DNA of 64,000 nucleotides, taken from contig OX393553.1 of assembly GCA_947650365.1 (NCBI GenBank), positions 67,952,216 through 68,016,215 on the forward strand, written 5' to 3'. Below the pieces are notes generated by a model. The model ran no database searches. It worked only from the letters and a program-made list of their open reading frames with translations, and was not told where the DNA came from. Position numbers and translations under genes: made by a program. Below, piece after piece: positions 1 to 64,000 of this stretch. Source of the DNA: Chamaelirium japonicum. Lineage: Eukaryota; Streptophyta; Magnoliopsida; Liliales; Melanthiaceae. Within the stretch, counting starts at the first letter, position 1. Each line of letters begins with the position of its first letter.

Positions 1-1102
<1,102 letters not shown>

Positions 1103-1107
1103 AAAAT

Positions 1108-1476
1108 GGGTTTCTATGACATGTCATAGGGAGTACCCTATGACATATGGTGAATTAGTAACCCTAGAATATTTAGAATGTTTTTTTAATGAGGATGATC
1201 ACCCTATCTTAGATAGGACATCCACAAAAAATCGGCACATTCTAACACTTTTAAGGACATCAAATATGCTTTTCAATTTAACGGTTAAAATGTATGGTTG
1301 ATAAAGCTTCTAGCATTTGATGCTCTAACAAGTTTTAGAATGCTTTGATTTTTTGTGGACATTCTATCTAAGGTAAGATGATCACCATAAAAAAAATTCA
1401 GCATATTCCAAATATTCTAGCATTATTAATTCATCGTATGTCATAGGGTACTCCCTATGACATGTCATAGGAACCC
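1108..1476. mobile_element. MITE family C, 369-bp foldback element
   Basis: The left end (GGGTTTCTATGACATGTCAT) and the reverse complement of the right end (GGGTTCCTATGACATGTCAT) match. The similarity continues inward imperfectly for roughly 160 bp, including the GATGATCACC blocks near 1193 and 1377. It has no coding potential. An AT microsatellite lies on the left and a CT microsatellite on the right. Confidence 0.85.
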
Positions 1477-1477
1477 A

Positions 1478-1480
1478 GCC

Positions 1481-1570
<90 letters not shown>

Positions 1571-1573
1571 GGC
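1478..1573. repeat. Palindromic microsatellite (CT)13(AT)18(AG)14
   Basis: The CT run (1481-1506), AT run (1507-1542) and AG run (1543-1570) are bounded by GCC and GGC. The whole block is therefore an almost perfect inverted repeat that could form one continuous hairpin. Confidence 0.9.
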
Positions 1574-1576
1574 CGG

Positions 1577-1942
1577 GATGCTACCTCTCAAAGCAACGTT
1601 TTTGCTGCTTTGACAACCTACCACAGCCGCGCCACATGTGATCTCCGGCCAAAATCGACATAAACAATCTTTGATCATCTCCACCAGTGATCCCTGTTGA
1701 CACCACCTATCAGCGCGACCGATAGAGGACTTTAATGACTACTTCGATTGTGAGCCGTCCATTCATCACCCCATCTCATCCGATGACCTCCGAGGACATC
1801 CGCACCCGGCAACCACTTCCGGTGACTAGCTTCTAATACCTCCCGATTATGAGTTCGAATGACATTTGTCGTTGTTCAAGACTTTGATAGCCATCGGCGA
1901 CCTATCAAAGTAGCGAAGAACGCTGTTTTCAAAGGTAGCATC
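1577..1942. mobile_element. MITE family D, about 366 bp with terminal inverted repeats
   Basis: The left end GATGCTACCTCTCAAAGC matches the reverse complement of the right end (GATGCTACCTTTGAAAAC). Similarity continues through a block encoding GCTGCTTTGA/GCTACTTTGA. It is bordered by an AG run on the left and an AT run on the right, like its three neighbours. There is no coding capacity. Confidence 0.75.
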
Positions 1943-1947
1943 TTGTT

Positions 1948-2162
<215 letters not shown>

Positions 2163-2185
2163 TTAAAACACACATGTTTTAATCC

Positions 2186-2345
2186 AAGCTCAGCCCGACC
2201 TAGCCCGAAATTACTAATAAATGTATATACGGGCCGGGCTCGAGCTCAGACCTTTGACCCACGGCCCGGCTCGACAAGTCCGACGAACTACTCCGGGCTT
2301 AGCTTATATAGGCCCGACCCGGTCCAACCTTGCCCATTTTACGCC
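2186..2345. repeat. Degenerate GGCCCGAC-rich repeat fragment
   Basis: The stretch is dense in the GGCCCG/CGGGCC words found in hAT-type MITEs of plants. I could not define termini or a TSD, so it is only a probable fragment. Confidence 0.3.
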
Positions 2346-2481
2346 CCTGGCGTAGCCTTTTGTTTGGTCTCCCAAGCTAAAGAAAAAGTCTATTTATCTT
2401 GATTTAGGAGATGAAACCGCTTTTACTTCGGTTGATGCTTTTTTGTTCCAGCGCACAGATTAATCAGTTGCGGATTATGCC

Positions 2482-3355
2482 TAGGGGTGGGACTTGGGCG
2501 GGTTGAAAGGTCTGCCATGCCTAACCTGACCTATACATACCTCAATCCGTTTTGCCCATGGAACCTGGGGAACTCGTGGAAGCCCAACCCGTGCTTGCCT
2601 ATGTCGGGTTGCTCGACTAGCCCGGGTTGCCTAATTTGTCAAAAAAGGGACAAGTTGGTCGGGTTGGATGGGTTTAATTTGATAGCAAGTAATAGAAATA
2701 CTTGATCTCTTAAAACCAAAACAAGAAGAAGAAGAAAAAAATTATTCTATTATCCAACAATAACCACCATTACAAAAAATAAAATCAGCACTAACACCAC
2801 TCTCTCTTTCTCATTAACCCGACCTATACACACCTCAATCCGTTTTGCCTGTGGAACCCGGAGAACTCGTGGAAGCCCAACCCGTGTTCGCCCATGTCGG
2901 GTTGCTTGAGTAGCCCAGGTTACCTAATTTGTCAAAAAAGGGACAGGTTGGTCGGATTGGACGGGTTTAATTTGATAGCAAGTAATAGAAATACGATCTC
3001 TTAAAACCAAAACAAGAAGAAAAAAAAAAATTATATTATCCAACAATAACCACCATTACAAAAAATAAAATCAGCTAACCCCACTCTCTCTCTTTCTCAT
3101 TAATTCTCTAAAAACTATACATTTTGGAATGGCTGTGATGATGGATCAACAACAGTAACCCTACAAGCGTGTATGCCACTGTACTTGTTTACTCTGGTAG
3201 GAAAAGATGATGTCCAAACCTATCCAAATTAAAATCAGATTGATCTTTTTTTTGTCCAAACCTGTTCAAGTTTTTAACCAGCTTTGCCCATGCTTGTCTA
3301 TTGTTTGGATTGGGCTGGTTGGGTTTGGATCACACCTGCCCAAGTCCCACACCTA
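2482..3355. mobile_element. Non-autonomous hAT-like element
   Basis: Termini are TAGGGGTGGGACTTGGGCGG and, on the other strand, TAGGTGTGGGACTTGGGCAG. The element is bordered by the 8-bp TSD ATTATGCC / ATTATGAC (7 of 8 identical). TAGGG-type inverted ends plus an 8-bp TSD are characteristic of the hAT superfamily. No transposase is present. Much of the interior is a tandem duplication. Confidence 0.8.
2521..3105. repeat. About 297-bp internal tandem duplication of the hAT-like element
   Basis: The block that starts at the words for CTGACCTATACATACCTC is repeated directly after itself (about 2521-2816 and 2817-3105). The copies differ by scattered substitutions and small indels. Confidence 0.85.
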
Positions 3356-3404
3356 ATTATGACCCTATATTTCTGCACACGAGAAGAAAGAACTCTCTCA
3401 CTTT

Positions 3405-3647
3405 TAAATTACACATTCCCCCCTGAAGTTTAGCTAAAAAATACTTAACCCCCTTTAGTTTATTTTGTTCCTAATCGCTCCCTAAGTTTGAAATGTTAGC
3501 ACAATACCCCTTTTGCCAACTACTTAATTACCTCATTTGGTGATTTTTATCTTATCAAAACAGAAATGAAGGGGGCAAAATGTAGTTTTTTAACTATAGG
3601 GGGGTTAAGTGTTTTTGAGCTATAGTTCAGTCGAGCAAATGTAATTC
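3405..3647. mobile_element. Degraded MITE related to the copy at 50395-50635
   Basis: It aligns along its whole length with the intact copy at 50395: a CCCCCCTGAAGTTTAG-type left end, then TTTGAAATGTTAGCACAATA, then an inverted GGGGGGTTAAGTG block. The termini have lost their TIR symmetry. Confidence 0.7.
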
Positions 3648-4328
3648 TTTCTTTGAAATCGCAGTGGGGGCACTTGTTCCCACTGGGCCTTAGTTGGCGC
3701 CGTCAGTGCCTGCACTGTGCCGTAATCGAGTAATCAAGTGATTTGGACACATAAATTATGCTAACAAAGGTGTATTGCACGCAATGCACAAGCATTATCA
3801 CCTTTCCCTTGGTAGCACATGCAATCCCTTTATTTCGGCTATTTAAATTGCAAGCAATTTAATAGATGGTTGAACTTTGTGGTCATCGATGAATTATTTT
3901 AGTTTAGTTAGACGCTCTGTTATCAATCAAATCTGGTGCTTCAATTCGCTACCTTTGTTGGATTTTAGGAGCAACACATAAGAGGATCTCCTAGAGCTTC
4001 CTTGAACCCTCCCTAAAAGTCAAAAAAGAGAAAAGGGGCCAAATGACAGGTCCAACAGCCTCCTTGAAGGCTCCCTATTGACAAGGGAGGCGATGAGGGC
4101 TAGGAGAGGGTTGCGCTGCTCTTTGTTGAGGAGCGATGAAAGCCTCCCTCATGACTCCCTAAAGAACATGGGCTGCACGATCAATCTAGCTATCACTAGC
4201 CATCCCATTTTCTACTTTGAGGAACCTATCGACAGTCATCCAACTCATCAATACCAGCTCAGCTCGTCTCACACCCATAGATGGCTCACAGACGAAATAC
4301 GGTGTAAGTCAATTTTTTAAACAAGTTA
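3648..4328. other. Unassigned intergenic sequence
   Basis: I recognise no gene, RNA or element in this stretch. The short reading frame at 4078-4320 has no recognisable motif and is not supported. Confidence 0.5.
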
Positions 4329-4502
4329 TTAGATGTAATGAGTTAGTATTCTATTAGTCCCACCTCGGTTGTGGTAATGTAAAGGTGTGCGTTCTCTCTA
4401 TATAAGGAGAGGTAGTCTTATGTAATGAATACATATCAATGAAGAGATAATAGGAGTTTTCTCCCCAAACCCTAGTCTCTCTCTCCCTCTCTCTTCGTAA
4501 CA
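4329..4502 (+). repeat. 5' LTR of the non-coding LTR element
   Basis: It matches 7005-7188. Shared landmarks are TTAGTATTCTATTAGTCCCA, the CTATATAAGG box and the CT-rich 3' end CTTCGTAACA. Confidence 0.82.
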
Positions 4503-4514
4503 TGGTATCAGAGC
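4503..4514 (+). promoter_or_regulatory. Primer-binding site, tRNA-Met type
   Basis: TGGTATCAGAGC is complementary to the 3' end of plant initiator tRNA-Met and abuts the 5' LTR. Confidence 0.85.
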
Positions 4515-7004
4515 TAACCTTCTTGATCTAGGGTTTCGGAGATCCTTCTCTGGTCCCGGCCTCCTCGGTCGCCGCCGGTGACCTCGGGGAGGCCGGGCAT
4601 AGTAATTTTTTTTCTCTCCCGTTCTGATCTCGCGATCCCGATCGTGAACAAGCACCCTCCTGTGCAATCCCGCAGTACAGCCGTCACCTGTGTGAGCCCT
4701 ACCGCACGAGCAGCTCCACCAACCTATATCGCTGGGCTGCCACCTCTCTGCGACAGCTCTATCGCCGGTGAGCCTCCTTCCTGGAGCTCAACCCGCAGCC
4801 GATGCCGACCTTCTCCCTCACCACATCGGCCTCCTCCCTGCGGTAGCAGCTAGCCGGATATGCCTCCTCCCTCGTGCTCGTCATCCGGCCTCCTCCTCTA
4901 CACCTCTGCTCGCTGTCCGATCGACCACCTCGCTGTCGGGCCGTCCACCTCCTAAGTGCCCCCCCTCTCTCCTAAGCGGAACCTGCGCGGCCTGCTCTCG
5001 GATCCCGTGTGCCACCTCCTTCTCTCCCGAGCGGCCTCCCAGTCGAGATCCCTACCAGACCCGGTAAGGGAGAGGGAACTTCCCTCTCCCTCACGCACCC
5101 GGTCGCCGGATCTGACACGCCGTCGCTCGCGCGGCCCAGATCTGCTAATCCGGCCGCCCAGATTTGCTCGTTCGGCGATTGCAGCCCATTAAGCCTCTCT
5201 GCGACTGCTTCCCCTACGTGCGAGCCTTCCGGCCTCCCCTGCATTAAGCTCGCACACATGGGGCCCGTGCGAGCCTTCCGACCTCCCCTGCTTGAAGCCT
5301 ACGCACATCGGATCTGGCCACTTGTGCTCATCGCCCGCACCGGATCCAACAACCCGCGCCCGTCAAGCTTCTCTGCGCCTGCTCCCGTCTTGCCAGCTGC
5401 CAGAGCCCTGAGCTGTTTGATCCGGCCGTCTTGACATCCTGGGTCTGTCGTCCGATCCCGGCCCTGCGCCACCATTTTCTCCGACAGCACCCACAGCCCG
5501 CTGACTCAACCGCACCTTTCGCCCTGCACTAGCCCATCACCATGCTAAACCTGGCAATCACCCTTTCCTCGCCCTACCCGGCCGACCTCCTCTCTCGCCG
5601 GATCCTCTGCTCGCCGGACGGCCTCCCCTGCTGCACGCCCTGCCGCGCCGACCGGCCGTCCACCTCCTAAAGCCCGTGCTCCATTCTTCAGATCCGGCCA
5701 CCGCCGGCCTCGACCTGCCCTCCTCGGTTGCACGCCGTCCGGTCGACCACCTCCTACATGCTTTCCTTCTCGTCGTCTCCTTATTTCTCTCCTACAAAAA
5801 CTGATCATAGCTGTCCGTGCGTCCGTGTCTGCCCTTACGTACAAGCTGACCGCGTCCGTGTGTTCCTTTGTGTGTCCCTGCCGCGTGAGTCTCGTGTGTT
5901 CTTCTTTTGGTCACCATCTCAGCCCTACCTCTCTGAATCCTTGCACTTCGTTGTCTCCTCCGGATACACTCAGTACATCAGACCTATGTTTCTCTATTTG
6001 TTGACGATCTGATTGTGGAGAACCTCTGCATCGCGATTGCCACTCTCGCATGGAGTCTTGCACCTTTGCGCTTTGGACTGCTCTGACATCTCTGCGCCGA
6101 ACACCGCCTGCACCTGCACTAGTGCCCTGTGCCCTTGCGTTCTACCGGTTCGCCTTCGCCTGCACTAGTGCCTTGTACCCTTGCGTTCTACCGGTGCGCC
6201 TGTGCCTGCACTCGTGCCCTACGCCTTGTGCTTTGCTGGCCGGTCTTCCTGCGCCCTACCGATCCGCTCACCTGCACTTGTGCCCTGCACTCTGTCGGCC
6301 TACCTACGCTTTGCGCTCTGCTGGCTGACCTACACCCTTGTGCTCTACCGGTACGTCCGTCTAATCTTCTTCTCTTATTATTTGAGATCTTCTCACTCCT
6401 TCCGATCGAGCTTCTCTCTCTCTCTCTCTCTGGTCACACTTGTGCCGGCCTTCGGATCATTTCTTCTATCAGTCACACTTGTGCCGGCTTTTGGATCCTC
6501 TCTCTTTCCTTGGTCATGTGACCCTATCAGAGCTATGACTCTACTTTCTCTCCTTTCTATATTTTTCTTCTTTGTTTGTGATGATTGAGATATTGTAGGA
6601 GGTGTCAAGTGCTTACTTCGGCCGGGTGCTTGCCTCCTATGACGTCTCACGCATCCACACATTTTTCTTAGCCAATCTCTCCCCTTTTGGTCTAGCTCCT
6701 TTATTGTCGGCTTCCATCACCGTTGGCTTCCTCCGTTCCGATCCTTAGTGATCATTGTCAATTCTCCCGGTTGACCTGCTTACAGATTGGCCGGGTTCCC
6801 CCGGTTGTCCTGCTTGTAGGTCAATCGGGTTTCCATGACGACTTATTTGCAAGTCGTCCTGCCATGTACTATCTTTCCTTTACAACATAAAAATGACATC
6901 AGTTTATTTTTTTCCTTTATTTTTTTTTTCTTCTCGTCTATCTCCTTTCTTTTAGTAAGCAAACTAATGTCGGTTTATACCTTACATCAGTTTGACGGGG
7001 GGCA

Positions 7005-7188
7005 TTAGATGTAGTGTGTTAGTATTCTATTAGTCCCAACTCGGTTGTGGTAATGTAAAAATGTGCGTTCTCTCTCTATATAAGGAGATGTAGTCTTATG
7101 TAATGAATACACATCAATGATCGAAGAGATAATACAAGGAGTTTTCTCCCCAAACCTAGTCTCTCTCTCCCTCTCTCTCTTCGTAACA
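7005..7188 (+). repeat. 3' LTR of the non-coding LTR element
   Basis: It is the direct-repeat partner of 4329-4502 and is preceded by the purine tract at 6993-7004. Its end lies about 280 bp from the 3' end of the DUF3511 gene. Confidence 0.82.
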
Positions 7189-7465
7189 CACGTGAAAGGT
7201 GTAACCAGAAACAAATAAATTTGGGGGTGAGACACAAAATCACACACACAAAATAAATAAATAAAAATAAAAACCAATTACTCATGGAATAATAAGAGAC
7301 TTCTACACACCTTTTCCATAGAAGAGAAAAGTACAGACAATGCCATATTAACTTTAATTCAACGCCACAATTCCACAACCCATTAACAGTAACCATAATG
7401 ATCAAGCCTTGCCCCATCTAGAGAGAGAGAAGAGAGAGAGAGAAGAGAGAGAGAGGTTGCATGGT

Positions 7466-7720
7466 TCAGTGGACATCGGCGAACTTGCCCTTGATCCATT
7501 TGAAGCTGTTCCTGACAGAGGACTTGAGCTTGGCTTCCATGGAGAAGACGTTATAGGAGGCCACCCGCCTCTTCCTCTTGAGCTCCGGGTCGCTGGAGCT
7601 CGCAAACCCATCTCCCTTCCCGCTCGGCCCGTTGAAGCTGTAAGAGTTGGACTGGACCTCGTAGCCGAACCCCCCTGAGTACGAAGACGAGTACTCGGGA
7701 AACGATCTACTCTTCTCCAT
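7466..7720 (-). CDS. DUF3511 domain protein, 84 aa
   Basis: This small single-exon gene encodes an 84-residue basic protein. The N-terminus begins MEKSRSFPEYS. A middle segment contains NSYSFNGP, and the C-terminal half carries the family signature: DPELKRKRRVASYNVF, then KLKSSVRNSFKWIKGKF. This arrangement and length match the plant-specific DUF3511 family, whose biochemical function is unknown. I take the ATG at 7720 as the start because it gives the family's canonical MEKSRSF beginning. The TGA is at 7466-7468. A CT-rich leader lies just upstream (7740-7776 as GA on the plus strand). A CACGTG G-box lies at 7923-7928, about 200 bp upstream. There are no frame breaks, so I regard it as an intact host gene. 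Confidence 0.92.
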   Translation of the reverse strand: MEKSRSFPEYSSSYSGGFGYEVQSNSYSFNGPSGKGDGFASSSDPELKRKRRVASYNVFSMEAKLKSSVRNSFKWIKGKFADVH

Positions 7721-7737
7721 CAAGAGAGAGAGTCAAG

Positions 7738-7777
<40 letters not shown>

Positions 7778-7922
7778 ACTTGGAGGAGGAAGAGGATGGG
7801 AGGGCAGTGGAGGAATTGGGATGTATAATTGAAGGGAGGTAGTGCAAAACCAAAAGATGGAAAGGAAAGTTGCAATGAAAATGATGGTTGAGGCATAAGT
7901 GGGGGCATCCCAAGTGGAACCC

Positions 7923-7928
7923 CACGTG
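7923..7928 (-). promoter_or_regulatory. G-box upstream of the DUF3511 gene
   Basis: CACGTG in the context CACACGTGGG resembles an ABRE/G-box about 200 bp upstream of the start codon. AT-rich TATA-like sequence lies at 7947-7967. A regulatory role is inferred from position only. Confidence 0.4.
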
Positions 7929-8522
7929 TGATGTTGGATAATTTGTAATATATTTATATATTTTTAGTGAAATGATACAATAACCGGTGGATCAAGCACC
8001 ATGAGTTTGCTAAGTAAGTACGTAATGACTTGAATGTCCAAAATGCTACCGAGTTAGTGGAAGATTTTGAGCGCACAGTTGGAGTGCTACATATGAAATA
8101 TCTTGACCTCCCTCTATAAAGAAGGCTTCTCTGGTCTAACCACTTATGGATAAGTTCACTTCCATGTTACATAGCCGGGCTTCAAGAATCACCAACACTG
8201 GATGGAGCCCACTAAAACAATCTTGCCGATCGAGTTATTTGTATTTTTGGTCAGTCTTGTAATTACCAACACTGGTTCAAGAATCACTGTTTTTTTAGAA
8301 ATCCCTCTTAGTGAATGAGGGGGAGTTTGGCCTAGACACCAACCTGTAAATTAAAATAAAGAGTATTTACATATAGAAAGAAATTGACCTCCGTTGAAAA
8401 ATCCAAAAAGCAAAGGACATACTCATAACTCGACGATATAAAGAAGTCTTCTTTGTTCCAACCACTTATGGATAAGTTCACTTCCAGTATGCATAGTTGG
8501 GCTTCAAGAATCACCAACACTG

Positions 8523-9179
8523 TGTTGCGATCCGAGGCCCTTGTGCAGCGAAACACGACGCGCGTAGAAGCACCACGGTGGAGACAACTACCGACAAGAC
8601 CGAGCAAATAGATAAACATAAGCAAAACACCCAAGAAATTCCGGCAACGACCTATCAATGGATTTATTAGTATGGCAAAATCTGAGTACAAGTATTATTG
8701 TCTCTCACCAATAGCTCATAAATCCACAAAGAGATACCCCCTAAGAGAGAATTGATCCTGCAGCTCTCTCACCCCGAAGAACAAGAAGAAACCATTTCCA
8801 AAACCCTTCCGATCTCCAATGGATTCCTACCCCTCTCCCTTGATGATGGCTACCTTCTAAGCTCTCCCTTGGATTGCTCTTGTGCCTCTATGATAACCTA
8901 GGTTTGTCCTAGGACCTTCTATTTATAGGCATACATTCATATCCGAGTTGGAGAAGGAATCCTACACGAAAACACAGGTAGAACCGCCTCACCCGTGTAC
9001 TGCCAGCCCAGATTGTGCATACAACTTAGGGAGATCGTGCGCAGGATCTGCCAATGCCAGTCGTGTGCACGATCTTCCTAGCAGATCCGATCTTCTTCCT
9101 TAGTGCTCTGTCTTCCGCCGTTCCTTCGCACATGAACCTGGGAGTTGTATGCGGCTAGTTTGGGGCCACATCTTCAACA
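8523..9179 (-). repeat. 3' LTR of the copia-like element
   Basis: On the plus strand it runs from TGTTGCGATCC to CTTCAACA. It contains a CCTATAAATAG-type promoter box (plus strand CTATTTATAGG near 8930) and aligns with 10121-10640. Confidence 0.78.
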
Positions 9180-10120
9180 ATCTCCACCTTGGCTTCAAAC
9201 AAGACATAAACACTCCTCGAATACGAACACCGTCTCTTTGAACTGTAAATCCATCTTCTGATCATCATCGTCTCCTTTGCCCCTGTACCGGGAACCAAAT
9301 CACCAAACTTGGTGATTGCCAAAGTCATTAGACTTTGCCCACCTTCTGATCATTCTCGCCTTTGAGTGTTCTCCACCTGCACCCTTGATCTTCACCGAAC
9401 ACCGTACATGTGCTGGCGCTCTCTCGGCTACCGTCATCATCATGGAAGCTCCTTCTATCATCCATCGATGGTCCTACAATAAACCACGGCCCTTCCTTCG
9501 GTCTGCGATGCTACCCGCGCTCATCGCTCCCAAGCTATTACCTGTCTGCCAATGCTCGAATATCTTCTGTATCCTGCTTTACTGCAAGTGTGTATGCGGC
9601 TGAGTCTGTCGACAACCATACCCTACTAGACCGCAAGTGTGCCCACGGCAGTGCCCGTCGCTACCGCGCCCATCGGCGATCTACACTGGTGCCCATCGAT
9701 ACCCCCACTAGTCACTTATCGACAACCTACATCAGTCCGCTCATCAGCGGCTGAACATGATACCGTCAGTGACTCCCGTGCGATCTAGGTGCTCCCCCTC
9801 AATCCAGGCACCCGCACGTACCATGCCATCATGACTTACTACTACGATCTGTCGAGCCGAGGAGTAGGTATCTTGACCGCACCCTCCTTCCGACCAACGC
9901 CTTTGGTGTCTTGTACCGCCCCGAGGGAGAAGGTGCTCGATCGCAACCTTTCTCTCAAAGTCTCTTCCAAAGACTCTAACCTCCTGAAAATTACTAGATT
10001 GCACCTCGATCTCCCCCGACCGTCGTAGTAACAAGCCTCCCGAGGGGGAAGGTGCTATACCACAACCTCCCTCCCAGGGTACTGCTCCCAGGTCTTCCAT
10101 CACACTGCGTGCCGCACGTG

Positions 10121-10640
10121 TGTCTCGGTCCGAGATCCTTGCATAGTGGAATGCGATGTATGTCAAAACACCACGGTAGAGACGATCACCGACAAGACCG
10201 AGCAAATAGATAAATACAAACAAAACATCTAAAAAATTCCGACAATGATCGATTAATAAATTTACTAGTATAGGAAAACCCGAGTACAAGTATTATTGTC
10301 TCTCACCAATCCATTTGGTTGCTCTTGTGCCTCCATGATATCCTAGGTTCGCCATAGGACCTCCTATTTATAGGTATACATTTGTATCCAACTTGGAGAA
10401 GGAATCCCATGCGAAAATGCAGGCCGAACTGTCTCACCCGCGTGCTGCTAGCCCAAATCGTGCGCATGACCTGAGGTGCGCACAATCTGCTAGTGCAAGT
10501 CGTGTCCACGACTTGAACAAGTCATGTGCACGATCTTCCAAGCAGATCCGATCTTCTCCCTTTGTGCTCTACTTTTCGCCGTTTTTTTGTGCATGAATCT
10601 TGGAGTTGTATTTGGCTTGTTTGGGACTACATCTTCAACA
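10121..10640 (-). repeat. 5' LTR of the copia-like element
   Basis: It shares ACACCACGGT, GACAAGACCGAGCAAATAGA, AGTACAAGTATTATTGTCTC and the CTATTTATAGG box with 8523-9179. One internal segment is missing. Confidence 0.78.
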
Positions 10641-11256
10641 TACTGGTTGGAGCTCAATGAAAATATCTTATAGATCGAGTTATTTGTATTTTTGGTATTC
10701 AGCCTTCCAATTATCAATACTGGTTCAAGAATCACTTTTTTTTAGAAATCCCTCTTAGTGGATAAGGAGGAGTTAGGCCTAGACACCAACCTGTTAATTA
10801 AAATAAAAGTATTTACATATAAAAAGAAACTGACCTTCGTCGAAACCCAAAAAAACAAAGGACGTACCCATAACTCGATGTCATAAAGAAGGCTTCTTTG
10901 TTCCAACCACTTATGGATAGGTTTACTTCCATTGTGCATAGCTGGGCTTCAAGAATCACCAACACTGGTTGGAACTCACTGAAACTATCTTGCAGATCGA
11001 CTTATTTGTATTTTTGGTGTCAGTCTTCCAATTACCACCACTAGTTCAGGAATCACCTTTTTTTTTCTTTTCAGAAATCACTCTTAGTGGATTGATGAGA
11101 GGGAGTTTGGCTTCGACACCAACCTGTAAATTAAAATAAAGAGTATTTATATACAGAAAGAAACCGACCTCTGTCGAAAAACCAAAAAAATCAAAGGACG
11201 TACACATGCATAACTCGACGTTGCAAGCCAAACTCTCACTCAAAGAAAACAAAGAT

Positions 11257-12359
11257 TCTCATGTACAACAAAGACAAACTCTCACTTAGAGAAAACAAAG
11301 AAAACTAAGATTCTCCTTATGCACCCATAACACGACGTCGCAAGCCAGGCTTGACAAGCTGGGAAGACTCACAACATTAGACACGACCCAAAGATGGCCC
11401 CCCCCCCCTGGAGTCTTAACGATCATGGGAAGCTCCCGATTTCTCCAAGTCACGAATACACGTGAGAATATTCTCGGTCCCCCTCGAACCAACAAAGGGA
11501 AAATCCGGTACCCTCTAGGATCTGGACGAGGATGGCATCCTCCAAGGGTTTGAGGGGCCGATAACTCTCACCAGGGGAATCCTAATCGATCCACACTTTC
11601 CTTCTAATAGGTGATTGCCACCACACCGGATCAACCTTCTTTAGGGATTCCAACATCTTGCAAACACTCTTCCGAACCCGCATGGTGTGAGCTAGCACCA
11701 TGGTTGTAGTCTCCTCCGGCACCGCAGCCGTGACCTTAACTCCTACCTCAACTACAAAAGAAGCAGAGCATGCATGCTTACCCTCCTCATGTTGTTCATA
11801 ATCAGTAATATCTACAGTTGAACATCCCTTACACACCTCAGGGCTATGAAGATCCACTTTCTATCTCTTACCTTCATCAGGGATTCCATTAACATTTTCA
11901 ACCCTGTCATTTGCAACATAAGTATTAATAGCAATATATGTGGATACTACCATCATATCCTTAGGCGGATCCTCCTCTGAACGCACTTGTTGCGCTAGAG
12001 AGTTGACAAAACCTGCACTTCCTAGCTTGCCCAATAGAAGCTACTTCAATCAAGGCCAAGCAACCCTCTTCTTTTCTATCTTCCTTGCAAGGAAAATCAT
12101 CCAGGATCACATCAAATTGAAGAAGAGAAATTGCTTTGCCTCTTAAAGTACAGAGATCAGAAGCCACCACCTCTTACCTAATATCTTAAAATACATCCTC
12201 TGCCTCTCCTTCCTTTTTCCCCCCAATGCTACAAATGGTGAGCTAGAGGCAAGGGGTTTCTCAGGACGGTGCATGTGTTCCTTCCCTTTTTAATCCCCCA
12301 ACCCCCGGTTGGCAAGAGTCCAATGCGCACTTGAGGTTTCCTCATGCTCTTTAATTCTT
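11257..12359. other. Unassigned intergenic sequence with weak minus-strand reading frame
   Basis: No recognised gene. A 91-codon minus-strand frame at 11582-11857 is open but has no motif I recognise. It could be a decayed transposon ORF. A C10 run lies near 11400. Confidence 0.35.
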
Positions 12360-12367
12360 GTATCCAC

Positions 12368-12896
12368 CACTGTTGTCAAGGCGTGGGCCTAGGCGCGCCT
12401 AGACGTACGGAGACAGCTAGGCTCTAGTGCGCCTAGACGAACAACACTAAGCGATGGCCTAGGCGCACCTAGGTTAGGCGCACGCCTAGTTTTAGGCATT
12501 GGTTTTTGTTTTTATTTTAAGTAAAACCCAACCCGCCCTCATCTTCTTTGTTCTTTTGTTGTTGTATACTTGTTTATACTATGTGTTCATTGTGTTGTAT
12601 GCATTTGATTAGAATATGCTTAATTTTATGTTAGTAAGTGTTTGTATTCTATATGTTACTTTTGTTGTTTACTTGTTTATACTATGTATGTGTCATTGTG
12701 TTGCATGTATTTGATTAGAATATGCTCAATTTCATGTTAGTAAGGTGCTATATTGCTGCCTATTATATATATACCTGCAAGTATAGACTATACATATATA
12801 CCCGTACCTGGAGGATACCTATGCACATAAGGTCACGCCTAGGAGCCTAGGCTCCCTTTGGGCGCCTAGCCTTGCCTTGACGCCTTGACAACTATG
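12368..12896. mobile_element. hAT-type MITE, 529 bp
   Basis: Inverted ends CACTGTTGTCAAGGCG and CATAGTTGTCAAGGCG are bordered by a perfect 8-bp TSD GTATCCAC (12360-12367 and 12897-12904). The GGCGCCTAGGC-rich interior and the TSD length fit hAT. About 110 bp of AT-rich interior (TTGTTTATACTATGTG...) is duplicated in tandem. Confidence 0.85.
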
Positions 12897-12904
12897 GTAT
12901 CCAC

Positions 12905-13955
12905 TAAGCTAACATGTTTTTTCATCGGCCTCCACTTCTGCATGTTAGTTTTGGCCCACTGATCGGTGTATAAATGCACCACATTTACTCCCCTAAACCT
13001 ATGCTTTATCACCATCTCTTATATCATGATTAGTGCTCTTATACGTATTTATCTAACATGTAGAAAATCAAGTCACTACACATAAAACGATCAAAGTAGA
13101 GCAAGTTATCAAGACATAAAGGGATCAAAGCCATTTTGTAGTTGACTTTGGATCTTTGGGTGGATGAGAGGATGCCATATAAAGGTCGAGTTCATCGATA
13201 GCTTCGAAACGAGCTCAAGAACGTCTAATTTTGACGATCGAGTCAAACGTTATGGCCAAAACAAGTCAGCATTGTAGGGCTGAAAACAGTAAAAAGTGCT
13301 TGGCCGATCGATCGGGCCCGAAGTCCGATCGACCATACCTGTACGGCTGAGATAGCAACATGAGAATGTTTGCTTGTTTATTTGGATGAAGTTATTTTGG
13401 GGAAACCTTAGGACGGCCCCTACCCTATAAATAGGTATTTTGGGATCATTAAACACATCTTTAGGAGCTCCAAAGCCGTTATGGAGAGGAGGATCGACAT
13501 TATCATCATTGTCATGCTCGGCTAAAGGCCTCCTATAAGGTTTCGATGAAACTCTAGCCTAGTAAACTATATTTTTTTATATATTTTTAGGGTTTTAGCA
13601 TTCTTCTATGGATTGTTGCATGGTTTGTGATGAACAGGGTGATGACGCTCACGCAACCATATAATATTCAAAGGTATTTATGACCTAGTTGTCTGTAAAA
13701 TTTCAGCGACACTAGTTGGTGTTCTGTGAATCAATTGTACTTAGGTTCCTACTCGCAGCTCGCATCGGCGCTTGTGGATATACCGTGCATAGAACACACA
13801 ATAATGGTCAAATCAGTCATATATGATAACGTCAACCATTGTGTAATTTCTTTGGAAGATAAGTTTCTATTGAAACTGATAAGGAACATAATTATCCTTA
13901 ATAATAAAAGTGAAGAAAATACCATACTAAATTCCAAAACTACCCAGGGTATTTC
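12905..13955. other. Intergenic; possible decayed LTR with TATA box
   Basis: No gene recognised. CCCTATAAATAGG at about 13423-13435, followed by a CT/AG-rich leader-like region, resembles the promoter part of an LTR. No second LTR copy is in the window. Confidence 0.3.
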
Positions 13956-14872
13956 ACAAGGACTTTAATTATCACTAGAAAGAGTATACCAAGCAGTGGT
14001 CTCTGTTTGTCAGAGCCCACTAACCCTAACCTTGCTCCTCTCATACATCACACATACATGAAGTAGTGAACCACACGCTACCGAGAGTTACACAGAGATT
14101 ACCGAAGGATCACCAAGAGATGAAAGCACCTCGAAGAAGAAACCCACGTCGTAGAACTCAAAGAGGATCCACGCCTCACCCTTTGCCTTTCCACTTTGAT
14201 AACTTCTCTGAAGAACTCAGAGAAGATCCGTACACCGTATCCTTCTCCTTTCCTCTTATCATTCTCTTCATCTTCTCTTTTCTTCTACCTCTCTACTTTC
14301 CTTCTTTCTATGTGGAAAACCCTAGATTGGGTTTTTGTTCTCTCTTCGACCATGTCTCGATCTTCCATCATTTAGCTACTCATCGTGTTACCGCCACCCT
14401 GAGACTCCAAGAGCCAGGGGGGAGCACTTGTCGGCGCCCCCCGGATCCTTCACTTATACTCGTGACTTTTCCTTCTCGTAGATGATCTCTGATTACCCTT
14501 ATCTTAGTCATCGTTGATGACCTCCAATAGATTTTCAATCTTAGGTTAAACCTTAAAGCCACCCTTGCTTCCCTTAAATAGGGGAGTAGATGTGTGCCCA
14601 TGGGAGACCCAAAATCTCCCAAAAGTTTGGCCAAAACTGCTTAATTCCTCAACCCTATGACCTTGAAATCGCTCCCAGAAAATCGGGGGCCTGGGCGCCC
14701 GAGCAATAATACAGAACCCCCCTCCTCGCAACCCCATTCTGTTAGATTCGGTACCCGGTCTCCTAATAGTTGATGCCCAGACGAACTAAGCATGGCAGCC
14801 CGAGTCGGGTCCTTCTTGTACACGAATCTGGGCCTGGTCTCGAGTGCGGGCTTTGGTGGGCCAAACCTAACA
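13956..14872 (-). repeat. 3' LTR, truncated at its outer end
   Basis: It aligns with 16012-16881 (AATTATCACTAG, then CCGTATC...CTTTCC, then GGGCTTTGGTGGGC). The short proline-rich frame at 14066-14485 lies inside it and is not a gene. Confidence 0.75.
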
Positions 14873-15828
14873 ATCGTCATATTGGCCCACTGAAGCCTAA
14901 CACCCAAAAACCTTTCGCCAAGCCATCGGCGTTGCCATCATCATTGCCGCTACTTAGAACCTGTGATATCCATTGCCTTCCTTTGTCACCACCTTGCACC
15001 CCACACCAGGTGATCGATTGCCTACACCAATGATCGACCAAGTCCAATTTTCTTTAGACTTGCTCCAAACCCGGCCACTCTTCTACATCTTCCTGGTGCT
15101 CGAACTTGCTCCACCTATAGAATTGTTCTTCACCGAACCCTCTCATTTCGAAGCTTTTCTTACAGCAACCATATAACCCGAGAGAATCTAATTCGGAGAT
15201 ACAAATTTAGATTGCCTCTCAAAACCTGGAACATGACGATAATCACAGAGAGTCTGAACAATCAATAGCCCTCACACAAATTTTTCAGCTTCCTTGTCAG
15301 CATCGAAGCCATCGTCTATCGTCATTTACCACCATCACACCCCACATAGCTGTTGAACTACGCCTTGCATGAATACGTGGCTTTGCTATCCAGTGTCCTG
15401 GCCTAATTTCTTAGTGGCCATCAAGACAACCCATCATCGTTTGAACCTGATGATCCAACCAGATTAGTGTCTTCCTTCGACCTAAGCAACTCCAATTGCT
15501 TTTGGCCGACTTGGAGCCATTTTTGAAACTTACTCCACCTCTCCTTCTGCACTCATGTGCCGGGGCTTCAAGCCGACAATAGTTTCTTCTCCTTTGAGAT
15601 ACCTGAGGTAGGGGAGAATCGAGTCAAACATCTGTGCTGTCGAGAATCATCCAGTCTTTCTTGGGCATCCACTATGGCTTGTTAGCCTTTCCGCCCAGAT
15701 GGCAAATGGAAAATTCCTCTATTTGCATCTTTCATAATATGAAATTCATACCATTGAAACTTCATAATTCTCAAACTGTCTTTTGCCATGCTCCATGCAC
15801 CCACCTCGTATCCTTGCCCTGAGCCAAT

Positions 15829-15841
15829 AGCTCTGATATCA
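15829..15841 (-). promoter_or_regulatory. Primer-binding site of the LTR element
   Basis: GTGATATCAGAGC on the minus strand abuts the end of the 5' LTR. Confidence 0.75.
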
Positions 15842-15842
15842 C

Positions 15843-16881
15843 TGTTGGAAACCAAAGGCTCCGACGATCTTCGAACCAACTGTCGGGTCTTTCATGGAAG
15901 CGTTGTGTTATGGATCGAGGAACATGAGCCTCGCGGAGATCCTGCCTAACACTAGCAACATAGAATATGAGACAACACACAATGAAACAAAATATAAAAT
16001 TTTACCAGCAATCAAGAACTTGAATTATCACTAGCAAGATTACACCAATCAGTGATCTTTGTTTGTCGGACCCTGCTAACCCTAACATTGCTCCTCTTAC
16101 TCGTCACACATACACGAAGTAGGTAGCCACCCGCTACTGAGAGTTACATAGAGATTACTGAGGATCATCAAGAGAAGGAAGTACCTTAGAGAAGAAGCCC
16201 ACGCCGAAGGACTTGAAAAAGATCCGTGCATCGTATTCTTTCTCTTTCCACATCGATATCCGCACTGAAGAACTTAGAAAACATCCATACACCGTATCAT
16301 TCACCTTTCATCTTCTCTTTCCTTCTACTCTCCTCCTCTCTACGCGGCAAACCCTAGACCGAGTTTTCATTCTCTTTTCAACCATGACTCAATCTTCCAT
16401 CCTATATAAGAAGAACCACTCACTATGTTACCATCGCGCCTTAAAACTGCAAGAGCCTAGGGGAAGCGCCACATTGATGCCCCCCCCCCCCTCCCCACAA
16501 ATCCGTCACTTCTCCTCACGACTTCCTCATTATCGTAGATGATCTTTGATCACCCTCACCGTATCTATCATTGACGATCTCCAAGAGGTTTTCAAACGTA
16601 GGTTAAACCTTAGATCCACCCTTGCTTCCCTTAAATAGGGGGAGCAAACGTTTGCTTGTGAAAGACCCAAAATCCCCCAAAAATCTGACCAAAATCGCTC
16701 AATTCCACAGCCCCATGACCTCGAACCCGCACCAGTACAACATCCCCCCCCAAGATTCGGCGCCCGGGTGCCCAACAGTCGGCACCCAAGCGAACTATGT
16801 TTGGCAGCTTAGGTCGGGTCCTTCTCGTGCTCAGGTCTGGGTCTGGTATCGGGTGCGGGCTTTGGTGGGCTAAACCCAACA
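15843..16881 (-). repeat. 5' LTR, 1039 bp
   Basis: The termini TGTTGG and CCAACA form a palindromic pair. The inner boundary is fixed by the adjacent primer-binding site. Confidence 0.78.
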
Positions 16882-17217
16882 CCGACACTACTGCCGCCAA
16901 CTCCGTTGTAACCGCCACCACCACTACGACCACCAACTCCATCGTAAACACCACTGCCCTTGCCACAACCACCACTACCATCGCCACTACCAACTCCACC
17001 ACCACCGCCACCAACTCCGCTGCATGCCACCACCAACCGTCCCAACCACAATAACCACCGCCACCAACATCGCCGCTAAAGCCATCGTCGCCTCTGCTAC
17101 CACCGCACACTACACCGTCAACTCTGCCATAACTACCACTGCCACCAACTCTGTCACCACTGCCACCACCGTCGCTACCACCACCACCGCCCCTACCACC
17201 ATCACCACCGTCGCCTG
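16882..17217. repeat. Degenerate (ACC)n-type low-complexity tract
   Basis: Trinucleotide-like ACC/GCC/ACT repeats span about 336 bp. They read as Thr-rich on one strand and Gly/Val-rich on the other. The open frames on both strands are a product of the repeat. Confidence 0.8.
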
Positions 17218-17417
17218 AAACGCTACTAAATACCAACTCGATCGAGGATATTTTTAAAATTTTAATTTTTACTAGATTCCATTCCATCATTTAACTTCCC
17301 ATTCTCCTTCCCTATCTAAGTTTCCATCCATGTAACCAAAAGCAGCCTAAAAAGTTTTTGTGAACTGCAAACATGACACCCACCTCATCACTGTGTGTAC
17401 TGCAATCGGTACCAACG

Positions 17418-17431
17418 GATATATATATCCT
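17418..17431 (+). promoter_or_regulatory. Possible TATA box of the membrane-protein gene
   Basis: GGATATATATATCC lies about 225 bp before the ATG at 17653. A transcription start about 30 bp downstream would give a leader of roughly 200 nt rich in CCCC/AAAA. Confidence 0.45.
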
Positions 17432-17652
17432 CCTCCTCACCTACTCCCCTTAGCCCAGACTGCCGTGCCGTCCCTTTCTCCCCTCACGAGAAAGGGCTTC
17501 GGTGCGTGCGCATACAAAATACGCTAACGGAATCCAAAGATTCCCGGCCACGCCAACGGAAACCGACGGTTCCCGCCAAAAAAAACCCCCCTCACCCTCT
17601 CCCCCATAAACAAAAGAATCCCCCCCACCCCCCCTTGGAGAAACAGAGAGCG

Positions 17653-18405
17653 ATGTGGGAGATGACAAGGCTGGCAATGGGGGTAGCGCTGGCCGTGGCG
17701 TTGAGCCTCGCCCTGGTCTTCACTCTGCTCATCCTCCTCCTCGCCGACCTCTTCTGCACCCTCCGCCACCGCCGGCTCCAGAAGGCATCCCCCGACTCCT
17801 GCGAAGGCCCCCCAACTCCGCCCCATTACCCGCCCAGACTCCCTTTCTATGCCCACGGCGTCCTCCGAGCACCCACTAGTCTCCTCCTCACCATCCCCAA
17901 ACTGGAAGCAGCCGTAGCAGCAGCAGCAGTAGAACCACCGCCACCGCCACCGCCACCGCCGCAAAAAGTGAAATGCCGCCCGGCGGCCGAAGCTAAGGGC
18001 AACCTGCAATGTTTCAGCCTCGCCTCGCTTCCGTCCTCTCCGTGCCCTCATCGCGTTTCCTCTGCTTCCGTCAGCTCCGCCGACCGTTTCCTCTGCATTT
18101 CTAATCCCATCTTTGACGAGGCTTGCGTGGTCGGCGGCGGCACCGGAGACGGCGACGGAACCCCGTTCGAGACGCCGGAGACGTCGCCTTCCCATTTCGG
18201 GTACGAAGACGACGACGGGGCGGAGAGCGACCGCTCTCCTCCGCTGACCCTTATGAAGAAGCTCCCCACCGTGCTCCCCAAGGCTTGCTCGGAGGTGTGC
18301 CTGACCGACGGACGGCGCTCCCTCGCCACCTCGGTGAGTGCCACCGAGACCAGCAGGCCATGCTTTTCCTCATCATCTTCTCCATGTACATCCCCTTCCT
18401 GGTAA
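17653..18405 (+). CDS. Small single-pass membrane protein, 250 aa, unnamed plant family
   Basis: The preferred start is the ATG at 17653, which begins MWEMTRLAMG and leads straight into a hydrophobic segment (about residues 8-33, rich in A, L and V). That segment is a single membrane anchor or signal anchor. Next come a basic patch (LRHRRLQK), a PRLPFYAHGVLRAP motif near residue 65, a run of nine prolines near residue 100, NPIFDE near 155, FETPETSPS near 175 and a Ser-rich C-terminus ending PCTSPSW. I recall plant proteins of unknown function with this order: N-terminal anchor, FYxHGVLxAP, NPIFD and a SPCTSPSW tail. I cannot name the family. The frame is intact, with no intron needed. Extending the frame upstream to 17395 would add leader sequence with no conserved feature. 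Confidence 0.8.
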   Translation: MWEMTRLAMGVALAVALSLALVFTLLILLLADLFCTLRHRRLQKASPDSCEGPPTPPHYPPRLPFYAHGVLRAPTSLLLTIPKLEAAVAAAAVEPPPPPPPPPQKVKCRPAAEAKGNLQCFSLASLPSSPCPHRVSSASVSSADRFLCISNPIFDEACVVGGGTGDGDGTPFETPETSPSHFGYEDDDGAESDRSPPLTLMKKLPTVLPKACSEVCLTDGRRSLATSVSATETSRPCFSSSSSPCTSPSW

Positions 18406-18777
18406 TTCAGACATGGGTGCATGCTCAAGTACTACTGTTCGATCTCTTGTGAAATTTTTTTTTTTTGGTTTGGAGATCTCACAATCGGACCCCCAGGAGG
18501 TGCGCAGACGCAAGTAGAGGAGAAACCCACCCCCTGGCGGGAACAACAAAAGACCGTCATCCGGCCAGACAAACAACCACCACCGCCGCTAGGCAACCCC
18601 GCTACACCGGCAGGGGACAAACGACAACACACACAACCCGCCACCACCGGCGATGAGTCCTCAACCCAGCTCGATCAGTCATAAACCCCATGGCTTGTCT
18701 CTCTACATTGCTTTCTATATGTAGTAGTTGGAAAGGGGGGGGAGGGGGGTGTTGGGTAGGGGGGTCTTCATTGTGTC
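18406..18777. other. 3' flank of the membrane-protein gene
   Basis: A T12 run (18446 onward), a GC/AC-rich stretch and a G-rich run near 18736-18762 are visible. No gene recognised. Confidence 0.4.
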
Positions 18778-18891
18778 ATTGTTGTTGGAGGATTAGTCCC
18801 ACCTCGGTAAAGTAGAGGGCGGAAACGATCCTTATATTTATGATGGAACCTCATCTCAAAACCTGGGTTTTGAGATTGAGAAAATCTCATA

Positions 18892-18903
18892 TGGTATCAG
18901 AGC
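18892..18903 (+). promoter_or_regulatory. Primer-binding site of the TRIM
   Basis: TGGTATCAGAGC follows the 5' LTR directly. Confidence 0.88.
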
Positions 18904-19011
18904 TTAATCGTATCACTCACATACTGGATGTGGTCCCCACACATCTATCATTCACATGACAAGGACTACAAAAAGATTGACCTGCACATAAGGGGAAGTG
19001 TTGGAGGATTA

Positions 19012-19476
19012 GAGCATCTCTAATCGAATCCGAGTTAGGAGCTCATCCTAATGATTGTGGGGCCCACTTGTGTAGCCACCTCATCCAAATCTCCTTGTTG
19101 GGAGAGGTTCGTCTCCAACCGAGTTCTAACATGGAGTTCCTAGCCACTTTGCACTAGACCCCCTCTCACACAAACCATTTCCCACCTTATTTTGTTTGAT
19201 ATGGTGTCTGCATAATGGGATTTTTTTTATTTTCACCGTGTGAATTGAGGGGGGTCTGTGCAAAAAATCCAGTGTCGAGTCCTTCGGGGCTCTCCGAAGA
19301 CGATCCAATCTTTGTGATGGGCTTCATATACCTCAAACGTAACATCAGAATTGTTCCAAGTTGGAGTGCCACGTAGGCCTCGGGACAATTGCTCAGACTC
19401 GGTTGGAATGGGGTTCTGTCGCTCAGAGCGCCACGTATGTCTTAGGATAATCGCTCGGACTCGGTTGGAGATGCTC
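19012..19476. mobile_element. PIF/Harbinger-like MITE inside the TRIM 3' LTR
   Basis: Inverted ends GAGCATCTCTAATCGAATCC and GAGCATCTCCAACCGAGTCC enclose 465 bp. The 3-bp target TTA/TCA fits the PIF/Harbinger pattern. Removing the element and one target copy restores GGATTAGTCCCACC of the LTR, so this insertion is younger than the TRIM. Confidence 0.8.
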
Positions 19477-20078
19477 TCAGTCCCACCTGGGTAAAGTAGA
19501 GGGTAGAAACAATCCTTATATGGATGATGGGACCTCATCTCAAAACCTGGGTTTTGGGATTAAGGAAATCCAACAATTGTGACTACAAAAAATTGGGAAT
19601 TGCTATTTGGGTGATGCATGCTTTTCTGGGACTTTTCACAGTACTTATTGTTGTTATGACCCAGCAAGAAAACCATAGTGCTGAGGACCCCACAGCTTTC
19701 CTCCTCCTCCTCCTCCTTTTCTTTTTGGCTTAGAGCCTTACCTTTCTCCTCTTTTATGTTTGGAGCTCCAGGTGCTTGAAAAAATCTGAGATATGAAGCA
19801 GCTTTTTCCTGCACTTTGACCCACTTTGATGGTCACCAATGACCAATCCAGAGCTCCTTCAAAACTGTTCATAAATCTAGTTGTGATACCAAGTCACTAA
19901 TTCCGTGCTTCCTCAAAATCGATCATGAAGAAAAGCAAGGGGCAACAGATATATGAAAACCGCGCTTTTCCACCCCTAGCCAATGTAGGACTAACCGCTC
20001 AACGACAACATCTCATGTTTATGCATTGCCCTGCTTTTGTCTCTATGATTGAATTATGTCTGTCTGTGCCATTTCTTA

Positions 20079-20479
20079 GAGCATGTACAGCAGCCTCCTC
20101 ACCCGAAAAGGACGGCTGAGTAGGAAATATGTACCATATCATTTATGAGGAGGGGAGATAGTGTGGTGTCCCCATCGGTCTCCTCAAAATTTGATTTTAC
20201 GGTTTAACACTAGCATTTCAACTATTAACAGTTCAATTTCGGACTTTTTTGCCCCTCGTTCGTAAATTATATTTCCACGCAAAGTCTGTATTATTCCATG
20301 GCAATGGCCACTTCTATCATTTGGGCCGCACAATTATCATCGTGCGGCTGCAATTTGGAAGGACGAAGTGTACATGCGTGTGGGCATTTTGACTCATCAA
20401 TGTTGAGGAGCCCGTTAAGAAGCTATTCTCCTCAATGGTGATGGGGCCAGATCATTTGAGGAGGCCGCTGTACATGCTC
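20079..20479. mobile_element. PIF/Harbinger-like MITE, 401 bp
   Basis: Inverted ends GAGCATGTACAGCAGCCTCC and GAGCATGTACAGCGGCCTCC are bordered by the 3-bp TSD TTA on both sides (20076-20078 and 20480-20482). The interior is non-coding. Confidence 0.85.
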
Positions 20480-20640
20480 TTAATTGGCCATCACCGATAC
20501 GTGTATGTGGAACTTGGACAATTCAGTGTGTCTAGGGTACATTTGCAAGGTTGTTAATCCTTGGTGATTGGATTGGCTCGAGGAACACTTCAAATAAAGG
20601 AGGGGCATGAGCAGTATACAGTACAATGTATGCAAGAGTA

Positions 20641-20802
20641 ATGCTATTTGAACATGTTGCGGGGCAACCTGGCGGACAACCCGCGGTGGTGTGGGGGCGT
20701 CGGCTGTCTTGGTGCGAATGTCGATGCATTGAGCACTGGCTAACACCCCCACAGCACCATGGGTTGTTCGACAGGTTGTCCCACAGTATGTTCAAATAGC
20801 AT
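20641..20802. mobile_element. Foldback MITE, about 162 bp
   Basis: ATGCTATTTGAACAT begins the left arm and appears inverted at the right end, with TA flanking both sides. The arms continue with GGGGCAACCTG/GGGACAACCTG and a CCCCCACA/TGTGGGGG pair around a short centre. Confidence 0.75.
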
Positions 20803-21124
20803 TAATTACTTGAGTATAAAATGAATTTGCAAGATAGTACGCAATTAACACGACATATCCCCCAAAAATTGTCAACATTCTTATGAGTAATCAATGTTGT
20901 TGGGACTTGAGGTAAAAGAGCATGATCTATATCAAAACATGAATTCAAAATTCCTTAATGTTAATAAAGATAAAGCAACTAAAAAAGGGAAAGTGGTATA
21001 TGTGGGGGGAAATTACGGCCGTCGTATGGTTTTCCATCAACAGTTGATTGATTGTTGACTTCGAGTGCGGTGAACTGTGGAGTGCTGAGCTGTTGTTTGT
21101 TAAGCTGTCGTGTAGGCACTGTTG

Positions 21125-21233
<109 letters not shown>

Positions 21234-21559
21234 GACACAGGAGGTGATGACAAAGTTCGGCCGAAGCTTACGTCTTCGTATGGCAAGGCGCAACCTTTGA
21301 ATCCACTAATTCTTAAAAAGTCCAATTACTTTGAATAGGTCGAGGAGTGCTGATGCAAATAAACAGAGGGTAGAGTGGGCTTGACTTGAGTCTGATTACC
21401 AGAAGGCTCGGGAAACTCTGAAAAAGAGAAAGTGGAATTGAGAATAATGAGTTCCGGTTTGGATTATTTACAAGATCTGTTATTTATAGAGCTTTGGGAA
21501 TATCCGGGGTCTTGGTAAATATCTGGGGGAGATTTGCCAGGCCCCGGACCGTCCCTGTG

Positions 21560-21870
21560 GGTCTCAGACAAGGTTGGCAGGTCCCTCTATCATCCTCGTG
21601 GTTCTTAAGCAGGGCTGGTGGGTCCCACTATCGTCTTTGTTGGCCCTAGGCAGGGTTGGCGAGTCCCACTATCATCGTGGGCCCCAGACAGAGCTAGCAG
21701 ACCCTATTATCGTCTTCATGGGCCCCAAGCAGGGCTGGCGGGTCCCACTATTATCTTCGTGGGCCCCTGACTGGCTAGCGTGTCCCACTATTATCTTCGT
21801 GGGCTCTAAGCATGGCTGGCAGGTCCCATTATTGTCTTCGTGGGCTCCAGGCTGAGTTGGCGGGTCCCAC
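21560..21870 (-). repeat. LTR subrepeats of about 45 bp, roughly 7-8 copies
   Basis: A unit with GGCGGGTCCCACTATTATC and TTCGTGGGC recurs about every 45 bp. The related LTR at 30528 has only about three equivalents (GGTGGGACCC ... GGGGCCCAC). Confidence 0.75.
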
Positions 21871-21905
21871 TGTCAGGCGTTAGCCAATTTTTGCACCACA
21901 ATATA

Positions 21906-22515
21906 TTTGATAATTAATATTATTAAAAATTAAGAATTTATCTAATTTATAATTAACAATAAAAGTAATCACACGCAAAAAAAATCTCATATTTATTTTT
22001 ATTAATTAAAGTCCGAAACATCTGGCCAATTATTTATTTAAGTTGATCATCGTTATTATTCTCGAAGAAGCTGTAAACCGGTTGTCATTCCTATATATAG
22101 AGTTGATTTTCATACCGGTTTAACCGAACACCTCCCTACCCTAAGCAAGCACGTCCCTTCTAATTAGCCTATTAAGAATTTTTTGTCTTTCACATCTGAG
22201 CATTGTGTCAACCTTGTCGTTTTCAAAAATTAAAATTCCATTGGATGATCTCCAACCCAAAGATCATTATACACGTATATCAATTGAAGTTATAATTTTC
22301 ATTAAAGCATTCATAATTATTTTTCTCATGAAGGTCTATGGATAAATGCAATTTAACTTTAAATTTAAAAAGAAAGGAATAAATATGGATATATGTATAA
22401 TCCTAAATGTACAAATATTGAAGAAAAAATAATTACATTAAATAACCGTAACAGGCGTTTCATTTCCGGATTAAAATTTCTTATAAATACCCGTACATGT
22501 TGCCTTAATTGAACT
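21906..22515. other. AT-rich intergenic sequence
   Basis: No gene or repeat recognised. Base composition is strongly AT-rich compared with both flanks. Confidence 0.5.
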
Positions 22516-24060
22516 CTAAGCTATATCCAGGGTTGCATTACGTTGTAGCAGAACCGGACACATCTTGACATGATGTAGGTTGTCTTCTCTTGATTGTTTG
22601 AGTGCATGGTATCTGGTTGTAACCAGAATACCCATCCATAAAAGGAGAGTGGCGCGTGTCCCGTCATTGAGTCCAGATGTTGGCAAATTTAGGGGGAGTG
22701 GGAAGCCATCCTTTGGGCATGCTTGATTGAGATTGGAGAAGTTGTCGACGCACACCCTTACTAGGTCATTCTCCTTTGGAACCACCACAATGTCAGTGAT
22801 TCAATCCGGGTACGAGACAGGTTGTATGAACTTTGCCTTTAGGAGCTTGTCAAGCTCCTCATTTACTCCATTTATCTTGAGAGGGGAGATGTGGCGTGTC
22901 TTTTATCATACCGGTAAAGCCCCCTCTGTGAGGCTGAGTCGATATATGTCATGTGATAGTTGGATCTATTCCTGCGAGCTCGTCGTGGCTCCACGAGAAT
23001 ACACTTTGTTGTTCATAGAGGAAGTGGATCAATCACTGTGTATCTTCTTCTGCCATGTTACTCCCGATGTAGGTGAGCTTTGGATGCTAGGAGTCGCCCA
23101 ATTTCACCTCGCGCAAGGGTTCTAGCGACAGGGGTTTGTTGTCGAGCTTTTCCACACCCCATTGTTGAACCCCTATTGTTTGAGCCACCGAACTTTGGCT
23201 TACAAGGCTCTTAACATTCAAGACCGCTTGCAGTGGTGGAGTCTATGTTCGAATCCAATAGTTCGCTCCTCAAGGATGTGACTCCCCATAGGATCCAAAG
23301 CTTGACTACTTGGTGATAGGACGAAGCGGCGACCTCATTTGTTGAAGCCATGGCCTCCAAAAGATGGTGTTGATGCTGGAGGAAGCATGATGACGAGGAA
23401 GTGGATGCTGGAGGTTGATGGCTCCATTGTTATATGGAGTATTATCTCACCGCAGTTAGCAATAGTTTCTCCTTTGACTCCCATCAAGTAGATGAATGAA
23501 GGGAAAAGTCCTTTCAGCCTCGGCTTCAGGATGGCCAAAAATTGGAGGTACAAGAGTTGTACGACACTTCCTTCATCCTACATATACTAATTCGTCAATC
23601 TCCACTCTGACTATTATCACGAGCGGGTCGTCAGTTAAGGTTGTCCAACCGATTAGGCCTTCTTCATAGAAGTCGATCTTGTCAGCTCCCTCTTTGATAG
23701 ATGTTGTTTGCTCGTCATTCCCACCATGACTAGGAAGTTGTAAGCTTCGAATACCCAGTAGGAATCCCTTCTTTAAGAGGCCCTATGATGGAAGCCATAT
23801 TATTGGAGCTATTTTTTGTGATGACCACGCCTATAAGCAAGGATGCCTCCTTCCATAGAAGTGGCGACATGAGACTCCTCCTTCTCTTCTCTGCCTTGAG
23901 TGAGTGGGTTGAGACATGGTTGATATATCGAGGGCTTTGACTCCATTTAGGTCAGGTACCCGACAAACACCTTACAGCTTGAGCAAGGGATACAAGAAGA
24001 TTTGAGTCCCCTAGAATGGGTGCCCCAAGTGATTCTTCCTGCTCTCGGTGAAAGAGGATT
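22516..24060 (-). pseudogene. Decayed Ty3-gypsy pol (protease and reverse transcriptase start)
   Basis: Minus-strand translation gives gypsy landmarks in order. A protease-region segment comes first (23335-23600; GVKGETIANCGEIIL and FLVIMLPPAS, matching the GE.V...G.I.L and FLVV..P stretch). Next is the pre-RT words FSWSHDELAGIDP (about 22955-22995), then EELDKLLKAKFIQPVSYPD (about 22812-22870). RVCVDNFSNLNQACPKDGFPL lies within 22690-22760, broken here by stop codons. A TGA replaces the usual Trp after SYPD, and several frameshifts follow. The RT catalytic YxDD region is missing. It is a dead fragment of a Tat-like gypsy element. Confidence 0.75.
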
Positions 24061-24599
24061 CAGGTGATAGAGAGAATGAGAGGCAAGGGAGTACTAACTT
24101 GGTGATTCATTCAAATAAATAGGCTAAAGCTTTTACCCTTAAATTTACAAAGGATCGACCCTTTCCTTAGTGCCCCCAATATTTCTTTATAGGGAAAGCT
24201 AGAGGAGAAGGGCCTCTTATTAAATGACATATCTCCCACATGGTATGTTCATTGGTTACATGTCCAGACTATCCCTCCCTGACGGGTCGGTGCTGGAGCT
24301 TGCATCACGGATCCGTCCAAGTGTCATCTTGTGAGTAGCAGAGATTGTAAAAATTCTAGTAGTGAGGCTTGATATGACCCTCGATACCACGGAAATGATA
24401 CACAGGAATAAGTTTCCATGATCAAGGATTTTGAAGTTTTGGGATCAATGGGAGGAGATGTAGTCTGGCTAGTACGCACTCACTCCACTTTTCAACTGCA
24501 TTCTAAATTCTTTCTAACTGTTAAGATCTGCTCTTCTATGGTAACTATTGCTTTGTTATATTCAATTCATCAACAATTAAAGTATACATTTGCTTGGCA

Positions 24600-26130
24600 A
24601 GATTCGTCGAAACAGTCAAGGTGATCGATGCTTTCAAAAACCATATAGTTCTTCTTGTGCAACACCTTTGACAATCCATCTTCCAGTATGTCTACCTTCT
24701 AATTAGCTCTTTGTTTTCTATGATCAATCTATGGATGAAATTCTCAATTTCTTCCAGTTTAATTTTTTAGGTCCTTGATCTGTCTGATCAAATTGGATTT
24801 CTTTGCTTCCAGAATTCTGACTTACTCAAAAGCCAAGTGAAACATCAAAGTGATATACTCTGGACATTGATTATAATCATCAAAATCTGTACCACCTTCA
24901 TATAGTCTAGTGGAAGAGTTTTCCTCAGAAACAACGAGCTTAGTATTGCCCATAGAACCAATGAGTGCTACCACTATAAAATATATAGTTAGCATGTGGA
25001 TCTTCATCTTCAGCCTCTGAATCGATCTGTATCATCCAGTGTAGCATTCATGGCCTTACCTATCAAGACCTTGATTTTATTCTAACACATTGCTGCATAA
25101 TGACCGAATCCCTAACCTTTGTAGCACTAAGGTATTATAAAGCATCCTTCATCACTTCAACTTGTTTCTTCTCACCGTGATACCTTGAAGGTCTGGCCTC
25201 GGTACTCTTAACATACTTTACCTTAGAAGAGATCTCATGGCCTTGATTGATGGTGTTTGGTTGTTCAAACTTTGCTTCTATTTCTAATCCTTGAAGAACT
25301 TACGATAGTTCTTAGCAATAAGTAGCTGGTGATCACTCACTGAAGTTTTTTCAAAAGAATATTTGTAAAACTCTGAGTTAGCAATCTGGAAGGCTCCCGT
25401 ACGATTTCTCCATCGAGGAGGATAACGTATCTTCATACATCACATACCAATTTCTCCATCATCAAATCATCCACATCTTTGCTTTCGTCAAAGGCGGTGA
25501 CCTTTGGTCTGAAAAGTTCAGGAAGGGATCTCAGAATTTTTCAATTGGTTCTTGGAATTGCAAAAAAATTTCCTTGAGAAAATGACAAATTTACTACTAA
25601 ATTCATCTTGGAGTAGAACTCAGAAAATATCTATCGCCCATCACCAAACTTTCAAATTTAATTATCAACTTCTACAGTTTGACCCAGCTAACAGCAAGAG
25701 TGCTTTCACGAGTAATTTCTAGAATGTCCCAAATAGCTTTTGCAGTGTGCATCGTAGAAAGAAGTCAAAACTCTGACTTGCTAATTCTGCAAAATATGGA
25801 GTTCAAGCCCTTCGGATCAAATGAGCAGACATCCTTCTCGATGTATGCACACTGTTCTATTGGCTTGAGGACAACTATAGAAATTTCATTAACTTATGAA
25901 ATAATGATCAATACAAACCAACCCTTTTCTACTGAATTATATACTTTGGTATACAAAGATTTCAAGAATGCTTGCATCCTGTATGGATAATTCGATTCAT
26001 CAAACATGTGAAGACAGTTGATGGTTTTTCCTTCTCTCCGAGCTTATATTATAGGAAACAAAAAAAATGATCCACCAGACATCACTGCTAAGTCTAACAG
26101 ACAACCATGAAAGCTTGTGCTTTGATATCA
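24600..26130 (-). pseudogene. Decayed Ty1-copia gag with primer-binding site
   Basis: On the minus strand a PBS-like TGATATCAAAGC (26119-26130) precedes gag words: FDESNYPYRMQAFLKSLYTK with EKGW after it (about 25890-26010), then KAIWDILEITRESTLAV (about 25677-25740). A CCHC zinc knuckle follows (25085-25126: C-Y-K-G-x-GFGH-Y-A-A-M-C, with one TAG inside). Last come an AMNATLDDTD segment (about 25030-25050) and a Lys-rich helical tail (KKSNLIRQIKDLKN). This is the order of a copia gag of the UBN2 type. Stops and frameshifts throughout show it is inactive. Confidence 0.7.
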
Positions 26131-27310
26131 ATTCAAAATGGTGTTGCTCTGGTATGAAACTCTGACGTACTATAAAACACCGGCTAATACGAAAACTTCA
26201 GAACCGTCATGGTCGGAAGGCACCAAACAGAGCTCACAGTAGTTTAAAATTTATCTTCACTTATGTGTTCCTCATAAACTATTTATGCGAATTTATGCAA
26301 CGTGGATTAATTTCAGTTGGTTCTCTCTCCCCACTCAAGCAAAATAGATTAGTATATGGTCTATGTGTGGTGCAAAACAAAAACATGCAAGGCCTATATG
26401 GAAAAGTTATATTACAACATACATATATTTTTTACGAGCAAAAAAAAAAAAAAAAAAAATGTTGCCGGTTAAAATAGTTGATGAGGGAAATCCACTAAAT
26501 TTTAAACATCCAGTACAAGAATAGAGACAAGATCTCATGGGCCATACTAGGAGTTTGTCTCCACACCTCGTTGAATTCCACCGCTTTCCTAAGCTCATCA
26601 CAAGCATCCTGAATGGCGGTCTTTCACCCAATCCAACACGAGCAGGCCCTAGACACTCATCGGAGATGACTGTTGAACCCACTCTTTGCAAGCGAAGACA
26701 CGGCAACGCCAACACCAACGTTCACAAAGGTTGAGCGTGTTCAAAGGTGAAACGCACCACAATGTGGGTGGTATCACCGTATAAGATCTTCTTCGCAGAT
26801 TTACCCAATCGCGGACCCCAAAAGAATTACAATGGTTCAACATAGACCTACTAATGAGAATTAGTGTTGGTCTTACTTGATTTGCTCAAGGCAAGTCCAA
26901 ACCCTCTTCTGATCCCCTCCTTACACTGTAGGAGGTGTGGAACCTCAGGATGCTATTATACTTGAGGATATGTTTGTGAGGCACATGCTGAATGAGAAGA
27001 GTTGGGTCCAAATGACCAGGCCAAGAATGTAGATTATGGGCTTGAATTTGACCTCGCAATTGTGGCACTCGAGGAAGACGACGAAGGCAATGGAAGGGGG
27101 TGAAACAGATGAGGAGGTCATCACAAACTCCTATATCAGACAGAGACTCATAAGTTGATCGTTCAGGAGCAGTAGCAGAGGCTGAATTCAGATTATTAAT
27201 CCTTTCATCCAGCAAGAGATGACGAGACAGCTTTGGATGCAGAGGACCTCCTCACGGTTGATCAATTTTAGCCCTTGCATCACTCATTGGAGCTTAGCTC
27301 TAGTTTGTGT
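26131..27310. other. Unassigned; possible LTR remnant and unrecognised frames
   Basis: The part next to the copia PBS could be a decayed 5' LTR, but no second copy exists here. An A19 run lies near 26441-26459. The minus-strand frames 26407-26718 and 26886-27215 have no recognised motifs. Confidence 0.35.
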
Positions 27311-27399
27311 TCTCCCTTTGTTTTTGTTTTTTTTTTTCAGAACCCCTCCTAAGAGGAGGGAGGGTTAGGCAGCCCCCAACCAGTTATATTAAAGACTAA

Positions 27400-30300
27400 T
27401 CAAAGAATGATGCGGTTACAAAAGTCTCTCGCCTCTACCGAGAATTTTTTCACCCATGGTACAATCCAGATCTTAAAAGTTGCCACGATCGACCGTCGAA
27501 GCTCATACTCCATCACCACCTTCCAGTGAAAAATGTGTATGTTCCTCTCTAGCCATAGGGTCCAAAGAATGCACATAACCAGTATATCCCAAGGGCTGCG
27601 AAGTTCCTTTTTGATCTCGAGTCGTCTCCATAAGTGCCAGAGAGCGCGTAGGTTTCGAGGATGAGAGGTGATATCCCCGATAGCCTCAAAATGGCCCCAG
27701 ATCCTCTTCGTCGTAGGGCAGCCGAGCAGGAGGTGTGACAGGGACTCCCCCACCAGACCGCAGCAGGTGCACGAAGATTCGGTTACTTGGGGGTTGTGCC
27801 TTTTTATCAAGTTAACCTTCGTCAAAATTTTGTTTCTTGAAGCTAACAGAGAGAAGATTTTTACTTTCGCCGGGGTCTTAGACTTCCAAATAGATTTTGA
27901 AGGTAAAAACTTCTCCATTGGGGGCAGTAAATTTTTGTAAAAGTTAGGATTTGACCGAGAAGACTCCAAATAGATGCCACTTCCACTTGACTTGATCTAC
28001 TTGATGGCTAAAATTTACTGCCGAAAGGATCTCCTTCAGATCCGTCAGTTGGAGACACAACGACGAAGAAAGCGGTGTGGTGAAAAGGATCCTCCACCGA
28101 TTGCCTGAGTGTGAGATGCCACTTCCACTTGACTTGATCTACTTGATGGCTAAAATTTACTGCCGAAAGGATCTCCTTCAGATCCGTCAGTTGGAGACAC
28201 AACGACGAAGAAAGCGGTGTGGTGAAAAGGATCCTCCACCGATTGCCTGAGTGTGAGATCCGTACCATTTGGCGAACTGAATCCCTCTGTCGTCTGGTAA
28301 TCGAGAAAAGCTCTAGAAAAAGGGCCTTAAGGGCGATGCCGTCAATCCAAACGTCTTCCCAGAATCTCGCGTTCTTGCCGTTCCCTAGGGTAATGGAGCA
28401 ACCCGGTCTGTAAAGGTCTTTTACCTTAATTATACATCTCCAGAAATGAGAAATACGACCTGAAATCCTACCGCGAGAGTTAATCGGGGAGAATCTTCTA
28501 AAGAATTTGACTAAGATTATCTGTCTCCACAATCCCCCAGCCTCGTTTTGTAGTCGCCACCACCATTTGCCAAGCATGGAAATATTGAAGCGCCTCCGGT
28601 CAAGGACCCCCAAGCCGCCAGACTCCTTGGGTAGACAAACTTGAACCCAGCGAAGTAGGTTGTAGGCTTCGCCCGAGCTTCCGACCCCTCTCCAAAGAAA
28701 TGATCTGTGGATCTGGTCAATCCTCTCGATGACCCAGGAGGGGAAATATAAATATGCCAGAAAAAACAAAAGGGATAGAGGAAAGAACCGTGTTTACTAG
28801 GACAAGGCGACCTCCTAGAGAAAGGAATTTCCCTTGCCAGCCCTCAAGTCTTTTTTCCATCTTCTGAATGAGACTTTCCCAGTCCTCACGTCTCAAGGCC
28901 TTGTCGCTGATCGGGATCCCTAGATACTTCATCGGAAGGGAAGCTTCTCTACAGTTAAGCAATCTAGCAAAACTGGCTCCCACGTATATGCTCCTCCTAT
29001 ATAGTATAGGTTACTTTTTTGGAAATTGATCTTGAGCCCCGAAGTGAATTCCAAATCATAGAGCAATATCTTCAAGGAAACCAACTGAAGAGGACAGGCT
29101 TCCGAGAAAATCAGGGAATCGTCCGCATAATGAAGGTTTGAAGTACTCCAGCCCGACCCTCCAATTCCTCTGACTATCCCCACAGAGTTCGCTCTCTTGA
29201 TCATGGCTTCAAAAGCGTCAACCACCAGAATGAACAGGTAGGGGGAAAGCGGACACCCTTGCTTGAGACCTCGATAGACCTTGAATTCTCTTCCCTGCGA
29301 TCCATTTATTAGACAAGCAATCTTCGACGAGAAAAGGATATTTCTAGTCCAAGCTAACCATCTGGCCGAGAATCCCTTAGCTTGCATCAGATCTAACAGA
29401 AAATCCCAGTTAATCTGGTCGAAAGCCCTCTCGAAATCTATCTTCAGGAGGATTCCCTCTTCCTTTGTCTTGCCCAAGTGGAAGATGGTCTCCTGGGCCG
29501 CAGCAACACTGTCTAGTATCATCCTCCCCTTGATAAACGCCGATTGAGAATGGGAGACTAGATCACCGATGTGACAAGCCATCCTATTCGCTAACACCTT
29601 CGTGATGATCTTATAAAGGCAGTTAGCAAGACTAATGGGACGGTAGTCCCGAATAGAATCTGTGCTTTCCTTTTTTGGAATTAATACGACCCAAGAATAA
29701 TTCAAGCAGTGAATGCGAGCGTTACCTCAGAAGAAATCCCCAAGCATCCGGCATAGATTCTCCTTGATGACTAGCCAAAAACGCTAATAGAACCCCATCG
29801 GAAAGCCATCTGGGCCTGGAGCTCCATCCTCCTTGGAGTCAAAAACCGCACGTTTGAATTCTTCCTCCGTGAAATCGTCTTCTAGAGGAGATATTGAGCC
29901 AAGACGTGGAAAGAGCAGATTGTCCCAGTCCATCTTTAACACCGACGTGGGCCCAGGATGGAAGGCTTTCTTGAAGAAATCGATCGCCGCGAGAAGAATG
30001 TCTTGGGTGGATGATAGCGTCTCTCCCTCATGAGAGAGGGAGAGAGACAAAATGAAGTTTCTCCTTCTTCTTTCGTTAGCCACACGATGGAAGTATTTGG
30101 TATTAGAGTCACCCAACTTGATCCATTGCTCTCTCGATCATTGTCTCCACGTCGTCTCTTCCCTCCTAAGATTCTCTCCTAAGGTCAGATTCAGCTGGTC
30201 CAACTCTGCCCGCTCCGAAGGCCTCAGAGAAGTCGATTCATTATGGATCTCCAATGCTTGGATGGAGGACAGCAGAGATAACTTCTGTCGGGTTACATTC

Positions 30301-30522
30301 CTGAAATGCTCTCTACTCTAGGAGATGAGTTTCCGATTGACGAACCGAAGTTTGTTAAGCATATTCAGAGAGGAGTCTTCAAGATAAACAGACTCCTGCC
30401 ACCAACCTGCAATATGCTCGGCAAAACCGTCATCCAAAGTCCACATCATGTCGAACCGGAACGGGGGTTTGATGGAAGGTAGAGCATCCGTAGATAAAAG
30501 AAGTAGGACATGATCTGACAAG
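27400..30522 (-). pseudogene. LINE ORF2: endonuclease end, reverse transcriptase, zf-RVT
   Basis: In transcription order the frames are: SDHVLLLLSTDA (endonuclease C-terminal end, 30318-30521); GDSNTKYFHRVANERRRR and GAPGPDGFP (30116-29784); the reverse transcriptase core at 29705-28929, with DYRPISLANCLYKI, QSAFIKGR, GLKQGCPLSPYLF and the catalytic LHYADDSLIF. Then come SLPMKYLGIPISDK (28983-28717), a Trp-rich connection region (28769-28008) and a CxxC...H...C zf-RVT segment (27969-27400). Frame changes near 29750, 28740 and 28000 break the protein. The last is caused by a 142-bp tandem duplication. HYADD replaces the more usual QYADD/QFADD. Confidence 0.88.
27973..28256. repeat. Identical 142-bp tandem duplication in the LINE
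   Basis: 27973-28114 and 28115-28256 read as identical. 142 is not a multiple of three, so the duplication shifts the ORF2 frame. Confidence 0.93.
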
Positions 30523-30527
30523 CATGC

Positions 30528-31159
30528 TGTGGGTGCAAAATCTAGCTAACGCCCAATGGTGGAACCCACAGCCCCGCCTAGGGCCCACAAGTCCAACGCT
30601 GGGACCCACAGCCCTGCCTGGGGCCCACGAGTCCAATGGTGGGACCCGCAGCCCTGCCTGGGGCCCACTTGCACTATCTGGGGTCTGGTAAATCCCCCCG
30701 AATATTTATCAAACCCCGGATATTCCTGGAATATTCTCCAAATAAACTAAGCCCTTATAAATAGCAGACCCTGTAAATGATTCCAGATCCCAAATTCCAG
30801 ACCAGAAACCCATTTTCTGTTTTCCAAGAGCTCCTTGAGCTTTCGGGTTTTCAGACTCCTTTTCCACCCTCTGATTACTTGTAAGAAGCACTCCTCGGCC
30901 TGTCGAGAGTAGCTCTACTGTTTACTCAGAGATAGTGGATTCAAAGGTTGCGTCTTACCGCACGGAGACGTAGGCTTCGACCGAACTTCGTCACCATATC
31001 CTGTGTTATCTATTTCTCTACCCTTCTACTCTACAGTGCTTGTGTGATAGCCCAGCAAGTCACAAAACAACGCTTCGAAGTGCGCCACATCCCGAAGGGT
31101 CAAACCTTCAATCGACTGTTGGAGGAGGGTCACGTACGACGGCCGAAATCCCCCCCACA
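30528..31159 (+). repeat. 5' LTR of the gag-only gypsy element
   Basis: It starts TGTGGGTGCAAAATC and ends CCCCCACA. It has a CTTATAAATAG promoter box near 30753 and about three 45-bp subrepeats at its start. Confidence 0.93.
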
Positions 31160-31178
31160 GTTTGGCACCGTCTGTGGG
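31160..31178 (+). promoter_or_regulatory. Primer-binding region of the gag-only element
   Basis: GTTTGGCACCGTCTGTGGG follows the 5' LTR. This is the leader word common in Tat/Athila-type gypsy elements. The exact tRNA is not assigned. Confidence 0.7.
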
Positions 31179-31278
31179 ATTACGATCCTATCAACTTACA
31201 ACTTCTAAGCCTCCCAACTCCTTTGGTAGCTACTACCGGTTGCCCGAGCAATCCGTCTATCTCCATCATTACACCTAA

Positions 31279-32865
31279 ATGGCAAAGACATCGATAGACC
31301 AGCCAGAGGAAAGCAGCATGCACCCAGACGCTCGACATCCGACAACTCGATCAATGAGCCATCGGTTTGCAACAATCCAACACCCGGAACAACAACTCGC
31401 TACTAATCCAAAGAGTCGCCCGTCGGTTGATCGCGTCGCCCAGGCTCAACCTCGACATTCACCTCAACTCGCCGACCTAACTCCTCAGTGCTTGGGAAAA
31501 TCACATATCTCTTCCAGTGCCGATGCTCAAGCGAAGTACAAAATCACTGTAGAGGATTTCCATCTCCTTACTCTAATGAAGCAGAACGCTGCTCTTATGG
31601 TTGAAAGAGACTCTCTTCGACAAATCACCGTCAATGCAAGAATCAATCCCCCGCAGTCAACCACCGACATCAACGACGGAGCAAACGTCCGTCGGTCGGT
31701 CGACCAATATTTCGCTCCTTCCAGACGACCTGCCGTCGACATCCCTCGACAGTCCCTTGAATCCCTCTCAAGAAGACCCTCGCCTATTCCTCCCAAACCA
31801 ACGGTCTGGAAACGGCTCAATGAATCTGCTCGCTATCCTAAGCCTCTCGGTTCCGAGTCATCCTTCGATCCCTGCATCGTGAGGGATGTTCGGAATGACG
31901 GACACCGCTCCAGAGTTCGACAATATTATAATGGCGACCAAGCCCCAGCTGGGCATCGGATGACGAAATGGACTCCGACGCCCTCTCTACCTCCTCTTCC
32001 TCCAAGACGCCTCACCAACCAGCGAGGCAATAGAAGGAACGATCATGCCTCCGAAGGCCTACTTCATCGGCATATTCTTCACGCCCTGTTTCCTCGAAGC
32101 TGGAAAGCCCTCGCTCTCCCCAAGTTCAACTGTTTGACTGGAGATCCGACGTTACACGTCCTCGCCTTCAGGCAAGCGTTGACGCCACATGATAGCGACA
32201 ACCAGGTTCTATGTCGCACCTTTGCTGGCAGCCTGGACGACATGTCTCTCGATTGGTATCATAACCTACCGACTGGTTCCGTGAGTTGGTTCGAGGATCT
32301 GGCAGATCTATTTGTTCAGCACTATCGGCTGAACCTCAAGCTGGAAAAGAAGCTGGACTCCCTTTATCGACTAAGGATGGGATCGAATGAAACCCTCCGA
32401 GAGTTCTCTCGGAGGTTCCGGAACGAGCATGCTGCACTCTCCGGACACCACCTTGACGATGAAGCCATCATGCTCGCATTCCAGAATGCCCTACACTTTG
32501 ACCTCCACATCTACAATGACCTCATCCGTAATCCTCCTTCCTCGCTCGGAGTTCTATTCGATCGAATTCAAAAAGAGATTGAGGTGGAGGACGATCAAGT
32601 CACTCGCAAGAAACGTGATATCAAGAAGCATCTTTTTAAAAAAGAACCAACAGCTCAAGCTCGCAACACTCAGGCTGACAAAGATAGAGCCTCCAAGAGG
32701 TTGAGGCAGTCAGGCGATAGACTTACAGAGTCTCAGAAACTACGGATACCAAAGAAAAGCACCCCATTGACCGATCAGAGTAAAATACCATCGACTGTCA
32801 ATAACTCGGAATGTCACTCATCTGAAATCCATGATGTAACATCTTCCGAGTTATCAATGAAATGA
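31279..32865 (+). CDS. Ty3-gypsy Gag protein, 528 aa
   Basis: The intact frame starts at ATG 31279 (context AAATGG), 120 bp after the LTR. Residues 1-250 are basic, Ser/Pro-rich and poorly conserved. Residues about 265-430 form the Retrotrans_gag domain, with LPKFNCLTGDPTLHVLAF, then MSLDWYHNLPTGSVSWFEDL, FVQHYRLNL, LYRLRMGSNETLREFSRRF and AFQNAL. The C-terminal 100 residues are Lys/Arg-rich. There is no CCHC zinc knuckle and no protease fused downstream. Gag forms the particle in which the RNA is packaged and copied. Here the enzymes would have to come from an autonomous partner. Keeping gag open while lacking pol is the defining feature of TR-GAG elements. Confidence 0.9.
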   Translation: MAKTSIDQPEESSMHPDARHPTTRSMSHRFATIQHPEQQLATNPKSRPSVDRVAQAQPRHSPQLADLTPQCLGKSHISSSADAQAKYKITVEDFHLLTLMKQNAALMVERDSLRQITVNARINPPQSTTDINDGANVRRSVDQYFAPSRRPAVDIPRQSLESLSRRPSPIPPKPTVWKRLNESARYPKPLGSESSFDPCIVRDVRNDGHRSRVRQYYNGDQAPAGHRMTKWTPTPSLPPLPPRRLTNQRGNRRNDHASEGLLHRHILHALFPRSWKALALPKFNCLTGDPTLHVLAFRQALTPHDSDNQVLCRTFAGSLDDMSLDWYHNLPTGSVSWFEDLADLFVQHYRLNLKLEKKLDSLYRLRMGSNETLREFSRRFRNEHAALSGHHLDDEAIMLAFQNALHFDLHIYNDLIRNPPSSLGVLFDRIQKEIEVEDDQVTRKKRDIKKHLFKKEPTAQARNTQADKDRASKRLRQSGDRLTESQKLRIPKKSTPLTDQSKIPSTVNNSECHSSEIHDVTSSELSMK

Positions 32866-32920
32866 TAGTTGCTTCAAGTTCAACAGAAGACTATCAAATT
32901 TTATCTCAACTTCTACTCAA

Positions 32921-33676
32921 TGCCACAGTTACTTCAGTTCGCGTTGCGACACGGCCGACTAACCTGCAACGGTACGAAGCTACGTGTCCCGATACATAGG
33001 TTCTACTAAAATGGCGCTACGCCTAAGTCCAACCGATACAAGGGTGCTACACTGAGTACTCCGAATCATTGGTGTCACACATGCTCCCGTTGTCACGTAA
33101 GGACACATGCACTAGTGCCTCGCCACAGTTAGTTTGGTTCGTGTTGCGACACGGCCAACTAAGCTGTAACGGTACAAAGTTACGTATCCCGATACGTAGG
33201 TTCGACTGAAACGGCGCTTCGCCTAAGTCCAATCGATACAAGGGTGCTACGCTGAGTACTCCGAATCATGGGCGTCGCACATGCTCCCGTTGTCACGTAA
33301 GAACACATACACTAGTGCCTCGCCACAGTTAGTTCGGTTCGCGTTGCGACACGGCCGACTAACCTGCAACAGTACAAAGCTACGTGTCACGATACGTAGG
33401 TTCGACTGAAACGACACTTTGCCTAAGTCCAACCGATACAAGGGCACTACGCAGAGTACTCCGAATCATTGGCATCGCACGTGCTCCCGTTGTCACGTAA
33501 GAACACATGTACTAGTGCCCTATCACAGTTAGTTCAGTACGTGTTGCAATACGACCGACTAACCTGCAGCTGCAATGGTACAAAGCTACGTGTCCCAATA
33601 CGTAGTCTCGACTGAAATGGCGCTTCGCCTAAGTCCAACAGATACAAAGGCACCACGCTGAGTACTCCGAATTCAT
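32921..33676 (+). repeat. Tandem array I, 200-bp unit, about 3.8 copies
   Basis: The word GCCACAGTTA and its variants recur at 32922, 33122, 33322 and (as ATCACAGTTA) 33522, exactly 200 bp apart. Each unit also has GTTGCGACACGG, CTACGTGTCCCGATAC and TGAGTACTCCGAATC. Confidence 0.92.
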
Positions 33677-33759
33677 ACCCCCGTTAATCAGTAAGTCCAA
33701 GGTTCCACCCTCGTCATACAAAGACAAAGCCCGAGACGGCGACATCGTCTCAGCCAAAG

Positions 33760-35262
33760 GTGATAGCCTTGGCATTCAAAAACAAAATCTAAGGCAAGCT
33801 TCGCTGCCTCGGCACCTGACGAAGCCCGAGACATCGGCAACGTCTCGGCCCGAGGCGACAGTCCGAGGCAGCCTTCATCGCATCGGCACCTGACGAAGCC
33901 CGAGACATCGGCAATGTCTCGGCCCGAGGTGACCCTCGCCTCGGCATTCGAAAACAAAGTCCGAGGCAAGCTTTGCTGCCTCGGCACCAAACAAAGTCCG
34001 AAACGTCGGCACCATCTCGGCCCGACGTGATCTTCGCCTCAGCATTCAATGACAAAGTCCGAGGTAGGCTTCACCGCCTCGGCACCTGACAAAACCCGAG
34101 ACGTCAACATTGTCTTGGCCAAAGGTGACAAACTTGGCATTCGAAAGCAAAGTCCGAGATGCTCCGCACCGTCTCGACATTCAAAGACAAAGTCGGAAGC
34201 AGGCTTCGCCGCCTCGGCACCTGACAAAGACCGAGACGTCAGCACCATCTCAGCCCGAGGCGACCTTTGCCTCGGCATTCGAAGACAGTCCGAGACAGCC
34301 TTCGCTGCCTCGGCACCTGCCAAAGCCCCAAATGTCAGCACCATCTCGGCCCAAGTCGACATCCTTGGTATTCAAAAGCAAAGTCCGAGGCAGGCTTCAC
34401 CGCCTCGGCACCAGACAAAACCCGAGACGTCGGCACCGTCTCGGCCCGAGGCGACCTTCGCCTCGACATTCGAAAACAAAGTCTGAGGCAGGCTTCATCG
34501 CTTCAGCACCTGACGAAGCCCGAAACGTCGGCAACGTCTCGGCCCGAGGTGACCTTCGCCTTGGCATTCGAAAACAAAGTCCGAGACAAGCTTCGTCGCC
34601 TCGGCACCTGACGAAGCCCGAGACATTGGCAATGTCTCGGCCATAGGCAACCTTCGCCTCGGCATTCGAAGACAAAGTCTGAGGCAGGCTTCACCGCCTC
34701 GGCACCTGACAAAGCCCGAGACCGCGACATCGTCTCGGCCCAAAGTGACAGCTTTGGCATTCGAAAGAAAAACCCGATCGAGACGTCGGCACAGTCTTGG
34801 CCCGAGGCAACCTTTGCCTCGGCATTAGAAGACAAAGTCCGAGGCAAGGTTCGCTGCCTCGACACCTAACAAAGCCCGAGACGTCGGCACCGTCTCGGCC
34901 CGAGGCGACCTTTGCCTCGGCATTCGAAGACAAAGTCCGAGGCAGGCTTCACCGCCTCGGCACCTGACGAAACCCGAGACGTCGACACCGTCTCGACCCG
35001 AGACAACCTTTGCCTTGGCATTCGAAGATAAAGTCCAAGGCAGGCTTCGCTGCCTCGACACCTGACGAAGCCCGAGACGTTGGCACCGTCTCGGCCCGAG
35101 GGGACCTTCACCTCGGCATTCAAAGACAAAATCCGAGGTAGGCCTCGCTGCCTCGGCACCTGACGAAGCCCGAGATGTCGGCACCGTCTCGGCCCGAGGC
35201 GACCTTCGCCTCGGCATTCTAATACAAAGTCCGAGGCAGGATTCGCTGCCTCGGCAATCGAG
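33760..35262 (+). repeat. Tandem array II, about 97-bp unit, roughly 15 copies, hairpin-forming
   Basis: The unit contains three neighbouring inverted repeats: CCGAGGCAG-gcttcg-CTGCCTCGG, CGAGACG-tcggcac-CGTCTCG and CCGAGGCGA-cct-TCGCCTCGG. Spacing of the landmark GGCATTC is 95-98 bp over most of the array, with a partial unit near 33860. All six frames stay partly open because of the repeat. None encodes a recognisable protein. Confidence 0.93.
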
Positions 35263-36202
35263 ATTCCGGTGATAACCGATCACTAGACCCATGGCCGGGA
35301 CCCGGGGTCGTCCATTTTCACGCACACACTCGACGCTGGATGAAAGACGCCGGACTCCCAAACTCAAATTATAGAGCCTACTACACAGTTCGACGTAGCA
35401 TCTGATCAAGAGGCCCTTTGCTTCCAATCCATTGCTTCCAACTCGGATGACAACAACGGTCAGGAATCGCCAACGACTATGACTCACTCTCAGCAATGGC
35501 ACCACTAACCTGGCATCCACTCACTAATGAGGCATCCAACTAATGAGTTGGTTGGTCCAACGTGGCAACCTGATATTCAGATGTTCAACACACATCAATG
35601 ACATCCATTCACATTACATCCACTTACATACAAGTTACAAGTGTGGTGATCAAAGGCGATTAACTATTAAGTTGGTTGGACAACGTTTTTTCCAGAGATG
35701 GCTGAATAGACATCCAATCACAGGGGCCGACCACTATCACCCTGAGAGCATGGGATTCATACCAGAAGATGAGAATCAACGTCCGGGGTTTGCACCTAAC
35801 AGAAGATCATTTCTACTTCTCTTCTCTTGCGTGGTGATCAAGCACGAAGCCAGAGCTCCTCCCATTCTCTCAATCCTCTGTAGCAGAGGAACGGACCTGC
35901 ACCCTCCCGATCTCATCTCCGATCGGCCAAGACTCTCCAACAGGCGGCTTCTTCATCGCACGATCAACCGATGACGGATCGAAGCCCCACTTCAAGCTTC
36001 AACTCCGATCCAATATCGGAGGCATGCTCCTCCCCTCTTGACCTCGACTCCGGCGAGCAAGCCGGGCTTCCCCACCTCTTCCCACATCCTTCGACCCCGA
36101 TCCGGGTGCAGCGTCAGCTCGCCTTGACGGATCAGCTAATCGACCCCACCTCGGATGAGTTACAGACAGAGAGAAAAGAGTGGGTGAGAGAATTGAGAAG
36201 TG

Positions 36203-36283
<81 letters not shown>

Positions 36284-36720
36284 CCCGGCCCCCGTTCCGC
36301 CTGCGCCCCGCCTCCACTGCCCGCCTGCGCCCGACCTCAGCGCGCCGCCTCCACTCCCGTCTCCATCTCCGGCCCGCGTCCACCACCCGCCGCAGCCGTC
36401 CTCCCGACCCCCCCCCCCGCGTCCGACCTCGGCCCGATGACCCCCTTGCCCCCCCCCCCCCCCCTCTGCATTTCTCCCGACCTCTGCATTTCTCCCGACC
36501 CCCCCCCCCCCCCCCCGTCTCTCTCTCACACGAGAATACCACTACAAGCCAAACCACTTCTACCGACCCACTACAAGCCAAACACCCTGTCCCACTAAAG
36601 ACAAAGGCTGAGATGGCTCAGATCACAGCCGTTTGATTTGGACTCGGTGCACAGCATTCTCACGGGGACTCCATCGTGGTTTCGATTTCATTGAATGTAA
36701 TCAAATGGTCAGCATTTTTA
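35263..36720 (+). other. Non-array spacer of the gag-only element
   Basis: This stretch between arrays II and IV carries the GA tract and C runs. An open frame at 35971-36636 starts with an ordinary-looking sequence but passes through the GA tract. I find no domain in it and do not call it a gene. Confidence 0.4.
36207..36279. repeat. (GA)36 microsatellite in the gag-only element
   Basis: A pure GA run is followed by a C-rich segment with several C10 or longer runs (36407-36510). The Arg-Glu reading frame across it is an artefact. Confidence 0.93.
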
Positions 36721-37235
36721 CCGACCCCCACTAGGAGAAAACCCCACCTACCACCTCGGGTGCTTTTGGGTCTACCCCGGGAGTCTCCCTATACAAACCC
36801 CCCAAAACCCAACCTGGGTTTTTGCAAAAATCTCCCAAGTCCTAAAAATTTTTGCTCAGAACCCCTTGTATCACTTTATGACAATAAACCTAGCTCAGGA
36901 TTTTTTACAAAAAAAAAACCCCTGCCAGGTTGCCACCCAGAATCTTTGACCAAACCCCCTTGCTCTTGATTTTTTGCACAGAATTGACCCGAATTTTTAC
37001 ATATAACCCCTTACCTAAGATTTTTTGCACAAAACCACACTTGGCCCTAACTTTTTGAACAGAACCCCCTACCTCTGACATTTTGCACAGAACCCGCCTG
37101 CCCCATGATTTTTTGGCACGAACCACCCCTGCTCCTAACGTTTTATACAAAACCCCCTGCCCCTGACTTTTTACACAAAACCCCCTATCCCTAATATTTT
37201 TTGACCAACGCCCCTCAGGTTTTTTAGCCTGAACC
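36720..37235 (+). repeat. Tandem array IV, degenerate units of about 36 bp
   Basis: Words of the form CCCCCTGCCCCTGACTTTTT and GCACAAAACC recur every 35-38 bp, with many substitutions. Confidence 0.75.
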
Positions 37236-37317
37236 GACTTGTGCGCAGCTATTTTTGTGACCCCAGTCAACCAGGTTACCACCTACCCAACTGGGAGGGG
37301 GTAACACACCAGTAGTC

Positions 37318-37855
37318 GATCCCACCCAACGGGTCGGCAGACGCACAACAGTCGGCCCCGGACAGGGGGTCGGTAGGCAGACGACGGTCGGCCCCTCGCA
37401 ACGGGTCGCAGACAGACGACGGTCGGCCCCGTGCAACGGGTCGACAGACAGACGACGGTCGGCCCCGCGCAACGGGTCGGCAGACAGACGATGGTGACCC
37501 CGCACAACGAGTCGGCAGACGCACAACAGTCGGCCCCGGACAGGGGGTCGACAGACAGATGATGGTCAGTCCCGGACAGGGGGTCGGCAGACAGATAGCA
37601 GTTGGCCCCGGACAGGGGGTCGGCAGACAGGCAGCTGTCAACCCCGGACAGGGGGTCGGCAGGCAGACAACAGTCGGCCCTGCGCAACGGGTCAGCAGAC
37701 AGACGATGGTCGGCCCCGCGCAATGGGTCGGCAGACGCACACTAGGCCGACCCCTGGCAGGGAGTCGGCGGGCCCAACGGTCAGCCTCTCGTAGCAAGTC
37801 GTCAGACAGATGACGACCAACCCCGGACAGAGGATCGGCAGACAAGCGACCGGTT
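37318..37855 (+). repeat. Tandem array III, about 40-bp units, roughly 13 copies
   Basis: Variants of CAGACAGACGACGGTCGGCC followed by CCGCGCAACGGGTCGG recur at about 37-42 bp. Two sub-types alternate in blocks: one has CGCAACGGG and the other GGACAGGGG. Confidence 0.9.
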
Positions 37856-37913
37856 TTGCACCAGAAAATCCCAACCAGCTAGGTTAACACCTATCTAGCT
37901 GGGAGGGGGTAAC

Positions 37914-38546
37914 TGTGGGTGTAAAATCTGGCTAACGCCCAATGGTGGGACCCACAGCCCCGCCTGGGGCCCACAAGTCCAACGCTGGGACCCGCAGCCC
38001 TGCCTAGGGCCCACGAGTCCAATGGTGGGACCCGCAGTCCTGCCTGGGGCCCACTTGTACTATCTGGGGTCTGGTAAATCCCCCCGAATATTTATCAAAC
38101 CCCGGATATTCCTGGAATATTCTCCAAATAAACTAAGCCCTTATAAATAGCAGACCCTGTAAATGATTCCAGATCCCAAATTCCAGACCAGAAACCCACT
38201 TTCTGTTTTCCAAGAGCTCCTTGAGCTTTCGGGTTTTCAGACTCCTTTTCCACCATCTGATTACTTGTAAGAAGCACTCCTCGGCCTGTCGAGAGTAGCT
38301 CTACTGTTTACTCAGAGATAGTGGATTCAAAGGTTGCGTCTTACCGCACGGAGACGTAGGCTTCGGCCGAACTTCGTCACCATATCCTGTGTCATCTATT
38401 TCTCTACCCTTCTACTCTACAGTTCTTGTGTGATAGCCCATCAAGTCACAAAACAGCGCTTCGAAGTGCGCCACATCCCGAAGGGTCAAACCTTCAATCG
38501 ACTGTTGGAGGAGGGTCACGTACGACGGCCGAAATCCTCCCCCGCA
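37914..38546 (+). repeat. 3' LTR of the gag-only gypsy element
   Basis: It is the direct-repeat partner of 30528-31159. The purine tract CTGGGAGGGGGTAAC lies directly before it. Confidence 0.93.
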
Positions 38547-38551
38547 CATGC

Positions 38552-38691
38552 TACCAATACTTGCTGACTGAAATCAGGGTGGAGCATTTCAAAATCCACC
38601 GTATCCGGTCTAGTCTCGCCAAAATAGGATCCTCCCTCTTATTAGACCAAGTGTAACTTCTACCTGACAATGGGAGGTCTATCAGGTCCTC
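38552..38691 (-). pseudogene. LINE endonuclease fragment beyond the gypsy insertion
   Basis: The minus-strand translation contains DLIDLPLSGRSYTWSNKRE and ARLDRI, a typical LINE endonuclease segment. It continues into the part at 30522 when the gypsy insertion and one CATGC copy are removed. Confidence 0.85.
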
Positions 38692-38702
38692 TCTCCCTTT
38701 GT

Positions 38703-39228
38703 ACCGTCGGATTGTTTTTCTTTAGACTAACAGTATCCCTAATTTTGATTCAACAAAGATATCAGTGGAATCAAAATCTAAGGGAATCAAAAATTAAGTT
38801 TTCTGTTTATGTACAAAGTGGGTGTTTCTTGATGGATTTCCAAAATAGGGTACCTTGAAATTTTGGGTTAAAAGTTAAAACCCCATCATGGTGGAAATCC
38901 CACCAAGGGATTGATTTGTTAGGGGGGCAATGTAGTGGGGGTTTAGGTACGAAAGTTTCGACCCTCTTTATCAGTCTCGTCGGTCTTCTTGCCTGAAATC
39001 TGCAACTCGCGCGCAAATCAAAATGATCCAAGAAAAGGATGTTAACCTAGCTACCGGTCAAGTAGCTGCGTGGATCTTCAAACCTACCCTTCTTCTAACT
39101 TCCAAGTAACCCTCAAGCCAACAGACCCAACTACTCCTTCATACCCTCTACCCTCCTCCTCTCTTACTACCCTCTCACCACTGCTTTCAATCCCTCTTAG
39201 CTTGCTCAGACCTCTGGTGGTGATCTCA
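38703..39228 (+). promoter_or_regulatory. Presumed promoter and 5' UTR of the Rab5 gene
   Basis: The 526 bp between the LINE TSD and the Rab5 ATG contain no transposon I recognise. The last 120 bp are rich in CT and lie where a leader is expected. No convincing TATA box was seen. Confidence 0.45.
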
Positions 39229-50890
<11,662 letters not shown>

Positions 50891-51290
50891 GTTACTCATT
50901 ATGATCTATACTAGTTTGGCTTTTCATATACGAAAGCATTATGTTATGTTTGACTCATATTTCATTAGTCAATGGATCAACCTGCAGTCTAAGCTTTATG
51001 TTATGTTTGACTCACAGCCTTGAAAAATTTTAAGTACACCTTGTTCTACTACTCCAAGGCTTGCACTCAGCACATCCAGCAACTGCGCTTTCTGTCGGGA
51101 TATCACCACCAAAGTTCCAGTATTTCGATGGAAATATCAACTCCAAGCAACACGTTTCCCACTTCATCGAGACATGCAACAACCCCGACACCTATGACGA
51201 TAAAATGGTGAAGCGGTTCGTTCGCACCCGCAAAGGGAATGTGTTCGACTGGTATGTGGGCCTTTTCCCAGGGTCTATCGATAGTTGGAA

Positions 51291-51788
51291 CTAGATAGAG
51301 CGGGAGTTCCTCACCCGCTTCTATAGTACACGGCGCATCATCAGTATGGTGGAGCTCACTGTCGTCAAACAAAGGAAAACTTAGTGATCGACTACGTCGA
51401 TCGTTGGAGGAATCTCGCCCTAAACTAGCAGGATCGCTTATCGGAGGACCCGACTATCGCAATGTGCACCCAATAGATGCACTGGGGCTTACTTTACATC
51501 CTCAAAGGGATCAAACCCCGATCCCTTTGAGGATATAAAGTAAGCCCCAGTGCATCTAGATAGAGCGGGAGTTCCTCACCCGCTTCTATAGTACACGGCG
51601 CATCATCAGTATGGTGGAGCTCACTGTCATCAAACAAAAGAAAACTTAGTGATCGACTATATCGATCGTTGGAGGAATCTCGCCCTAAACTAGCAGGATC
51701 GCTTATCGAAGGACCCGACTATCGAAATGTGCACCCAATAGATGCACTGAGGCTTACTTTACATCCTCAAATGGATCAAACCCCGATC
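51291..51788. repeat. 233-bp direct duplication with an inverted 37-bp bridge
   Basis: 51291-51523 and 51556-51788 are direct copies differing at few places. Between them lies a 32-base piece that is the reverse complement of the end of copy 1. This makes a hairpin with 37-bp arms (51476-51512 and 51520-51556, one mismatch) and a 7-bp loop. Confidence 0.88.
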
Positions 51789-51852
51789 TTTCAAAGGCTT
51801 ATGTAACATCCATCCCAAACACACAAGATTTTGTCCGTTTTGCCCATGCCTG

Positions 51853-51926
51853 CACGAGAACTTCCCAGGGAGGTCACCCATCCTGGTACTACTCTCGCCC
51901 GAGCACGCTTAACCACGGAGTTCTTA
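51853..51926 (-). promoter_or_regulatory. 5S rRNA-derived segment in Cassandra LTR a
   Basis: Minus strand: AGAACTCCGTGGTTAAGCGT, then GCTCGGGCGAGAGTAGTACC, then AGGATGGGTGACCTCC. These correspond to 5S box A, intermediate element and box C, the internal RNA polymerase III promoter. Not a 5S gene, because both rRNA ends are missing. Confidence 0.9.
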
Positions 51927-52264
51927 CGAAATCCGTAGTGGCGCACGGTTTTAAAACGCGTCTTCTATGTTTGGGAGGGGAAATTATATAAGTAGCTCAG
52001 GATCTTCTTCTCTCCAGGCGATGTGGGGCTAACTCATTGCATTGTACACCTCACCTCACCTCATCCATCGTGGCATTCCCGCCTCAGGAGTCTTGGCTCT
52101 TGGCTATTGGCCTATTGGATCTTGGTCGTCACAATCCACCCCCCTTAGGGCTACACGTCCTCTTGTAGGGTTAGACCCCCCCATAGCGAGGAGAACCGGC
52201 TCTGATACCATTTTGTAACATCCGTCCCAAACACACAAGATTTTGTCCGCTTTTCCCCTGCCTG

Positions 52265-52336
52265 CACGAGAACTTCCCAGGGAGGTCACCCATCCTGGTA
52301 CTACTCTCGCCCGAGCACGCTTAACCACGGAGTTCT
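52265..52336 (-). promoter_or_regulatory. 5S rRNA-derived segment in Cassandra LTR b
   Basis: Same arrangement as in LTR a, with box A and box C words intact. Confidence 0.9.
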
Positions 52337-52697
52337 TACGAAACCCGTAGTGGCGCACGGTTTTAAAACGCATCTTCTATGTTTGGGAGGGGAAATTATA
52401 TAAGTAGCTCAGGATCTCCTTCTCTCCAGGCGATGTGGGGCTAACTCATGGCGTTGTACACCTCACCTCACCTCACCTCACCTCACCTCATCCATCTTGG
52501 CATTTCTGCCTCAGGAGTCTTGGCTCTTGGCTATTGGCCTATTGGATCTTGGTCGTCACAATCCACCCCCCTTAGGGCTACACGTCCTCGTGTAGGGTTA
52601 GACCCCCCCCCCCCCATAGCGAGGAGAACCGGCTCTGATACCATTTTGTAACATCCGTCCCAAACACACAAGATTTTGTCCGCTTTGCCCGTGCCTG

Positions 52698-52770
52698 CAC
52701 GAGAAATTTCCAGGGAGGTCACCCATCCTGGTACTACTCTCGCCCGAGCACGCTTAACTACGGAGTTCTT
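52698..52770 (-). promoter_or_regulatory. 5S rRNA-derived segment in Cassandra LTR c
   Basis: Same arrangement; differs by GAAATTTCC for GAACTTCCC and CTACGG for CCACGG on the plus strand. Confidence 0.9.
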
Positions 52771-53990
52771 ACGAAATCCGTAGTGGCGCACGGTTTTAAA
52801 ACGCGTCTTCTATGTTCGGGAGGGGAAATTATATAAGTTGCTCAGGATCTCCTTCTCTCCAGGTGACTTGGGGCTAACTCATGGCGTTGTACACCTCACC
52901 TCACCTCACCTCATCCATCTTGGCATTCCCGCCTCAGGAGTCTTGGCTCTTGGCTATTAGCCTATTGGATCTTGGTCGTCACAGCTTAGCTATGCAGGCT
53001 CATGACATGGAGCTTAAACTAACCTCCCATTAAGATCCAAAGAGCAAAGACTTCCTGAAGATAGAGAAGTCGGTGACCTCAGAAAACAAAGAAAGCCAAC
53101 ATCGTCAGCATCGCTTTATCTTCCAAGCCGCTAAAGATAAGTGGCAAGTCAGACAAAGACAAGGCTATCCCAAGCGCCACCACAGCAAAGAACATCGAGG
53201 ATGACCTTGGAGGAGCTTGAAGCTAAAAATAATCCCTTCTCAGATTCCCAAGTTTACTCCATGTTTGATGAGCTCCTACTAGAAAAGCTGATTGAACTTC
53301 CTCCACCAAAGAGGCCAAAGCAAGTGGACCGGGTTGACGACCCGTGATTTTGCAAATACCATCAGGTACTCAGGCACCCTATTGAGAGGTTTTTCGTCTA
53401 CAAAGAGGAGGTGATATCTCTCTCCAGACTGGGGAAGATCAAGATCGACTCCAATGATGTCACGATAGCAAACATGATGTCAGTCACCTTCGGCTCCTTC
53501 CTGCCAGTTCCAGTGTCCTTATCTCAAACTCCAGCAAAATTATGCATCATCCAGCAAGAGTCAATACTGAAGCCAACTCTGTGACAAGAACAAATGGATC
53601 CAAGGAAAAAGCAATGCCATGTAACCCCGTTGCCTAGAATTGAAGAATCATCACTATGGAGGCAGTCAACTTCTCAGCAGGCATTATCCTCACCCGGCGG
53701 CATTCTCCATCCCAGAGGTAGCTACTACTCCAGCAAGCGCTGCGTCCATCAAAGAACATTTCATCCCAGCAAGAACTCAAGGAGAGACACGAGTAAGGAG
53801 ACCCTAAAGTTGGCCTACTAGATAAGCCAACTATCGGGGAAGTTCAACTTCTACATCCTCTACTCCATGCATCTTCTCTTCCGATCGAAGAAATCAACCC
53901 AACTGGTTGGTGTCCAGAAGATGAACCAAAAGAACTCCCTGAGAGGCAAGTCCTCCCTCACAGTGAAGAGGTCCCCATCATGGCCTCGGC

Positions 53991-54550
53991 TAAGGGTGTG
54001 CATCGGTTCGAAACCGACCTATTTAGGCAAAACCCAAACCGATCCAACCTTTATCGGTTTTGAGGATTTTCAATCCGATCCAAACCGAACTAAAATTGGA
54101 ATCCAATCCAATTAAAGTAGGTTTGGATTGAATTGGATTGGATGGTCAGTTTAGGCTTTGGACCATGTTCTTTTTGGGCTCTCCCCTCCCCCGCTTCTAT
54201 TAGGACCTAGTTCAAACTTAAAAAATAATAATTGGTACCAAATCATTAGGCCTAAATAAGATTTTTAACTGATTTTGAGTCATCCTACATTATTGCAATG
54301 GTTGTTGATCGCAAGGGTATATGAGAACATATGGTATATTTAGTAAAATTTTGTATGTATATACATATGTCGGTTCGGTTCGGTTTAGGTCGGTTTTGAA
54401 TTTATAGCTCTGTCAACCGATCCAAGCATGTCGGTTTTTTAAAACCCAATCCGATCCGAACCATTGAGTGTGTTGAATCCGATCAAAATTGATCGGTTTG
54501 GTTTGGTTTGGTCGGTTTAATCGGTTTGGTTTTGATCCTGCACACCCCTA
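53991..54550. mobile_element. hAT MITE of a second family (CGGTTTGG-rich), 560 bp
   Basis: TIRs TAAGGGTGTGCA and TAGGGGTGTGCA. Perfect 8-bp TSD GCCTCGGC (53983-53990, 54551-54558). The interior is rich in CGGTTCGGTT/AACCGATCC words. It interrupts the gag remnant. Confidence 0.92.
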
Positions 54551-54686
54551 GCCTCGGCCCTTCCTTCTAAGGAAGTGGACCTCGTTGATGAAGAAGGTTG
54601 GACCATGGTGACACGAAGAAGAAAGCCACGCCGATCAAACTACATCACCGCTCCTATAGGCCACTATAAGTCATGGCTCATATGCT

Positions 54687-56270
54687 TGTGGTCGCGGAAA
54701 AAGATTCGGGTCGTCTCTATTGCGGATCACACGAGATTACAGAGTTTTTTTGATCAGGAGATTGTGGGAGAGATCCTCTGGAGGGTCCCTTTGATCCGCG
54801 TCTCCACGTGGTATTCGTGCGAGAGCTCTGAAGGGGTTGCCCGGGACAGAGGTCTTTACAGGGTGAGGGTTTTTGAGAGGCTAAGGAGTATCCGCCTTTG
54901 TTTTTGTCCCGTCCGTGCTTCGTGCTTTCTCGGCTAGGGAGGCTTTAGGTTTCGTTCCTTGGTCTTCGTGTCTTCCTCGATCCTTGCTTGACCTCGGTGT
55001 CCTTGATCGTCGGTTCGCGGCGTCGATCGTGCTTTTGGCGTCGGCTTTGGCTTTAGCTTTTGGCTTTAGCGTAGCTTTGGCGTGGCTCTGGCGTTTGCTT
55101 TGCTTTGGCGCTTGCGCTTGAACGTAGGCGGGTAGAGGCTTGCGATGCTTTAGTTCTTGCGGACTTCGCGTCGTATCGGCTAGAACGTGCGGTGCTTTGC
55201 TCGTGACCGTCGTAGTTGCTTGGCTTTGGCACGTGCGTTGCTTTAGCGCGGGCTTTACCGGTGCGTTGGCTTTGGCTTCTTGCGTGGGCTTTGGCTTTAG
55301 CTTCGACTCGATCTTCTTCTCGAACAGCGATGGCTACTTCTTCGGGGCTTCTTTATTCTTCCGGCTTCCTCGACGGTTGTGGCGTCGGCTTGGCTTTTCG
55401 GCAGGGGTAGCACCGATCCTCGTGCGACGGTTGTAGCGTCGGCTTTTGTTGACGAAGACGGCGGGTGTAGCACCGTTCCCCGTGCGACGGTTGTAGCGTC
55501 GACTTTTGTTGATGAAGACGGCGGGGGTAGCACCGATCCCCATGCGACGGTTGTAGCGTCGATTTTTTTGTTGACGAAGACGGCAGGGGTAGCACCGGCT
55601 TCAGGCTTTCTTCTCCCGGCTTTCTTCTTCGTGCGAGGAATCGATGCCTTTGTTGAAGACGACGGGTATTGTCGGCTTCGATCTTCTTCTCCGGCCTTTG
55701 CTTGTGGCGTCTTCGGAGCTGATGAAGATTGTTGGAGCAATCGGGTGATGACGACTCCGGTCTTCTTCTCCATGCTTTCTTCTTCGTGCGAGGAGTCGAA
55801 GCTTTGATCTTCGAGTGCAAGGTCTTCACGTTGATGAGGACTTGAAGGGCCAAGGACTCCCGTAGGATATGCTTGCCGTGCCTCGTGAAGCCTTCGGTCT
55901 TCAAGCGTTGGAGCTTCTTCGTAGCGCTCTTTCGTCTTCAGCTTTTCGGACCCTTTGTGCCTTCCCCCACCCCCTCTATTTATAGGCAAAGGTGGGTGGT
56001 TGGGGGAGATATTGCTGAAATCTTTTTGTTTCATCCAATATCTCCCCCCATAACCATCAAGATATTGTTCCTTGATTCGGGGAAACAAACTCGATCCCCT
56101 CCCTTTTAGTTGGGGTGGTTACGGGCTAGATGTGACTCGATCTTTTAAAGATTGAGTTGTTATTCTTGTTGCACTTTTGGATCGGATGGCGACACAACGT
56201 CATCTTATCCGTTGGATTGAGGGATCGTCGCGGATCTATGGCTACGTAGACGTCCACGCCACCTCCCCCC
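54687..56270 (-). repeat. Putative 3' LTR of the Tat element
   Basis: On the minus strand the LTR would end ...CCGCGACCACA at 54687, where the gag remnant's similarity stops. It contains GCCTATAAATAGAGG (plus strand 55975-55990) as promoter box. The purine-rich stretch GCGGGGGGAGG near 56265-56275 would be the PPT. Boundaries are inferred. The long minus-strand frame at 55297-56088 lies in it and has no domain. Confidence 0.5.
55399..55600. repeat. 60-bp tandem repeat, about 3.4 copies, in the putative LTR
   Basis: The unit GGTAGCACCGATCC, GTGCGACGGTTGTAGCGTCG, TTGTTGACGAAGACGG recurs at a 60-63 bp period. Upstream (54990-55310) is a looser CTTTGGC/GCTTTGG-rich tract. Confidence 0.9.
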
Positions 56271-56287
56271 GCATCGAGGCGGTTTTG

Positions 56288-56372
56288 ATTTCTTTTTCCT
56301 TTCTTTTCTTTTTCTTTTCTTTTCTTTTTCTTTTCTTTTTCTTTTTCTTTTTCTTTTCTTTTCTTTTTCTTT
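56288..56372. repeat. (CTTTT)n polypyrimidine tract
   Basis: About 85 bp of CTTTT/TTTTC repeats, a polypurine run on the minus strand. Confidence 0.9.
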
Positions 56373-57024
56373 TAGGGCCAGCCCCACCTCTCCATGAGGA
56401 GGGGGGCACGGTTTTCTAGAAGGGGGGCCGGTGGGCCCCCCTCCCTCTTTGTGTTCGAGTCACGGGTCTGGTGGGACCCGTTTGCTTCTAGTTGGACCAT
56501 GGCGCGCGGGTTGAGTTTGCACGTGGGCTGAGTGCGCATGCGGGCCGTCTGTGTGCGGGCCCAATTTCGCATGTGGGCCGTTGTGTATGGGCCAAGTTGC
56601 GCGTGTGGGCCGTTGCGTGCGGGCCCAAGTGCGTATGCGGGCCGTTCGTGTGCGGGCCCAAGTGCGTATGCGGGCCGTTCGTGTGCGGGCCCAATTTTGC
56701 ATGGGCAAGTTGGGTTCGACCCGAAGGTCATCGAGTGCGAGCCCATTTTTTCGTGTACAAATCGGGTTCGACCTGAAGGCCGTTGGGTGCGGGCCTTTTT
56801 TTCGTGTAAAAATCGGGTTCGGCCCGTGGGCTAATTTCGATGCCCACAAGTGCCCCCTCAAGTTCGAGCGCGCCCGCGGGAAACGCATAGCGGTTGGACT
56901 TGAGTCGCGTATTCGTGTGGGATTAGGTCTTTAAAAGGACCCCTGTTTTTCGTTTCTCTTCATTATCAGCGATTCCCGGCGGCTTGGAGTCGAGAGCTCT
57001 GCTAGGGTTTATTGCTTCGCAACG
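56373..57024 (+). promoter_or_regulatory. Presumed promoter and leader of the antisense gene
   Basis: It contains a tandem repeat of about 36 bp (56523-56712; TGCGTATGCGGGCCGTTCGT units), a TTTAAAAGG TATA-like box at 56930-56938 and a leader with GCTAGGGTTTATTGC before the first ATG at 57025. Confidence 0.5.
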
Positions 57025-57117
57025 ATGCCGAGGAGGATGAAGATGGTGACGCCATGGGGTTCGCGGAGGAGGGAAGACCGCCAGCCCGTGGACGGCGGAG
57101 GGTCACAAGCGAGGCGC

Positions 57118-57700
57118 GTTTTCTTCCTCCTCCTTCTTCTTCTTCTTCTTCTTCTTCTTCTTCTTCTTCTTCTTCGCATGGTGCGGGAGGGCGCAGGCCG
57201 GAGGAGAGGCTGCGAGGTGCGGAGGCGAGCTCGGCCGGGGGCTGCGATACGCGGCCGGCGCGTGGGCTGGAGACGGGGTGCGGAGCACGGGGCCGGGTTC
57301 GCGGGGCGCGGCGGGCGCAGCGGGCGCAGCCGGGGCTGCGGGCTGGAGCGGCAGGGCGCGGGGGCCGGAGCGGCACGCTGCGCGGGGGCCGGAGGTGCGG
57401 GCGCAGGGCGGCAGGGCGCGGGGGCCGGAGCCGGTCGGTGCAACAGCGGCACGGGCGGGCGCGTGGGCTGGAGGTGCGGGCGCAGGGCGGCAGGGCGCGG
57501 GGGCCGGAGCAGGGCTCGGCCGGAGGCGCGGGCGCAGGGCGGCAGGGCGCGGGGGCCGGAGCCGGGCTCGGCCGGAGGCGCGGGTGCAGGGCGGCATGGC
57601 GCGGGGGCCGGAGCCGGGCTCGGCCGGAGGCGCGGGCGCAGGGCGGCATGGCGCGGGGGCCGGAGCCGGTCGGTGCAACAGCGGCACGGGCGGGCGTGGG
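57118..57700. repeat. CTT tract followed by about 53-bp GC-rich tandem repeats
   Basis: A CTT run (57122-57176) is followed by units of GGGCGCAGGGCGGCAGGGCG, CGGGGGCCGGAGCCGGGC, TCGGCCGGAGGC. All frames on both strands remain open here because stop codons are rare in such GC-rich repeats, so protein predictions are unreliable. Confidence 0.85.
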
Positions 57701-58015
57701 CGGGCGCGTGGGCTGGAGGCGGGGTGCGGCGCGGCCGGTGTTTGGTCGGGGACGACGCACCCCCCCCCCCTGCATGTTTAATAGAAGAGATAGAGAGGGG
57801 GGGTCGTGGCTTTTTGCTATGACCCCCCTCTACTTTCTTTATTCGCTCAAGGCCCCCCCTGCTAGTTTTATCAGGAGAGAGGAGAGAGAGTCGTGGCTTT
57901 TTTGTTGTGACCCCCCTCTATTTTTCTTTATTTGCTCAAGGCCCCCCCCCCCTGATTTCTTCGTTTCTGTATTCGGAATCTATCTGACCTGGGTTTTGTC
58001 TTCTTTCTTTTTCAG

Positions 58016-60162
58016 GTCTCGTCGTTACGAGAGCTTTCCGAATTCCGACTGGATCGTTGATGCGGTCTCCCACGGGAGTACGCACCTTCGCTTCCCTTTC
58101 GCGCAGGTCTTCCACCACCGTGCTTTGAGACAGAAGACCGGACTGTCAGTACTTCAGCTTTTGACGCACGAGCGAGTTTGCGAGGATGGCGTGACCGACA
58201 GCTCTTGTCGAGTGTTGAAACTTGGCGAGCGTATCCTCACTGACGAAGGATCTTCCCGGCAAATCGTTCGGCCGAGCTTGGGGTTGCCGTTCCACCACAC
58301 TGGTGAGGAGTCAGTTCTGGTCCCTGTTGTTGCCTTGAAGATATGCTCCCGCCGTACGCGATGGGGTGTGGGGATTCAATCGCGTGGAGATGTCACGTAT
58401 CTGGGAGGCTTCCGGGACTGGATGAGAGAGCTATCCGGCGCGTTGGAGGCAGAGCCAGGGATGGAGCGTTTGGCGAGGTTTGTGGAGCCAGCTTGTTGGG
58501 AGTACAGTCGACCGGACGGTATATACCGGGCTCTGTGTGAGCAGTGGTGCCCTGAGACCAATACCTTTTTGACCGGAGCTGGTGAAATCGGGATCACCCT
58601 TCGTGACGTGCATGTCATCTCTGGGTGTCCAGAAGTTCGGAGTTACTATCAGGAGGAGGTTCCTTCTCTGGAGGTTTTGACGGACCCAGACGAGTCTCCT
58701 AGCTTCTGCCTTTTGCTTTTTAAGGCGTATGCTATTATAGCGGCGCGCGAGCGGTCAGACCGGGTAATTCACTCGGATTGGGTGGACTTCTGGTTTCGAG
58801 GAGAGTATCGTCACGCTCCCCCTTCGAGTCACCCGATGTGGAGATATGCTTCGTCAAAGAGACCGGCGCCTGGCACCTTCCGGCGACCGATTGAATCTCT
58901 GAAGAAAGAGTGGTGCTCCATGGCCGGGGCGCAACGTCCCTGGGAAGTTTTGGGACTTGAAGAATGCAGCGATGCCTGGCGTGCTGCTTACCGGTCAGCG
59001 GGGTTGGTACTTTTCCTTTGCCGTTTTGCTCTACCTTGGGAAGGGGATGTGATACGCCCTGGGACCTTCCTTGCGGCTGCTCAGATGGTGAATAGAGAGT
59101 TTCTTAACGTGGCGCCGACGATCCTCTGCTCGTTGTACGGAGGGCTTAGCGGGACCTATTGGAGTTTATCGAGTGCGGGAGATGCAAAAGGGGAGGTAGG
59201 CAGGGCCAGTTCCTTTTGCCCCCTGCATTACCTCTATGGTTGGATTGGGCTTCATTTTTCGAAGGGGATCTTCGCAGCGCGTGGACCTTCGACCTCGGTG
59301 CCCTTTCTCCCTTGTGTGGGAGGTGTGATGAATGCTTTTTACGCATGGGAGCGTCCGAAGCCTAGTGCCCGCGAGTGTTTGAGACGTATGGACCCTTCTG
59401 ACTTTGAATTCGTGTCAGAGAATGCACTTGCACCTTCTACCAGATCCTTGGTATGTGATGTGGAGGAAATGCCCGAGCACTTGTACTGGAGCATGGTGAG
59501 TTGCCGGCCTGGGTACCTCATTTGGCGTCGTGGGGATGTAGTGGAGGTGGCACGGTACTCTCCCCACCGGTTTGCTCGATAGCAGGGCTTTCGTCAGGAG
59601 TTGTCTGGGACTCCTTTGCGTATGAAGTCACGTTACACCCCGCAGGAAGCGTATCGCCTCTGGGGAGCGCTTTATGACAGATTTACTGGGTGTATTTTCT
59701 CGCCGAGGATCAAGTCGGGCGGAAAGGATGCTGCTACTCCTGAGTATCGCCGCTGGGTCAACGTGTCAGTGATCCCCCTCCTAGCTAGCCTTCAGCTGGA
59801 TGTTCTTGCTAGTAGCGAGCGGGCTGACTTTTCTTTTGACTCTTTGGCGGGGTCAGAGGATCGCCGTCTTTGGTCCGAGGAGCGACGATCGGAGAGATCT
59901 CGTGGCCATCGAGAGAGTGTTTCCCAGGCTTCACTTTCTGTGCAAGAAGTTGAGATGGATCCATCCTCCAAGGTTCAGAGTCTTCCTGAGACTCAGACTT
60001 CTTGGAGTGGGTGTGCTTCTCCCAAGAGGAGGAAGTTGGATCTCCTGTGTGAGGCAGCTTCGGTTGGTGCTGGCGAGACAGAGCCAGCCCGAGAGGGAGA
60101 GCCAGGGCTTTTTGCCGATGAGGTAATCCCTCTTTCTGGGGTAGCTTCATCGGATGCTGCAG
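58016..60162 (+). CDS. Plant mobile domain (aminotransferase-like) protein of the Tat element, main exon, one in-frame stop
   Basis: The exon is taken to start after acceptor TTCTTTCTTTTTCAG (ending 58015). It first codes RYESFPNSDWIVDAV and similar. From about 58490 it enters a plant mobile domain (PF10536 type): CWEYSRPDGIYRALCEQWCP, TLRDVHVISGCPEV, WVDFWFRGEY, FLCRFALPWEGDVIRPG, CSLYGGLSGTYW and YLYGWIGLHF. A TAG at 59580-59582 interrupts the frame after SPHRFAR. The same frame then continues as QELSGTPLRMKSRYTPQEAY to 60162, ending with donor GTATAT. A single C-to-T change (CAG to TAG) would explain the stop. The gene is antisense to pol. The N-terminal exon(s) upstream, in 57025-57780, could not be resolved. 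Confidence 0.72.
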
Positions 60163-60247
60163 GTATATCTTGTTTCTAGTTCTTCATGAATTTCTGTGTT
60201 TGTTCCCTTATTTCGTTGGCTGAGTTGTTCAGCTCTAATTTTGGCAG

Positions 60248-61221
60248 GGTCTGCTGGACCGGACTGCGAGTCTGCCCCGAAGGAGGTTGGGCAGGAGTGC
60301 TCTCCTATCAGGGCAACGTTGATTGAAGGTGGCGGGCTGGATGTCCCCTGGGATAACTTGGAGCTTTTGGGAGCGTGTGGAGCGGATTTTGCCGGCAGCG
60401 CTGTCGACCTGGATGATATTGACGTGGAGCAGTTGGGCTTTAAGGAGGAGGATGAGGTCTCCAGTGTAGGGAGAGAACCGACTCCTCTAGTCAGGTCCGG
60501 TACTCCGGTGGAGATTACTCCCGCAGTCGTTTTGTGGGAAGGTTTACCCGTGTCTCCTCCTTCGGCTCCGGTGGTTTCGCTGACTGTTATCACGGCGATG
60601 GTCCAGGAGGCGGTTCCTTCACTTGGGCCTTCAGGACCGGAGCCCACCTTGCCTGTGCACTCAGAGGCCGACAGGAGAAAGTGCAGTTCGCGAGACCTTC
60701 TCTCTATGCTTCTTTCGGAGAGCTGCCGGAAGTATATCCAGACGACGCTTGCACCCTTCCAGGAAGAGGGCCTTGACGCTTTGAACAGCTGGTGGGTCCT
60801 AGAGGGGCCTGAGTTTTGTAAGAACCTGGCGGCCTTCCAGGTAGATGGCTCTTTGTTTGAGGCACAGATGCGTGTTCTCTTGGCGGATAGTGAAGCTCAT
60901 TGCTTGAAACGGGCTTCGATGGAAGATGACCTTCCCCTGGTACTAGCAAAGGCCGAGGACGAGGAGCGTCGACTGGAGGCGCAGCATGCACTTGCTACTG
61001 CGAGCCTTGTTCGGGCGCAGAAGAAGCTAGAGGCTGCTCGCGCATTTTTCGAGAAAGCTGAGGCGATCGAGAAGTCTTCTGGAGCAGACCTGGCAAAGCA
61101 GCGTATCGAGCTGGCGACGCATCGGGAGCGGGTAGCTTCTTGGTCTTCAGAATTGCAGCGCATGGAGGTTACTGGCGGCGAGCTGCTCCAACGTCTCAAA
61201 GAGTTTGATTCACTTTACTAG
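60248..61221 (+). CDS. Plant mobile domain protein, last exon with coiled coil
   Basis: The 85-bp intron 60163-60247 has GTATAT donor and TTTTGGCAG acceptor. Splicing joins the frames exactly (G plus GG gives Gly). The exon first codes an acidic, Ser/Pro-rich linker. It then codes a region with SRDLLSMLLSESCRKYIQ, and an Ala/Glu/Arg-rich coiled coil (about the last 110 residues: AKAEDEERRLEAQHALATAS, KKLEAARAFFEKAEAIEK) ending KEFDSLY. Retained intron would meet TAG within 16 bases. Confidence 0.78.
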
Positions 61222-61497
61222 CGATGTCGCATTTCCTTTTCTTTCTTGTCATTTCTACTGGATGGACTCGTAGTTCTGTTTTTCTTTGTTTGGTGATACT
61301 TTAATATCATGCATCTATTTTTTGTTTGGACTTGTTTTCTGGAATAGCAAAGTTTGGTTGTATCTTTTTTGTTTGGACTGAACCTTTACAGGCTGCCTAC
61401 GTACCCTACTGAGAGGGATCAAGTCACACGTAGTTCCTTTTTTTTTTTTCTTTTTTTTTTTTCTTTTTTTTTGAGCGCAAGGGGTGTAACCCTGCTT
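61222..61497. other. Convergent 3' ends of the antisense gene and pol
   Basis: A 276-bp AT-rich stretch with long T runs (61437-61472) separates the two convergent genes. It probably serves both 3' UTRs. Confidence 0.6.
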
Positions 61498-64000
61498 TTA
61501 GGCATAGTACCTTTTGAGGTACTTGCCATTGATAGGGCCAAGTGTAAGCCCTTCTGGCGTGGTAAGAAGATACGCGCCATTGGAGTAGACTTCTTTGATA
61601 GTGTGTGGTCCATCCCACTTGGCGTCGAACTTCTTTCCTCCTCGATGCGAAAGGATGATGGGACGTTTGACCGCGAGCACCAATTCCCCTTTTTGGAAGG
61701 ATCGAGGGCGAATCCTTTTGTTAAAGGCTCGAGTCAACCTGGCTTGGTAGCATTCCAGACGTTGCTGGGCTTCGAGGCGCTTCTCATCCAAGGCTTCCAA
61801 TTCTGCTAGGCGAAGTTGAGCGTTGTCGTCGTTGATGAGGCCTTCCTGGACAGCTATTCTGAGTGACGGAATCTGGAGCTCGAGTGGGAGGACAGCTTCT
61901 ACTCCATATACTAGTGAGTACGGAGTCGCCTGTGTTGGCGTGCGAAAAGAGGTGCGATATGCCCATAGCGCTTCGCCCATACGTTCATGCCAGTCTTTCT
62001 TTGATTTTGAGACGACTTTCTCCAAAAGTTTGCAGAGTGTTTTATTGAAAGCTTCTGCTAGACCGTTGGCCGAGGCGTTGTACATGGTTGAACATCTTTG
62101 CTTGATATCGAATTTGGCGCAAAACTGGGTGACAGCGGCATTCTTGAATTGCTTCCCGTTGTCTGTGACAATATAACGAGGAATGCCGTACCGGAAGATG
62201 ATGTCGTTCTGGATGAAATTGATGACGGAGTGCCTGGTAACTTCTCGCAATGGTACTGCCTCAGCCCACTTGGAGAAGTAATCTGTTGCCGCCAGGATGT
62301 AAAGATGCTGCTTGGATGACTTGGGTAGCGGTCCGACAATATCAAGTCCCCATCCATCGAAGGGCCATGATGCGATGGTTGGATGCAAAGGTTCCGGAGG
62401 CTGACGGATGTAGTCGCCATGCAGCTGGCAAGTGTGGCATTTTTTTGCAAACTCGAGGGAGTCCTTGACCATAGTGGGCCAGTAGTACCCCATCCGCCTG
62501 ATGCGGAAGTGCAGCTTTGGACCAGGCTGATGTGAGCCACAGATCCCGGCATGAACTTCTTCTAGTACTGTTTCCGCTTCTTCTTTTGCAAGACACCTCA
62601 GGAGCGTACCATCGTAGCTTCGACGGTACAACTCGTTGTTGAAGTGGAAGAATTTCAGAGACCGTCGGCGAATGTCGACCTTACGTTTTGGATCTTCAGG
62701 GAGCTTCCCGTGGACGAGGAAGTCTATGAATGGTTGTCTCCAATCTAGCTCGTCAGTTACGAGAACGTGTACTGCGTTAACTTGGTCCAGGATCCCCATA
62801 GGGAGGTCCTTCTCGGTGACTACCATCCTCTTACAGATAGGGACGATGAGCTGGTTTCTTTCTGGGAATGAGAGTGTAGCCGCTAAATTTGCGAGCGCAT
62901 CAGCCTGCTGATTAAGGTTTCTGGGGACATGCTGGATTGAAGCACTTGAAAACGCACCAAAGAGTTTCAGGGCTTGCAGATGCAATGGCACGAGATCTTC
63001 TTTATTGACTTCGTATGCCCCCAATATTTGCTGAATGACGAGTTGAGAGTCGCCGAAAATTTCGAGCCCTCGAAGTTTCATATCATTGGCGAGTTCAAGG
63101 CCAATGATCAAAGCTTGATATTCCGCCCTGTTATTTGAGCACGGCTCCGATAGTAGAAATGAGAAGGGAAGTACTTCGTCGTTTGGTGTGACGAAGATAA
63201 CTCCTGCTCCTGCTACGCCTTGCCTTGCCGCACCATCGAAAAACATTTTCCAAGAAGGGGCGATGTCGATGCAGAATATTTCTTCATCTGGGAGATCTTC
63301 CGATAGCTCCCATTCTGCTGGCAGGGGATATTCTACCAGGAAGTCCGCGAGAGCTTGACCTTTGACCGCTTTACGAGGGACAAAGGTGATATCAAACTCG
63401 AGGAGGAGTAGAGCCCACTTGGCCAAACGTCCGGAGAGCACTGGCCTCGACATAATGTATTTGAGCGGGTCGGCTTTTGAGATGAGTCTGATAACGTGAG
63501 CTAACATGTAGTGTCGCAGCTTCTTTGTAGCAAAGATGAGCGCCAGACAGACCTTCTCAATCGGGGAGTAGTTTAGCTCCGCGCCAATGAGAGTGCGGCT
63601 CAAATAGTAGCATGCTGTTTCCTTGCCTAGCTCGTTGTCTTGAGCCAGGAGTGCCCCCAAGGATTGCTCCTGGGCGCTGATGCAAAGGACCAATGGCTTT
63701 CCTTGAACTGGTGCTGTCAGAACCGGAGGCTTGAGTAAGTAGTCCCTGATGTTTTGGAGGGCTTCCTGACAAGCCTCATCCCACTTGAATGCTGCTCCTT
63801 TCTTCATGAGGCGACTGAAGGGCCTACATTTTCCAGCTAAGTTGACGATAAACCTTCTGATATATGCTAGATGGCCCTGGAGACCTCGGAGGTCTCGTAC
63901 GGTTTTCGGGATTGGCATATTGAGAATAGCATCTATCTTAGATTGATCTATCTCGATGCCTCGATGTCGTACGACAAAGCCAAGAAACTTTCCCGAGGAG
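61498..64000 (-). CDS. Tat gypsy Pol, C-terminal part: RT end, two RNase H domains, integrase (partial)
   Basis: The frame is open to the window edge. In order it has: the RT tail (KFLGFVVRHRGIEIDQSK, then PKTVRDLRGLQGHLAYIRRF); the usual gypsy RNase H (VLCISAQEQSLGALLAQDN, LIFATKKLRHYM); a second, archaeal-type RNase H (MFFDGAARQGVAGAGVIF with catalytic D, NRAEYQALIIGLELA with E, IFGDSQLVIQQI with D, NQQADALANLA with D). Then comes integrase: an HHCC finger (HAGICGSHQ, CHTC), then DDE residues in WGLDIVGPLPK, YIVTDNGKQFKN and GLAEAFNKTL, and a C-terminal domain (AKWDGPHTIKEV). Two RNase H domains mark the Tat lineage. There is no frameshift, so this part of pol may be functional. Confidence 0.95.
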   Translation of the reverse strand, partial: SSGKFLGFVVRHRGIEIDQSKIDAILNMPIPKTVRDLRGLQGHLAYIRRFIVNLAGKCRPFSRLMKKGAAFKWDEACQEALQNIRDYLLKPPVLTAPVQGKPLVLCISAQEQSLGALLAQDNELGKETACYYLSRTLIGAELNYSPIEKVCLALIFATKKLRHYMLAHVIRLISKADPLKYIMSRPVLSGRLAKWALLLLEFDITFVPRKAVKGQALADFLVEYPLPAEWELSEDLPDEEIFCIDIAPSWKMFFDGAARQGVAGAGVIFVTPNDEVLPFSFLLSEPCSNNRAEYQALIIGLELANDMKLRGLEIFGDSQLVIQQILGAYEVNKEDLVPLHLQALKLFGAFSSASIQHVPRNLNQQADALANLAATLSFPERNQLIVPICKRMVVTEKDLPMGILDQVNAVHVLVTDELDWRQPFIDFLVHGKLPEDPKRKVDIRRRSLKFFHFNNELYRRSYDGTLLRCLAKEEAETVLEEVHAGICGSHQPGPKLHFRIRRMGYYWPTMVKDSLEFAKKCHTCQLHGDYIRQPPEPLHPTIASWPFDGWGLDIVGPLPKSSKQHLYILAATDYFSKWAEAVPLREVTRHSVINFIQNDIIFRYGIPRYIVTDNGKQFKNAAVTQFCAKFDIKQRCSTMYNASANGLAEAFNKTLCKLLEKVVSKSKKDWHERMGEALWAYRTSFRTPTQATPYSLVYGVEAVLPLELQIPSLRIAVQEGLINDDNAQLRLAELEALDEKRLEAQQRLECYQARLTRAFNKRIRPRSFQKGELVLAVKRPIILSHRGGKKFDAKWDGPHTIKEVYSNGAYLLTTPEGLTLGPINGKYLKRYYA

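What the first reader, a model, noticed from the sequence alone, without database searches (positions are those of the whole stretch)
57025..61221. Antisense plant-mobile-domain gene inside a Tat gypsy element, with intron, coiled coil and one stop codon
The gene runs opposite to pol, has its own leader and TATA-like box, an 85-bp GT-AG intron that restores the frame exactly, and a C-terminal coiled coil. Tat elements are known to carry extra antisense genes, and plant mobile domains occur both in host silencing proteins (MAIN/MAIL) and in transposons. One TAG (59580) separates two conserved halves in the same frame, so the gene is only just inactivated or may be read through. Its role for the element is unknown.
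Basis: partly seen in the sequence, partly recalled or inferred. Interest (0 to 1): 0.75.

Follow-up and report, generated by a model that had tools for sequence, protein, structure and literature searches.

The report
Antisense accessory gene in plant retrotransposon
A large family of plant jumping genes carries, on the opposite strand to its main genes, an extra intron-containing protein gene that evolution has kept working; the copy in this window has been broken by one private stop codon, and the extra gene is of a known kind whose job is still unknown.

Summary
The main points hold. Between pol and the 3' LTR of a Tat-type Ty3/gypsy element, a + strand gene runs opposite to pol and encodes a divergent plant mobile domain (PF10536, E 6.4e-11). 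The window's own genome lists 83 places with the PMD exon, a lower bound. In 30 fetched copies the codon at 59580 is a stop only in the window copy. The 85-bp intron keeps GT and AG in the 29 copies that align there. Variants shared by three or more copies give omega 0.10, 0.30 and 0.42 in the three coding pieces, against 1.4 or more in wrong frames. Exon 1 is narrowed to two phase-compatible donors. A coiled coil was not supported. An NLS-like motif (28 of 29 copies) lies beyond the stop. PMD genes in Gypsy elements and antisense genes in Tat elements are published, so this is a new member of a known kind; the conserved introns and measured constraint are the additions. The function is inferred.

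The parts
54687..56848 (-). 3' LTR of the element (TGTGG...CCACA)
   Evidence: The copy 20,125 bp to the right in the genome aligns over 2161 bases at 98.4%; ends set by hand from the printed edges, with ATGCT on both outer sides.
54682..54686 (.). target-site duplication ATGCT
   Evidence: The same five bases follow the outer end of the 5' LTR, outside the window.
55977..55984 (-). TATA-like box (TATAAATA) of the LTR promoter for gag-pol
   Evidence: Sequence only; inferred.
56849..56866 (-). [quoted passage not shown]
   Evidence: Position and G-rich run on the - strand; inferred.
56930..56936 (+). TATA-like box TTTAAAA of the antisense gene, inside the element about 80 bp from the LTR edge
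   Evidence: TTTAAAA in 27 and TTTATAA in 2 of 29 copies that align there; the whole leader is conserved, so this is not specific evidence.
57025..57113 (+). exon 1 with start ATG; ends at 57113 or 57101
   Evidence: ATG in 29 of 29 aligned copies; 57025-57113 gap-free in 29 of 30; phase-compatible GT at 57102 in 25 and at 57114 in 14 of 30, at least one of them in 30 of 30; at 57114 the window copy has GC. The codon-level test was inconclusive.
57114..58015 (+). intron 1, with GC-rich tandem arrays (52-bp unit, 57466-57669)
   Evidence: Acceptor AG in 30 of 30 copies; length 872-1436 bp; tandem arrays; median identity to the window copy 0.74 in the GC-rich part.
58016..60162 (+). exon 2: PMD region and the stretch beyond the TAG
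58518..59150 (+). plant mobile domain match (profile positions 18-162 of 347)
   Evidence: PF10536 E 6.4e-11; matched in 14 of 14 copies scanned.
59580..59582 (+). in-frame TAG private to this copy
   Evidence: Stop in 1 of 30 copies (the window copy), sense in 29 of 30.
60018..60041 (+). nuclear-localisation-like motif SPKRRKLD
   Evidence: Four basic residues in a row in 28 of 29 copies (L024 left out). In shuffles, four basic residues in a row arise in 260 of 2000 and P plus four in 23 of 2000.
60163..60247 (+). intron 2, 85 bp
   Evidence: GT and AG in 29 of 29 copies after L024 (unrelated there) was dropped; 85 bp in 28 of 30; 8 of 3118 windows as GC-poor.
60248..61221 (+). exon 3, acidic then charged C-terminal tail
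   Evidence: 124 matches in the genome, itself included, the others at 89-93%.
61498..63999 (-). pol (RNase H, additional RNase H, integrase), open; continues beyond the window

Best explanation
This is a genuine accessory gene of a high-copy Tat-type Ty3/gypsy family. It lies between pol and the 3' LTR, tail to tail with pol, and is read from its own promoter just inside the 3' LTR on the opposite strand. Its message is spliced: a short exon 1, a variable intron 1, a PMD exon, an 85-bp intron 2 and a C-terminal exon. The product is a nuclear protein with a divergent PMD, an NLS-like motif and a charged tail. Because the genomic RNA is copied from the other strand, these introns are not seen as introns in it and survive reverse transcription. 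The copy in the window was inserted recently (LTRs 98.4% alike) and its gene carries one private stop, while sister copies keep the frame. Shown: gene, constraint, conserved splice sites, orientation, private stop. Inferred: promoter, splicing, nuclear location. Most likely role, inferred with about 0.4 probability: in the nucleus the protein keeps the family expressed, by imitating or disturbing the host's PMD proteins of the MAIN/MAIL1 type that help silence transposable elements.
For: PMD match above the curated cut-off and in 14 of 14 copies scanned. 83 places with exon 2 and 124 with exon 3, window copy included, both lower bounds. Shared-variant omega is 0.10 (N36 S170), 0.30 (N26 S40) and 0.42 (N36 S40) in exon 2, the piece after the TAG, and exon 3. 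Wrong frames give 3.1-4.0 for exon 2 and 1.4-2.0 for the other two (1.15-1.52 before L024 was dropped). Pol for comparison is 0.11 (N7 S35). Intron-2 splice sites are conserved in 29 of 29 copies and intron 1 has its acceptor in 30 of 30. NLS-like motif in 28 of 29. In 13 of 14 copies tested, out of 29 sister copies fetched, the pol piece lies on the opposite strand at the expected distance. Paired LTRs with a target-site duplication. Published parallels: Gypsy-encoded PMD clades (PMC5418596); nuclear antisense gene of Grande read from its own promoter (PMC7264820).
Against: No transcript or protein evidence was available. Exon-2 copies were picked by protein similarity, which biases omega in exon 2 downwards; the other two pieces were not used for picking, but came with the same copies. 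The contrast between shared variants and singletons is strong in exon 2 (Fisher p 6e-12) but modest in the other two pieces (0.012 and 0.025). Exon 1 is not proven as coding. The 'DOWN' motif linked to MAIN/MAIL1 targets is not enriched (2 matches in the whole window with one mismatch allowed, 3.96 expected). The genome-wide PF10536 search did not list this gene among its 126 matches, since it scores only the best candidates and the match is weak and partial. Similarity to another PMD protein of this genome is short (38% over 40 residues), so a shared function is not shown. The coiled coil, a possible dimerisation part, was not supported.
Confidence: 0.6

Rival explanations
1. The stop is programmed: the gene normally makes a short PMD protein and, by read-through, a long one.
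For: The piece after the TAG is constrained in the same frame (omega 0.30).
Against: The codon is sense in 29 of 30 copies, so there is no conserved stop to be read through.
Confidence: 0.02
2. The protein helps integration, nuclear import or targeting of the pre-integration complex rather than acting against silencing.
For: NLS-like motif in 28 of 29 copies. Such roles are proposed for antisense genes of this group (PMC7264820); a regulatory role is proposed in PMC11963269.
Against: Nothing here ties the protein to integrase or Gag; the PMD of host proteins is tied to gene expression and silencing (PMC7156037).
Confidence: 0.3
3. The main function is the antisense RNA itself, which pairs with about 4 kb of genomic RNA and feeds siRNA production; the protein is secondary.
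For: Antisense position over the whole pol-3'LTR region; the possibility is named in PMC7264820.
Against: Codon-level constraint in one frame only and conserved splice sites point to a protein.
Confidence: 0.1
4. A single host gene or another transposon was captured by this one copy.
For: Another PMD protein with one long frame exists in the genome (L001, 691 aa).
Against: 83 places carry the same exon. Of the eight PMD loci compared (L001-L008), only L001 and L003 gave weak tblastn matches (26% over 96 and 39% over 49 residues). The PMD of L001 lies in one uninterrupted frame, whereas this gene has two introns.
Confidence: 0.02
5. Chance open frame in GC-rich repeat sequence.
For: Fits 57006-58013, where several frames on both strands are open and codon bias is absent from the repeat part.
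Against: Not true for exons 2 and 3.
Confidence: 0.01

Closest known systems
PMD-A1/PMD-A2 proteins of plant Gypsy retrotransposons (Ikeda et al. 2017, PMC5418596; passages seen)
   Same: Plant mobile domain encoded inside a Ty3/Gypsy element of a plant.
   Different: Clade not tested here, since no named PMD references were at hand; the word 'intron' does not occur in the main text held.
eORFs with pfam10536 in Ogre elements (Neumann et al. 2019, PMC6317226; passages seen)
   Same: Tat-group element with an additional RNase H between RH and integrase, and an extra frame with the same domain (57% of Ogre elements).
   Different: The passages seen do not say that the Ogre PMD frames lie at the 3' end in reverse; Ogre or Retand membership of this element was not resolved.
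Antisense genes of Retand, Grande and RIRE2 (Vicient 2025, PMC11963269, parts 1-3 of 5 seen; Vicient and Casacuberta 2020, PMC7264820, parts 1-2 of 3 seen)
   Different: Retand genes carry Transposase_28; the parts of Vicient's survey seen list no PMD. No Transposase_28 match here.
Host MAIN/MAIL1 (PMD-C) silencing proteins (PMC7156037, PMC5418596; passages seen)
   Same: Plant mobile domain; MAIL1 is nuclear.
   Different: Host genes, not element genes; no direct comparison with MAIN or MAIL1 was made here.
VANC anti-silencing proteins of VANDAL transposons (search listing and a passage in PMC13317346)
   Same: Would work alike if the anti-silencing reading is right: an accessory protein of a transposon that opposes silencing of its own family.
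   Different: A different kind of element, and no relation between the proteins is claimed or was tested; a resemblance in supposed role only.

Membership tests
Tat clade of Ty3/gypsy (Ogre/Retand arrangement) | Additional RNase H between the original RNase H and integrase | tested here: met
   RT_RNaseH 101-202, RVT_3 254-373, H2C2 472-527, rve 546-641; motifs with the D, E, D, D residues located.
LTR retrotransposon | Paired LTRs, TSD, polypurine tract | tested here: met
   LTR pair 98.4% over 2161 bases and TSD ATGCT; polypurine tract by position only.
Ogre versus Retand sub-lineage | Primer binding site type and RT phylogeny | tested here: inconclusive
   The stretch next to the 5' LTR was read but not matched to a tRNA; no reference RT set at hand.
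Plant mobile domain proteins (PF10536) | Profile match above curated cut-off | tested here: met
   42.5 bits against 34.9; covers profile 18-162 of 347 only; 14 of 14 copies scanned match.
PMD-A clade of Gypsy-encoded PMDs | Position in the PMD tree | not tested
   No named reference sequences at hand.
Retand antisense genes | Transposase_28 (PF04195) domain | tested here: not met
   No match in the frame of 57006-58013, in exon 2 before the TAG, in the piece after the TAG, or in exon 3. The frame of exon 1 itself was not scanned.
Nuclear accessory proteins such as Grande gene23 | Nuclear localisation and own promoter | not testable with these tools
   Only a conserved NLS-like motif and a conserved TATA-like leader.

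The most novel reading that the evidence does not exclude
A high-copy Tat family keeps, under purifying selection, a two-intron antisense gene whose PMD protein acts in the nucleus against the host's own PMD-based silencing pathway. Antisense orientation is the trick that lets a retroelement carry a spliced, intron-bearing gene through an RNA stage without losing the introns.
Probability: 0.3. Interest if true: 0.8.

Novelty: new member of a known kind. Interest (0 to 1): 0.5.

Why it matters
PMD frames in Gypsy elements and antisense genes in Tat elements are known, but papers seen here call their function unknown and ask for a look at antisense and spliced transcripts (PMC7264820). This family gives a measured answer to one part: the frame is under constraint on both sides of the stop and in exon 3, splice sites of two introns are conserved, and the gene is present in many copies of one genome. 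That makes it a good system for asking what a transposon-encoded PMD does, and whether host MAIN/MAIL1 silencing proteins and element PMD proteins work against each other.

Tried and rejected
Rejected: programmed read-through; capture by this one copy; the open frame 57006-58013 as coding (ATG 57054 is present in 30 of 30 copies, but its frame runs unbroken into the PMD frame in only 2 of 30); my own first guess of the LTR edge at 56265 (notebook), which the LTR pair showed to be wrong.

Led nowhere: relatives in IMG/VR for the PMD exon (no pattern match) and for pol (9 pattern matches, none a relative) and in GTDB contigs (16 pattern matches, none a relative); PDB by sequence (none at E up to 1); codon usage trained on pol did not single out the frame; the 'DOWN' motif; the heptad test; tRNA scan of the window (none). 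Structure prediction was never accepted. Searches included a non-homologous stretch of L024, and one search also the unrelated L056, which pushed singleton omega towards 1; one search repeats the count without them (L024 dropped for the last two pieces, L056 for pol) and its numbers are used. In one search singletons give 0.47, 0.68 and 0.80.
Full report
What is there. The + strand of 57025-61221 holds a gene that runs against pol (- strand, 61498-63999, open to the window edge). Pol shows RNase H, a second RNase H, the integrase zinc domain and the integrase core in that order, with the catalytic-type motifs of the second RNase H and of integrase present. By the criterion in PMC6317226 (passages), a second RNase H between RH and integrase is the Ogre/Retand arrangement of the Tat clade. 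The LTR pair was found once the window's genome could be searched. The window's 3' LTR is 54687-56848 and its partner lies 20,125 bp to the right; 2161 bases align at 98.4% with 33 mismatches, and ATGCT flanks both outer ends. The Jukes-Cantor distance of 0.0154 means about 0.6 million years at 1.3e-8 per site per year or 1.2 at half that rate; both rates are recalled.

The gene. PF10536 matches residues 169-379 of the exon-2 piece with E 6.4e-11 and 42.5 bits against a curated cut-off of 34.9, covering profile positions 18-162 of 347; 14 of 14 copies scanned match. Stop-free length exceeded simulation in exon 2 (0 of 500), in the piece after the TAG (1 of 500) and in exon 3 (0 of 500). Codon-position bias was reached by 2, 1 and 0 of 500 simulations, and by 0 of 500 for pol; part of the LTR (54800-56265) and the intron-1 region gave 286 and 77 of 500, exon 1 150 of 500, and smaller sub-pieces of exon 2 were not significant alone. 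Codon usage trained on pol did not discriminate. Pfam searches of the piece after the TAG and of exon 3 gave nothing above cut-off.

The copies. A protein search of the own genome (1.52 Gb, 3253 contigs) with the exon-2 piece returned 83 matches, the window copy at 100% and the rest at 93-95% (a lower bound). By my count of that table 69 of 83 have no stop inside the match. An exon-3 search returned 124 matches, the window copy at 100% and the rest at 89-93%, of which 98 have no stop by my count. The 30 best exon-2 places were fetched with 1500-base flanks, the window copy included. A genome-wide PF10536 search listed 126 matches (117 candidates scored of 3270) but not this gene, which scores weakly.

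The stop. At 59580 the window copy has a stop and the other 29 of 30 copies have a sense codon. Of the 30 copies, 16 have no stop or frameshift in the three coding pieces as far as held (exon 3 to 61077) and 14 do, the window copy among them. Changes private to the window copy are N7, S6 and one stop in exon 2 with the stop codon, N8 S7 in the next piece and N13 S7 in exon 3. With the estimated chance of 0.029-0.051 that a random change makes a stop, about two stops would be expected among these 49 changes, so one is unremarkable. This looks like decay, not recoding. The NLS-like motif and exon 3 lie beyond the stop, so this copy's product would lack both.

Constraint. Variants carried by three or more copies were compared with the neutral expectation from the singleton spectrum. 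Omega is 0.10 (N36 S170) in exon 2 (30 copies), 0.30 (N26 S40) in the piece after the TAG and 0.42 (N36 S40) in exon 3 (29 copies each, L024 dropped because it is unrelated there); binomial p 1e-49, 9e-7 and 1e-4. Singletons give 0.47, 0.68 and 0.80; singletons differ from shared variants at Fisher p 6e-12, 0.012 and 0.025. Wrong frames give 1.42 to 1.97 for the last two pieces (1.15 to 1.52 before L024 was dropped) and 3.1 to 4.0 for exon 2. A C-terminal piece of pol gives 0.11 (N7 S35, 14 sequences, L056 dropped as unrelated). Exon 2 is biased downwards because copies were picked by its protein; the other two pieces were not used for picking.

Introns. Intron 2 keeps GT and AG in 29 of 29 copies that align there, L024 being dropped, and is 85 bp in 28 of 30. 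Only 8 of 3118 85-bp windows of the gene are as GC-poor. Frame restoration alone would be weak, since 36 of 122 GT-AG pairs achieve it. Intron 1 is inferred: the acceptor at 58015 is AG in 30 of 30. Sequence between 57114 and 58015 varies from 872 to 1436 bp, while 57025-57113 is gap-free in 29 of 30. Two phase-compatible donors exist, 57102 (GT in 25 of 30) and 57114 (GT in 14 of 30), and every copy has at least one; the window copy has GT at 57102 and GC at 57114. Codon-level evidence for exon 1 is inconclusive: omega 0.75, p 0.28, and 1 of 30 copies has a stop in it.

Why introns can persist. The element's genomic RNA is made from the other strand, on which these signals are not splice sites; only the antisense message is spliced, and it is not what is reverse transcribed. 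This is inference from the arrangement, not a measurement. In 13 of 14 copies tested (of 29 sister copies fetched) the pol piece lies on the opposite strand at the expected distance.

Product. SPKRRKLD at 60018-60041 resembles a classical nuclear signal (recalled); 28 of 29 copies keep four basic residues in a row. In shuffles four basic residues in a row arise in 260 of 2000 and P plus four in 23 of 2000. The coiled coil was not supported (203 of 1000 shuffles). The genome also holds a 691-residue single-frame PMD protein (L001); whether it is a host gene was not tested. A profile comparison aligns 40 residues at 38% identity around the W-C-x-E-T-N-T-F stretch. L001 also carries a Y-x-P-H-R-x(4)-F-G-F-x-Q stretch that by eye resembles the sequence on either side of the TAG, in keeping with the stop lying inside the domain.

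Known and new. Gypsy-encoded PMDs are published as clades PMD-A1 and A2 (PMC5418596, passages), as the most frequent of the non-canonical domains found in one survey (PMC9289625, passages) and in 57% of Ogre elements (PMC6317226, passages). Antisense genes between pol and the 3' LTR are published for Grande, RIRE2 and Retand (PMC7264820 parts 1-2 of 3; PMC11963269 parts 1-3 of 5). Steinbauerova et al. 2011, which ties PMD to Gypsy extra frames, and the Grande paper are not held and are known to me only through citations and recall. Ten searches, several with only the top of a longer list shown, listed no paper whose title or abstract start describes introns in such a gene; this does not show that none exists.

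How it most likely works. A nuclear accessory protein that helps the family, most likely by acting on transcription or silencing, given what host PMD proteins do (PMC7156037, passages; PMC9899485, passages). Nothing here tests it, and the one indirect test, the 'DOWN' motif, was negative (2 matches in the whole window, 3.96 expected).

Noticed in passing
window 30527-38542: LTR retrotransposon with 630-bp LTRs (97.5% alike), a 528-residue gag frame (PF03732) and long tandem repeats at about 32922-35256; no match to this window's pol between the LTRs, so probably non-autonomous.
   Followed up: partly
G000:C5, right of the window: This copy's LTRs are 20,125 bp apart, against 13,755-15,096 bp in six other pairs of neighbouring LTR matches (others at 18,353 and about 9,860 bp; 21 of the 40 places were paired), so about 5 kb extra, probably a nested insertion, lies outside the window.
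   Followed up: no
G000:C2:43464457-43484892: Three related LTRs in a row at 9,877 and 9,857 bp spacing, which suggests a tandem of shorter derivatives sharing LTRs.
   Followed up: no
window 57102 and 57114, copies L009-L038: The copies fall into three donor types (GT/GC 16, GT/GT 9, GC/GT 5 of 30), as if the exon-1 donor has moved by 12 nt between subfamilies.
   Followed up: partly
window about 53990-54551: Short insertion with ends CTAAGGGTGTGCA and TGCACACCCCTAG flanked by GCCTCGG on both sides, MITE-like.
   Followed up: no
window 28932-29726 (-): Reverse transcriptase, by its look of the non-LTR type (PF00078, E 1.7e-36).
   Followed up: no
window 46747-47031 (+): Ras/Rab-type GTPase exon (PF00071, E 4.4e-21), part of a host gene or a copy of one.
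   Followed up: no
L001 835-2910 (-), G000:C4:7684603-7688691: Single-frame 691-residue PMD protein with a full-length PF10536 match; the capped genome search listed 126 PMD matches, many with stops inside.
   Followed up: partly
window 55371-55597 and 56533-56826: Tandem arrays (60-bp, 33-bp and 52-bp units) inside the 3' LTR.
   Followed up: no
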